Source: Branchiostoma floridae
Lineage: Eukaryota; Chordata; Leptocardii; Amphioxiformes; Branchiostomatidae
Assembly (NCBI RefSeq): GCF_000003815.2
Contig: NC_049995.1
Location: 17,153,924 to 17,217,923, forward strand
DNA: 64,000 nucleotides
Direction of reading: 5' to 3'
Shown: positions 1 through 64,000 of the stretch, in pieces
Position numbering within the stretch: the first letter of the stretch is position 1
How the letters are laid out: each line of letters begins with the position of its first letter
The notes under the pieces: model-generated
Told to the model about the DNA's origin: nothing
Seen by the model: the letters and a program-made list of their open reading frames with translations, nothing else
The model's database searches: none
Position numbers and translations under genes: made by a program

Positions 1-1760
1 CGGATTAGTGGGTCTGCGACAGAGGCGAAGGCTGGTACGAACTTTCGATAGAAGGATGCGAGTCCGACAAAGGCACGTACGTCCTTCTGACAGGTGGGGG
101 TCGGCCATTTCTCGACGCGGGATGTGTTAGCAGGATCGGGGCGGATGCCATGCTGCGAGATAACGTGTCCGAGGAATGTCACTTCCTGCTGAGCGAAGCG
201 GCACTTTGCAGGGTTAAGTTTAAGTCCAGCTTGGCGGAAGCGGTCGAACACTTGCTGGAGGACCCGCAGGTGGTCGTCGAACGTTGCGGTAAACACAATG
301 ATATCGTCAAGGTATGCAAGGCAGACGTCCCAACCGACGCCGGCGAGGAGTAGTTGGACAAGACGTTGATATGTCGCAGCCGAGTTGGATAATCCGAAGG
401 GAAGGACCTTGAACTGCCATAAGCCTTCGTTAGTGCAGAATGCTGTTTTGTGACGGTCGGACGGATGGACGGGGACTTGCCAATACGCACTCTTCATGTC
501 GAGTGTGGAGAAATAACATGAACCGGCCAGGGCGTCGATTGTGTCATCCACCCGTGGCAGGGGGTGGGCGTCTGGCACTGTCACCGAATTAAGTTTCCGG
601 TAGTCCACGCAGAATCTGGGGCTGCCATCTTTCTTCGTAACTATGACAACCGGCGAAGCCCAAGGGCTGGTACTAGGTTCGATGACGTCACTGTCCAACA
701 TATCGGAGATTTGTGCTCGCAGCGCTTCGCGACGGTGTACAGGTGTGCGGTACGGTTGTTGACGGATTGGTTTAGAGTCACCAGTGTCGATACGGTGTTG
801 CAGTAGGGTGGTACGACCGATGTCAGAGGCGCCATGGGAAAAACACTGGCTGTTGTCTTCTAAAAGGCTAGAGAGTTCGGTCTTTTGAGACGGTGGCAGA
901 TCTATATCGGACAGGTCGATGACTGGCAAGGAGGTTTTAGGAACACGTACCTTCTTGCCATGCGGTGGTGAAACGGCTGCTGCGGTGACAGTAGTCGTGG
1001 CGTCGTTGATGACGTAATCTGCTTCGGGGCCAGAGGCGGCGTGGAAATGTCCGATATTGCATTTCTCAGGGAGATTGACGGCGTGATTGTTTGTGTTGAT
1101 AATCTGTACCAGAGCACTCCCCTCCACGACTCGGGAGACCGTCCTGGCGGCAGCCACCCCATCATATGTAACTCGCTGCAGCTGCGGCTCAAAGACGCCG
1201 TCGTAGTGATGTGGTGTGCCTCCACGGGCGGTGGACAGTCGGACGGGGATGACAGATACAGAGTTCGGCGGCAAGACTGTTGTTTTACAAACTGTGGCAT
1301 CGGAAACAGATGGGACGAAAGAAGACCGCGGTAGAAGGGGAATAGATGATGATCTTACGTCAACAGTTCCGGTGGTCGGATTGATGGTTATGTCGTTGGC
1401 GCGGCAGAAATCCCACCCAAGGATTACGTTGCTAGTGGCCTGGCCCATAACATGGAATGTTGCGGTAGTGGAAACTGGGCCCAGACGGACGGATGCAGTA
1501 ACTGTTCCCACAATGTTCAGGCGTTCACCGTTGACTGATCTTGCTGTTGTGGTAGTTTCACTCAGCGGGAGGAGGCGGAGGATGGGCGATGATAACCGAA
1601 AAGAGTTATTGATAATAGAGATGCACGAACCTGTGTCTACAAGGGCCGGGGTTGGCGCGCCTTGGATGCTGATAGAAACAAATGGGGAGAAGTCCGTAGT
1701 AGTTGCGTTAGGCTGGGGAGTAGCTGACTGCTGGCGCGCACAGTCAGCTACTGGTCGTTT
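1..1760 (-). CDS. Ty3/gypsy-type retrotransposon pol (protease and reverse transcriptase), 3' part outside window
   Basis: I translated the minus strand from about 1760 to 300 in one frame and met no stop. The frame holds an aspartic protease with VDTGSCISII (near 1609-1640) and the later VILGWDF motif (near 1400). A reverse transcriptase follows, with VVIVTKKDGSPRFCVDYRKL (about 585-650), LPFGLSN (about 380-400) and the catalytic AYLDDIIVF (about 293-318). RNase H and integrase would lie left of base 1. The frame is -1 relative to gag, so pol is probably made as a Gag-Pol fusion. The lack of breaks suggests a fairly young copy. YLDD and the gag-protease-RT order fit Ty3/gypsy (Metaviridae-like) elements; the clade is not assigned. 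Confidence 0.9.
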
Positions 1761-2641
1761 CCCGGGGGTGGTGGAGGGGTCGGGCAGGAGGCGGCATAGT
1801 GGCCATAGCCATAGCAATTATGGCACTGCTCGTCAGGACGTACTGGGCGGCGGGGCTGGCGTGGCGTCCTGCGCTGGGGCTGTGAGCGGCGATCGTCACG
1901 ACGGCGGTCGGTGTCCCTGCGGTCTCGCGGCGGCTCGGCGTCGTCGCGACGGTCACGGGTTCGGCGGTCGTCTTTAGCTGCTTGGGCGTGGAGCAGGTCG
2001 ACTACTTCTGTCAGTTTAGACGCCAGGGACGCGACGGTGGCGGTCAGGTCGGGTGTCGGTGCTCTGGTCGACGTAACCCTGGCCGCGGTATGGTCGGGCG
2101 TGGAAAGCTGTATGTCCCTGGCTGCGGCGCTGCGAGCGTGCTCGCAGAAAGCGGCCTGGCGGATGGCAGCGTCGATGTCCGCAGGCCCGAACTCCATCAC
2201 CCGGTGTTTCAGGTCCGGGTCCAGGCCTGAAAGAAACCGGTCCATGGCAACGTGCGCCCGCCCGGCGTCGTTGTACGTGGGGTAGGCCAGGCGGACCAGG
2301 CGCTGTACGTCCGCCGCGTACACTGACAGGCTCTCACCTGGTCGTCGTGGCCTGGCATTAGCGGCGCGGCGGAACTCCTCCAATAGCATTGGGCGGCCGA
2401 AAGGTCCGACCATGGCGGCACGGAGGAGAGCCAGGTTGGCCTTCGTGGCGTCCGGCAGCTCTGCGTAATAGCTGAACGCAGGGCCGGAGAAGTAGGTTGG
2501 GAAGTGCCGCAGCCGTGCGGCCTGGTCCAGCTGCTGGGCGTCGGCCCACACGTCGAACTGCTGGGCCCAGAGCTGGAAGTCCCCTGTCCCGTCGAAGGAG
2601 GGCGGCAAGCGAAAACGTGGTTCTGCCATGGTCAACGTCAA
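1748..2641 (-). CDS. Retrotransposon gag with CCHC zinc knuckle
   Basis: A 297-residue open frame starts at 2641 on the minus strand. The N-terminal half (PSFDGTGDFQLWAQQFDVWA, then a helical region) is typical of the capsid-like part of gypsy Gag proteins. A basic Arg/Asp-rich stretch precedes one zinc knuckle, CHNCYGYGHYAASC, near residues 274-287, which binds nucleic acid. The protein ends in a proline run just before the stop at 1748-1750. It lies 5' of the protease/RT frame and 47 bases inside the LTR. Gag would form the particle around the element RNA. Confidence 0.92.
   Translation of the reverse strand: MTLTMAEPRFRLPPSFDGTGDFQLWAQQFDVWADAQQLDQAARLRHFPTYFSGPAFSYYAELPDATKANLALLRAAMVGPFGRPMLLEEFRRAANARPRRPGESLSVYAADVQRLVRLAYPTYNDAGRAHVAMDRFLSGLDPDLKHRVMEFGPADIDAAIRQAAFCEHARSAAARDIQLSTPDHTAARVTSTRAPTPDLTATVASLASKLTEVVDLLHAQAAKDDRRTRDRRDDAEPPRDRRDTDRRRDDRRSQPQRRTPRQPRRPVRPDEQCHNCYGYGHYAASCPTPPPPPGNDQ
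1757..1763 (-). promoter_or_regulatory. Probable -1 ribosomal frameshift site between gag and pol
   Basis: On the minus strand the heptamer GGGAAAC lies in the gag frame as G GGA AAC, the X XXY YYZ arrangement of -1 slippery sites. It is six bases before the gag stop codon. The protease/RT frame is -1 to gag and is already open here. The motif and frames are seen; the use of frameshifting is inferred. Confidence 0.7.
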
Positions 2642-2687
2642 CGAAAGCGTGGTTCAACAGCTCGTGAGCTGTACCGCTGCCACCAAT

Positions 2688-2990
2688 TGTTATGTGTAGG
2701 CCGAGCGGCTAACTAACTATTTACGGAGAGGACATAAAGAGGTCTGCACACGTTGGCTCGCACTCCAAGACTGACCACGGTGGGTCGGTATCGTTTATTC
2801 GCGTATCTATAATACAGGCCAGATGTACCAGGACACTCGGGTATCTATAATACAGACCAGATGGGCCAGATCGCCCCATGGTGGTGGGAGCTGGCCCTAT
2901 CATAACTATAGGGAACGGAAAGTGATCTCGATCCAGTTTTAGTTCACTTAAGACCCAATCTTCCACTTTTCGTGACAGAGATGACAGACA
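2688..2990 (-). repeat. Probable 5' LTR of the gypsy-type element
   Basis: Read on the minus strand the segment begins TGTCTGTC and ends ACATAACA, so it has TG...CA ends, about 303 bases long. A possible primer-binding region (TTGGTGGCAGCGGTAC) follows directly, then gag. The 3' LTR is outside the window, so the ends cannot be confirmed by comparison. Confidence 0.5.
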
Positions 2991-3194
2991 CTATGTTATA
3001 GGTCCATTGTACGGGGAAATTTCCTTAGCTCTTTTCGACAAGCACAATGAACAGTGGACAATGGTTTAACGTCCCGTCCTAAGGACTGCAACCCTTTCCG
3101 GTAGCGTGCATGTCGGGTGAGCGATACAGCGGGAATCGAACTCACGGCTTCTAGTACTTCTTGTTCCAGAGGCAGGACTGCTGAGCACCGGACT

Positions 3195-3335
3195 ACACCA
3201 GAGGTCCTGGGTTCCAATCCTGTAATGCTATCGATATTGAGTATTTTGGAAGTGAACTTTACACGGCTTTCTTCACTCCATCCAGGTGTAAAAATGGGTA
3301 CCTGACTTCGGTTGGGGAGGTACAAGGCAGTAGAT
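3195..3335 (+). repeat. tRNA-derived SINE fragment, family 2
   Basis: Contains a B-box-like GGGTTCCAATCC and then a body (CACTCCATCCAGGTGTAAAAATG, GACTTCGGTTGGGGAGGTAC, split here only for length) that recurs near 52970-53040 and 56710-56775. A second B-box-like motif in the opposite direction lies at 3130-3142, so two fragments may be joined. Confidence 0.6.
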
Positions 3336-3629
3336 GAAGAAAAATGGGCTCCGCCTTCGAATACTATGTCCTAGAAACAATTGTCATGATTTGAGAACAA
3401 CACACTGTGTATGTGATCCTTGATTTCATATTTGGGATAGTTGCCAAGATATTAAAGTATGATCTAGAAGACTAACTCACAAAACGTAAAACAGCTGGTT
3501 TTTTATCTTTGAAATTCATATAACAAACTGCGACATCTGTTTTAGCCTACGTTTATAGCTTTTGATCATTACATGAAACTGTTCCCTCGTCCTTTTCTTC
3601 CTTCAAGTGGTGGATGTGGCTAAAAGAAA
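3336..3629. other. AT-rich spacer, nothing recognised
   Basis: No open frame with coding character, no splice-flanked exon and no repeat shared with the rest of the window was seen. Confidence 0.5.
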
Positions 3630-3638
3630 CACAGACAG

Positions 3639-3847
3639 TACTCTCCAAGCAGAGGTTAGGCTCCGTCTGTTTTTTAACGTTTTTTTAGTCGTTTTTATCG
3701 GGCTTTCTATTTTGTCATTTTTCTTGAAGTACGCCAGCAGTTAAGTTTTGACACAGCAAAATATAAAAAAAAATAGAAAACCCGATAAAAACGACTAAAA
3801 AAAAACGTTGAAAAAACAGCCGGAGCCTAACCTCTGCTTGGAGAGTA
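3639..3847. mobile_element. MITE family A, copy 1 (9-base target duplication)
   Basis: A 209-base foldback element with ends TACTCTCCAAGCAGAGGTTA and its reverse complement. The arms continue inward almost to the centre (GTCGTTTTTATCGGGCTTTC against its complement). It is flanked by perfect 9-base direct repeats CACAGACAG at 3630-3638 and 3848-3856. A 9-base duplication suits Mutator-like transposases. No coding capacity. Confidence 0.88.
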
Positions 3848-3856
3848 CACAGACAG

Positions 3857-5740
3857 AGCGCATCCTTTACCGTTCAACGGAGACTGACGTTTGTTGCTCT
3901 AACCTATAGCGATCGTGAACAAAAGCCTAAACAAAACCATTGTGTCTGTGTTTGTGCGGAACAGACAAGGTGCAACGCGCCTTTGAAACATATCATAGTG
4001 CACTTGGGATGGTGAATGGTTGTTCCAAAAAGACAATAGCGGTACCACACTAGTAATCGATGTCTTCTCGGAAAGAGAGGGACAGTGCGTCTATTTGTAA
4101 AGCTATACGATTGCTTTTGAAACCTTAAGCGACCTTTGTTGTTTTTCAACAACACAAAGCTACCGTCTATATCCTTGGAAACGAGAAGAATTGTTGTCAC
4201 TATTTGTAAGGAACAAACTAAGAGTTGCGTCACTTTAAGAGATAAAGTGTTGTTTATATATCTGTACCGACTGTTGTTCAATAATACAATGCAGTACAAC
4301 AGTCTTTAGAGAAAGCGAGGTACTGTTCTTTCTATGTATCAGGAACAAACTAGAAACCACGTCCGGTTCAATGTACCTCATTTGTGGTAAACAAAACCTT
4401 AAAACCGTGCTTGTCTCGTGACATCAGTCTGCTTTCTAAGATGGATGTAGGAAAATATGTCCTCTTCAAGGACGTCCGATGTCATGTTCTTGACGAAATT
4501 AAACATCCCAAATTTTATGACAAAACATACAGAAAATGTATGTTTTTGCAGGTGTGCATACGAAGGGTATGACGGTAATAATACGTCATTTCCGGTATTC
4601 GTGTGTGTTAAGTTGTCACAATAGGGTAATTTATTCCTAGGTCTGTAAAAATGCCCTCTTCCTCTTCAACTTTTAAAGAGAAAAAAAAAGTAGGTATGAA
4701 TCCCCCACTCTCTGGGTCCAACGACCTTCCTAGCTTTAGATTATAGTTTAGTATGGCCTTTGTTTACAATTATACAATTCGTTAACGTTAAATAACAGTG
4801 CATAGAGGTATCAATTTGTGGACTAAAATGAACAAAATGAACAAAACACATATAACCGTGATGTGACCTACACAGACGCGTAGACACAACAACAGATAAG
4901 TAAACACAACTTGGGACACGTGCACTATCAGAGTAAGGGTCTTGTGTCAAACGTCCTTCTTGCAAAACAAAACATCCTAACGGAGAAGAATACATCGAGA
5001 TAAAATTAATCTTTATGAGCTACATTTTGGGACAAACAATTCGGTGGTGGCCTTAAATCCAGGTGTTAAGACGTTTACAAGTTAGCAGCCCAAATACATC
5101 AATCTTAACCCATTTTTCAATTGTTTCGTCTTACATTCTAGTTTACATATAGGACAAACAGGAAAGTTTGAGTTATTCTGTTAAATAACTCAGAATGACC
5201 TTCAAAACAGTCCCCTAATTATGTCGACTATTCGTGAATGTCTAGTCTGTACATAACAGCCGAACACCTGTCTTGGTCCTAGTGATATAAGACTAAAGGT
5301 CCTTTTGTAAATATTGTTTGTCAGCAATTACGATTTTAAACCATGTATCTTCTTAAATTACTGTACGTAACTCTTTGTGCAATTCTCCCTGGAGGAGTAC
5401 ATGTAAATTACCATCACAATTCAGACTTGATTTAAAGTCTGCGATATGGTATTTTAATAAAGATTTCAAGATTTCAAGATTTCAAGAAAGTCCATTGTGT
5501 TTAATAGGGGTGGGCCCAGGGTGACTCGTGTCTTCAGCTCTTAGAACTAAGGGTCGTGTCAGCTAGTCTCCAAGCAGATGTTAGTAGTTCTAAAAAGTTC
5601 ACTGACAGAACGGCTTGTCTGAATCTTAAAATAAGAAGACTGTCCGAAGAGCCAGTCCACAACAAATAGATGCTGGGTGACGAATATTTGCTCCTACACT
5701 TGCCAATGACCCAAATAATGACTTTGGCTATCCTACACGT
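3857..5740. other. Non-coding intergenic stretch
   Basis: AT-rich sequence without a credible exon. A lone family-A-like end (TCTCCAAGCAGATGTTAG) sits near 5567-5585. A possible retrotransposon tail (AATAAAG followed by three GATTTCAA repeats) lies near 5456-5485. Confidence 0.5.
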
Positions 5741-5744
5741 AACT

Positions 5745-5900
5745 TAGAACCATTACCCTAACCTGCCCTATACTAAAAGCTAACCCTGACCCTACTCCTA
5801 GCCCCTTCATACCCCCTACCCTGATCTTACCCTAAACCTAAACCGCACTTAACCTAACCCTATATATATATATACCAAACAACCCTTACCCTAACCGTCT
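5745..5900. repeat. Degenerate telomere-like CCCTAA-type repeats
   Basis: Many interrupted motifs such as CCCTAACC, TAACCCTGACCCT, TTACCCTAAACC and AACCTAACCCTA, with a short (TA)n run in the middle. They resemble the vertebrate-type TTAGGG telomere repeat read on the C-rich strand, but no perfect tandem run exceeds two or three units. Confidence 0.5.
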
Positions 5901-5929
5901 AAATCTAAATCCCTGCACTTCCAAACGGG

Positions 5930-6960
5930 GCCCAAAATTTAGTCGATCAGAAATTGGACACGACACGGGTCACGAGTGTCCACCTCCTTAACATCTGCTT
6001 GAAGGTGACGTATGACCATGTGTTTCTGTGTAAATATTGGCGTTTCTACCAACCGATAACCGTGACCGTTTCTCCGGGTGCAAAAATTTGTCGGAGCAGA
6101 AATTGGACGCGACACGGGTCTTGAATATCTACCTCCTTAACATCTGCTTAACTTGAGATTACGTATGACCATATGTTTCTGTGTAAATCGCAGTGTCCCC
6201 ACCAGACGACTTCTAGACAGTAGAATAAACACAACCATGACAAATTCGTCGGGTGCCACAATTTGGTGCAACAGAAATTTGGCGCGACACTTGACAGAAA
6301 ACTTCACAAGTGTCACCATGCATCTGCTTCATGATAACGTATCGTACTCTCAAAGCCCCGTTTTTTAGTCGTTTATATCGGGCTATTTTGTATTGAATCT
6401 TGTATTGTCAAAACCTAGCCAAGGTCAGTGCCAGCTGAGGTTTGGCTGGCGGACTTCAAGAAACAATACAAAATCGAAAGCCCGATAAAAACGACAAATG
6501 AAATGAAAACGTAAAAATGATAGCCGCAGCCTAACCTCTGCTTGAAGAGTAGACGTATCGTACAACCATATGTTTCTGTGTAAATCTGTGATTCTACCAG
6601 CCGACTACCAGACAGTAGAGCAAACATAGCCGTGACCGTTTCTCCGGTTCACTAGCCGGAAAGGAGCAGAAATAGTAGGAGCAGAAATTGGACGTGACAC
6701 ATGTCACAAATGTCAAGCTCCCTTACATCTGCTTGAAGATGACGTATCCCCACCGTGACCACTTCTTCGGGTGCAAAAATTTGGTGGGGCAGAAATTTGA
6801 CGCAACACCGATCAGAAAAACTCCACACCACATCTGCTTGAAGACCATATGTTTCTGTGTAAATCACCAGTGTTCGCACCAGCCGATTACTAGACAGAAG
6901 AGTAAACTTGACCGGGACCGCTTCCACGGGTCACTAGCCGGTAAGGAGCCGCAGTGGGTG
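5930..6960. repeat. Degenerate tandem array, units of roughly 140-200 bases
   Basis: The block CTTAACATCTGCTTGAAGGT / GACGTATGACCATRTGTTTC / TGTGTAAAT, then TTCTACCAACCGAYTA and CGGGTGCAAAAATTTGTCGG / AGCAGAAATTGGACGCGACA, recurs about four to five times (near 5985, 6130, 6320/6552, 6720 and 6830). One unit is split by MITE family A copy 2. Confidence 0.75.
6345..6551. mobile_element. MITE family A, copy 2, nested in tandem array
   Basis: 207 bases with the same inner arms as copy 1 and a right end CTAACCTCTGCTTGAAGAGTA; the left end is more degraded. It is flanked by AACGTATCG (6336-6344) and GACGTATCG (6552-6560), a 9-base target duplication with one mismatch. The array unit is restored when the element is removed. 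Confidence 0.85.
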
Positions 6961-6961
6961 T

Positions 6962-9010
6962 ACTTGACTCTGAACTTGGCACACGCCATGGGTCAGTCCA
7001 AGTCTGTCAACATTAAAGGGGTGGCAACACTTCACATTTTTTTTTTTCAAGAAAATACCAATAGTATGAAACCTGAAGCAACAGATGGATCAGGGTTGAC
7101 TTGGGTGGTGAAAAAGTACCAAGACTATAATTTTGCTTGATTAAGATTCAATGCAAGGTTTTCTTTTTATCATTTTTTTTATAATAAATGGTTTATTCTA
7201 CGGAATATTTTAGTACACAAATACCCCACATTATCTAGTCTTTTAGCTACAATAATATTGCAATACAACAAGATGGGATTCTCACATTATGAACCCTTTC
7301 TATCTGTAGCAATAATTGACATATAGCAAGATGGAAATATCCATGTAATATCGTATATCCTTGGTTTCACTCACTCGCGCACTCACGTCTTCAAAATCCG
7401 AAAGTTTTCCCAAGACGTTGCCTGAGTCAAAAGGCATACATTAATCAAAAAAGAATTGTTCAACCTCCTTGCTTTAATTAAGGTCATGTCTCAGGAAAAA
7501 TATTGGGAGAGGACCACAAAGCCCAAATAGTCCAAATCCTTTCATGTATAAGGTGATTCTCGAAGGTTCAAATTCCGCACCATTACAAAGACATTGCCGG
7601 AGAGGAGCATTGCCAAATGTCTTACCCGGCTTTTGGCGGCGCTGCAAAGTGCAGAAGTAGCGGTTAACTCGCACCTGGGTTTGTCCATAGTACACATATG
7701 TATGTCTGCAGTTTCACTAGACGACGATCGCGACCAAAATTGTATTTGTATGACCCTTGAATTTATTATTAGAACGCAAGATGTAGAAATTACGATTTAA
7801 AAGAAACTAAAACGTGTAAAAATCCTTCTCAGTGTATCTTTGAAACTTGAGCGATCTTGGAATCAAACCTTCAGTCGCTCAGCAGCCGGAACCTCTAGTG
7901 AAAAGGCTTCAATACTGACAATTTTGTGTGGAATAAGCTGTGTACAAGCGAAACCCTTAGCACAAGGCGTTTGGTATTTGATCTGAGTTCAGCTTTTGTA
8001 AGAAAGCTACCAAAGAAAGGCGTCGCAGCGCCTATGTACATTGTATGAAGCTCAACAGAACAAAACAAAAAATGCTTTCGAGTAACTGTATGGACCGATT
8101 TTAAACAGTGGAAGAACAAATCAATACTCCAGGACCGGTTTTGCCTTTGTTGTTTTAGAGACTGTGTAAGCACAGAAACTGTTGTTTTGGAGACATGGCT
8201 GTACTACTTAGCCCAGAGCGGCGATCTTAACCTACAGTCACAACTTTGGTATCCGTGGTTGGGTGTAGACTTATGTAGATCGGTTGCCCACAAAATCTCT
8301 GACATTTACCCACACGCCTTAGTAGTGGGTCCTACCCTCGCTTTTTCGGGATCAGTTTTGCAAGTGATGCCCAGGGAGAGGGCTTCATAGACTTAGTCAG
8401 AATAAATTCTTTTCATACCATTTGAAATGGGGAAACAATCACTGCAGGATCAGCGATTTATTTGGAACGTTAGCCTGTCAGAGAGAGGTTAGCTTCGTAC
8501 CACGCTAATAACCGCACTGAGGAATGACGGACGTTTGGTGCACGCAAAGCTAGAGTGGCGTAGTAGAGACCCAAGACAGGGCCGGACTGTGTGTTCTGTG
8601 AGTGTGTCTCCTGTTCTTTTCTGGTCTGTCAGAGAGTGCCTTTGTTGACGATTCATAAAACTAAGCAAATATCCGGATTCAAACTGGGGTTTTGACGAGA
8701 ATGACGGTTTTCAAGGGTGACAGCGAGAAACGATCTTCCAAGTTTGAATATCGACGTACGTGATTTTTGATTGGCTGTCAAGTGGGTAACCGTTATTGTG
8801 ACATCCGGGATCTTTCAAGCGATACGAGGGGAATTCCTTCGGTTTGCAGCCTCGTCTCGTGTATGTGTCAAACCGCGAGTAAACAAAGCCGGAACGTTTC
8901 AAAACCTTGGCTTTGGCATTGGAACCACTATGTCCCGTAGGGTACGTAATGGGGAGGGGGGCTCATGTTTTTGAAGAAACCCCACATACATAGACAAAGC
9001 AACAAATTCC
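6962..9010. other. Non-coding intergenic stretch upstream of the CEMIP-like gene
   Basis: No exon-like frame with splice sites and no strong repeat was found. The short open frames lack coding character. Confidence 0.5.
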
Positions 9011-9011
9011 T

Positions 9012-9150
9012 AGTCTCTACCAGACTCCGGTATGGCTGAATAGTAATAGGAACTTTGGCCAAGTTAGGAATAAGAGCCTAGGACTGGGATTAACTGGCAT
9101 AGGATTGTGCTGACTGCAAAAGACTGACTGAAATTCAAATCCCATAGCAA
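9012..9150. repeat. Direct repeat flanking exon 1, upstream copy
   Basis: Shares TAGTCTCTACCAGACTCC, GAATAGTAAT and GACTGCAAAAGACTGACTGA with 10074-10225 in the same order and orientation. The two copies bracket the first exon of the CEMIP-like gene about 1.06 kb apart. Confidence 0.75.
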
Positions 9151-9383
9151 AATATTTGGTCCTCTTTTTTATCATTCTTGCAAATCGACCAACAAGTTCC
9201 TGAATTTGCGCGAGGCATGTGCAAGTGGTCGTGCGGGGATTGCATAATCCAAAAGAAGGCGTTTCCGGCGGAAGTGAACTCCGACCAATGGCAGACCAGT
9301 ACGCCCCGTCCCAAGGGAGCGGTCGAGTCAATATGCCCCGTTGTCCTTCGCTCTGTGGATACAGAATAGAACGGTCCGGGCGA

Positions 9384-9391
9384 TATAAAAG
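9384..9391 (+). promoter_or_regulatory. TATA box of the CEMIP-like gene
   Basis: TATAAAAG, 50 bases before the start codon of exon 1. A start site about 30 bases downstream would give a 5' leader of only about 20 bases. Position and sequence are seen; use is inferred. Confidence 0.65.
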
Positions 9392-9433
9392 GCAGAAGCA
9401 CACCGAGCTTGGTCCATAGATATTTCATTCGCC

Positions 9434-9509
9434 ATGGCGGGAGTCTCTGTCTTGCTGGTGCCGACGGCACTTCTTCTTGTAACCGTGTATGCAAGTCCTC
9501 AACGTACCG
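9434..9509 (+). CDS. CEMIP: CEMIP-like exon 1: start codon and signal peptide
   Basis: Encodes MAGVSVLLVPTALLLVTVYA then SPQRT, a hydrophobic secretion signal with likely cleavage after YA. The donor is GTAAGTAC, phase 1. The ATG is the first after the TATA box and joins in frame to the CPDVDP exon. Confidence 0.9.
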
Positions 9510-12500
9510 GTAAGTACAGTTGGTTTGTGTTTTAATGACTACTACTACTAGAGTCCTAGACTTGGCATTGAAGAGATACTCTTTTCCTGCGCGGTTGCCA
9601 ATCTTTTCCCATCTATTTATGGAGGAATGTTGTGTGTAACAATACCTCGCCTTGTCCCTGTGTTGGGAAATTCTCACACTGCGCCGAACCAAACTAGCTC
9701 TAACCTCATTAGTTTTGCCGTGTGAAACGCTGGAATTTCCCGCTACTCCGCAACATGTGTGCTCGCACCGCCGTCGACTTTCTTCAAAGCCTTGCGAAAA
9801 ACAAAAGCGTAACGGTCAAATTTTCTAAGGAATTGGTCACGATCTTAAGACGCTTGTCCCTAGAAAACCGTATCTTGTGTAGACGTCAGTATAGGATGTA
9901 GTCCCAGCGTGACATTAATACTGTGCAGACGGTTCCTTGGGTTCAATTAAAACATCCTGCAAATCTTTCCTTGCTCCTCCAACTTCCAAGTGCTCACGTC
10001 CTTGCCAAGTGCCCTCTGACAGTGAGAGGAAACTTGTCTTTGTCTCTATCGGTCTAGCAATGGTTCAAGCTTAGTCTCTACCAGACTCCCGCCTGGCCGA
10101 ATAGTAATATAGGGGACTTTGGCTTTGACTTTGACTTTGACTTTGAATAGGAATAAAAGTCTAGTTAGTTCGAATATTGCACAAGGAGTCAACTGTCCAG
10201 CTGTGTAGACTGCAAAAGATTGACTGAAATCCTATGGCAACTTTTTTTGGCCAAATTCTTCCCTCTTGTTTCTCATCCATCTGACACGTCTGCTTTGAGA
10301 CTTGGTTTAAGCTATCATTTTTCAAGAATTCCTTCTCTTTTTGTCATCAAGCTGACTGCTTGGAGACTAGGTTTAAGCTATCATTCTTCAAGGATTTCTC
10401 TTCCAGAAAAAGCAAGAGTGATACGACATGAGATAAGAAATGTGAGGCCGGGAAAGGCTTATGTCATTAGGTCCCTGCAGACAGCTTAATTCCCTGTCGA
10501 CGCCTCCTCCGATTTGAGACAAAATTCCTGTGACACTCACACCACTAAGCCAGTTTTAGGTGTAACCACAAACCAATGCTTCCCACATTTAGAAACTTGC
10601 TGACACAAACGTTTGGAGATAATTTTGATTGACACTCTTGCAGACGATAGAAAGATGTCTAACTTGAGATAAAATTCCTGGCACATATAACGTGAAACCA
10701 GTTTTAAAGTTTAAGGTCTCTAAGCTTGATACCAATGTTTCCCACATAAATTTCACTACCTTTAGACAGTATATGATTATTTGAAGCATTAATGTTGTGT
10801 TAAACGTTTGAGGTTGATTTTGAGTGACAATTCTGCAGACGACAGGAAGACGTCTAATTTGAGATAAAATCCCTGTGACAACAACAACGTTTTTCACAAA
10901 CATTGCATCTCCTTTCGGAATCATACCAGTAAGCAATACTCGAAGAACGTAATACTATGTTTTGTAAAACGTTTGGGGATTATGCGATATGGTAAGGGAC
11001 ATTTCTGCAGACGACACGCAACACTGTAACTTGAGATAAAAAATCCTGTGACAATGTTTTTCACATAGACAACACTGCCATCTAAAATCACAATTCTTAC
11101 ATCACTCATATTGTAATAATTTTGAGGACGATTTTGAGTGACATTTTAGCAGACGACCCGCAGTTCTAAGTCTGGTTGTGACGTCACGTGACCCGCCCAG
11201 CATGCCGTGCGTGTCGGGCGCGTGTCCCGCGCGCACGTGACCTTCAGCGCCAAGGTCATTGTTGTAGCGAGTCGCGAAGATTCCTGAGCGCAGACGTATG
11301 TCCTTGGCGGTTGGAAGAAGAAGACGTGAGGTCAGTTATTCCTGAAGGCGAGACAGAAATCCGGGCGAGTCTTGTTTCAAACACAGGCGCAATGGCCAAC
11401 TGGTTAGAGTGTTCCCCTTGCAGTCGTTTAAGGCCGCAAGTTCAATTCCCGGCCGAGTCATATCTTATTGGACTTGGTCATACCAAATACTTAAAAAAAA
11501 ACGTACATGCTGCTTTCTATGCTTTTCGTGGCGGTCGGAGCAGTGGGTTGTTATCGATTGTGTCTACGACAACCCTCTCCTCCCACAGCCTTTTACCTCC
11601 CCAACCCATGTCAGGTACCCATTTTAATGCCTTGGAGAAAAGCAGCACTTACTAAGTGACGCCATATCACCAACGATTATTATAAAAGGCTCACTAAGAC
11701 CAATCCCTGCAATTGCAATCCCGCCTCATAGTAATTAATTAAGGGTGTAGTTGGCAAGCTAAGCTGACTCACGGCTACCACCCTAACCGCATGTTTTTTT
11801 CTGACATTTGATGTTCTCGAGCCGAAAGTCTTTCTCATCCTTGTCTTAATGCCAGACCAGACCGCAAAAAACGTGGTTTTTAATAATAGCTAGCCTGGAT
11901 ATCAGGCTCCGTGCAAGCGATACGGGTCCCGAACTTGCTATACTAAGGCTATACCCTTCAGCATGGCGAAAAACGCAAGCCTCCTACGCAGACTTCGAGC
12001 GGGGATTTTATTGGCGGTGGCTGGTTCGCTAGTTTTAAGCTTGTCTTAAGTTCTCTATTCCAGGAAAGGGAGTTTTCCCATAAAAGTAGTTTGCCATGGA
12101 AGGGAGATTCGCCCCGCCTTGCATCTGAACGTTAACTTTGAAACCAGCAAACCAGAGCAACTCCTCGACCCACTTGGGGTTGCTCAGGAACGACTAGGGA
12201 CTTGAAAATCGCAAGACAGCGCTAGCCGTTATAGAAGTCTGCGAAGGAGGCTAGAGCTGGTCAACATATGTAGGCCCTTGAAACAGTCTGGTATCCAAGC
12301 TAGGAGTTGGCCTGTGTAGGCCCTGGAAACAGTTTGGTATCCAAGCTAGGAGTTGGCCTGTGTAGGCCCTGGAAAAAGTCTGGCGTCCAGGCTATGAGCT
12401 GGCCTGTGTAGGCCATGGAAAAAGTGTGTTTTATCCAGGCTGGAAGCAGCTCTTTCTGGCCCAGGAAACAGTCTGGCATCCAGGCTAGGAGCTGGCCTGT

Positions 12501-15500
12501 GTAGGCCCTAGAAACGGTCTGGCATCCAGGCTAGGACCTGGCCCTGCAAACCCTGAAAACAGTCTGGCATCCTTGCTAGGACTTTGCCTTTGTAGGCCCT
12601 AGAAACAGTCTGATACCCAGGCTATCTCCATCGCTCCTGCTGGGGAAACCCTCGGCGTGACGAACACATCCGCGCGGGGGAGGTTCCGGGTTTTGCGGGG
12701 GCTTTTCCGACCCGGTAAACCCCAGCTAGGCGGTAACACAAGACACAGACAGTCTTCCTGTTGGGACAGAAATAGCCACATTCACTTCTCTCCAAGCAGA
12801 GGTTAGACTCCGTCCTTGTTTTTTAAGTTTATGGCATTTTTATCGAGCTTTCTATTTTGTACAGGCCGCAAGAGATCAAGAAAATGGACAAAACAGAAAG
12901 TCCGATAAAAACACCTAACAATACTTTAAAAAGTCAGAGCCTAACCTCTGCCTGCATGGAGAGTAGCATTCACAACAGCCTGCGTTTAATCGCACGTGAC
13001 ATGTCGAAGGGCCATCCGTTCTTACATATTGATTGGATTAGTCTACACTGATACCGTTCCTTTGGGATAGGATTGAATTAGCAAACTCAGGGACAAATAC
13101 CAGGAAACAGTGTACATCACCCGCATATTACACTCACTCAATTTATCAATGTATGAATCTTTATGATTGTATATTCATGATGGAAGTGTGTGTAGAGGGG
13201 TGGTCCTAGAATGGTCTTGATAAACAAATGACGATTATTACAGAAAAAAGTTGATTATTCAGCTAGCTCTTGCGAGTTGGCAAAGAAGTTGTCTTTCGGA
13301 GTGAGTTGTAAGATACTATTAGAAAAAACGCCAAGATGACATAGCTTCTTGATGACAAGTTCTGTAGGAAAGAATTTACTAGCACGAAGTCGCCAGAGTC
13401 AAGTGTTTCTTTACTGCAAAAGCGAAAATGTTCGCGTGGTTTAATGTTCGTATTTTTTCACGAAGACCGCTTCACTGCGCATTCAAAGCCAGTGGATTCA
13501 CTGAACTGCAATAATTTCCTAGTTTACAGTAAAACTCTGCAAGAACTTACAACCACCGCAAACACTCCATTTTCTATCTACCGAGAAATACAATCCCAGT
13601 ATATATTTTCCTCTTTACGGTATTTCCAACCTTTCCAAGCTGTTTAACGTGTGACTGTAGGTGTGGCAAGAATACAGCTGCGCGAAAACTACCCTGTTCT
13701 ACATTACTGGGCTGTCACAAGTCGTTTGCGAACATTGTTAGGCCATACTTATTCGATTAAATGGATGACATCCCATGGGGACCTGAAACCTGGTGCGAGT
13801 GTGCGAAAAACTCCTTTATCATGCAATCTAAGTGCTCTGGGAGGTTGAGTAATTTAATTTAATTTAAAATACAATCACTTCGAAATAGCGTGATGGCATT
13901 GCCCCATATCTCCTAGCAGAGGTTAGGCTCCGACTGTTTTTGACGTTTTTCAGGCTAAAAAAATAAAACAAAAGTCAGAGCCTAAACTCTGCTTGGAGAG
14001 CAATTTGCCCCATACCTAGACATGGAACTTACCCCACCCCCACCCCCATCCTCGTACATTAATTGTTTGAAAGTTGACATCGATCACTTTCCACTTGTAG
14101 TGTTGACAGGAAACACTCCACTTTCCCGCTGCTTGTGTTTTTCTTATGACTTCGTTTCTGTCGGTACATCCTTGACCCTGTCTTAAGGTTGTGAAAGATC
14201 GATTAAGTCTTTCTTGTAAGGGTATTTCGGGTTACGTAAACATAGCAAGGACGTCTGGACCAGTGACGTTTGTGCATATATGTAAACTTCCTACCAGCTA
14301 AGTTGTGCAACGTTTAAAATGTCAGATGTTGTCAGAAAATATGTTAAAAGGTATGAAGGAACATCAGAGCCTGATACCACAATAGAAAACCTGAAGGGGC
14401 AGTTCAGTATAGAGCAAAGGGTGCGGAAAACAGTTTGGACTATCCGTTGCTGCTAGAGTGTGTGTGTTTGTGTGTGTGTGTGTGTGTATGTGTGTGTGTG
14501 TGTTTGTGTGTGTGCGCGTGTGTGTGTGTGTGTGTGTGTGCGTGTGTGCGTGTGTTGGGGGGGGGGGGTGATATGACGTTGCCTGTTTTAAAACATATCT
14601 AAATACAATACATTCTTGCTAAATCATACATAAAGTAAATTCGTCAACTGTCTTCTAGCAATAGGCCCCTGGCTTAAGATCTTTCACTTGTTCTATTCTA
14701 TATTCTATACTATTCTATTCTATTCCTTTCTATTCTATTCTATTCTATTCTATTCTATTCTATTCTATTCTATTCTATTCTATTCTATTCTATTTTTCAG
14801 TCATTTCTATCAACTATCATTCTACATGTTTCTTCTAGATCATAGTTTTTCATCGAATATGATTTAAAATTATATACTTATGTCATATAATCTGTTTAAG
14901 AATCAGTTCAGTTTACATACAAGAATTCATTCATATATTCTACTGTATTCTAAAGTTCCTCTATTATTTCTTTCTTAGGCCTCTTATATCCCTACCATAT
15001 ATCCCTCAGACGTAACCACTAACACCAGAGCCCGAACAGGCGTCAACAGTTATCAGTGGGCTCCGGAGCACTTACATGTTTACACGGCCGTGAATGCGCT
15101 GAAAGGGGAAGAATGCAGAGAACTTCAAACTAAATTAGTGTAAAAAGCGATAGTGTTACATATTATGTTCCACCATTTGGCCAGTGTGGAGCTAGCTAAT
15201 ATGTGAGACCAACCACCAACAGCTGTGTTATGTTAGTCGACAGGTAGAATGTTTGAATGTTTGGACACGAATATTGTTTACATGCAACACGTGTAAAACT
15301 TGTTACCGCTTATTGTTCTTTATCGTTGAAATCTGACACGGTGAAAAAGGATCTCCGGTAATTCTTAAGGCCACATAAGATTGAACTTGATCGGTTATCA
15401 ACAAGATTTCCATTCTTGAATTGGCGCCACATTGTTTGAATAGTCCGGTAAGAAAAGCCACAAGACATTTAGACAAGAATGAAAATCCAATACAGTTGTG

Positions 15501-18500
15501 ACAGTCATTGTAAACACCGTAAGAGCCGTCTCTCGGATAAGACGTTAAATGGAGGTCCCGTGTTCGGGAAGAGCTACACCTCGAGCACGTTAAAGATCCC
15601 TCCGTACTCATTGAAAATAGTAGAGGTCCTTCCTGGTGTGAGTGGTTCAAAACCTACAGTCCCATGACCGCACCTGGGGCAATTACTGTCGTACTGAGGC
15701 CACCTGAGTGGCGCCGAATGGCAGCTCGCTCCAGACACTTGCGACTGTCACAGTACTAGTCGTATTGAGGTCACCTGAGTGACGCCGAATGGCAGCTCGC
15801 TCCAGACCCTTGCGATTTTAGTCCCGTCTATTGTAAGCTCCTCGCCATTCAACCCCTGGAAAAGAGAGCTACGAAAAGAGAGTAGTCGGCCCAACCAATA
15901 ACAATAACAAGATTCTGTAGAAATAGATTAGGCGCTGTGGTAACTTCGCTGTGAGGTCTAACACAGACATTCATGTCTCGTCTACCTTTACTCGGTGTAA
16001 TGGCCGAGTGGGTAGAGTGTTCGTCTCTTGAGTTCGATCCCCGGCCGAGTCATACCAAAGACTTTAAAAACGCGTACGGTACATGCTGCTTTCTCTGCTT
16101 AGCACTCAGCACTCAGCATTCGGGAAAGAGTATGGAAGTTGAACACTGCACCACTACCAGTGGACTAGCCCCCCTCTGTAGTGATTGCACAAAATTGTGT
16201 GGCTCAGGGCTACTAAACGGAGATGGGCGCCGTCCTATGCACCATCAGGCGCGGGAAGGAACTTTGACTCTGACTGTTGACTACATTTAACAGCGCGATT
16301 TTTCGACTCCCCGCCGAACAGAATGTTTTACACGTGGATCGGAACGCCAGCTATTTGTATTGAAGCCAAAACATTAATTCCGCTGGTATGATGTTGTTGT
16401 AACGTGTTACGAGGTACGACAACCCCAGGACCCATTGAAAACCTTAAATGCTCTCGGTTGTTACCAACCGGTTTGTTTACGTATGGCAAGACGAGACTCA
16501 ATAAAATAAGGAAAGGTAGTCGAACGCCACGATCTTGCATGTGGCTAGATAGTTGGTCAGGAATGTTTGAGTGGTGGCCAACAATTCAGTTCAGTTCAGT
16601 TCATCCTCAGCCATCGATAGATATAGAATACAACACGGTGTATTCCGTATCGCCCAAGGTATCAGCCCGACCGCGGGTCGGATCGCCCGAAGGCCGGAGG
16701 GTGATCCGACCCGCGGGAGGGCTGAGACCGAGGGTGATGCGGAATACACCGTGTTGTATTTTATTTCTGTCATACCCACCTGAGAAAACCCATGTTTTGA
16801 TGCGAAATGCGCCAGAAGTTGAACAAATTTGGTGCCCTCGAACCAAACGTGTTGCAACAGCAATGTTCCAACGTCTGAATCAGGTATTCAAACTTTCGAT
16901 GGCGCCGTACTCGGCCCACTCGAAACAGTTCGATTTATTCGAATGGAGCCTGTGTGATAAGCCCGGGCCGTACGGAAAGTTATCAGCCGGTCCGGGACAC
17001 CCGTATCGAACGTTTTCGCGTCAAAGGTATGACATAAAATGATTTAGAAACGCCTGTGTCGTTTCGTTCAATGCTAGAGGTCTTACATTTGTACATCTGC
17101 AGACCTAAAGCCGATGTTATGCCAATAAAGGCACAATGAAACAAAGCACGGTTTTCCTGTAAATTCTTTGTCTAAATGGTGCGGAAGTCGGTTACTGCGG
17201 TCTTGCACGCAACCAGCGCAAGATCAAAGTCACTTCTCTATAGTCTAAGACTCGTGAACTCCTTAGTGTGTAACAATTCAGTCTGCGACGATCGAGTTAA
17301 GGAACACCAAGAGACAAATAAAGAAGGGCCGTGTCGCTTTTAGATTCTTAGAATTCAGGGAGAGTTTATCTCGGTGCCAATTTGGCAGCGCAAATCTCAA
17401 AGGCCTTTTGGATTTGTTTGTCTGTAGCTAATTTCTGAAGAAAGTCTCAAAGTCTCATAGTACGAAACATCGGTAACCAGTCTGGTTATATAAAAGAGTT
17501 AAAATGACACATACTATTTTCTCATTTAGTACTCAACACGTATATAAAGAGTATGGGAGTTAAACACACACAAACACGCGCGCACTCACACATACGAACG
17601 AACGAACGAACGAACGAACGAACGAACACATAGGTAGAACACAGGCAACTTCTGTAGTATACTTGCACATATGTCCCGTGTCTTTGAGCGGAATACAGCT
17701 GGTTTGCAAACGTCCCCTCTATGACATGTAGGACAGGTCCATAATACAAGATGGTCCCCGTCATCCCTCACAGCTATGTGCGGACATATCCGTAACATAC
17801 ACAGAGCACAGGTGGACATAGCCTGTCACTAAGACTAAGTATACGGTGACAATAACGAGGGTAAACAAAGAAAAGCTGGGTGTCACACAAACGCTAGTCT
17901 GTGTAACACAAACTCCGCTGTCCAGGGCTGTAACTGGCCCCTCCCCGCGGATGTTTGGCGGGCTGCTATAAGCGAGATTTAATCAGGCTACAGAAACGCC
18001 CGTCACTGATCGGGTAACGAGTCCCCAAGCTCTAGCTTATCTCACTGGACTGTGGCACGTTTGCGGCGTCGCTGCTTTCTAAACTGGACTTGATTTTATG
18101 ATATGAATATGATGTATATAGAGGTACAAGAAGAAAGGAAAAAGGTTTGTTTGTTATGAATGAAATTTGCTGAGCGCCCTGCAAAAGTTGCCGACGTGCC
18201 GCAGCTTTAGTAAAATACCCGCTGAAATAATGACATTTTCGGCAGCAATGGTTAATTTTGTGGACGGAAACACTTGTTTAGAAAAGGAGCAGTGTATTTG
18301 ACTGTCTGAAACGTATGTACGTATAAAATTGTGTGACATACACATTACTGAATGGACTATTTATTTACAATTTCCAAGGTCCAGCCATAACGTTTGTGTA
18401 CGTAACGAAGGGCTGTAGACACATCAGAGTTGCCCTCGAGAATGACTGAGTTGTTTAACCGCACAAAAATAAACAGATACGCGACAAGGTCGAGGGCATG

Positions 18501-21500
18501 GGAGGTATGGTCAATCTCACAACACGGTATTGACGTATGCTGGCAGAACTTGCAGAAGGAACATGTATAGACACAACGATGTGTTCCTGCACAATACATC
18601 TGGCCTTGGAGAATGTACTATAGTGTAGGGGAAGTGTGTAAGGAGTCAAATGTGTTAGGCCTCAAATTCTGAATGGCTTGGTCAGCGGATACGAAATTGA
18701 TAGGTCATTGTTTCGCCTTGATGCGTAGCTAGCTGGACATGTTGTCTTTAAGAAATGTTCTTCGCACTCTGTGTTTAATATGTTACTATCATGTCCTGCT
18801 GATATGTCTGCCAATGTCGGTCAATTTATATATAACTCATTTAAAAAACGAGACAGTATTATACTATCATGAACCAGCACATAATGCTAGCCTGATTGTA
18901 AATATTATATACCATGTGTAAAATAGATTAGTCTCTTAGATTTTTAGATACTAGTAACTCATGTAGTTAAACTGTTCTGTATGTATTGTATGTACAAGTT
19001 GCCAAACACCGTATCCTCTACAGTTGTCGTGCAATAAAGTTTTTCTTCTTCTTCTGTAAAAAAAACGGGCCAGACTTCGGCTGGGGACGTAACATTCGGT
19101 TAAATCGAGGGCTTTGGCTCCGCTACAAATACTGTGCCTTAGACACAGTGAATAGCAACCCATTGTCCCTACATTTTTACAAGGGTCACATGACTACTTT
19201 ACGTAGACTGGACGTCACTTTAAAGACAAAGAAAGTTGTAAAGAACAATTTATGTCAAATCCGTTTAATAATGTTTATGGACGAATGAGTTAAACCAAAG
19301 GCAAACTTTGGGGCTTAGAAACTCCCACGCACCCCGGAATGTCCAGATGCAACCGTAAATGAAGCTTTATCATTAATCGTTTGTCTGTAAGAAATTAACG
19401 ACGTTTGCTAATTGGTCTAAGGATGAAAACCTCGCACGGAATGAGGTGTTGTCGACAGATGCAAGACGTAAAATCCTTTTGATTATACTTCCTTGCCTCC
19501 AGATGTTAGGCAAAGTTACTGGTCTATTTCGCTTTAATACGTCAAGCAAGTTTTACATTCGTCCGTTTTTCTTGTAGATATCGCAGTCCTAGTGCTATGA
19601 TATATCAAGTACTAGTTCAACAGGAGGGGGGGGGGGGGTAATTCTTACCTCAACGCAACCCCACTCACCTACTCCAATTTTCCCCTAGTGAACGGGCGCC
19701 TCTTTGATAATCTTCAGGCAGATCCTATGATGGCATAAGATAGTACCAAACTGGCCAAGGAGTGTAGTCAGCCAAAAGGTGTACATTTGCCAAACACACT
19801 CCTAGGCTGGCTTAACTCCCCTGGCAGCTTTTGATACTATATTATGCTACCGTAGGGTCTTCTTGGAGAGTACATATTTGTTAACCACTTCGGGTTTTCA
19901 GGCATTTGGGCAAATTTATGCCAGTATGGATTTGTAGTCGATCAATGCATTGCGACAGCAATATTCTAGCACAGTTCCCATTTCTAAGAACCGTGTGCCT
20001 AGGCAAGATTTATCATCTCAAAGAATAAATTCCCGTTAACATTTACCATGCTACCCTTTGGCTGTGGGTTTATAGCTCAAAAGTTACTAACTTCCTTTAG
20101 TATAAAGATTAGAAGTAGGCGTGGGCAACAGACATTAAAGGGGGTTTTGCATCATCTCCTTTTCCAGAAGGTCATGTTTGGTGTAACGCTAGTTCACCTT
20201 TATCCGCTGGTAACCTATATTCGTTGTTTCCAAAAAAAACAAGGTACTTATGGACATCATGTCGACGGACGGTGTATTTAAACTATACAATTGTAAAAAT
20301 GTTGCAATTTGAAACCGCCGTCCTTTTACCTTATGTCCCTAAACACCCTCTGTTTAGAGAAAACGGATATAGGTTACCCTGCGGATAAAGGCGAATTAGC
20401 GTACGTTTGCAAGTGTGTATGAATATTTACGATTACTCGTGAATGCCTTGTTGGATTATCTTGATATTTGGTATGTGGGTAGGTTTTAAACGAGATGTTG
20501 AAATGAATGGACTTGGGGTCCCTCGAGGGCTTGTCACGGTCAGCAGAGAAAATTCCGTTTTTCATTAGTATATCTAAATAAATATGCTACAGTCATTTGA
20601 GTGGTACGTAGCTCTTGTGCAACGCGAAGTACTTGCATAGGTGTGAGCCCCCTAGCAGCTTTTTTTGAACCACAGAGGCGATTTTGCCAAATGTTTACAA
20701 GATTACAACTCTTTCTATTGTTCAAAGAGACCGCTGTCGTCGTGCCTATCATTCTGTCACTCTGTCACTGTTGAATCTGTTATAAAGCAATGTCAAGACC
20801 GCTGCACATATCATTCGGAAATGAACTCAAATACACTTTGTTTGTTCCATCTGGATCCGGCACCGTGAGAAGTTGAACTTGACGTTGAAGTTGAGCTCCT
20901 CCGGGCCGGTTCTTGGCCGCGAGAACTTGAACTCTAGTACGCCCTCCTCTGACAAGTCGCTAATACTCACTCGCTAATACTAGCACGTGCTTAAAGGTGG
21001 TTTTAATCCAACAAAACATCCCTTGCATTAAAAAAACTTGTTAAATAACTTGAATTGACATTTACTCGAAAACGAGTTATTTACTTAATATATATCCCTT
21101 GCTGTTAAAAGCTGGTATTGGGAGAGAAACCCATACAGACAGGCACACACACACACACACACACATGCACACATGCACAGACGAACACGAGCACAAGCAA
21201 TACAGCTTTTGCTATCGCAAACCTGTAAACTAACCAGACGACAAAAGAAAACTTAGATAACTACGTGCGAGCACACACACCCCTCTCGTGCACGCACACT
21301 GTAGCCCAGGTGGCGAAGCTCAGTTGGACAAGTCGGCTCCACAGATGCCTCTGAGCCCGCGCGAATAGCAGGCGAGACGGGGTCTCTCGGGCGGACCTCG
21401 GTCGTCTGACAACGACTGGAGAACACTTCACGGTGCCAACTCATCTTAGTCATGTTTGCTATGTAGTTCCTTCTTGTTTCATCGATCAGCTAGTCTTGCA

Positions 21501-24462
21501 TCTAGTAACACAGACACGCAGATATATAACGTTACATGTACATATCCACACTCATACACGGACGCGCGCGCGCCGACTTGGGCCGATGTGCACAAGTGCA
21601 TACACTCACATGCAAATAATTATTTAGATAGATAGATAATTAGAAATGGATACACGTATATCTAAGATATCTAAACTCTAACATATCTAATGAATATAAA
21701 CTCTAAGGTATATCTAAACTCTAAGGTATATCTAAACTCTAAGATATCTAAACTCTAAGATATCTTAACTATAAAATATCTAAACTCTAAGATATCTAAA
21801 CTCTAAGATATCTTAACTATCAAATATCTAAACTCTAAGACATCTAGACTGTAGGGTAAGACGTCAGCTCGGATAACTTGATGCAAATATCAAGCTAAGG
21901 TCACCCAAACTCTCGTCTGTCCCCGCGAGACATCACTCAACGCGAGACTTCGGAAGTACTTTATCCTCATTTTCCACCGTTGCATGGTTGGCTTCAAAAC
22001 GCGCATAAAATCACAACGAGGTTTAGCACGGCGCCACAAAAGCGCAGACCACCCGCGAATTCTTGAATCAAAAGTCATTCTAACAATGACAGACACATCC
22101 GAAGTAAATAGGCTTTCGGCCAGTAGTCAAAGACTTCCGTCATATATTGGAAATTAAAAGTCACTTTCAGAAATAAATCACTGGAAACCGAAGGATGCTG
22201 GTAAAAGCTCTTGCGGTATATTCTTTGATCTCTTGGTAAACCGATATGCCGCTGGCAATGTATCATTTTCTAATTCCGGAAACGGAAGTGTGGTTCTTAA
22301 GGTTTTGGAATGTGGGCTTGGAATGTGGTGTTGTGGGTACACAAAATGGTCATAGTAGCGAATATCACTATTGCGTAATGTCAACAACTGACACAACAGA
22401 GGCTGGTAGTTTTATACTAAATGACCTTTGAAATAGGAGTGTTCTTTCTCCATTTCAAAAGCGCGTTTTATCATAATGCTTGCGTCACTTGCCGCCTCTA
22501 TTCTTCCAACATGTACATATTGCGTTTACGTCGATGTAGGTTAGACATCCAGGTAATAAGATACGCCAAAAAAATAGTTACTCAAGCAACTGGATATGGT
22601 TTTCGAAACGGTCAGACGTTTCGGATAGAATCCACTATCCTTCACTGACGAAGAATAGTGCGTTTCCAAAACCATATCCAGTTGCTTGAGTAACTATTTT
22701 TTGGCGTATAATATTGTGTTCGTTAGATTCGCCCCTCCCTGTTAAAAAGGAGATACATTCGACAAATAAAGCAAGGAAACTATGTTTGACATTGTTTTAA
22801 ATCATCGCCTCGTTGGAAACCGTTATGTCATGTCTACATACCAGATGTCACGTGCCGTGCTCTGGGAACGAGATCAAAGGGCACGAGATCGCCCCAGTCG
22901 TCCATCTTGTCTGATGTCTCTGTTTGTTCTTTTCTCGTGTTGACCCCAGGTTGCCCGGATGTTGACCCTGCCCTGGTTCGATGGAATCCTGGCCATGACC
23001 CCTCCCGACGAGAGGTCATCGGACAAGGTCAAGTTTACCTTCTGGAGTCGTCTGCGACGTTCTATTCCCTGGAGGTCAAAGATGGAGGTAAGAAAACAAA
23101 GCTTGACTTCATCAAATAAGTTACTCAAGCAACTACACCTTGCTCTGTGTCATCAACAAAAGATTTCTCTCAGACACAGGCATGTATGGATATGAATCGC
23201 GTCCGGCTGCTTGAGCAACAATCGCTTGCCGTATTCATATACCTGGATGTCTGACATTCACCGACATAGCCTTTACATTTTTTGGGCACAGCTCTGGACA
23301 CCAATGAAGATTTGCAGATAACAAAATGTTGGCAAGTTCTTGGTGTCATAATCTCATCTGGTAAGATATTGGACCTTTACAACTTACCTCACATAGTAGC
23401 CCGCTTTCTCAAGTGTCCAAAAGTCCAGTCTGGACGATTGTTGTACGCTGGCGATTTCGACATTTGAAACAATGCCGCCATATTGCTTTATTCTAGTGAC
23501 GTCAATTTTATAGGGTCTGACCCCTTCTAATTAGGGGTCTTCACAGGACTATAAAATGGAGCAAAATCTTGATGTTTTTTCCCAATCTGAAAGTCTATAC
23601 CGTGCACTGTCGCATCAATGTAAAATGTCTCTTACATTTTGAAAAAAAAAGTTGCTTTTACAAGTCCTGAAGAGGCGATACATCAATATGACATTTTTTG
23701 TGGTCTGTCGGATAATTGTCTCACACAGGTGTTTCTTCTATAATAGGCCATAACTAATGCAAAAATGAAATCAGCTGAACAAGGCACAGCTTCAAAGTAG
23801 CCATTGAGCATTCTGCTTTCAGTGTTAGAGTTTATGTCACGTGCGTGCCTTTCATAATGTCACAGGATTTTAAGCAATGAAAAACACAAGAGAAGCGCAA
23901 TCGACAGGGAATACCACACACGCAAGACGTTCCCTATATGTTCTCAATTTACTGTTGTGCGGCGAACGTGTCTATACCCTTAGGTAGAAAAAGAACACGA
24001 CAAAAAACAATTGACTCCAGTTTCTTTTATTACCCTTAAGGATACTACAAGAACACGCGCGCCAAGAAAAGGTCGGAAGTTTGGCTCAGTTGAAGAGGCC
24101 CCCGTGACTTTACCCCTTTGGCAGCGCGATTAGACCCAATTAAGCGAATCTCTTGGCAAGGAAATTCGGTTTTGTAAGCCTTTTATAATGCGGAACAGGG
24201 GAGAAACTTTATCCCGGAAATCCTTTTCTGACACTTCGCCAAGCCCACGACACCAGTTGAACCTAGTTAGTCCCCAGAAGACAAGATGGTCCGGTCTTGT
24301 TATTTCAACATACAAAGGAGGCTCTGTTACAGATATATGGGTTCAGTGAACTGAACTTCTTTCTGACGCGTCCTGCTTTGGAATTTGTCTTTCTTTTTCA
24401 TTCCCTCTGCCTGTCTCTCTGTCCGGCACTCTGTTTGTCTGTCTATCTCTTTTTTCTCCTTG

Positions 24463-24508
<46 letters not shown>

Positions 24509-26265
24509 TCTCTCTCTCTCTCTTTGATCTTCTTGATAATTAAAACATCAATCTTAGTCACAATCAATGGCAGACAATGTCCTTCTGTTTGCACGCTTGG
24601 CACGCCATGTAGCGTCTCGCTAGGTTGGGTCTCAGGAAACGGTAAAGGGCACAGAACTGGCTGTAGACCAGGCCAGAGCTGGAGTGGTGCGGAAGACCAA
24701 GCCCACGGGTCTCCTCTGACCGATGTACTGTCTAGCAGAAGAGCTCATGTTATATGATGGATATACCCGTAACCTTCCTTCGCTATGCGGAAACAAATTA
24801 ATGAATAGACGAAAAAAGGAAGAAGAAAAACCAGGGGGAAGAAAGAATAGGTGAAAGAAAAAATGAAAAAAGAAAACATAAAAACAGAACGAAAGTAATT
24901 CGAAGAAAGAAAGATTGAAAGAAAAAAGAATGAATGAATGAATGAATAAATGAATCAATGCAAAAAAAGAAACAAAAGCAGCAAGAAAGAGATTAGGAAG
25001 AAACAGAACGAAAGAAAGGAAGAAAGAAAACTAAAAGAATTAAAGGAAGATAGAGATATTAAAAGAGAGAAAAAAGGAATGGAAATCTCCAATATGCCTT
25101 AAGGAATCATATCTGAGGTTCATATGTTCGCAAGGTGTCCTCAAGAATTCATTAGCTGTCATTTTGCTGGAAGAATGTGGGTGAAAGGTCGCGTGCCCTA
25201 CGTCATAATTAGACTTAACAAGGGCTCATGGGAACTGAGGTCATGACCCTGACTCGTGCCCAGTAATGTCAAACTCGTGCCCAGAGTCACGCGACAGAAC
25301 AAGTGGGAGACATTCAAGGATGTGTTTTAATTAAACTAGTATGTAGAATATGCGGGGACTAGTTGAGATTAATGCCTTAAACAGGTGAACATAAAAGCAT
25401 TAGGCAAGCGCAGTGCTTTGGGATTAAACTTACAAAGTCAACGACAGCTTCAATTTTTAAGAAAAGTGTGTCTTGTACAAAACGCATGGACTGTTGTTAT
25501 AATAAGTGAACTAAGTACACCTATTTTTCAGCGGTGAGACGTAAATAAAGCTTTTAAGTGAGCAGATACAGTAAGATAAATTGGGTGAATCGTGTGAACG
25601 GTTCAGGTAACCCATCGATGCTTAGTCCTCGAATAACTCTACCGCCATCATAGAGCTTAAGAACCACACAGTCAGCCTTCTGTCATATTCATATTCATAC
25701 AATCATAACAAATATCCTCGAATGTGGCGCCACACTTTTTTCCACCAACTGACCTGACTAAGAAATTTTGAAATTCAACTGAATGAAGACCAAGAGAGTG
25801 AAATGAAGAGAATCTAACTTCACTAGTATATGATAATATTAAGAAACGAAGAAGGTGTGGGTGCAAATGTTTCCAATAAACTGTAGATTGGTGCATCTCG
25901 GATCCGAATGTCCATCTCTACCTTCAGCCGAAAATAAAAACGATCTACATCAGTCACACCTTCTCCAGCTGGCACCAATCCAGGCTATCACCTCTCTAAT
26001 CCTAACACTTGCCCGGGGCGTCTCCCACGATACGCCGCACGACTCTTGTTCGCACTGGGTCCCCCCCCCCCCCCCCTGGGAGCCCGCCCCACACGCTAAC
26101 ACTTCACCTTAGGCTCTGGTCAGGTGGTTCTCATTTAAGGCTAATGGTTTCTTAGCACTAATTGGGAACATTGCGTGAGAAAATTGATAAAATCTTACGT
26201 ATCATCACCATTTAGCTTAGTTTGTAGGTGTATGAGACAGAGAGAAAGGGAGACAGAGAGAGACG

Positions 26266-26305
<40 letters not shown>

Positions 26306-29300
26306 TTAAGTTTACTATATATAACATATTCTCATTGTCTTGGTCTACGTTCAATTGAATTTTGAAAGCAGTCAGGTGGTTCTGATTTAAGTCTAATGGT
26401 TTGTCCCAGCTAATTGGGAGTATTGCATGAGGAACTATTCGTTTCTCCCAAAGAAATTCATATAGATTTGTAAAATGAAAATTTGACGTAAATCATCACC
26501 ATGCATCTATGAAGGTGGAAGAGAGAGGGAATGGATTGAGGTGGTAAAACATCACGAGGCTTTACTCTTACGGCATTAATTATTAAACTAACATTGCAAG
26601 GAGATATAACAGCTGTTTCTTTTAACCCTAATGGTGCCTGAAATTTGCTCACAATCTAATGACTTTACATGCTATATCCTCATTGTCTTGGTCTAGGTTC
26701 AATTGACTTTTGAAACTGTTCAGGTGTTTCTAATATTTACGTCTTTATGATTTGTCGTTGCTAATTGTGGGCATTGCGTGAGGAACTGGTCAAATCTCGT
26801 TGAGAAATGGATTTTGCTTTGTTTAAAGTACTACAGTAGAAATTCTACGTGAATCATCAAAATCTACGAGATTGTAGCTTTGTTCAAATTCTGTAAACTT
26901 TCGTTCAGCGGTAAAAGTGAGAAGGGAAAGAAAGAGAGAGACTCCTACTTTTTTTCAGGAGATTGTAGACTAGTTGTTAACATTCCATGTAACATCTGTT
27001 TCATTTATATTAGTGGTGGTATCCACTTAAAATTCAGATATGCTTTTCGAGATGCTTTTTGGCAAGAGTGCAACTAGTAAAGACCAAAGACGTCCTTTTT
27101 AACGGAATGTAATTGGTTAAATGTTTTGACTTGCTGTACGTGCGAAAGATAAAGATTGCCAGGTTGACAATCTCCAGTCATGGCTCGTGTGTTGTCTCAC
27201 AACCTATCGAAATAACATTGTAACAGCTACGATAACCTGCTAGTTGCAGGTACGAACATTACACCAGTTTTCCTACATGGATTTTTGGTGCAGTCCTGTC
27301 CAAAGTCCTTGTCCAACTTCCAGGCCGATTTTGATAAGATAATTATGTTTATAAAAAGAGACTACAAAAAGCCACAGACATTTTGGTAAGGAGATTATCG
27401 TCGCCATGGACTACAGATTTTATACCCTTGCACACAGTCATTTCTTTTATGTGTCTGTGGGCTCAGCGATACATATAAGGCAACTTCCCAACCTAAGGTT
27501 TCTCACATTGTCACATCGTTGTGCGATCGCAAACGTAGAGCATTCTTGTTGTAGTTGTGCGTGCGTCGACTGTCTCGCTATAGAAAATGATATTACAGAT
27601 CCTTGCCGGCGGTTGTTTCTGTCAAAGTCTTCTTCAAAATCACACGACAGCAAAATAATACGACGAATGTGCCTACAACATAACCGGCGCTTTTTAAAAA
27701 GTTTTAACGGTTACAAGCATGCAGTGTCAAAATGCAAAGCGTGTCTTTGACTTTTGGTCTAATATGTATTTGTTTGAGCGTTAAACAACGTCACGTGGAA
27801 ATGGCTTTTACAGAATTGCTTACTCGATACTTACTTGGTAACATGCCTCTATGCACGTAGCTCGCAGACATTTACGAATTGACATTCGTAGAATGGTATT
27901 AGCTGATAGCTTGTTTTGAAACAGGTGTCAGGCATCATACCGTTATCAGCTGCTAAACTGCCCATCTGTGATCTGTCACGTAATCTTAATCCTCATTGCG
28001 TGAGTGGAGTGAATGTGGTGATGATAACGATTGGAATTGCTGAATTTCATTCAAATCCTGAGGCGCATTCAAATACGACGTTCAAATAAATCAGGTATTT
28101 TATGTTGGAACAGGGACATTTTCCGTACAAAGAAAGAACAAAATTCCTCGCTTACAACCAAGTGGTTTTAAAGCAGTCGACGTTTCGATAACCATCTGCT
28201 GTCTTCGCGGAACGAAAATGGAATTTGCCTTGGATCCTGAGTGACTGTTAATAGTATCTTTTGTATCTTACTGACCCCTTTATTGACGTATTAGTTTGTT
28301 GTTTTAGCTTAGCTGACAGATTGTCCCTAAGAGCTAACATCATACAAACTTTACAACTGTAGCTTCAGTGACTGTCATGATTTTGCATCTTACTAATAAC
28401 TTCATTGACATACTAATTAGTTTGTTGTTTTTAGTTCAGCTGACAGATTGTCCCTAAGAGGTAACATCATACAAACCTACCAACTGCACATACTGTATAA
28501 GCGGCTGTCAACCTTTCCGCTGACATCCGGCGCACGTGCCGAGTGTAATTTGACAGGGAACGATAACCCCTGAACAACCTTTTGACAAGAGATGCTAAGC
28601 AGACCTTGTTCTCTAGCAGAATGGGTTCGACATTTTTCCTGTCTTTGATATGCATGTAGAGACTGCCAGTTCAAAACTGCCATTCTTGCTAGTTTCTCAT
28701 AGATACTCACTCACAGGTTTAGTCAGCATTTTTTAAATGTCTCAATTGCTCAAGTTTTCAACACTTTTCTTAAAAGAGATGCTGAGCAGACCGTGTTCTC
28801 TCGCAGAATGGGTTCGACATTTTTTTTCCTGTCTTTGATATAGAAACTGCCACCTCAAAACTGTCTATCTTAATTTAAGCTGCCATTATTGCTTTAAGTC
28901 AGCGTTTTCAAACTGTTTACTCTCTTTGAATCAGCGTTTTCAAACTGTCTTTGTCGATTTAAGTCAGCGTTTGCAGCCGGGCTCTCATACATTTAGTTTG
29001 CAATTTTGAAATGCCCCAATCGCTTTCGGTCAGACCAGTTTGAGTTAAAGATTTTAACACAAGTTTTCATCACTTTTATCAAAAGAGATGCTGAGCAGAC
29101 CGTGTTCTCTTGCAAAATGGGTTCGACATTTTTCCTGTCTTTCTCACTTTGAGTCAGCATTTTGAAGCTGTCTTTGTCCACTAACTCTCGTAGATTTAGT
29201 CAGCATTTTCTAAATGTCTCAATTGCTGTTAGTCAGACCAGTTTTAGTCAAAGATTTTAACACAAGTTCTCAACACTTTTATCAATAGAGATGCTGAGCA

Positions 29301-32300
29301 GACCGTGTTCTCTCGCGGAATGGGTTCGACATTTTTTTCCTGTCTTTGATATAGAGACTGCCACCTCAAAACTGTCTATCTTACTTTAAGTTGTCATTAT
29401 TGCTTAAGTCAGCGTTTTCAAACTGTTTACTCTCTTTCAGTCAGCGTTTTGAAACTGTCTTTGTCGATTGTTATTGCTTTGTTATGTTCAATCCTATGTT
29501 TGTAGTTATCTTTTGTACTTTGAGTTATTATTGTTGTTATAGGGCTCCCTTGGAAATCAGTTACCACGTTAACTGAAGGGACTACCCTAAAGATCAATAA
29601 ATAAATAAATAAATTGTCTTTGTCGATTTAAGTCAGCGCTTGCATCCAGGCTCTCATACATTTAGTTAACATTTTTGAAATGTCTCAATCGCTTTTGGTC
29701 GGAACAGTTTGACTCACAGATTTTGACACAAATTTTCAACATTTTTATCAAAAGAGATGCTGAGCAGACCGTATTCTCTCGCGGACTGAGTTTGACATTT
29801 TTTCTGTCTTTGATATACAGACTGTCACCTCCAAACTGTCTTTCTCGCTTTCACTCAGCATTTTCGAACTTTGAGTCAGCGATTTGAAGCTGTCTTTGTC
29901 GATTTAAGTCAGCATTTACAGCCAGTCTCTCCTGCGTGTAGTCAGCAATTTTGAATTTCAAATTCTCCATTGCCCGTCTTTCTCGCTTTCATTCAGCTTT
30001 ATAAGCTGTTTTCATCACTTTCAGTCAAGGTTTTGGGCGAAGCCTGACTTTGTTTTTGCTAACCAAATGAGATGACTCCTGTAATGCATCTTCATCTTAC
30101 CTTTTCTTCGATTTCACCTCCTTTACATCACAAACGTTATTTCAAAAAGTTATTTATACCTTCTACCTGAGTGTCATTCTGATGAATGTACACAGAAAAT
30201 TCCTTCAACAAAGATAACGAGAAAACTAAATCATCGCATGACTAAACAAATGGTCGGATTTACAGCAAACTGACAGGGTCATTTCAGGTCGAGGGCTTAG
30301 AGCTCAAGACACGTCAGGAATGTAACGGTGCAGACTTAATGAATGACTTATCAGGTCCTGGCGTGTATGCAGTCACCTGGTAGAGTTTTACAATGGGATC
30401 TGGTCAGCGTTTGACAGCCTTAAAGAAGGGTCTGCAAGACGTCGCAAGGGAGACCTATAGAAGACTTTGCATTCGAGGAGTACATTTTTAACTTAGCCTA
30501 AAACTAAGCTAACTTTGACACTGAAATCTGTATGGATGAGACCGTTTTTGATGGCGACGCTTGCGCCACATATCTTTACCATGCATGTTCAGCGCCGAAG
30601 GCCGTGGGGTCCAGATAAATTGTGAAATTTGGACCCTTTGAAACGCCATTTCCTGCATTTTCAGGATATTTTTTTGGTGCTTGACTTCATGGGTATAACG
30701 GGTTGCGGTGAATTTCTTGGAGGGTCCTGATCAACGTTTCAAAGCCTTAAACTAGTCAGAAATATCACTTAGTGATGCATCACAACTTACAAGGGTTACA
30801 GTGTGCTCTGGTCAGCGTTTGATATCACTAACGTAGTCACAATATGTAGCGATTACAATAGGCCCTGGTCAGCGTTTGACAGTCCTAAAGTAGTCAGTGT
30901 TAGCAGTTACAATAGGCCCTGGTCAGCGTTTGACAGCGTTAAAGTAGTCATAGTTATCAGTGATACATCGCAACATGGAGGGGTTACAGTGGCATCTGTT
31001 CAGCGTTTGACAATCCTAAAGTTATGAAGTCAAAGTTACCAGTGAATGCATCCCAACTTGGAGGGGTTACGATGGACCTTGGTCAGCGTTTGACAGCTCT
31101 AACGTAGTCAGTAATGCATCACAATGGGTCCTGGTCAGCGTTTGACAGCGTTAACGTAGTCATAGTTATCAGTGATACATCGCAAAATAGTGGGGGTACA
31201 GAGGCATGTGTTCAGCGTTTGACAATCCTAAAGTTATAAAGTCAAAGTTACCAGTGAATGCATCCCAACTTGGTGGGGTTACGATGGACCCTGGTCAGTG
31301 TTTGACAGCTCTAAAGTAGTCAGTGTTATCTGTGATACATCATGACCTGAGGACACCACCTCCGGTTCAAGGATTAAGCACCGTAAATCCAGACTACAAA
31401 CTTCCGGATTGACAAGGTCATTACCAAGTTCAAGACTACAGATGGCCTGAATGGGCGGGTGTGCATCGTGTCAAGTTGAACCGCTTGAGTCATTGGTGGC
31501 TATTAGGTTCTAGAAATAATCAAACATAAGGAGTACACAACAGTGGGCTGTAGTTTCAAAACATTTAGAAGGCTGTCGAACGTTTGACTTCACACTTGAG
31601 GTCATTGATGGACACTAGCCTGAAAGGGCGTGTGTGCGTCATGTCAAATTAAGCCGTCAGGTGACTATCAAGTTTGCCTCTCTTCTAGAATTTAATCAAA
31701 TATAAGGAGAGTAAATTACATCAGACTGCAGTTTCAAAACATTTTGAAGTCTGTCAAACGTTTGTATTTTGCACTTGAGGTCATTGATGGACAATTACCG
31801 TATTACCATGTACAAGATTTTAGAAGGAAATTCGTTTGATAAGTCTTCAAATAATACATGTCTAAGATGAAGGTATTTTAAACGAGAATTACATGCTTAT
31901 TGTGTGTCTTTTTGGTATTTTGACATCTTTATTCCGTTTTATTCATTCACAGGAAAGCTGGTGTTTGCCGACGAAGGAAAGAACATTGTCTTGCGAACGC
32001 GGAGCATTCTGGTCCAAGATGGCGGCGAACTCCACATCGGAAGTGAGACATGTCCCTACCTAAGTGACGTCACGATTTCTCTCTACGGCAAGTCCGACGA
32101 GGGGGAGAGTCATCCCCTCTTTGGTAAAAAGTTCTTCGGAGTAAACAAAGATGGAGTGGTCGAGATACACGGAAAGCCGAAACTGTCATGGACGCAGCTT
32201 ACCGCTACGGTCATGTCGGAGGGGCTACCAAAAGGAGGGCATCACTCCGGTGTTGGGCATCGCGGGATTAACCTTAGAGTATTGGACGAGCTGACGGGAG

Positions 32301-35300
32301 AGGTGGTGGAGAACTCCTGGTACGATACCTACATCAACATGGAGGATAGTAAGAAGCTGTCCGCGGCCCTCAACGGGGTGGCTGACGGCAAGATCATCAT
32401 CATGGCGGTCAGAGACGAGGGTTCGAAAAGTTTGGGTACTGCCGCGAAGAAGGCCATCAGAAGTCTGGGCAGTAAAGAGATAGACAAGTTGTCGTACAGG
32501 TTGGTATCTCTTCATGTCGGTCAATGGACCGATCCCAAAACCACGCCCCCTTTTCGATCTTGGTTCTATTTCGAACACCTTCGTCAAAAATAGCAATTTC
32601 TGTCCCACGGGGCAGTTTTTGACGGACGTGTTCGAAATAGAATAGGGGGTTCTGTTTGTTCGATATGGCGTTCGACAGGATCCGTCCATTGCAACAGTTA
32701 CTACTTTATTTTCTGAAACATATGAAGTATAGTATTTCTGCTCTATTCATCCACATAGAGCTCAGATCTGCCAAAGACATTGACAAATTGCAGCTACCTC
32801 ATTTTATAAAAACATTCTGCTATATTCATTAGCGATGCGAATACCAACTAAACAGCTCACAGCTCAGCCAAAGTTTCACCAGAATTGGGAGGCGTAGACT
32901 TAACTGTTCCATCTGATCCAAAACGTCTCCAGATTAGGGCAATAAGTTCAAGTTTAAAGTTATCAAGGAATGAACTTTGCCCCTTTTTTACTTCTCAATG
33001 TCCGAACTGTGACTTCTGCCTTTCACGCAATGGATCAAAATGCACTTATTATCTCCCTAATGTTAACGATAGACATTCATTTTGCAAAAGTAATAACTTC
33101 AAAGTAATAACTTCAAAGTAATAACTTCAAAGTAAGAACTTCAAAGCATGAACTTTCCTCGGACATGGTCGGTCGACGTGCTTTACACACGACATGGTTA
33201 TACCGCTCCTTACGGGGGGGGGGGGGGGAATACCCTTTCGAATAGCTGAATACAAGACGGGGATGCGCCAGGTCTCCCGTCCCGGTGAATGATGTTAATC
33301 ACTGTATATGGCTGATACGAGACAGAGGTTCGTCAAGCCTTCATCCTGGTTATTTGTAGTGAATCACGAACTCCCGACAGAAGGATTTGCACCAACGCAC
33401 ACCGCACCATCGCACGCGTGGCGGGTTCTTTAACGTGCCTGGGGCATGGCTCTCCCCAGACACGGGACCTCCACCGTCCTATCCGAGGGACGGTTCTAGC
33501 CAAAGCTGGGTAAAGTGAGGAAAGCGGTGTAAAGTTTCACCTGAGTAAAGTGAGGAAAGACGTTTGAAGTGGCTTTCCCAAGCGCACAAGATCGGTGGCA
33601 CGGCAGCCGGATTCGAACCCAAGACCTCTCGGTCACAAGGCAAACACGCTGCCGCTGCGCTACGCATGTATACGGAAAGGAAACGTCATATTTCACAAAC
33701 GTGTCCCAGCTTGCAAACTCGTGGAAATTTCTCTTTTGATTCAGCGCATCCATTGGTACGACCGCCAGTAAAGACAGATGAACAAAGTCAAGAAAATCTA
33801 ACTTGGGGACAGATAGCATGATAGTAAAAGGGATATTAATACTCTAGCTTTTGATCAGGAAGAATTTGTCAGCTTTACTAGCATTCATTTGCCATATGAT
33901 TTCACTGGCCGACAACGCTCTGGCGTTGGCGTTGATTGTAGTTGTCTGTCGCTTGATGTAAATCAGGAATTTTCACAAGAGGAATTTTCTTTCAAAACGC
34001 TTTGCTGAGTCTGTGAAAAAAATAAGCTATCTTTCTCGGACACGCAACCCAAGGAAACGTCATATATACGGCAAGAAGTCGTCAGGCCGTTCCAACCTTA
34101 AAAAATCGTGGAAATACTGTAAATACAGAAATGTTCGCGGTGGATTTATGTTCGCGGTTTTCGCGTCTGCCATTTCACCGCGAATTTAAAAGCACCGCGA
34201 ACATTATTTCCAGGGCATTAAGATACTACAGTGAATGGTGCTACCGCGAAATTAAATCTCCGCGAACTTAAATGCATTTACAGTATGCCTTTTGATTCAG
34301 TGCTTTGGCAGTAATGACAGATGGGCGAAGTCAAGAAAATCTTTGTTTTGAAGACTGATAGCATCGTATTATTAGGAAGAATTTGGAATTTCGGCAGAAT
34401 TTGTCAGCCTTGCTTTCATGTCACCAAGCGTGTTCACTGACAGAGCGAGTTTTGGCGTTGACTGGAGTTGTCTGTCACTTAAGATAAATCCGCGTTATCA
34501 CCCAGGGCAAATGAGGAATTTTCTTTCAAAACAATTTGCTGAGTATGTGACAAATAAGCTACTTAATATCAGACGTGCTTAGTTGACATACGTGTCTTGT
34601 CATAACTAACCCCCTTTCGGTGACAGATGTTGTCTAAACGTTTGTTTAATAGTAAAAACATGTCGATCGTGTTACTTACTGTAGGGACTTGGTTTGTCAG
34701 CTGGTTCCTGGTCGTCAGGGGATTAAATAGTCACTGGAAACATCTTACATAGACACAAACTGTGACTGTTATTTCACACATCGGTAGATAGATTTTTACT
34801 GTACAAATATACAGGTGACAAATTTATATGATATCCAATCCACGTTTGGCGTTGACTTTTTGAAATTGACCTTTAAAAATCTGTTTCGATGAATTTGGTG
34901 AATCATCTTCGAAACTCTTGCCCTGTCTATAACTTACGAAGTTCGCTCCGTTATTTAGCGAGAAGTTATATCGTTAGCTATTGTATTTTGTATTGAAACT
35001 TTCTGATATGACTAACTAGCCTGCTATCCATCTGTATAATAGCTCCCGAGGCTCTTCTGTCCTCTCTGGAGAAGAGACTCGGGAGCTATAATCCTATAAA
35101 ACGCATTTGGGGAGAACAGAAGAGACTCGTATGTCTGATTTTCAGTTCATTCCATGTTTGCTTTCTATTAGATCAAAGTTATAATTTGTTGTATATGTCA
35201 CAGTAGAGATCGCGATCTAGTAGAATCGTTGATTCTCCTAGGAGAGATCACGATCGGAGTTTCTCCTAGGAGAGATCACGATCGCAATCTGTACTAGTAC

Positions 35301-38300
35301 AAACGACGATANNNNNNNNNNNNNNNNNNNNNNNNNNNNNNNNNNNNNNNNNNNNNNNNNNNNNNNNNNNNNNNNNNNNNNNNNNNNNNNNNNNNNNNNN
35401 NNNNNNNNNNNATTTGTTTTATATGGACTCCAGGAAGACTAGTGATCCATCACCGGAGATCTCAATATACCAGACCAAACCAAACTCGGAAGCTATAACA
35501 CGGCTGGATACCAGCCTAATGACTAACAGGTGTCACCAAAAACACATGTCACTGGAAACATCTAACATAAACAGAAACTGTGACTGTTATTTTACACATC
35601 GTAGATAGATTTTTACTAATACAAATATTCAGGTGACAAGTTTCTATGATATACCCTCCACATTTTTGGGATGACTTTGTGAAAATGATTGTCTCTTTTA
35701 AACTGTTTTGATAATTGGTGTGAATCATCTTCATCTTCCTGTCTATACCTTACGACTTTCGCTTAATTTTATTGCGAGAGGTTAAGAGGTTAGCTTTGCA
35801 TTTTCTGATATAAAGAAAAGAGACCCGGGACCTATCATACGTATTTGCAGAGAGGACAGAAGAGACTTGGGAGCCATAACACGGCTGGATACCAGCCTAA
35901 TGGCTAATAGGTAACACCAAAAACACATGTACAGACACATGTAAGCCTTCAGAGGTTCTCTGCTATCCATGTTATGAAGTCAAACCAGGACAAGCCAAAC
36001 ACACGTGACTTCTCACAACATGTCATCCGTCCAATGTCAACACCCAACCACTTATCTACTTGACCTTTTGACCTTGACCCTGTTTCGCAGGGAACCATGG
36101 GTATTCCTGGGTGTCAAGGGCAACACGAGTGCTGCTATGGAGAAAAGACTGTCTTACAAAGGTAATACGGACACTTTCTTTGTTATTTTAGAGTATTTTG
36201 AGCTGCACATTTTTGTAAGTACATTCTGATTTTCTTTTCCACACAAAAAAAATAAAATTCGATTTTTCTTCCCAGACGCACACCGTACGGGAACTGCAGG
36301 AGTATCCCGGATGTTCACCACGCCCTTTGGAGCATCTTTCAAGATAGAAGCAACAAGTTCCTGGTCAAAAGGTCTGGTTGCATTTCATAGGTTAACGCAC
36401 TAAGATAAAGGCTGTTACATGTAAAGAAGCTCATGAATGCATTGTTAGCCATCATCAACTTTGTGATCCTTTATTTAACGTATTGTACATCATCCTCGAA
36501 ACCAGACCATAATGGCATGGCTGGCGTTGCCGTTTCATAAGCCATTCCTTCCCTTCAACCTTCCCTCCTTTCCTTTCTTTTCCTCCATAATTCCTTCTTT
36601 CATTCCTTCCTTCTCTCCCTTCTTCCTTCCTTTCTTGCTTCTAACCCTTCCTTCCTTCGTCCTCCCACCATTGGTTCCTTTCGTCCTCCTAACCTTGGTT
36701 TTGTTCCTCCCTTCCACCCTTCCTTGCTTTCTTCCTTCTTTCATTCCATCCTTCCTTCCTTCCTCGACCTTCCATCCTACCTTCCCTCATACGTACATTC
36801 ATGGAATATTCTATCTGTCTACAACAATACATTTTGATAACTCTTCTCTAAAACTTCCAGGAAAGTCAGACTTCCACATCTCGGTCACCGGAAAGGTAGC
36901 CGACTACGTCATCAACCTGAACGATGACGTCACTTCCTGGCAGCCCGGGGATCGGATCGTACTGGCCAGTACAGATTACTCCATGGAGCAGGCGGAGGAG
37001 TTTGAGTTGCTTCCGTGTCCGGAGTGCTCCAAATACCAGGTCAAGATCAACGGTAAGCACTATGGCTGACTTGGGAGGTTAAGATAAGTTACTTCTGGTA
37101 ACATGAGTGCAGTACCACATTGTCCACGTCTGTCCCACAGTAAATTTTTAAAGAATCTGTGATCCTACTACGTAGAGATCCAGATTCGGGTTTCTATGGA
37201 CAGAAAATCTGATCTGTCTCGCTACTGGTAAAATTGTCATTTTGCCGGATCCCAATCTCTACCCCAATTTTTTAGCTCCTTGCTCTACCCTAACATTTAT
37301 ACAACAATACCCCACAATAGACAAGTCAGGTTTGATTAAAAAAAAGCACTTTTATCCTGTACTAGGGAAGCAGACTGAGACTATGGTCTCGCTCTCTTTG
37401 AGTAGAATCGCCGATTTTGCCAGATGTAAATCTCATCTCCAACATGTATAGTTACTCTAGAATAGTCCGGTCTGTTTAATGCACTTCTATCCCGCGCTAG
37501 GAAAGCCGAAGTACATGCACTTCGGTGAGATCTCAGACGGAGTGGACCTGAGGGGTGAGGTCGGACTGCTGTCCAGAAACATCAAGATCCAGGGCGAGGT
37601 CGAGAGTCGTTGCTATGGAGACAACTTCTGCCAGTTCTTCGATTACGACACCTTTGGTGGCCATTTCAAGGTGGGTGAACTCTGACTTCGAAGGAGTCAT
37701 TTTCGTAACTGCCAATACCTTTTTCAAACATGAAATCGGAGATCAGCTACCTCCGTGATAAAGAGTGTCTGTAAATCTCTTCAATACCAAATCTTAAACA
37801 AATCCCTCGTAAGGATCATGACTTATATAGGTGTAAACCCTCTAACACAACCCAAAATAGTAACCCCCCCCCCCCTCTCAGTTGACCCTCGTCCCCGAGG
37901 TAATAACAGTATAACATTTCTAGGATAACAATATTCCTTGTTAGTAATCAGGATCTATATAAAGACAACAGTCCACGTTTTCTTGACCGCCGGTCCCTTT
38001 CCTCAGGACAATACTGACTGGGTCTGGTTGGTACTGCAGCCAAGTGTAGCCTCTTAAAAATAGACCACAAACATAAAGTATTGTCATCTTTGCAGTCCCA
38101 AGCGTGAAGTATTGTCACCTTTCTTGCAGGTACTCGGAGGTTTTGACTTGATGTCACTAAATACCCTGCTATTGGATACAGTGGATAAAGGTTACCCCAA
38201 GGATAAAGGTTGTCATCTGACGTTAACATTCCTTGCAGGTGCTGGGAGGTTTTAAGAGCGTGCACCTGTCGGGGGTAGAGTTCAACCACATGGGTCAGCA

Positions 38301-41300
38301 GATCCTGGGCAGCTATCCGGTACACTTCCACCTAGGGGTGACCTATATCCGGTACACTTCCACCGTGGGGTAACCTATATCCGTTACCATCTCTTGCAGG
38401 TGCTGGGAGGGTTTAAGAGTGTGCACCTGTCCGGAGCAGAGTTCACACACATGGGTCAACTTCCACCGCGGGGTAACCTATATCCGGCACACTTCCACCG
38501 TGGGGTGACCTATATCCGGTACACTTCCACCGTGGGGTAACCTATATCCGTTACCATCTCTTACAGGTGCTGGGAGGGTTTAAGAGTGTGCACCTGTCCG
38601 GGGCAGAGTTCGCCCACATGGGTCAGCAGATACTGAACCGTTATCCGGTACACTTCCACCGCAGGGTAACCTATATCCGGTACACTTCCACCGTGGGGTA
38701 ACCTATATCCGTTGCCATTTCTTGCAGGTGCTCGGAGGGTTTAAGAGCGTACACCTGTCGGGAGCAGAGTTCACACACATGGGTCAGCAGATAATGGGCA
38801 GGTATCCGGTACACTTCCACCGCGGGGTAACCTATATCCGCTACACTTCCACCGTGGGGTGACCTATATCCGGTACACTTCCTCCGCGGGTTAACCTATA
38901 TCCGGTACACTTCCACCGTCGGGTGACCTATATCCGGTACACTTCCACCGCGGGTTAACCTATATCCGGTACACTTCCACCGTGGGGTGACCTATATCCG
39001 TTACCATCTCTTACAGGTGCTGGGAGGGTTTAAGAGCGTGCACCTGTCCGGAGCAGAGTTCGCCCACATGGGTCAGCAGATACTGAACCGTTATCCGGTA
39101 CACTTCCACCGCAGGGTAACCTATATCCGGTACACTTCCACCGTGGGGTAACATATATCCGTTACCATCTCTTACAGGTGCTCGGAGGGTTTAAGAGCGT
39201 GCACCTGTCGGGAGCAGAGTTCTTACGCATGGGTCAGCAGATAATGGGTCGGTATCCCGTACACTTCCACCTGGCTGGTGACGTAGACGAGAGAGGCGGT
39301 TACGTCACACCGACCTACGTCAGAGACCTGTCCATCCACCATTGCTTCTCTCGATGCGTCACGATTCACGCGACCAATGGGCTGCTGGTAAGGTGTCATG
39401 TCAGATGACAGCAAAAGTCAGCTTACTAAATGAATATAAAGAGTGAAAGATGTCACTCAAAACTTCCGGAAATAATCCCCGTACCATCCATTAAGACCTA
39501 AAGTCGGATTTGTTTTTAGATATTGTTTACCTCGTTGTCTTAACTTTATAAAATTGTCAGCAATAAACATTTGCAAAAATGATGATAAATCTACTACAAA
39601 TTCGCGCCCGAAGACAAATTCGACATACCACGAACCAATGTCAATGTGGTTTGTTTAGCTAATTTTTTACAGGCTAAACAGAAGCCTCAGTTTTTCTACA
39701 ATAAAGTGTTTATAGAGTTTTTCGTTTATATGGGAGTAATAAGAAGTTGTTCCAACACAGCTGTTAATATGAATAAATTAAGGTTCAAACAAACAAAATA
39801 TTTTCCTCCAAGGTACAAGACACCGTAGGCTACGACACCTTAGGTCACTGCTTCTATCTCGAGGACGGCATCGAAGAGCGGAATCGGCTGGTGCACAATC
39901 TGGGGCTAGTTACCCGACCCGGCACCCTTCTGCCTACGGACCGGGATGGCGTCATGTGCAGGGACATCAGGACTGGGGTGTTCGGGGACTACATACCGCT
40001 GGGGAGCGACTGCAAGTAAGGCCCAGTTTACACTTGTCATTTTAACTGTAGTACGACACAGCGTAGTCTACCACTGTAGTAGCCTACGGACCGGGATGGC
40101 GTCATGTGCCGGGACATCAGGACTGGGGTGTTCGGGGACTACATACCGCTGGGCAGCGACTGCAAGTAAGGACAAGATTTGTAGATACACGTTATGTGGT
40201 GTTACTGTAGGGTAAAACCCAGAGGTCCTGCGCACGGACCGGGATGGCATCATGTGCCGGGACATCAGGACTGGGGTGTTCGGGGACTACATACCGCTGG
40301 GGAGCGACTGCAAGTAAGGCCCAGTTTACACTTTTTATTTCAACTGCATACGTAGTACTGCACAGCGTAGTCTACCCCTGTAGTAGCCTACGGACCGGGA
40401 CCCCGTCATGTGTCCGAACATCAGGACTGGGGTCTTCGGGGACTACATACCGCTGGGCAGCGATTGCAAGTAAGGACAAGATTTGTAGATACACGTTATG
40501 TGATGTTACTGTAGGGTAAAACCCAGAGGTCCTGCGGACGGACCGGGATCCCGTCATTTGTCATAGCGACTGCAAGTAAGGACAAGATCTGTAGTTACTA
40601 GGGCTGGGTATCGGTACAGCGTACCGGTACAAAACCGGTTTTTCTTATTGGACCGGTCCAGAAAAACCGGACCTGAAAAAATTAGGTGGACCTGATGTTG
40701 GACCGATTAGAAAATTAACATATTATTTGATCAGGCATTCACACGTTTTGGCGCTTGCAGTTGGAAGAAAATGACAAGAGTGAAGTAGAGTAGAGTTTAT
40801 AGTAATTTCTACCAAGTTTGACAGTCAATCGTACAGGTGCAGTTAGCGTTGTAGGATTTTAAAACGCCAGTGTAAGTCTAATACTCCACCAAACAGATTT
40901 ATTTGTGGTGAAATGGACCATTGATATGAGTCAAAATGAATCAGGTCCAGGTTCGGACCTGGACCTGATCCTCTGGACCTGAACCGGACCTGGACCTGAA
41001 TTTTCTGTACCGGTACCCAGCCCTAGTAGTTACTGTAGTAGTTTTAGTAATGGATACCTGGCATTGGTTGGGAAGGTAAAAGGAAGCTGAAGGAATAACA
41101 ACCTTCTGTCCTACTTCCTCAAAAGGCTGTGAAGCTATCTTAACCTTTTACCTTAAGTTAATAAAATCATCCTGGTCTATACCAGATTCCATAGGCTATT
41201 CGTGGCTTCCTTCCTATAGTTCGTGAAACGTTCACAGTCTAACTGATTCCGTGCTTACTCCACAGCGCCGTGTCGACATTCTGGATCTCCCACCCCAACA

Positions 41301-44300
41301 ACGACCTCGTCAACAATTCCGCGGCAGGGTCAATGGTAAGGTATTATCATAAAGATTATAACTGCCAGTAATAAAACTTTCTTTTTGCGACATGACACGT
41401 TTTTTTAAAGTTCGTGATCATCTTGTTATTGACGTTCTAAAGATTTCATACGATATTAACGTAAACAGGGTAAAGCGCTTACCAACAAGCTTTCGGTCAG
41501 TCCTCCTCATGTTGAAATGACCATAGGCTTAAGTCATGTGACCTGAACGAAGGCATGGCGTCAGCAATGGGGCGTGACATTTTCCATGTACAATGTGTCA
41601 ACAAAACTTTTTTTTATGATGGACAAAAGTGTAAATTTTATAAGCGTTTCAGATTATAGTTGTCCTATATCTTACGGTATTTTATTTCTTCTTCAGGACA
41701 CGGGTATCTGGTACATCTTCCACGAGGTTCCCACGGGTTTGTCTGAAGGTCTTCACCTGGACCCCAGCACCATCTACACACCGCTGGGCAGGTTCTATAA
41801 CAACAGGGTTCACTCCAACGACAGGGTAAGTCACTACACATCATCTACACGCCTCTGGGTAGGTTCTATAACAGCAGGGTGCACTCCAACGACAGGGTAA
41901 GTCACTAGACACCATCTACACACCACTAGGCAGGTTCTATAACAACAGGGTCCACTCTAACGACAGGGTAAGTCACTAGACACCATCTACACACCACTAG
42001 GCAGGTTCTATAACAACAGGGTTCACTCCAACGACAGGGTAAGTCACTAGACACCATCTACACACCACTAGGCAGGTTCTATAACAAAAGGGTCCACTCC
42101 AACGACAGGGTAAGTCACTAGACACCATCTACACACCGCTGGGCAGGTTCTACAACAACAGGGTTCACTCTAACGACAGGGTAAGTCACTAGACACCATC
42201 TACACACCACTAGGCAGGTTCTATAACAAAAGGGTCCACTCTAACGATAGGGTAAGTCACTACACACCATCTACACACCGCTGGGCAGGTTCTACAACAA
42301 CAGGGTTCACTCCAACGACAGGGTAAGTCACTAGACACCATCTACACACCGCTGGGCAGGTTCTACAACAACAGGGTTCACTCCAACGACAGGGTAAGTC
42401 ACTAGACACCATCTACACACCGCTGGACAGGTTCTACAACAACAGGGTTCACTCCAACGACAGGGTAAGTCACTAGAGACCATCTACACGCCTCTGGGCA
42501 GGTTCTATAACAACAGGGTCCACTCTGACGACATGCTAAGTCACTAGACACCATCTACACACCGCTGGGCAGGTTCTACAACAACAGGGTTCACTCCAAC
42601 GACAAGGTAAGTCACTAGACACCATCTACACACCGCTGGGCAGGTTCTATTACAACAGGGTGCACTCTAACGACAGGGTCAGTCACTAGACACAGGCACC
42701 ATCTACACGCCTCTGGGCAGGTTCTATAACAACAGGGTTCACTCCAACGACAGGGTAAGTCACTAGACACCATCTACACACCGCTGGGCAGGTTCTATAA
42801 CAACAGGGTCCACTCCAACGACAAGGTCAGTCACTAGACACCATCTACACACCACTGGGCAGGTTCTATAACAACAGGGTCCACTCCAACGACAGGGTAA
42901 GTCACTAGACACCATCTACACANNNNNNNNNNNNNNNNNNNNNNNNNNNNNNNNNNNNNNNNNNNNNNNNNNNNNNNNNNNNNNNNNNNNNNNNNNNNNN
43001 NNNNNNNNNNNNNNNNNNNNNNACAACCCGGCCGAGCTAAATTCTTGATTTGCAAAACCGGCTTTAGGACAGTGCGTTTTGCCGTGGTCCCACTGTTCAT
43101 TGTGCTTGTCGAAAACAGCTAGGGGGATTTCCCCGTACAATGAATCTGTAAATGGAAGACATGGCGTCCCTTTCTTTGTCATGACCAGTGGTATATATGA
43201 GCTCATCTGTGGTCAGTTTATTTGAGCTACGCTGGTTCGAGATCACTTTTAACACGAAGTATGAATAACAATTTAATGAGCATCTTTTTTTTTGTCCCTC
43301 AGGCAGGCTTGATGCTGGATTGCGGTGTAAAAACTACGCACCCAAACTCACAGGACCCGCGGGAGTACCTGGCCATGGATAAGGGCAGGTGGGCAGTACT
43401 GTCCTTATATTCAAATCACAAATTGCATAAAAAAGCGAGGCCTCTCGTCTTCCCCTGCGTCTCAAAAGAAGTCAAACCCACTCTGTCTAGATAAAGCCAA
43501 CACTAGTCAAGTAATCTCTTTTTACAAAAACTTGCAAGTAACCCATTGGTTGTGTCAAAGAATTTCTCCCTTATCCTATATTCTACCAACCTGATGAAAC
43601 TATTTTCGGTTGCAAGTAACCTCCGGGCACGAACTTGCAAATAAATTTCGATATTCTGTTCTTCATATTACTTCAAGAACAGAAATTGTTTGATTTTTCT
43701 GCCAATTTTCAGTCCGTGGGTCCTTCGTTGTTTTTCTCAAGTTATTTTTCATCAAACCAGTTCTTGACGGTGCGTCAGTGTTTTTGTTTTCAACTTTCAG
43801 GTACGCCCCCCACGAAGACGGAGACGTGTCCAAAGCCAGAGTGCCGGCCCTGATAGAGGGGCTCATCGCCTACAAGAACCACAATGACGGGGCCTGGGTT
43901 CGGGGCGGCGAACTGAGGCTGGATAAATGCGCGTAAGCAAATACATAAATAACCTTTATTCTAACTGGATAGCCCTGTCGGCCCCAGTCGCTCTTCCCAG
44001 AGGTCCAATGGATGGAGAACATAAATAAATCAATACCAAAATATCGTACGTATACTTGTAATTGATCCAATGACCGAGTGGGTAGAGTGTTCGCCCTGCA
44101 ATCGTTTGGTACATGGTAGTGAGCCATGCCAAACACTTTATACTTCATTCCACTTTCTCTGTTTACCACTCAGCGTTTGGGTAAGGAGTATGAAAGTTGA
44201 ACACACACCACTACCAGTGGACTAGCCCCATGCTGCAGTGATTGCATAAAGTCGTGTGACCCAAGGACAATAGAAATGGAGATGGGCGCCGCCAGATATA

Positions 44301-47300
44301 TTTAAAGAATACTTTCATTTTTCTTTCTGTTGTTTTCTACTGGATTATATTGTACTAAAAACTGACCGGAATTTTACATGTTGCAGATTCGTGGACAACG
44401 GAAAGGGCCTGACGCTGGCAAAGTATGTATCTAGTCTGTTGTGTCTTCTGAACTTTAACATGGCGCCTCTGACTAACGAAGGTTGTTTGGAAATAAAGCA
44501 GAGGCTGTCCTAATTTGCCGTTTGTGTATGAGATAATAATAGGCAGTCAAAGAAGACGAATTGGCACTCATTGCCTCGTGTTTTGTCTGAATTGTAGACC
44601 AACTGTTCCAAGCATGATAAAAAATCTAAACATAATGAGCCATCAATCGCTCTACCCGCCAACATCACATGCCTTTGTAGGGATCGTTCATGAGTGGATC
44701 AAATCTAGGGTTACGAAGTGTTTTATGTACTTTATGTAAGATTGGTAAGGCCACAGCAAGTACATCTTATGGATGACATCCACGCGCTCATTAATTTTCG
44801 CCTGATTTGAGAAAGAAAAAAAAAACAAGATTTTTTTTCTTCGTCAGGGATGGTCAGATAGACCAAAATGGGTAAAGGGGTTGTGTTGTAACCAAATAAT
44901 AGAATATAGAATTGACACTAGATGGGTAGCATTGACTGTAGTTGCAGAAGTGAAACTTGCTGGATAGTTGTAAGAGTGACACCAATATGGAAGTCATGAG
45001 TGTAGTTGCCAACATGGTTAGTGATACCATTCTACCACACTGGTGTCACTTTTACTACACTGGTGCATTTCTTAAATACAGGAATGAATGCCTTGTTGGT
45101 TGTGATGCCATATTTTGTCACTTCAATTCTTGTTATAACGTTTATGGTGTCTATTTTGAAAATTTACCATCTTGTTTTTTTTTTACCCGTCTTGTTTTTT
45201 TTCTCGCCCTACCTCATTATTTTTGCAGTTTTCAGAGGATGTCATCCATAAAATTTACTTGCTGTGGCCTAATGTTTACTCATGTTAGGCTAAGGTCACA
45301 TTTCCAAACTTAGACCCGGCCGACCCACCGCCGGTTTGGAAATGCTACGTTGACCTTAAAACAAACAAACGCCAAAAATTGAAGTGAAGATTAAACAAAT
45401 AATAGTACGCTTTAAGTGCTTTTGAACAATAAATCGTTTACCCGTGATCTTTTATCCCCAGTGACGGAACCTTCCCCAGCGATGACGGCTCCACGCAGCA
45501 GGTGTGGAACAGCGTGTTTATCGGGGAGAGCGCGAACGTGGGAACCGACGCCGGCGGTAACAAGTTCTACGGCACGGGAGGAGTGGGCAAAAGCTGGCGG
45601 ACGTTACCACGAGGCAGGTTAGGTCAATAACTTCGAGTGTTTCAAATTCAGGGCTTTCGCCTATCGGTACCAAACACACTTATGGAAAAGAATAGGGATA
45701 CTCGGACGTCGGTTATAAACTGTGACCTAAATTGCCGGAATATCATGCCAATGGAACTAAAAAGACAACAAAATACACAAATCGTTAAAAAAATTTAAGA
45801 TAATTAAATTATTCGCTTTTAGCCCTGATGTTTGTTGCGCGCTCTGTCAAATCTTATGTCGCATTCAGGTCGTCGCCCCAGTTGAAATAGCGTGGATTGG
45901 ATTCAGTTTAAAGTATGCGCTTGCGTGAGAATATCATACTTTGTCTTGCGAGAACTTCCTATGTAAGAAGACGAGATCTTGTTAAACTAGCCCTAGCGTA
46001 GTGAAGTCGCATTGCACTACGTCCAGACGAAAAAGCACAATATATTAATATGCTTGGCCGGCTTTTGTTACTTTCTTATACCAGGTACATCAGCATTGAG
46101 ATTAACAATGTTTTACCTCAGTTAATGATGACTTTATATTTTCCCTTAATGCATAGCGACTTCCCGATGCGAGGCCTACAGATATACGACGGCCCGACCC
46201 GGGTACTGAACTGTACCTTTAAGAAGTACGCTCGTACCGAGGACCGGCTGTCCAGCGCTATCGGGTTCCGACTGGACAACACCTGGCAGGGATCACCCAA
46301 GAACAACCTCACCAGGGTCAAGTTCGAGCATGTGGGTACGCTACGTCATCGTGTAGGTAGATGAAAGGAAGGGAAGGGAAGGGAAGGGAAGGGAAGGGAA
46401 GGGAAGGGAAGGGAAGGGAAGGGAAGGGAAGGGAAGGGAAGGGAAGGGAAGGGAAGGGAAGGGAAGGGAAGGGAAGGGAAGGGAAGGGAAGGGAAGGGAA
46501 GGGAAGGGAAGGGAAGGGAAGGGAAGGGAAGGGAAGGGAAGGGAAGGGAAGGGAAGGGAAGGGAAGGGAAGAGGGTAGCTTGATGTTTGAACTAACCCAT
46601 TTTCCATTTGAATGAACTTGAACTTGATTAAGCCGAGACAGGTAAGTTCACAGTGCTTGTGCCTACTTGTTACCAACAGTTTTGTTTGTATTTTTTTTTG
46701 TACTGCGAAAGTCCATTTTTTTACATTTGATTCCTTTTTCTCCATCAGTATGAACATTTTGTTCCGTAGCTCAAAGAAATGACCCTCAAAGAATGCCTTC
46801 TCCATTGAGTTTAAGGAAAAAAAAAAACTTAACCATCCTCAACTCATAAGATAGCTCACTCGCATGTCAGCAATTTTTCATTGCAGCAACACACCTGCAT
46901 GATAACAAAATGACCGTAGTTAGCATCTAACCATTACCTTACTCCATGCTAATTTTTAGACCGTCTCCAGAGTGTATTACGGGCACCCCGGCCCCTGGTT
47001 CGGTTCGAACGAGAAAGATGGCGACAAGACGTCGATGTTCCATGACCTTGACGGGACGGTCACGGGGTACCGTGATGTTTACGTCACCAGGATCGATAAC
47101 TGGATCGCAAGGAATCCTGGGTGCGTGGAAAAGCCGGACTGGAAGGGAGTCATCTGTAGCGGGAAATACGCACAGGTAGAATCAAAGTTTTATGGGTGCA
47201 ACGTAAAACGTTTACCGACAAATCTTTTGGTCACCCCTCGTTGAGATAACTGGAAGTGTATGTCACATGACCTGAACGAAAGTGTGACGTCAGCAACGGG

Positions 47301-50300
47301 TTAAAGGTGTCCGTTAGTCGGTATCGGCCCCCGCCTCAGTTGAGGGATGGCCACGTGACAAAGGTATCGGGCCATGACAGTAAAAAATGTCAATTAATCA
47401 ATCAGCAGTAATCGGATAATCTGCGGTTTAAATTGCAAATAGACAATTGATGTTTTTTTTCGTTTTGTAAAATTGCTATAACAGATTGAATTAGATGCTC
47501 AAATACGCAGTTGGTTTACACTTTACATTGTTCATCAAATTATTATCTTAAATGACAGATTTGTACCAAATTTAGATCCACGCAACAAAAGAGGTATACA
47601 TAAAACTAACTATAACTTCCAGTTTTTCAGTACCTGTTTTATCTATCATTTATTACAGTTGTACGTCCAGGCCCGAAACCCCCACACCAACACCATGTGG
47701 GTTCGGAGGGACGAGTACCCTGACCACCCCCTCAAGCTGCACGGTGCACTCGTCGACGCGCACTACCAACAGTACCAGCCCGTAGTCATGCTGGAGAAGG
47801 GCTATACCATTCACTGGGACGGGATGGCGCCGGCTGAGATCACCATTCACCCCATCAACTTCGACAGGTTGGGAACATTTTAAAATCAATCAATCGTATC
47901 TGTAACAAAGGGGAACATGGACCCATCTGAATGTTTTTACTTCCCTTGAATCCAGTCCTTGTAAAGATTTGTCAAAACCATCCAACAACAGAGAAGGGGG
48001 ATCCATAGATTTTCTGCAACTTATGACCCACTGCTCACAGAGTCACGTGTTCTATCTGCATTACGTAACGTCTCGGAAGCGGCGAATTACTCATTCATTG
48101 GTAAAGACTGGAGTTGATCATCCGAAGTTTTTTGTATGTTCGATCGGCAATAGCAGATTCTTAAAAAAACTTATCGTAACATTTTCACCCACTGTAGAGA
48201 CGACTTTGTCCGGTTGGGCTGTGCTATCCCCGCGTACCCAGTTTCAGATCATCTGATTCAGAACAACTTATCATAATTTATCATATGATTCATTCATAAC
48301 AACTTATCATAACATTTCTATCCACCACAGAGACGACTTTGTCCGGCTGGGCCTGTGCTACCCCCCGCGTACCCAGTTCCAGATTATCTACCAGCTGTGG
48401 CAGAGGAGCCCGAAGAAGTTCTACGGAGACGAGGAGGTTTACCCGGCCTTCTCTGTGGACGACATTGAGAACAGCGTCGGCAACTCCTACTTCTTCGACG
48501 AAAGTACAGGGTAAGTAATCGTTCACGATCTGACTGGTAATACTTCCCATTGCAGCTAGGCGTCGCTGCTGCGTTACAAATACTGTTCTAAACGTAAAGT
48601 CGGCTCATGTATAAACGTGCCAGCCTCTTACCATTCCTTGTTAAATATTTCGTTTGCATCAAATTTTCACAATAACTATACCTACTGTCGCCTGTTTCAT
48701 GATCAATGCTGATGACCAAACACTTCAGAACACAAAAACAATTTACTAACACGTGATCTTGCGGATATGTGACGTCAGGAATTGGTCAAAAGTGCTAGGA
48801 AGTTTAGGATTGCACGTTTTCCAGCCTCCTGTTTCTGAAAGTGAGCGCCCGGTACCATAGAGATGGGGACAGCTACTGTTCGCCACATACACTCGCGAAA
48901 GTTACACACGATGTTATTAACACGTGTTACGTGACGTCGGCAATTGATCAAAAGTTTGTTTATGCTTTTTTCCCAGCCTCTTGTTCCTGAAGGTGAGTGC
49001 CCGGTACCATAGAGATGGTGACAGCTACTGCTCCAGTATGGGTTGTGAGAGAATCATCATCCACGCCTTCGTCATGAGCGACGAGGTGGCGAACTGCACC
49101 ATAGAGGCCTACCCCAAATATTACACCCCGCCTACGGAAACGGTCCCCATGGCAATCCACGTGGCTGAGCAAGAGTCATGTTCTAATTGTGGATCCCAGG
49201 TTAGTAATTAAAGATTCTAGTACTGAAGAAGATACATCTCTCATTAATTTGCATTAATATTTTCATAAAGACAAATATTTTCATTAAATAGTTTATTACC
49301 ATAATCTCTTTCAGCATCTAGAAAATGTCCAAAATCACACATTTATCAAAATGGAAAGAAAAGCATTTATCATAGAAATGTGGGACTATTTATTAGTCTA
49401 AAGCAGACTTCTAACACGTGTACCCACCCTCCCTTAGTTATGCAGGTAGAAACATTGGACAGAACTATAGAAGAAGAAGAACTTTATAGACGAGATTTGT
49501 TCCTTCGGAAATAGCCTTTGGGCATGAGTTTACAAAGATTATCATTATTATCATCATTTATCTTTTAAGCCATCGTTACTACTTTGCTAATGTGCACCTT
49601 GTACATCTGTTATTCTAAGCATGCACTTTATTCTCCAGATCCCGATAGTATTTGATGATCGGCAACAGTATGCCAACATAACTATAGTATCCAGCGGATT
49701 CTTCGAGGTGAAAAATGGACTACAGACATATGTAGAGGTGAGCCACATGATATTTTCTCCTTTCTTGTGTCTTAGACATGCTATGGTCATGGTTTTTGAG
49801 AGCTAAATAGCTTTTGTGGGAGTTACTATTGCTTCCCTGTGCTATTCCGTTTGGGGTATTTCTTCACATAACTATCAACTCGGTCATAATGTTTGCTAGT
49901 GGCATTCAATGGCAGAGTGGGCAGGCTATCAAACGTCATCAGATTGAGAGTTTATGGCCTCTATTCCTGGCGTTCATGGCTAAACGTTGTACCCTTGGGA
50001 AAGACCCCTTTCAGAACTTTCCCCAGGTGGGAATATGGATATCTGACTAAGATTGGGGAGTTTAAAGGCAATATAAGTAGATGGGCTCAACCTGCCAATA
50101 CCGTGCCCTAAGATACAGTGTAAAACAACTCACTGCCCCTACGGCCTTTAAAAAACTATGAAACTACCTTTACTCTTCTGTTTGTTTTCCAGGTGAACGG
50201 TGTAAAGGTCATAGGTCGCAGGGGTTACCTGGTGGTGGCGGTGGACGTGACGTCAGGTAACGTCACCCATCAGCGCAGCTTTGACACGTTTGCGCAAGCG

Positions 50301-51151
50301 CGGAAGGACGAAGCGATGGCCAGATTTATACGGAAGGAAGTCCCCTTAGAGTAAGTCAACATCTTCGTTTTCTGTGTTTTCTTAAACAGAAATTAGCTTC
50401 CCCCTCAGTTCGTCCATATTCCAATCCAGCCTTTGAAGAATGATCGTTCTAAGCTGCATGGAGTAATCATTTATACATCCTCTCCATCCTTACGTCAGGC
50501 AGTTTGATACAGTTTACAATTTGCCATCAAGTTTATACGTGTTATATGTTGCTTTTGTATTGCAGATCTATTATATTAGTGTCCGTAAAGGATGAATCCA
50601 GCAGGCGAGCCAACCATTGTCTACAGGCACTCAGGGAGATAGGAGCAAAAGAACCGGTCAAAACGGGATTTAGAGGTGACTTTTTTGTTTTCCGCGTATG
50701 TAGTCAGTCTAAGAAGACTAGGACCTATACTGCAGATATACAAACAGATTTCTACGTAAGTAATCTTGTTTTTTATATAAATATGGCTGCCTTGGTATCG
50801 TCTGGAAAGAAGCTACATCAAAACAGTTGTCATAATCAAATATGGTGGTTTTGAATAACTAGGAAAGCCATCAAACCATTAAAGTACCTGCCATAACCAA
50901 CAATGGTATTTTGTATCGTCCTGGGTAACTAAAAACACTGGTCATGACAAAATATGGTGACTTTGTATCTTCCAGGAAAACAGCATGAAAACACTTGTCA
51001 TAACCAAATATGGTATTCTTTTCATTTTCCAGGAAGCTTTGCCATGATTGGCTACAAAGGCCTGACCCAGCCGTCATGGATCCAACAGATCAACCTCCCA
51101 CCGAAGAAGGGACCAGCCGAGATCCGGACCCTCATCCCCCTCCTCAAGTAG
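9434..51151 (+). CDS. CEMIP: CEMIP/TMEM2-family secreted hyaluronidase-like protein, 24 exons, complete
   Basis: Coding exons: 9434-9509, 22950-23087, 31953-32499, 36091-36161, 36276-36371, 36861-37052, 37501-37670, 39178-39387, 39813-40015, 41266-41335, 41697-41825, 43303-43388, 43801-43932, 44387-44422, 45462-45617, 46157-46331, 46960-47175, 47659-47867, 48331-48510, 48977-49199, 49639-49737, 50193-50350, 50566-50675, 51033-51151. All introns are GT-AG and phases agree; 3801 bases give 1266 residues. Order: signal peptide (1-20), G8 domain (about 28-158), GG domain (about 160-310), beta-helix with PbH1-type repeats (about 320-900), C-terminal GG domain (about 1100-1250). Family members (CEMIP, TMEM2/CEMIP2) bind and cut extracellular hyaluronan. 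A cleavable signal and no membrane anchor favour the CEMIP type. Arg175, Asp183 and Asp196 keep the spacing of TMEM2 R265/D273/D286, which I recall as needed for hyaluronidase activity. About 90 residues present in human CEMIP between exons 5 and 6 are absent. Confidence 0.93.
10074..10225. repeat. Direct repeat flanking exon 1, downstream copy
   Basis: Second copy of the 9012-9150 block, with an added run of TTTGAC repeats (10120-10147). Confidence 0.75.
10275..10400. repeat. Two-copy tandem repeat of about 70 bases
   Basis: GAGACTTGGTTTAAGCTATC followed by ATTTTTCAAG recurs once as GAGACTAGGTTTAAGCTATC / ATTCTTCAAG. Confidence 0.7.
10490..11165. repeat. Degenerate tandem array, about 170-190 base units
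   Basis: TGCAGACGACAGGAAGAYGT, TTGAGATAAAATTCCTGTGA and TTTTTCACAAACATTGC recur in order four to five times (near 10500, 10640, 10830, 11000 and 11140). Confidence 0.7.
11388..11545 (+). repeat. tRNA-derived SINE family 1, copy 1
   Basis: A-box-like TGGCCAACTGGTTAGAG (11393-11409) and B-box GTTCAATTCC (11440-11449), as in an RNA polymerase III promoter. The body GGCCGAGTCATA...CATACCAAATACTTAAAA, then GTACATGCTGCTTTCT, is shared with copies near 15998 and 44069. Confidence 0.85.
12260..12625. repeat. Minisatellite, 46-base unit, about eight copies
   Basis: TAGGCCCTGGAAACAGTCTG / GYATCCARGCTAGGAGYTGG / CCTGTG repeats with a 46-base period (unit starts 12271, 12317, 12363, 12409 and on), with substitutions in later units. 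Confidence 0.88.
12786..12965. mobile_element. MITE family A, copy 3
   Basis: Ends TTCTCTCCAAGCAGAGGTTA and CTAACCTCTGCCTGCATGGAGAGTA in inverted orientation, with inner arms containing TTTTTATCGAGCTTTC and its complement. Flanks are ACATTCAC (12778-12785) and GCATTCAC (12966-12973), an imperfect target duplication. Confidence 0.85.
13412..13531. mobile_element. Degraded copy of MITE family C (TTCGCGG ends)
   Basis: Starts TACTGCAAAAGCGAAAATGT / TCGCG and ends TTTACAGTA, resembling the elements at 34115 and 55277 but with a diverged middle. Confidence 0.4.
13908..14004. mobile_element. MITE family A, copy 4 (short)
   Basis: A 97-base version: ATCTCCTAGCAGAGGTTAGG at one end and GCCTAAACTCTGCTTGGAGAG at the other. 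Perfect 9-base direct repeats TTGCCCCAT at 13899-13907 and 14005-14013. Confidence 0.88.
14456..14568. repeat. (GT)n microsatellite followed by a G run
   Basis: About 100 bases of mostly GT dinucleotides with a few interruptions, then about 11 G. Confidence 0.95.
14690..14796. repeat. (TTCTA)n microsatellite
   Basis: About 20 units of the pentamer TTCTA (ATTCT in another phase), nearly perfect at the right side. Confidence 0.95.
15528..15600. repeat. Dispersed repeat shared with 33420-33485
   Basis: TGGAGGTCCCGTGTTCGGGA and GAGCACGTTAAAGATCC match the tail region of the SINE near 33420-33664 in opposite orientation, so this is probably an old SINE tail. Confidence 0.5.
15690..15815. repeat. 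Two-copy tandem repeat, about 80 bases
   Basis: GTCGTACTGAGGCCACCTGA / GTGGCGCCGAATGGCAGCTC / GCTCCAGAC occurs twice. Related words in reverse orientation occur at 55020-55215. Confidence 0.75.
15998..16237 (+). repeat. tRNA-derived SINE family 1, copy 2
   Basis: A-box TGGCCGAGTGGGTAGAG (16001-16017) and B-box GTTCGATCC (16032-16040). The body has ACACTGCACCACTACCAGTG / GACTAGCCCC and ends GAGATGGGCGCCGTCC. It matches copy 3 (44069-44295) along its length. Confidence 0.9.
16627..16760. mobile_element. GC-rich foldback element
   Basis: AATACAACACGGTGTATTCC at 16627-16646 is exactly inverted at 16741-16760. Inner arms (CCGACCGCGGGTCGGATCGC / CC against GGGTGATCCGACCCGCGGG) also pair, so nearly all 134 bases can form one hairpin. 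Shorter palindromes (ACACGGTGT, CCGCGG) are nested. Probably a non-autonomous DNA transposon; no clear target duplication was seen. Confidence 0.8.
17594..17627. repeat. (CGAA)n microsatellite
   Basis: About eight units of CGAA, with CA-rich sequence on the left. Confidence 0.95.
18870..19057 (+). mobile_element. Possible LINE 3' tail
   Basis: Ends GTTGTCGTGCAATAAAGTTT then TTCTTCTTCTTC. The GTGCAATAAAGTT word followed by a short-unit tail recurs at 60173-60190, as expected for 5'-truncated non-LTR elements of one family. No coding part remains. Confidence 0.4.
21640..21850. repeat. Minisatellite, 14-16 base unit
   Basis: Repeats of TATCTAAACTCTAAGA with variants (TATCTTAACTATAAAA), about 12 units. 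Confidence 0.9.
22562..22708. mobile_element. Long-armed palindromic element with hammerhead-like core
   Basis: Arms of about 41 bases: TACGCCAAAAAAATAGTTAC / TCAAGCAACTGGATATGGTTTT is inverted at the right end with one length change in the A run. On the minus strand the core reads GTCAG TGA AGGATAG TGGATT CTATCC GAAAC GTC TGAC. This has a stem-loop (GGATAG/CTATCC) followed by GAAAC and GTC, the order of a type I hammerhead, but the CUGANGA box is incomplete. Confidence 0.75.
22950..23087 (+). CDS. CEMIP: CEMIP-like exon 2: start of the G8 domain
   Basis: Encodes CPDVDPALVRWNPGHDP and later IGQGQVYLLESSATFYSLEV. The WNPGHD motif and the VYLL...ATFYSLEV strand match the start of the mature CEMIP/TMEM2 region. 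Acceptor TTGACCCCAG, donor GTAAGA; phases 1 and 1. Confidence 0.95.
24463..24524. repeat. (CT)n microsatellite
   Basis: About 30 CT units with one interruption; pyrimidine-rich sequence extends about 80 bases to the left. Confidence 0.95.
24785..25080. repeat. Purine-rich (GAAA-type) low-complexity tract
   Basis: About 300 bases almost entirely A and G, with GAAAGAAAGGAAGAAAG-type words and a short (GAAT)n run (24929-24948). Confidence 0.85.
26065..26080. repeat. Poly-C run
   Basis: Sixteen or so consecutive C. Homopolymer length is unreliable in assemblies. Confidence 0.9.
26118..26790. repeat. Three-copy tandem repeat with an embedded (GA)n
   Basis: The block CAGGTGGTTCTSATTTAAGK / CTAATGGTTT...AATTGGGAACATTGCGTGAG recurs near 26118, 26371 and 26720. 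A (GA)n run of about 65 bases (26234-26300) lies in the first unit. Confidence 0.75.
28150..28215 (-). other. Possible hammerhead-like remnant
   Basis: The minus strand contains GCGAAGACAGCAGATGGTTA / TCGAAACGTCGACTGC. The GAAGA...CGAAACGTC arrangement resembles minimal hammerhead motifs known in Penelope-like retroelements, but the CUGANGA box is imperfect and stem II is weak. Confidence 0.3.
28560..29930. repeat. Degenerate tandem array, units of about 200-500 bases
   Basis: AGAGATGCTGAGCAGACCGT / GTTCTCTCGCAGAATGGGTT / CGACATTTTTCCTGTCTTTG recurs near 28585, 28775, 29085, 29285 and 29750. Between copies, AGTCAGCGTTTTCAAACTGT is repeated many times. A LINE tail interrupts it at 29470-29614. 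Confidence 0.85.
29470..29614 (+). mobile_element. 5'-truncated LINE 3' end with 14-base target duplication
   Basis: Contains GGGCTCCCTTGGAAATCAGT then AACTGAAGGGACTACCCTA and an (AATA)n tail, a form of 3' end I associate with non-LTR elements. Flanked by perfect 14-base direct repeats TGTCTTTGTCGATT at 29456-29469 and 29615-29628. The tandem array unit is restored by removing it. Confidence 0.85.
30395..31345. repeat. Tandem array with GGTCAGCGTTTGACAG core
   Basis: About ten copies of YTGGTCAGCGTTTGACAGYS / YTAAAGTAGTCA with spacers of 53-115 bases that include GTTATCAGTGATACATCGCA and GGAGGGGTTACRRTGG. Confidence 0.88.
31953..32499 (+). CDS. CEMIP: CEMIP-like exon 3: rest of G8 and most of the first GG domain
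   Basis: At 547 bases, the largest exon. G8 residues include RTRSILVQDGGELHIGSETC and the glycine-rich strands after it. The GG part has GVGHRGINLRVLDELTG, WYDTY and MAVRDEGSKSLG. Arg175, Asp183 and Asp196 lie 8 and 13 residues apart, as in TMEM2 R265/D273/D286. The chosen donor (CAG|GTTGGT) keeps phase with exon 4; reading on gives an unrelated tail. Confidence 0.94.
32522..32691. mobile_element. Foldback MITE just after the exon 3 donor
   Basis: CAATGGACCGATCC at the left is inverted as GGATCCGTCCATTG at the right. Inner arms GGTTCTATTTCGAACACCTT / CGTCAAAAA pair with TTTTTGACGGACGTGTTCGA / AATAGAA. About 170 bases, starting about 22 bases inside intron 3. The exon frame reads into it, which gives a false extension of the exon. 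Confidence 0.82.
33420..33664 (-). repeat. tRNA-derived SINE, family 2, minus strand
   Basis: The head on the minus strand begins GTAGCGCAGCGGCAGCGTG (A-box-like) and has the B-box GGTTCGAATCC at 33609-33619. The body has CTTGGGAAAGCCACTTCAAA and CCTCACTTTACTCAGGTG as in other family-2 copies, then GGAGGTCCCGTGTCTGGGGA / GAGCC. A free-standing tRNA gene is less likely because the SINE body follows. Confidence 0.75.
34115..34285. mobile_element. MITE family C, copy 1 (TA-flanked, TTCGCGG ends)
   Basis: TACTGTAAATACAGAAATGT / TCGCGGTGG at the left and CCGCGAACTTAAATGCATTT / ACAGTA at the right. Inner CACCGCGAA/TTCGCGGT words repeat in both orientations. TA at each end suggests a TA target duplication. 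Confidence 0.75.
34735..35970. repeat. Imperfect duplication spanning the first assembly gap
   Basis: GTCACTGGAAACATCTTACA...AACTGTGACTGTTATTTCAC / ACATCGGTAGATAGATTTTT at 34732-34800 recurs at 35549-35620, and ATAACACGGCTGGATACCAG / CCTAATG occurs at 35495 and 35878. Palindromic GAGATCGCGATCT and TCTCCTAGGAGA words lie at 35205-35295, just before the gap. Confidence 0.75.
35312..35411. other. Assembly gap (100 N)
   Basis: Exactly 100 N, the usual placeholder for an unknown size. It lies in intron 3 between copies of a duplicated block. Confidence 0.99.
36091..36161 (+). CDS. CEMIP: CEMIP-like exon 4: first GG domain, continued
   Basis: Encodes EPWVFLGVKGNTSAAMEKRL then SYK. PW.FL.VKGN is the closing strand region of the GG domain in CEMIP. 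Acceptor CTGTTTCGCAG, donor GTAATA. Confidence 0.92.
36276..36371 (+). CDS. CEMIP: CEMIP-like exon 5: linker after the first GG domain
   Basis: Encodes AHRTGTAGVSRMFTTPFGAS then FKIEATSSWSK, matching the H.G.A..RVF..F segment of CEMIP. The donor AAAG|GTCTGG is weak but in phase with exon 6. A segment of about 90 residues found here in human CEMIP is missing. Confidence 0.85.
36540..36790. repeat. Pyrimidine-rich (CCTT)n-type tract in intron 5
   Basis: About 250 bases of CTTCC-type low complexity lie between exons 5 and 6, in the only place where a missing exon could have been. No coding remnant is visible. Confidence 0.9.
36861..37052 (+). CDS. CEMIP: CEMIP-like exon 6: entry to the beta-helix
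   Basis: Encodes INLNDDVTSWQPGDRIVLAS then TDYSMEQAEEFELLPCPECS. SWQPGD..V.ASTDYSM.QAEEF..LPC is highly conserved in the CEMIP family. Acceptor AACTTCCAG, donor GTAAGC. Confidence 0.95.
37170..37500. repeat. Diverged duplication in intron 6 reaching the exon 7 acceptor
   Basis: GCACTTTTATCCTGTACTAG|GGAAGC near 37347-37372 resembles the true acceptor GCACTTCTATCCCGCGCTAG|GAAAGC (37481-37506). Upstream, TCTCGCT...GATTTTGCC words also recur. A weaker case of the exon-edge duplication seen at other exons. Confidence 0.5.
37501..37670 (+). CDS. CEMIP: CEMIP-like exon 7: beta-helix
   Basis: Encodes DGVDLRGEVGLLSRNIKIQG and FCQFFDYDTFGGHFK, the RAEVGLLSRNI and DTFGGH motifs of the family. Acceptor CGCGCTAG, donor GTGGGT, phase 0 out. 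Confidence 0.95.
38110..39177. repeat. Exon 8 acceptor-end array: five truncated exon copies plus 30-32 base minisatellite
   Basis: Five partial copies of exon 8, each preceded by a good acceptor (CTTGCAG or CTTACAG), begin at 38239, 38400, 38567, 38728 and 39017; the true exon starts at 39178. Spacings are 161, 167, 161, 289 and 161 bases. A more degraded copy starts near 38130. Each runs about 80-100 bases (GTGCTGGGAGGGTTTAAGAG / YGTGCACCTGTCSGGAGCAG) to TATCCGGTACACTTCCACC, then repeats of GGGGTAACCTATATCCGGTA / CACTTCCACCGT. Reading on from a copy reaches a stop (TGGGGTAAC), so they look like decoys, not usable exons. Confidence 0.93.
39178..39387 (+). CDS. CEMIP: CEMIP-like exon 8: beta-helix core
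   Basis: The only copy that continues into coding sequence: MGQQIMGRYPVHFHLAGDVD then ERGGY and YVRDLSIHHCFSRCVTIHAT. These are PbH1-type strands conserved across the family. Its first 80-100 bases are repeated upstream. Donor GTAAGG, phase 0. Confidence 0.95.
39813..40015 (+). CDS. CEMIP: CEMIP-like exon 9: beta-helix
   Basis: Encodes VQDTVGYDTLGHCFYLEDGI then EERN and GTLLPTDRDGVMCRDIR. GHCF..EDG.EERN and LPSDRD are family motifs. Acceptor CTCCAAG, donor AA|GTAAGG. The last 83 bases are repeated downstream. Confidence 0.94.
40016..40590. repeat. Exon 9 donor-end array: four extra copies, period about 150 bases
   Basis: Copies of CCTACGGACCGGGATGGCGT...GGGAGCGACTGCAAGTAAGG start near 40083, 40233, 40386 and 40539 (the last one shortened), each with the donor GTAAGG. 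In frame the donor reads TGC AAG TAA, so failure to splice stops translation at once. A hAT-like MITE sits at the array end. Confidence 0.93.
40599..41025. mobile_element. hAT-like MITE family B, copy 1
   Basis: 427 bases with ends TAGGGCTGGGTATCGGTAC and GTACCGGTACCCAGCCCTA, flanked by perfect 8-base repeats GTAGTTAC (40591-40598, 41026-41033). Sub-terminal regions are rich in GGACCTG/CAGGTCC words. An 8-base duplication and TAGGGCTG ends fit hAT elements. No transposase frame. Confidence 0.9.
41266..41335 (+). CDS. CEMIP: CEMIP-like exon 10: beta-helix
   Basis: Encodes NAVSTFWISHPNNDLVNNSA then AGSM, matching the NAVSTFW...NPNN.L.N.AAGS block of CEMIP. Acceptor TTACTCCACAG, donor GTAAGG. 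Confidence 0.95.
41697..41825 (+). CDS. CEMIP: CEMIP-like exon 11: beta-helix
   Basis: Encodes DTGIWYIFHEVPTGLSEGLH and TPLGRFYNNRVHSNDR, the GFWFIFHHVPTG and PLG.FYNNRAHSN motifs. Acceptor TTCTTCTTCAG, donor AGG|GTAAGT. Its last 58 bases and donor form the unit of the next array. Confidence 0.95.
41826..42922. repeat. Exon 11 donor-end minisatellite, 71-base unit, about 16 copies before a gap
   Basis: Unit CACCATCTACACACCGCTGG / GCAGGTTCTATAACAACAGG / GTTCACTCCAACGACAGGGT / AAGTCACTAGA: the 3' end of exon 11, its donor and 13 intron bases. Copies recur every 71 bases (one at 76) with few differences, up to the N run at 42923. Read-through meets a stop within the first unit. 71 is not a multiple of three. 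Confidence 0.95.
42923..43022. other. Assembly gap (100 N) inside the minisatellite
   Basis: Exactly 100 N following mid-unit (CACCATCTACACA). The array is probably longer than shown and could not be assembled. Confidence 0.99.
43303..43388 (+). CDS. CEMIP: CEMIP-like exon 12: beta-helix
   Basis: Encodes AGLMLDCGVKTTHPNSQDPR then EYLAMDKG; matches AGMIIDNGVKTT of CEMIP. Acceptor TTTGTCCCTCAG, donor GTGGGC. Confidence 0.93.
43801..43932 (+). CDS. CEMIP: CEMIP-like exon 13: beta-helix
   Basis: Encodes RYAPHEDGDVSKARVPALIE and GLIAYKNHNDGAWVRGGELR then LDKC. YKN...GAW.RGG is a family motif. Donor GTAAGC. Confidence 0.95.
44069..44295 (+). repeat. tRNA-derived SINE family 1, copy 3 (intron 13)
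   Basis: A-box-like TGACCGAGTGGGTAGAG (44071-44087). The B-box region is disrupted. The body matches copy 2 including CACACCACTACCAGTGGACT / AGCCCC and the end GAGATGGGCGCCGCC. Confidence 0.85.
44387..44422 (+). CDS. CEMIP: CEMIP-like exon 14, 36-base micro-exon
   Basis: Encodes only FVDNGKGLTLAK, matching FADNGIGLTLAS of CEMIP. Acceptor CATGTTGCAG, donor GTATGT, phase 2 on both sides, so skipping would keep the frame. Confidence 0.92.
44423..45461. other. Intron 14
   Basis: AT-rich. CTCATGTTAGGCTAAGGTCA / CATTTCC and GGAAATGCTACGTTGACCTT near 45280-45360 form a short inverted pair similar to the element at 59554-59820. No exon. Confidence 0.55.
45462..45617 (+). CDS. CEMIP: CEMIP-like exon 15
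   Basis: Encodes DGTFPSDDGSTQQVWNSVFI then GESANVGT and SWRTLPRG; matches GGTFPYDDGS...SLFVGESGNVGTE. Acceptor TTTATCCCCAG, donor GTTAGG. Confidence 0.95.
46157..46331 (+). CDS. CEMIP: CEMIP-like exon 16
   Basis: Encodes DFPMRGLQIYDGPTRVLNCT and AIGFRLDNTWQGSPKNNLTR; matches NFPIRGIQLYDGP...NCTF and LAFRLNNAWQ. The donor CAT|GTGGGT keeps phase 0 with exon 17. Confidence 0.94.
46366..46570 (+). repeat. (GGGAA)n microsatellite, 41 units, 35 bases after exon 16
   Basis: 205 bases of almost perfect GGGAA on the sense strand, polypurine in the pre-mRNA. It begins 35 bases after the exon 16 donor. Confidence 0.97.
46960..47175 (+). CDS. CEMIP: CEMIP-like exon 17
   Basis: Encodes YYGHPGPWFGSNEKDGDKTS then MFHDLDG and CVEKPDWKGVICSGKYAQ; matches GEPGPWFN...DGDKTSVFHD.DG and PDWRGAICSG.YAQ. 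Acceptor TAATTTTTAG, donor GTAGAA. Confidence 0.95.
47659..47867 (+). CDS. CEMIP: CEMIP-like exon 18
   Basis: Encodes QQYQPVVMLEKGYTIHWDGM then APAEITIHPINFD; near identical to HYQQYQPVVTLQKGYTIHWD..APAE of CEMIP. Acceptor TTTATTACAG, donor GTTGGG. Confidence 0.96.
48198..48256 (+). pseudogene. Decoy copy of the exon 19 start
   Basis: After a CACTGTAG acceptor-like end, AGACGACTTTGTCCGGTTGG repeats the start of exon 19 for about 58 bases, one base shorter inside, and then stops matching. It lies 133 bases upstream of the true exon and duplicates part of the intron too. Confidence 0.88.
48331..48510 (+). CDS. CEMIP: CEMIP-like exon 19
   Basis: Encodes DDFVRLGLCYPPRTQFQIIY and SVGNSYFFDESTG; matches DWIRVGLCYPRGT.F.I and HYYWDEDSG. 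Acceptor TATCCACCACAG, donor GTAAGT. Confidence 0.95.
48825..48887 (+). pseudogene. Decoy copy of the exon 20 start
   Basis: TTTTCCAG then CCTCCTGTTTCTGAAAGTGA / GCGCCCGGTACCATAGAGAT repeats the acceptor and first 60 or so bases of exon 20. The duplicated unit also covers intron bases (AACACGTG...GTGACGTC at 48750 and 48920). Confidence 0.88.
48977..49199 (+). CDS. CEMIP: CEMIP-like exon 20
   Basis: Encodes GLLFLKVSARYHRDGDSYCS then MGCERIII and CTIEAYPKYYTP; matches SGLLFLKL...FCSMKGCERI and C.A.AYPK. Acceptor TTTTTTCCCAG, donor GTTAGT. Confidence 0.95.
49639..49737 (+). CDS. CEMIP: CEMIP-like exon 21: start of the C-terminal GG domain
   Basis: Encodes IPIVFDDRQQYANITIVSSG then FFEVKNGLQTYVE, weakly matching the FAYIEVDGKKY segment. 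Acceptor TTATTCTCCAG, donor GTGAGC, phase 0. Confidence 0.88.
49850..50120 (+). repeat. SINE family 2 remnant in intron 21
   Basis: TGTACCCTTGGGAAAGACCC and CCCCAGGTGGGAATATGGAT match the family-2 body; the head is lost. Confidence 0.55.
50193..50350 (+). CDS. CEMIP: CEMIP-like exon 22: C-terminal GG domain
   Basis: Encodes VNGVKVIGRRGYLVVAVDVT then SGNVTHQRSFDTF. G..V.V.D..G.V.....FDT is the ILEI/PANDER-like (GG) pattern. Acceptor TGTTTTCCAG, donor GTAAGT. Confidence 0.93.
50566..50675 (+). CDS. CEMIP: CEMIP-like exon 23: C-terminal GG domain
   Basis: Encodes SIILVSVKDESSRRANHCLQ then ALREIGAKE, with the I.LV.V.DE and L..LGA strands of GG domains. Acceptor TGTATTGCAG; the donor GGTGAC is modest but in phase. 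Confidence 0.93.
51033..51151 (+). CDS. CEMIP: CEMIP-like exon 24: C-terminus and stop
   Basis: Encodes SFAMIGYKGLTQPSWIQQIN then ends IRTLIPLLK and TAG at 51149-51151. SFA.IG.KG matches F.GFKGS of CEMIP. Acceptor TTCATTTTCCAG. Confidence 0.94.
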
Positions 51152-52800
51152 AGACCTGGGGGCATTTCTTCCATTGCTGCAGAGAAATTCATTATTCGTC
51201 TCGCAGTGCACCCAATCGGCACCCATTCGAGTACCTCCTCAAGCAAGGGCCCTTTTTTACGTCCCTTCCGAAAGAGAAATGCAACTCCAACCAAAAACCA
51301 TGCCAATATTCTAGTAACTAAACAAAACTGTTCTTTTCGGAACTTTTTCTGCCATCTTCACTTTCTGGGGACAATCACGACTTGCCAACCTCATGAAAAT
51401 ATTCACGAAGTGCCAGAATTGCATGTAATGCCAAGACAATGTACGCCTTCAGCTGTTGATTAGTGACAAGTTGAATATTTCTAAGAATTATCAGTAAAAT
51501 TACTAGTATGTAGTATTTGAAAATGACACTACACTACAAAGGATGTTCAAGAATATAGTAAATCGTATACAGTAATATTTATGTTCACAAAGAGCATTTT
51601 CATTAAGTTAATCGTGGCACAGAGAGAAAACAGACAATCGACACATTCCCATTGGTTGCTTGATCACGTGATTCCTTTCCACAATGGTTATCTTCAATTG
51701 ACCAATGAGATGCATGTATATTCGAAATTGGCCAATGGAATCCACGGGTGCATTCGCGGTCGACCAATGAAGATGCATGTATATTCAAACTTAACCAATG
51801 GGATTGATGGTTAGATTTAAGATAGACCAATGGAATCGCTTTTTGCATTCCAGGTAAATTATGATATTATGTAATGACTTGTTTGATGAAGGATTAGGAC
51901 TACTTCAAGACGTTAGAGTAGTCTATGACGTAGTGTTGCTATGCAACGATGCTCTGAAACGCATCATCACTTTTCAATTGCATTGTCTCTTGTAATATGC
52001 TACAAGCGCCTTCTAGCGTGCCTAATGTAAACGGCAAGGTAATGCTTGCCAAAGTTCTATTTATTACAGATTCCAGGTCTTGCAGGTACTCTAAGCAATT
52101 TTCCTGCAAATTTACCAAGGCGTTTAAACTGTACGCAAATTGGGAATGAAAAAAAAAGCAAAACTTTGTAATTATCAAAGTAGTCATTTGGCTGAAGTAA
52201 GTAGATATGTAATGTATAATTAACCCGTCTGCATAGTGCTTGATAAATCTTGATATCACCGTGCATTAGAATGGCTTTTGCTTGTGCATACTGCGAACAA
52301 ATGTAAGTATTATTACAAAAGCACGCCTGAAGATAGATAGAATTATGGAAGATGGATAGAATTTCTGAAGTTGCTTAATTCTGCAAGTACATTCCTTTCT
52401 ATCTATTTTTGTTCGTTAATTTCAGACATCACTTTATGGTATTTTTACGTAGCACTCTGATTTAGTGTTATAATTTAAGACATGTATCTTTAAGAAGAAA
52501 ATAATGTTTAAAAGTAATGTTTCGGCGAATTCCCTATGCCAAATATGTACATGTTCAAATCACCAAATGTTTGAATATTGTCAATGTTTCAAACAAAGTA
52601 GGAATGAGTAACAGTATAGATAATATCATATTTTTCACGTATCATGACGTGTATTGCTTGTCCATAATTTTTAGATCACAAATTGATGCCAAGGTGATTC
52701 TTCGGAAACAACCGTTTCTAGGCTCATTCGTCAAATGGTAAAAAGATGATTGTACATATATTATATGGTATCTATACCAAATATGATGTTGTAAATAAAT
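51152..52800 (+). other. 3' region of the CEMIP-like gene, possible long 3' UTR
   Basis: Candidate polyadenylation signal AATAAA at 52794-52799; no earlier clear AATAAA was seen. The stretch includes the CCAAT cluster. Its right part (from about 52500) is related to 56260-56600, so the terminator region is shared with the RBR duplication. Confidence 0.45.
51645..51845. repeat. Cluster of CCAAT/ATTGG motifs in a short tandem repeat
   Basis: About seven CCAAT boxes in either orientation within 200 bases (CCCATTGG, TTGACCAATGAG, AATTGGCCAATGG, CGACCAATGAAG, TTAACCAATGGG, AGACCAATGG), interleaved with ATGCATGTATATTC. Partly explained by a degenerate repeat of about 50 bases. Confidence 0.7.
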
Positions 52801-52874
52801 AGATACGTGGACACTTTATGTTGTTTTTCATTTTTGCTCTCTTGCCAGATTTGTAGAGACTGGGGGGGGGGGGG

Positions 52875-53065
52875 TAAGAACGGTTAGGGTATTTGGACCG
52901 GAATCCAAAGGTCCTTGGTTTGAATCCTGTCATGCTACCGATTGTGTGCCCTTGGGAAAGACACTTTTGAGAATTTTCCTCGCTCCACCCAAGTGTACAA
53001 ATCGATACCAGACTTCAGTTGGGGAGGTAAAAGGCAACGGAATGAGAGGGACAAACTTTACCATC
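52875..53065 (+). repeat. tRNA-derived SINE family 2, left duplication copy
   Basis: ACGGTTAGGGTATTTGGACC (A-box-like) and GGTTTGAATCC (B-box), then CTTGGGAAAGACAC and CTCCACCCAAGTGTACAAAT. Paralogous to 56620-56816. Confidence 0.75.
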
Positions 53066-53579
53066 ACATAGCTTAGCTTATTGCCCACATAAGGTCTGGT
53101 TTAAATAACTAATAAGGCCACATTGATGTGATTTATGAACCCCTTTGCGAACATTTCGCAGTTCGCGATTGACCATTCACAAATTGCATGATCTCGGAAC
53201 CTAACAGAATGAACGACAAGGGTGCATTCGTGCACATTTGTACAAATTGTTGACACACTATAAACAAGCCAGTTCAAGAATGTTCTCCAACGCGTTTATT
53301 GTTCTTTGTTGTTTTACAGTTCTTAAACTTATAAATCTATTGCACCATCCAGCAAAGTACAAGTTAGCAAAGACATATTAGGTAATGTTTAAAACATACA
53401 CATGTCGGTGTATAGTCCAGAATATAGCTATAGATTCTTCTTCTTCTTGCTTTTTAGTATCGGTGCAAATGTGGGATTAGCTACACTCAGCTGTTTATCA
53501 AAATGCACGAAAAATATATAAATTTCTCGTGTACCTTAAGTAAGGGAATCTATAATGCTGACCCTTTCTTCAGAATTCC

Positions 53580-53916
53580 TCATTTCAAGTACAATTCAAC
53601 GATTCTGTTTCCTGCTAGGACGACTTCATCCTTGCGCACTACGTCGCCCGGTCTCACCTTTTCCATGTAATCTTTCACCGCCTTTTCCTCGAGTTCAAGC
53701 TCGAGGGCTTTTACAGCGTCATAGATGTGCTTCTGCCAGTTTAGACTTTCGGCAACGTCACGGTCAAAGTGGCGTCGTTTATGCACAGGTTTGACTTTGA
53801 TGAGTTTTGTCAACCCATCAGCGCTGCTTCCATACATGTCTTGGCACCAGGAGACGACGTCTGATGAGGTGATGGTAGATTTTGCTGGAGTGTGCTGCAC
53901 GCAGGGTGTACCCTTC
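53580..53916 (-). CDS. Cassette A terminal exon (8A)
   Basis: Begins KGTPCVQHTPAKSTI, ends NRIVELYLK and stop. It differs from 8B mostly in its first 37 codons; the rest is almost identical. Acceptor TTTTATAG. Confidence 0.85.
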
Positions 53917-56062
53917 CTATAAAACATGACAAAGAATATTTAGACCGTATAGAGCCAGCAGACGTGTAAAATTCTTTGCACAGTGCAACGCCAATCATTA
54001 CGATCTCTTTTAGGACGCTCACTGTAGCAGCAACCGAAGAACTCTACTCTACTCTACTCTACTCTACTCTACTCTACTCTACTCTACTCTACTCTACTCG
54101 AGCATCTCTTCTCATTATTAGTCAGAAACATTGAGCTTCAGCAAATTCGACTATATAAACTGACTCAATAGGCGAAGCAGGGGCTACGAGGCTGTTCGGT
54201 AAGTACTGTACCAATGTCGAAGATCTTTACAAAAGTCGTTGTAATTTGTAATCTTTGTTGTTAAAGATTAACACTTACTTATAATGGCTACCGACGTTAC
54301 CCGTGAGCCTCTGCTCACAAGTGAAGCAATAGCTGGTTTTGCACACGACACACCGGATGTGGTTGTCGGTGTTTCGCTTCCGGTTCATCCGATGGCATGC
54401 CGGGCAGGGTGCGCACTCGGCGTGGTCGAAAGCGGTCGGGTCGACTTTCAGGATACCTCGGACGGCGTTTACAATCTGTAACATAGGAATAGTAACAGTA
54501 CTTTAGTGCCATAGAACAAAAGTATTCTGATTTTAGTAACTCAACTTAATTCACCGATTGCTCTAGTGTCTGTCACCTTCTTCTGTGGTTCTACATCACA
54601 CTGCAACTATAGGTCGGTCCAGAGCTATATGGTGAGCAACATTCAGGGAGATATCGACTATTCTCCCTTCGCAGCCAAGGACTGAATTATTGTGAGCTTA
54701 AGGTGGGGTCACACCTGCGTATCTATTTAAGTCCGTATGAGGCGCGCATGGGAGTATTTACCTCCACCAGGCCTCACAGGTCGTTGGAAAAATGATAGAA
54801 ATTGGACAAACGTAAACAGGTAACATGCCAGACGAGTTAGCTGGGTCGCTAACCATACTTCTCAGTCAGCTAACTCATCTGGCATGTTATTTATCTATAT
54901 TTGTCCAATTTGTACTGTTTTCCCCGCGACCTGTGGAGCCTGGTAGAGACTAAGAGCGTTATACGCACCTCAAACGGACTTGAATATATACGCATGTGTG
55001 ACCCCACCTTTACAACAGGCAGAGCTAAATCGCAAGGGCCTGGATCTATATATGGAGCGAGCTACCATTCGATTCCACCCAGGCGGGTGACGTCAATACG
55101 TCTGCCGCATGCAAGGGTTTGGAGCGGCTGATTTTAGCGCTTAAACTCAATTGACCTTAATACGACTGTCGCAAGGGTCAGGAGCAAGCTGCTATTTGGC
55201 GCCACCTCAGGTGACCTCAATACGAGAGACATAATCCCGTAGTTGCATGCGTGTCGGCAAGGGATTCGTAAAAAGGTACTGTAAATGCAGAAATGTTCGC
55301 GGTGGATTAATTTTTTCATAACAGTAAGAGACTGCAGTGCATGGTGCTACCGCGAAATTAAAACCACCGCGAAAAGTCCATTTTCCCGCTACCGCGAAAT
55401 TAAATCCCCGCGAACATAAATGCATTTACAGTATCCCGACATACCGGTGGTTCCTGGTTGGTTTGCCGCCTGTAGCAGCTACATGTGGTGGATGGAGCTC
55501 CACAGCCGTAGCAGAAGCCGTGTTTACACCGGACACAAAACATGCTGTTGCACCTGCAAAGGCAAGGAAAAAGTAAGACACTTTATCATAGAAGTCCACC
55601 TGTGTCGGAAGTGTTCATAGTTTAATGCTAAACATTCGTCCAACTTTCTGTGTAAGAGGTATAAAGGAGGCTATATACATCAAGGCACTCCAGCCCTCAC
55701 TGAACAAAGACGGCGGGCGTTATAAACATCCTTGCACTTAACTAGAAATGCGATTATTAATAGCTTGGGGATACGTTTACTAGACATTTGAGCTCATGGC
55801 ATTTTCAAAAGTTGCATGCATGTATTTCAAGAGACAGTGTTGTGTACTAGTCTTACCCGGTAGTCCTGTATATCGGCGCGTGACATTTCGGACAGGGTGT
55901 TGTTGTGTCCATGATGAGTTTGTTGGAGAGAGCGTCGTGCTCCTTTCTTCCTTTCACTCTCTCTTCCCATCCCTCCATCCCGTCAGATCCGGTCTCACCG
56001 GAAACAGTGATCCGGGCACTCGTTCTTTTGTTCTTCCAGACGCGGTGAGAGCATTGTCCTAA
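53580..56062 (-). CDS. Duplicated 3' cassette of the RBR ligase gene (four exons)
   Basis: Four minus-strand exons, 55857-56062, 55445-55553, 54279-54475 and 53580-53916, have the same lengths (206, 109, 197, 337) and phases as exons 5-8 of the RBR gene at 57923-60696. They carry the end of the IBR, the full RING2 with its catalytic-type Cys (TGCNSMFC), the extra Cys cluster and the C-terminal helical region, ending in a stop. No frame is broken and all splice sites are intact. There is no own start codon or RING1, so it may be an alternative 3' end spliced from exon 4 (61240), or a silent duplicate. Phase 0 at its first acceptor fits exon 4 exactly. Confidence 0.82.
54041..54099. repeat. (ACTCT)n microsatellite in the cassette A intron
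   Basis: About 12 perfect pentamer units; absent from the matching intron of cassette B. Confidence 0.96.
54279..54475 (-). CDS. Cassette A exon 7A: extra cysteine cluster
   Basis: Encodes IVNAVRGILKVDPTAFDHAE and CPACHRMNRKRNTDNHIRC then VVCKTSYCFTC. Acceptor TATGTTACAG, donor AA|GTAAGTG. Confidence 0.86.
54700..55010. mobile_element. Foldback MITE, AAGGTGGGGTCACAC ends
   Basis: Ends AAGGTGGGGTCACACCTGCG and CGCATGTGTGACCCCACCTT are inverted repeats of about 22 bases. The middle has a second hairpin (ACATGCCAGACGAGTTAGCT against AGCTAACTCATCTGGCATGT). Not seen in cassette B. Confidence 0.85.
55277..55433. mobile_element. MITE family C, copy 2, next to the exon 6A donor
   Basis: TACTGTAAATGCAGAAATGT / TCGCGGTGG and CCGCGAACATAAATGCATTT / ACAGTA, as in the copy at 34115. 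Its edge is about 11 bases from the splice donor at 55443-55444, and it is absent at the same place in cassette B. Confidence 0.82.
55445..55553 (-). CDS. Cassette A exon 6A: RING2 core
   Basis: Encodes CNSMFCVRCKHGFCYGCGAP then STTCSCYRRQTNQEPP. The translation is the same as exon 6B. Acceptor CCTTTGCAG, donor CCG|GTATGT. Confidence 0.88.
55857..56062 (-). CDS. Cassette A exon 5A: end of IBR and first half of RING2
   Basis: Encodes LGQCSHRVWKNKRTSARITV and LIMDTTTPCPKCHAPIYRTT. I chose the acceptor GCCCTCAG|TTAGG over the one four bases on because it restores phase with exon 4 and gives the IBR WH...C spacing. Donor GG|GTAAGAC. Confidence 0.86.
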
Positions 56063-56172
56063 CTGAGGGCGGAAACATATCATACAAAATTACTTCCAAC
56101 TTCCATTCCTGTTTAAAGTGTTCATTGATAATTCGGCTTTCGAGCCGCAAGTTGGCTGTGATACAAATAAAC

Positions 56173-56204
<32 letters not shown>
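56173..56204. repeat. (CT)n microsatellite
   Basis: About 16 CT units near the joint between the two duplication copies. Confidence 0.95.
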
Positions 56205-56207
<3 letters not shown>

Positions 56208-56619
56208 AGGGGCACGATCCTTCGATAACTTAAGACATTTTTAAGAAGTTAAGAAAATAATTTTAATCGGTAATGTGTTGGCGAATTCCCTATGCCAAAT
56301 ATGTTCAAATCACCAAATGTTTCAATATTCTCAGTTTTTCACACAATAAGTAGGAATGAATAACAGTATAGATAATGTCATATTTGTAATGTATTTTGAC
56401 GTTTATTGCTTGTCCATAATTTTTAGATCACAAAATGATGTCAAGGCGGTTCTTCGGAAACAACCGTTTCTAGACTTATTCGTCAAATGGTAAAAAGATG
56501 ACTGTACATATATTATATGGTATATATGCCAAATATGATGTAAATAAATAGATACGTGGACACTTTATGTTGTTTTTCATTTTTGCTCTCTTGCCAGTAT
56601 TATAGAGACTGGGGGAGGG

Positions 56620-56816
56620 GGGGTAGGAACGGTTAGGGTATTTAGTCTGGAATCCAAAAGTCTTGGGTTTGAATCCTGTCATGCTACTGATCGTGTACCC
56701 TTGGGAAATATACTTTCCTCACTCCACCCAGGTGTAAAACTGACTACCTGACTTCGGTTGGGGAGGTACAAGATGGTGGGAGGAGACGGCTAACATTTAC
56801 CATCACCTAGCTTAGC
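56620..56816 (+). repeat. tRNA-derived SINE family 2, right duplication copy (interrupted)
   Basis: GGAACGGTTAGGGTATTTAG and GGGTTTGAATCC, then the family body GACTTCGGTTGGGGAGGTAC. The duplicated block it belongs to is interrupted by the LINE fragment at 56817. Confidence 0.75.
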
Positions 56817-57411
56817 GTGGTCCACCTATGCCAAGCAGGAGAGTAGGTTAAATGCCTTCCACATGAGGTGTATTCGTCGCATCCTGGGCATATCATGGAA
56901 GGACAAAGTCACCAATGCCGAAGTGCTGTCTCGTGCTGGCCTCCCAACCATGTTCACCCTCCTCAGACAACGCAGACTACGCTGGCTAGGCCACGTCCGT
57001 CTCATGGAGGATGACCGAATCCCCAAAGACCTTCTCTTCGGAGAACTGATCTCAGGAAAGAGAAACACCGGACAGCCACAGCTGCGATTCAAAGATGTTT
57101 GCAAGAGAGACTTAAGGGCTCTGGATATTGACTCAGAACGCTGGGAGGACCTTGCAGATGACAGATCCAGCTGGAGATGCACACTGTCCAGGCAGCTAAA
57201 ATCAGGAGAAACCAGACTGATGCGCATGGCAGAAGAAAAGCGGAGCCTGCGAAAAGAACTCTGCAACAGACCTGAGTCAGCTTACAGATGTGCCCTGTGT
57301 GGCAGGGACTGTCATTCTCGTATAGGAATGTTTAGCCACAGTCGACGCTGTAGGGCTGATTACAATTAGGATTTTACCATGGCCAATATTGACCGAAGGA
57401 GGCCATATATA
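56817..57411 (+). mobile_element. 5'-truncated non-LTR retrotransposon (LINE) insertion
   Basis: A 595-base insertion flanked by 9-base direct repeats TAGCTTAGC (56808-56816 and 57412-57420). The corresponding site in the left duplication copy (near 53080) is uninterrupted. It carries the C-terminal part of a LINE ORF2 and a 3' end GGCCAATATTGACCGAAGGA / GGCCAT with a short (AT)n tail. Confidence 0.92.
56818..57369 (+). pseudogene. LINE ORF2 C-terminal fragment
   Basis: Open in one frame from the truncation point: STYAKQESRLNAFHMRCIRR then ILGISWKDKVTNAEVLSRAG, RLRWLGHVRLMEDDRIPKDL and a terminal zinc-finger-like CALCGRDCHSRIGMFSHSRRC. This is the usual region downstream of the reverse transcriptase in many metazoan LINEs (the LRW.GHV..M.D.R.PK motif). 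The RT and endonuclease are missing, so it is a dead fragment. Confidence 0.92.
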
Positions 57412-57922
57412 TAGCTTAGCTTATTGCCCATATGAGGTATGGTCTAAATAACTAATAAGGCCACATTGATGTGATTTATGAACCCCTTTGCGAGCCGTTC
57501 GCAGTTCGCGATTGACCATTCACAAATTGCATGATCTCGGAACCTAACAGAATGAACGACAAGGGTGCATTTGTGCACATTTGTACAACTTGTTGACACA
57601 ATATAAACAAGCCAGTTCAAGAATGTTCTCCAACGCGTTTATTGTTCTTTGTTGTTTTACAGTTCTTAAACTGATAAATCTATTGCACCATCCAGCAAAG
57701 TACAAGTTAGCAAAGACATATTAGGTAATGTTTAAAACATACACATGTCGGTGTATAGTCCAGAATATAGCTATAGATTCTTCTTCTTCTTGCTTTTTAG
57801 TATCGGTGCAAATGTGGGATTAGCTACACTCAGCTGTTTATCAAAATGCACGAAAAATATATAAATTTCTCGTGTACCTTAAGGAAGGGAATCTATAATG
57901 CTGACCCTTTCTTCAGAATTCC

Positions 57923-58259
57923 TCATTTCAAGTACAATTCAACGATTCTGTTTCCTGCTAGGACGACTTCATCCTTGCGCACTACGTCGCCCGGTCTCAC
58001 CTTTTCCATGTAATCTTTCACCGCCTTTTCCTCGAGTTCAAGCTCGAGGGCTTTTACAGCGTCATAGATGTGCTTCTGCCAGTTTAAACTTTCGGCAACG
58101 TCACGGTCAAAGTGGCGTCGTTTATGCACAGGTTTGACTTTGATCAGTTTTGTCAACCTGTTCGCCCTGCTACCATACATATCCTGGCACCAGGAGACGA
58201 CGTCTTCTGAGCTGATGGTGGATTCTGTAGGAGTGTGCTGAACACACCGCATGCCCTTC
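57923..58259 (-). CDS. RBR exon 8B: C-terminal region and stop
   Basis: Begins KGMRCVQHTPTESTI; then KVKPVHKRRHFDRDVAESLN and a long charged helix (ALELELEEKAVKDYMEKV). A candidate polyadenylation signal (AATAAA, minus strand) lies near 57635, within nearly identical sequence in both copies. Confidence 0.88.
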
Positions 58260-61200
58260 CTACAAAACATGTCAAAGACGGGGGACGTTATAAACTTTCT
58301 GGCATGTGACCAATTACTGACGTCACCTTCCACAGATCACTTCTTGAAGAGATCACGTGTCTGTATTAAACTCTCGTGAGTTTACGTTCTGAAGTGATTG
58401 GTGATCAGTGGTCTTTGAAATTTTGATCCTTGCATACCTTTGAGTTGAAAAAAAAGTTTAGCATTGTACTATGATTACTATCAACGCAGACTAGCTTCCA
58501 AAAAAATCAAAGAATCAAAGAACGTTAGACCGTAGAACCAGTAGTGAAGATCTAACATGTTCGTATATTCAATTATTCCTTTTTGTTACTCCGTTTGTCT
58601 CCACTTGTTTATATCTGACTTGTGTAGATGAAGAAGACCTTACGAAAGGCCTTGAACAACACACTGCATGCATTTCCTATGTCCACTAAGTTAGGCACCG
58701 AAATGTGCTCACTGTAACAGCATCTCTCCTCCCTATTAAAGTTAAGTCATGAGAAAAATCGAGCTTCGGAAATTTCGATTAACTTCAGACTCAATAGGCA
58801 AAACAGGTGCCAAGAGGGTGCTAAGTAAGTATTGTATCAGTGTGGGTTCAAGTAGTGCTAACTGACCATGCCAAACGCCCCTCTTGTTGTTTCAGTATTG
58901 TAGAAGATATTACAAAAGTTGTTTTACTTACTTATAATGGCTGCCGACGTTACCCGTGAGCCTCTGCTTGCAGGTGAAGCAATAGCTGGTTTTGCACACG
59001 ACACACCGGATGTGGTTGTCGGTGTTTCGCTTCCGGTTCATCCGATGGCATGCCGGGCAGGCTGCGCACTCGGCGTGGTCGAATGCGGTCGGGTCGACTT
59101 TCAGGATACCTCGGACGGCGTTTACAATCTGTAACATTGGGAAGTATTCTATTTTGAGTAACTCAGTTCTTTATTCACTGATAGCTGATTATAGCTGTCT
59201 GTCACCTGCCAATTCCGTATATATACGGGAACGTATATAATGTCAGTATCCATATGGGTTTAGAACTTTTCTCACTTAAATGCGGCATACCGCAACAAAC
59301 TGCATCGCCATCGATTAGGGAGGTAAATCTGCAGAAGCAGCACAGAATAGGTTTACTTTTACTGATGGCAAAAAAATTCACAGCAGGAGAAAAGTTAAAC
59401 TGTTCTACTTCACACTACAGCTAAGGTGTCACTGCAGAGCTCAGCTATAGTGATCACCAAGCTATGGTGAGCAAAATCTAGGGAGACATTCACCCGTAGT
59501 TGCCTGTGTCCCAACATTCAATGGGATCAGAGAGAAGTTATTCCGGCTTAGGCCTATGTCACATTTCCAACCCGGGGCCCGGCCGGGCAGCTTTCGGGAA
59601 CGAAAAGTATGACATATATGACACCAAACTACACAAGACGTAAAAGAGAATGGTCGCGGGCATTATTTGTGTATATTTGTACGTATACATGTCTATCGTT
59701 CAGAGAGGGGAGGACCAAGGGGCCATTCCCTGGCCTAAGTATTTAGGCAGGCAGGCATATATTTCTATTTTTCGTTCCCACAAACAACCCGGCCGGGCCC
59801 CGGTAGGAAATGTGACATAGTTTGGAAATGTGGCTTTAGCCTTACCGGCGGTTCTTGGTTGGTCTGCCGCCTGTAGCAGCTACATGTGGTGGATGGAGCT
59901 CCGCAGCCGTAGCAGAAGCCGTGTTTGCACCGGACACAAAACATGCTGTTACACCTGTACAGGGAAGGAATGTAAGAACATTATCATGGAAGCTCATCTG
60001 TGTTGGTAGTGTTCATAGTACAATGCTAATACCCCTGTCACATTATCCACGATCTTCGGGCGTATCGATGGAAGATCGGCCATATTTAAGATCGACAGAG
60101 GGTTGCGCGTATTTTTCACCTGAAAACCGCCCCTGTCACATATAAGCCATACTTCATACCTTGTACAATTGTTGTGCAATAAAGTTATTATTATAAGCCA
60201 AGCCCGGGCGAATGTAGAATCGCCGTCCGATCGATTTTGCCAGATTTGACAGGGGTATTAACATTCGTCCAACTTTTTTTGTAAGAAGGAGGCAATATAC
60301 ATCAGGGCACTCCAACCATTACTGAACACAGATGGTGGGGGATATAAACTTCCTGACACTTAACCAGAAATGAACTAATTGAAAGCTTGAAGATGCGGAA
60401 TGTAAACTTTACTAGACTTTTGAGCTCATGGCGATTTTTCAAAAGCTGCATGCATGTATTTCAAGAGACAGTGTTGTGTACTAGTCTTACCCGGCAGTCC
60501 TGTATATCGGCACGTGACATTTCGGACAGGGTGTTGTTGTGTCCATGATGAGTTTGTTGGAGAGAGCGTCGTACTTCTTTCTTCCTCTCACTCTCTCTTC
60601 CCATCCGTCCATCCCGTCAGACCCGGTGTCACCGGAAACCGTGATCCGGGAACTTGTTCTTTTGTTCTTCCAGACGCGGTGAGAGCATTGCCCTAACTGA
60701 GGGCGGAAACATATCATAAAAAAATGACTTCCAAATATGTTTCAAGTGTTTGTTCGATAACAGATTGATTGATTGCTTGATTGGTTTAGTTATTGTATGA
60801 GTGAGCTATTGTACATGTGTGAGTGAGTGATTGAGTGATTGAGTGAGTGAGTGAGCGAAAGACGGTGAGAGAAAGAGTACTCTAGTGAGCGTGTGTATGT
60901 TTGTGTTTGTTTGTTTGTTTGTTTGTGTGTGAGTGCATATGCGTATGTGCTTCTGTCCCTGTGCATGTTTGTGAGTGAGTGAGTGAGTGAGTGAGTGATT
61001 GAGTGAGTGAGTGAGTGAGTGAGTGAGTGAGTGAGTGAGTGAGTGAGTGAGTGAGTGAGTGAGTGAGTGAGTGAGTGAGTGAGTGAATGAGTGAGTGGGT
61101 GGGTGGGCGGGCGAGTGAGTGAGTGAGTGAGTGAGTGAGTGAGTGAATGATGTTTTCAAATTGGATGTATAGAAATGTTTGCAACACTGTCAAAAATATC

Positions 61201-63599
61201 ATACATTTACATATAGTAAAGAAAAGTTCACACTCCTACCCTTCCGTGCCACCAGTCCCGGCACCTGGTGCAGAACGCGTGCCCGCACTTCTCACAGTCT
61301 GCCCGACGCCGTCCTCCGGAGTAGACTTCCGAACTCACGCGAGAAATCCCGCGACACTTCGGGCACCAGTCCACCTCCCGTTCCTCCGCCAGAACTTTCC
61401 TCTCTGTCTCTTGCTCCTGTGGTGGAAAAATTTTAAAACTATTTCATATCGACTCTTCAGGTACGTAAGGATTACAATATCTTTGCTACGGTTACAATTG
61501 AAAAAAGTGGCCCACCTAGTAGTTTACAAGTTTGTTTTTTTCTCAATTTCTGGCAGGACACCCCTACATGGCCACTTGGGACACACTGAGGCTATCGGGC
61601 TATTTTCAAGCATTGCCGGGCCCCTGGATTTTCAAACCTCGCAGTTTAAATCACCCCGGAACGCGGCGATGCTTGGCCGGGCCCCTAGATTTTCAAAACT
61701 CGGAGTTCAGATCACCCCGGGACATGGCTTTCTTGGCTTCGGGGCCCGGCCGGGACTACTCCCGTACCCTTTTGGGCACCCGTGCAAATTGGATCGTATC
61801 TGCTAAATAAATGAATAATTGTTGCTTACTTCTGCCTTCTTCTGCTGCCTTCTGAAAGTTTTCACGTCAAGCACAGCCCAGAGTACATCAGCTGAAATAG
61901 TTACGTCACATCCGCTTCCGGCGCACCTGGAATCAAAACCAAATTTGTCATTGATGTGAAGAAACTTAACTCCCACCTACCTGATCAAGTAAAGGCAGAT
62001 ATTGTCCAGAAGAAAGCTTAAGAATAAACATATTACAATTCTCTCACATGGTCTAGCCTAACAAATACTGCTTTGTTTTGTAAATTCTTACTCAAGCACA
62101 TTCATTTACGTGATGACCAGCCCCTCCAACTCTGCCCTTTCACTTGCTACATAATGTAACCGAACACCACAGTGTGTCTGCTACTTTACTAGTTGCCATG
62201 GTGACAGCCGTATGGTCCAGGTCATTGACCTCATGCCTGCTTGGCGCGAAAAGAGGAGGAAACGAGGCAAACACACTATGTTCCCCTTTTGTGAAAGTAT
62301 GAATGAAATTATCGCCATCACATTAGGGCTGTGTACCTAAACAAATTTCAGGTACAGGTACAGGTACACGGGTTTTGGTATAGGTCCGGACCTGCACCTG
62401 TACCTTAAAAAAGTTTAGCCAAGTATATGTAAGTTAAACATGTAGCTAACTGTCTCTTCTTGTCATCTTTGTATGGGAAATTACATATTTGAATCTCAAA
62501 ACAATTTCTTTGCAAGTTTTCTTAAGTTTCAACTGCAAGATTATCACCATTGTCATTGTTGATTCGGGATTTACTTGTCCAGTAGTCTGAAAAAGTAATG
62601 TTTGATAGTGATTTAGTTTGTTTAGGTACAGGTACAGGCACACAGATGTTTAGGTCCGGACCTGTACCTAAACAATTTTTGTACCTACATACCCGTACCT
62701 GTACAGGTACGGTACAGGTACGGGTATGTAGGTACACTGCCCTACATCACATTAATACTTACTTAATAATCCACGTGCCCTGTTCCATGGCGTAATGACA
62801 ATGAGTGCTGAGGCAGTCTTCACAGAACACGTGACCACACTCCTCTATCACGTGACTTAATCTGGGCCAGTCTATGAGACAGATGCCGCATATCGGGGCC
62901 TAAGGAGAAATAGAGAAATTACCGTTATTGTTACGATGTAAACAACAAAAATCATGAGGATCCGGATCCGTCAACTCCTTCTTAATCGTGAGTTATGCTA
63001 CGGTCCACAGTTTGAAACAAATTCGCCCCCTGCAGTTCCAACAAGCCCCTGGGGGACCCAAAGTTACAGCACTATCTCTCTGCCTTAAGACCTATCTACC
63101 ATATAAAAAGCACGCCCACATCAAGTCCAGAGCACGAGATATCAAAGCCATGAGTTCTGCTTCGGTACCTTAGAAAGCCGATAGGGGGTCCATTACCAAA
63201 GTTGGCCTTCATTTTCCCAATTCCTAAACAATAACATCAAGATCCACCCGAGGCTTCTAGAGATATGTTGCTCATAAACACACTAATTATAAGTCACACC
63301 GATAACACATGCTTCTTGCATTGGCGAAGGTATCTACGTTATGCATGGGTTCATGCTACCGATCTTGTGCCCTTCAGAAAGGCACGTTGAACGACTTTCA
63401 TCACAAGTTATGCTGTCGACAAACACACCCGCGTACACACACTTACATCCGTCTGATCGACCTCTTCTTGCGTAGACATGTCTCCAACTTGGTTCGAGTC
63501 TCCCTCCGCTGAAGATTCCAATGGTGGTGGGTACTTCCCGGCTTTTAGCGACGCTTCTACGAGGGGACGACTTTCGTTCGCTGTTCCTCCTTCCGCCAT
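57923..63599 (-). CDS. RING-IBR-RING (RBR) E3 ubiquitin ligase, eight exons, complete
   Basis: Exons on the minus strand: 63447-63599, 62763-62899, 61830-61926, 61240-61416, 60491-60696, 59846-59954, 58932-59128, 57923-58259. They sum to 1413 bases, 470 residues plus stop; all introns are GT-AG and in phase. RING1 spans about 55-105 (CGIC...CGHVFCEDC...CAGSGC), IBR 147-192 (CPKC...CEKCGHAFCTRC...WH...C), and RING2 245-274 (CPKC...GCNSMFCVRC...CYGC) with Cys258 in the catalytic position. RBR ligases take ubiquitin from an E2 on that cysteine before passing it on. After RING2 comes another CPAC...CVVC...CFTC cluster (317-346) and a basic, helical C-terminus. I could not match it to a named human RBR subfamily. 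Convergent to the CEMIP-like gene. Confidence 0.9.
58932..59128 (-). CDS. RBR exon 7B: extra cysteine cluster
   Basis: Encodes C-x2-C-x14-C-x2-C-x4-C-x2-C (CPAC to CFTC) after RING2. Acceptor AATGTTACAG, donor AA|GTAAG. Confidence 0.88.
59554..59820. mobile_element. Foldback element with CCCGGCCGGG arms
   Basis: CTATGTCACATTTCC (59554-59568) and GGAAATGTGACATAG (59806-59820) are exact inverted repeats, with inner CCCGGGGCCCGGCCGGG against CCCGGCCGGGCCCCGG. 267 bases, no coding capacity, absent from cassette A. Confidence 0.82.
59846..59954 (-). CDS. RBR exon 6B: RING2 core with the catalytic-type cysteine
   Basis: Same protein as exon 6A: CNSMFCVRCKHGFCYGCGAP and onward. Acceptor CCTGTACAG, donor CCG|GTAAGG. 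Confidence 0.9.
60030..60257. mobile_element. MITE with TACCCCTGTCA ends
   Basis: TACCCCTGTCACATTATCCA at the left and ATTTGACAGGGGTA at the right; CGATCTTCGGGCGTATCGAT and CCGTCCGATCGATTTTGCC words suggest inner foldback. A GTGCAATAAAGTT LINE-like tail word lies inside (60173-60186), so it may be composite. Confidence 0.65.
60491..60696 (-). CDS. RBR exon 5B: end of IBR and first half of RING2
   Basis: Encodes LGQCSHRVWKNKRTSSRITV, an acidic/basic linker, and LIMDTTTPCPKCHVPIYRTA. Acceptor GCCCTCAG|TTAGG, donor GG|GTAAGAC. Confidence 0.89.
60808..61146. repeat. (GAGT)n microsatellite in RBR intron 4
   Basis: About 340 bases, with a nearly perfect core (60970-61145) of GAGT units and GTTT, GT and GGGC variants. 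Confidence 0.96.
61240..61416 (-). CDS. RBR exon 4: IBR domain
   Basis: Encodes EQETERKVLAEEREVDWCPK, then GRRRADCEKCGHAFCTRCRD and WWHGR. The WCPxC...CxxCGHxFCxxCxxxWH pattern is the IBR signature. The first donor after AGG (GTAGGAG) keeps phase 0. Confidence 0.93.
61560..61770. repeat. Dispersed CCGGGCCCC-rich repeat with a two-copy core
   Basis: GCCGGGCCCCTGGATTTTCA and GCCGGGCCCCTAGATTTTCA, each followed by CTCGSAGTTYARATCACCCC / GG, occur about 70 bases apart. GGGGCCCGGCCGGG links it to the element at 59554. Confidence 0.65.
61830..61926 (-). CDS. RBR exon 3: second part of RING1
   Basis: Encodes KCAGSGCDVTISADVLWAVL then DVKTFRRQQKKAE, the last Cys pair of RING1 and the helix after it. 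Acceptor TTTTGATTCCAG, donor GTAAGC. Confidence 0.88.
62324..62744. mobile_element. hAT-like MITE family B, copy 2
   Basis: 421 bases, ends TAGGGCTGTGTACC and GGTACACTGCCCTA, flanked by perfect 8-base repeats CATCACAT (62316-62323, 62745-62752). The sub-terminal GGTACAGGTACAGGTAC and GGTCCGGACCTG words match copy 1. Its edge is 18 bases from the exon 2 boundary, and the TSD is 10 bases from the splice site. Confidence 0.92.
62763..62899 (-). CDS. RBR exon 2: first part of RING1
   Basis: Encodes APICGICLIDWPRLSHVIEE then CGHVFCEDCLSTHCHYAMEQ, the CxxC...CGHxFCxxC signature. Acceptor TTTCTCCTTAG, donor AA|GTAAGT. Confidence 0.93.
63345..63400 (+). repeat. SINE family 2 fragment in RBR intron 1
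   Basis: TTCATGCTACCGATCTTGTG / CCCTTCAGAAAGGCACG matches the family-2 body after the B-box. Confidence 0.5.
63447..63599 (-). CDS. RBR exon 1: start codon and disordered N-terminus
   Basis: 51 codons, MAEGGTANESRPLVEASLKA and on to EEVDQTD: Glu/Ser/Pro-rich with no signal peptide. This is the only start in frame with RING1 before a donor (GTAAGTG), phase 0. Confidence 0.85.
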
Positions 63600-63762
63600 A
63601 AGTTAAATGGATTCCTGTACTTCTCTTACACAGAATATAACAAAGAAGAAATTTCTGACAGAACTATACAAGCCCCAAAAGCCCTGCACTGTGTAAAAGA
63701 GTCTATCTGCCGACCTATATATGCTTGAGTCAGGTCGGGGTTTCCGGCGGTTGTGCAATACC

Positions 63763-63817
63763 TGACGTCACGCCCGCGAGCGCTGATTGGTCGCTATTCT
63801 AGGCGGCCGTGACGTCA
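63763..63817 (-). promoter_or_regulatory. RBR gene promoter: two CRE sites around a CCAAT box
   Basis: Perfect TGACGTCA palindromes at 63763-63770 and 63810-63817 and ATTGG (inverted CCAAT) at 63786-63790, in a CpG-bearing stretch 165-220 bases before the start codon. The sites are seen; binding by CREB/ATF and NF-Y proteins is inferred. Confidence 0.65.
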
Positions 63818-64000
63818 TGAGCAGACGACAGGTAGACAGAATAACAGTGACGGCTTCGCGTATGTTGATTCGATTCTTACCCGACAACGTACCATTAACA
63901 GATCTTAATTGTTTTTAAGAGGATGCAGTAAATGTGCGAGACGTTGTAGATGTTAAAATGGCACAGATTATTTGTCGTTAAATGTCGGTATCAGTGCTAC

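What the first reader, a model, noticed from the sequence alone, without database searches (positions are those of the whole stretch)
38110..49042. At least five exons of one gene carry tandem copies of their own exon-intron edge
Exons 8, 19 and 20 have extra copies of their acceptor and first bases upstream. Exons 9 and 11 have extra copies of their last bases and donor downstream; exon 7 may be a weaker case. In each case the copy spans the junction, is truncated on the coding side, keeps the splice signal, and leads to a stop if read through. Five independent cases in 24 exons is far more than chance placement of minisatellites in introns would give. I recall a report of junction-spanning minisatellites at the amphioxus Adh locus, called mirage minisatellites. 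If that is right, this gene is a strong further case and suggests a process targeting splice junctions.
Basis: partly seen in the sequence, partly recalled or inferred. Interest (0 to 1): 0.9.

Follow-up and report, generated by a model that had tools for sequence, protein, structure and literature searches.

The report
Exon edges copied into neighbouring introns
Five exons of a hyaluronidase-like animal gene have their edges, splice signals included, copied one to fifteen times into the next intron; this is a known kind of oddity, but the pattern of differences suggests that the untranslated copies and the live exon have been swapping sequence.

Summary
A 21-exon model of a CEMIP2-like hyaluronidase gene, open for 1182 codons and collinear with PDB 8c6i, carries 27 extra junction copies: exon 8 acceptor 6, exon 9 donor 4, exon 11 donor at least 15 (the array meets an assembly gap), exons 19 and 20 acceptors 1 each; shuffled introns gave none in 60 trials. 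Exon 7 is a possible sixth. 26 of 27 decoys lead to a stop. Such 'mirages' are described in amphioxus Adh3, globin, troponin C and PGBD5 genes (PMC3087553, PMC3902484, passages). 'Far more than chance' is not established: introns are short, so about a third of tolerated duplications of this size straddle a junction; P runs from 0.003 to 0.30 with the way of counting, 0.04 in the main count. New: changes among the intronic copies of exons 8, 9 and 11 are enriched for synonymous ones in the exon's frame (25 of 45, expected 14.2, P 0.0003), not in shifted frames or in three non-coding arrays. Copies and exon probably exchange sequence. A known kind with a new testable property. Species and RNA could not be checked.

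The parts
31953..50755 (+). CEMIP2-like gene, 21 modelled exons (5' end and 3' end not modelled)
   Evidence: 1182-codon open frame across 21 exons; Pfam G8 (part), ILEI, CEMIP_beta-hel, CEMIP_X; 8c6i 1276 bits, query residues 6-1145
39178..39387 (+). exon 8 (real copy)
   Evidence: collinear with 8c6i
38116..39177 (+). six extra exon 8 acceptors; five carry about 58 to 93 alignable exon bases at a period of about 161 or a multiple, the outermost (38130) is degenerate; a nested 32-base repeat appears to derive from exon 8
   Evidence: origin of the nested repeat read by eye
39813..40015 (+). exon 9 (real copy)
40016..40598 (+). four extra exon 9 donors, three with about 80 exon bases and one with about 12; unit about 150, tails alternating at about 304
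41697..41825 (+). exon 11 (real copy)
41826..42922 (+). fifteen extra exon 11 donors, 71-base unit (59 exon + 12 intron); copy number is a lower bound
42923..43022 (.). 100-N assembly gap that the exon 11 array runs into
48165..48254 (+). one extra copy of the exon 19 acceptor and about 57 first exon bases, with two one-base deletions
48331..48510 (+). exon 19 (real copy)
48766..48881 (+). one extra copy of the exon 20 acceptor and 57 first exon bases; 6 of 6 scored exon differences synonymous
48977..49199 (+). exon 20 (real copy)
37346..37372 (+). possible weak copy of the exon 7 acceptor
   Evidence: site 37366; 8 of 26 mismatches, chance expectation 0.08 junctions per trial

Best explanation
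These are 'mirage' minisatellites: local tandem duplications that included an exon edge. They are tolerated because the exon-proximal site, the only one that joins to a whole exon, is still used, and misuse of a decoy gives a premature stop (stops shown; site use and message decay inferred). Afterwards the real exon edge and its intronic copies have kept exchanging sequence, by unequal crossing-over, gene conversion or repeated copying, so the intronic copies carry an excess of synonymous variation although they are not translated (excess shown; exchange inferred).
For: 27 extra copies at 5 junctions, none expected by chance. Local repeats are common in the window: 27 clusters, 22 of them not on a modelled junction. 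About a third of tolerated duplications of this size should straddle a junction. Decoys end in stops in 26 of 27 cases. Many decoys match the real sites in strength: exon 9, 4 of 4 equal; exon 11, 11 of 15 equal, 1 stronger, 2 weaker, 1 broken; against 2 of 674 other intronic GTs scoring 8 or more. Among intronic copies of exons 8, 9 and 11, 25 of 45 changes are synonymous, context-matched expectation 14.2, P 0.0003; shifted frames 9 of 47 and 6 of 45; three non-coding arrays P 0.09, 0.36, 0.85. In exon 11, changes shared by two or more copies are 8 synonymous to 2, singletons 2 to 6. The real exon 11 edge lies inside the array's variation: mean distance 5.1 against 3.9 to 8.7 for the copies. 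Exon 20: 6 of 6 differences synonymous, P 0.007, or 0.001 without transition bias.
Against: No RNA was available, so use of the proximal sites is inferred from the protein. Exon 9 alone (5 of 10, P 0.23) and exon 19 alone (3 of 4, P 0.16 to 0.25) show no significant synonymous excess; in exon 8 the shared changes alone do not either (4 of 8, P 0.16). The shared-against-singleton contrast in exon 11 is P 0.054. The real exon 8 edge has five states that no scored copy has, three of them amino-acid-changing in two codons, which fits exchange poorly. Some counts leave room for junction targeting. One locus from one assembly; array order could be imperfect next to a gap.
Confidence: 0.65

Rival explanations
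1. A process targets splice junctions: tandem duplication starts preferentially at exon-intron edges, for instance because exon ends are GC-rich or share short motifs.
For: In the self-comparison the five duplications in the 19 shorter introns that are not low-complexity are all on junctions; counted alone P is 0.003 to 0.01. 5 of 42 junctions against 2 of 161 interior points of shorter introns, P 0.005. Exons are GC-richer than introns without arrays (0.55 against 0.40), and the three large arrays are GC-rich (0.50 to 0.54).
Against: The interior control leaves out the arrays. Small repeats seen only by Tandem Repeats Finder (units 14 to 28 bases) were not counted as events.
Confidence: 0.25
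2. The copies are kept because they work: decoy sites make poison isoforms that tune expression, or are used as alternative exon ends.
For: Many decoys keep site strength, and copies show a coding-frame footprint.
Against: 26 of 27 decoys end in stops, 19 of 27 offsets are not multiples of three; singletons in exon 11 are not coding-like (2 synonymous to 6); the exon 19 copy has two one-base deletions. The stops do not by themselves exclude poison isoforms.
Confidence: 0.1
3. Assembly artefact: diverged haplotypes or repeat collapse produced false tandem copies.
For: A gap abuts the exon 11 array; PMC3087553 reports a mirage aberrantly assembled in a draft genome; allele differences would be mostly synonymous, as seen.
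Against: Copies of exons 19 and 20 differ by 15 to 22 percent over only 90 to 116 bases, unlike haplotype duplications (judgement); similar structures in PGBD5 were supported by re-examined reads according to PMC3902484.
Confidence: 0.07

Closest known systems
Mirage minisatellites of amphioxus (Adh3; globins BflGb6 and BflGb9; PGBD5; troponin C)
   Same: Tandem copies spanning acceptor or donor, splice signal kept in many units, both exon ends affected; published units run from 10 to 160 bases (passages of PMC3087553 and PMC3902484).
   Different: Five junctions in one gene here; the real exon 11 edge is not set apart from its array, whereas PMC3087553 reports cluster boundaries excluded from homogenisation in BflGb6; a coding-frame footprint in the copies is not mentioned in the passages I saw.
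Intron gain by tandem duplication of a segment with AG/GT proto-splice sites (Rogers model)
   Same: Tandem duplication at or near splice signals inside a gene; PMC3087553 proposes mirages as a route to it.
   Different: No new intron is needed to explain this gene; the duplications lengthen existing introns.

Membership tests
Mirage minisatellites | Tandem repeats whose unit spans an exon-intron boundary | tested here: met
   Five boundaries, 27 extra copies; 0 in 60 shuffles
Mirage minisatellites | Splice signals present in many but not all units | tested here: met
   26 of 27 keep GT or AG; 42536 has lost GT
Mirage minisatellites | Regular splicing not disturbed | not testable with these tools
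   No RNA data held
Mirage minisatellites | Length instability between haplotypes or somatic cells | not testable with these tools
   One assembly only; exon 11 array is cut by a gap
Mirage minisatellites | Found in a cephalochordate | not tested
   Species not named; genome search did not complete; lancelet origin is inferred
CEMIP2-like hyaluronidase | G8, ILEI, CEMIP beta-helix and CEMIP X domains in order | tested here: met
   (G8 matched from profile position 40 on); 8c6i
Intron gain by tandem duplication | A new intron bounded by the duplicated segment | tested here: inconclusive
   The model needs no extra intron to keep the frame open, but intron positions were not compared with related genes

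The most novel reading that the evidence does not exclude
Intronic copies are under indirect purifying selection: because they often overwrite the live exon edge, copies with amino-acid changes are a heritable burden and are weeded out, so untranslated DNA keeps the codon constraint of the exon it can replace.
Probability: 0.2. Interest if true: 0.8.

Novelty: new member of a known kind. Interest (0 to 1): 0.5.

Why it matters
The gene is a dense natural test of how the spliceosome picks one of at least sixteen mostly equal donor sites. If copies and exon exchange sequence, untranslated repeats become a hidden source of coding change, measurable from long reads, and mirages stop being neutral debris.

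Tried and rejected
Targeting of junctions was tested by a placement model and by interior controls and set aside as unproven. Points holding N were skipped in the control scan but stay in the 249. One search counted one incomplete edge codon of exon 11 as synonymous; corrected (singletons 2 to 6, not 3 to 6). One search, which included the real exons, gave 15 synonymous to 7 for shared and 22 to 17 for single states over the five exons. Microhomology at breakpoints was looked at by eye only; nothing is claimed. Translation of the copies was rejected on stops, frame and singletons. The IBR-type genes at 53 to 63 kb show no minisatellite-like cluster except near 60.8 and 62.4 kb, but their exons were not modelled. 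Rows dropped: exon 8 copy 38130 from the variation tests (too diverged), exon 9 copy 40576 (too short), exon 8 copy 38400 beyond base 58, and incomplete codons (48 events to 45).

Full report
The gene. Pfam finds ILEI, CEMIP_beta-hel and CEMIP_X domains and most of a G8 domain. The protein aligns with 8c6i, named cell surface hyaluronidase, over query residues 6 to 1145 with 1276 bits, so the exon edges at issue are well placed. That 8c6i is human CEMIP2 (TMEM2) is recalled.

The copies. Extra junction copies lie in the adjoining intron at exons 8 (6), 9 (4), 11 (15), 19 (1) and 20 (1), 27 in all. At 7 mismatches or fewer in 26, 5 of 40 junctions match their adjacent intron and none does in 60 shuffles; exon 7 matches at 8, where shuffles give 0.08 junctions per trial. 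Junction 24-mers against non-adjacent introns matched in 3 of 760 pairs. Tandem Repeats Finder sees the three large arrays independently. The exon 11 array ends in a 100-N gap, so its size is a lower bound.

Splice consequences. With a small weight matrix made from this gene's own sites (the exons concerned left out), the four exon 9 decoys score exactly as the real donor (8.8). Of fifteen exon 11 decoys, eleven score as the real donor (9.8), one scores 11.4, two carry GTCAGT (7.4 and 9.0) and one has lost GT (3.7). The exon 8 decoys score 6.3 to 9.4 against 9.4. The exon 19 and 20 decoys are weaker than the real sites (3.3 against 8.2; 7.9 against 11.4). Among other intronic GTs 2 of 674 score 8 or more, among AGs 10 of 647. 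Reading through to a decoy meets a stop in 26 of 27 cases. That the exon-proximal site is used follows from the protein alignment, not from RNA.

Chance. Tolerated duplications are those inside an intron or across one junction. For the estimated ancestral intron lengths, the probability of straddling is 0.20 for a 71-base unit and 0.32 to 0.36 for 133 to 162 bases. A self-comparison of the window gives 27 clusters of local repeats; in this gene there are the five, two further large duplications in the long first modelled intron (33766 and 34730) and two low-complexity arrays. Five of seven gives P 0.038; counting the low-complexity arrays, 0.078; the five alone 0.003, or 0.01 in the 19 shorter introns; 0.19 to 0.30 for shorter introns with the other duplications added, which is generous because two of those lie in the long intron. 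A copy anchored in a conserved exon stays recognisable longer; allowing a factor 1.5 to 2 (assumed) gives 0.11 to 0.20. Interior 24-mers have a copy in the same intron in 26 of 249 cases against 5 of 42 junctions (P 0.79), but 24 of the 26 lie in the long intron; outside it the figures are 2 of 161 against 5 of 42 (P 0.005), with the arrays left out of the controls. The answer depends on the count. An excess is possible; targeting is not shown.

A coding footprint in untranslated copies. Variation was scored among the intronic copies alone, leaving out the real exon, each state at each column counted once, against a null in which each change is put on another base of the same kind and CpG status in the same stretch. 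Exon 8: 10 of 17 synonymous, 4.5 expected, P 0.003. Exon 9: 5 of 10, 3.6 expected, P 0.23. Exon 11: 10 of 18, 6.0 expected, P 0.023. Together 25 of 45, 14.2 expected, P 0.0003. In the two wrong frames 9 of 47 and 6 of 45, no excess. Three non-coding arrays of the window, in three frames, give P 0.09, 0.36 and 0.85. In exon 11, 8 of 10 changes shared by copies are synonymous (P 0.001) but only 2 of 8 singletons (Fisher P 0.054): older variants look filtered, young ones do not. In exon 8 that contrast is absent: shared 4 of 8, single 6 of 9. For the two-copy cases, where the exon itself may have changed, the expectation allows for that: exon 20, 6 of 6, P 0.007; exon 19, 3 of 4, P 0.25.

What it means. 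A one-off duplication that then drifts in an intron should not give a synonymous excess among its copies. Either the copies were drawn from the exon many times, or exon and copies exchange by unequal crossing-over or conversion. The real exon 11 edge is not an outlier of its array (mean distance 5.1; copies 3.9 to 8.7), and the copy next to it is among the most diverged (7.7), so there is no gradient as simple serial copying might leave. I favour exchange. Against it, exon 8 holds five states that no scored copy has, three of them amino-acid-changing, and one locus cannot tell exchange from repeated copying.

Place in the literature. 'Mirages' are named in the abstract and passages of PMC3087553, with Adh3 as an earlier case, and passages of PMC3902484 add PGBD5 and troponin C. 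The Adh3 paper itself is not held and was not read. Searches showed no title or abstract start that reports a genome-wide count or a coding footprint in mirage copies; these saw an open-licence library only, and one search listed 20 of 45 papers and 15 of 24.

Verdict. Real, and a strong further case of a known kind. Targeting is unproven. The exchange signature is the part worth following.

Noticed in passing
window 44748-45270: Inverted repeat with 34-base arms, 94 percent complementary, 455 bases apart, in the intron after exon 14, like a small inverted-repeat transposon.
   Followed up: partly
window 53068-60741: Two copies of a minus-strand gene with IBR zinc-finger matches, matching each other in pieces of 71 to 97 percent DNA identity; an RBR ubiquitin ligase is my guess.
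   Followed up: partly
window 1-2653: Minus-strand reading frames that look like a Gypsy-type retrotransposon (label from memory, no family search).
   Followed up: no
window 39223-39228: Real exon 8 reads Leu-Arg where its scored intronic copies read Thr, Ala or Asn followed by His; 8c6i has Lys-His there.
   Followed up: partly
window 46363-46571: A 209-base near-perfect GAAGG array about 30 bases after the exon 16 donor.
   Followed up: no
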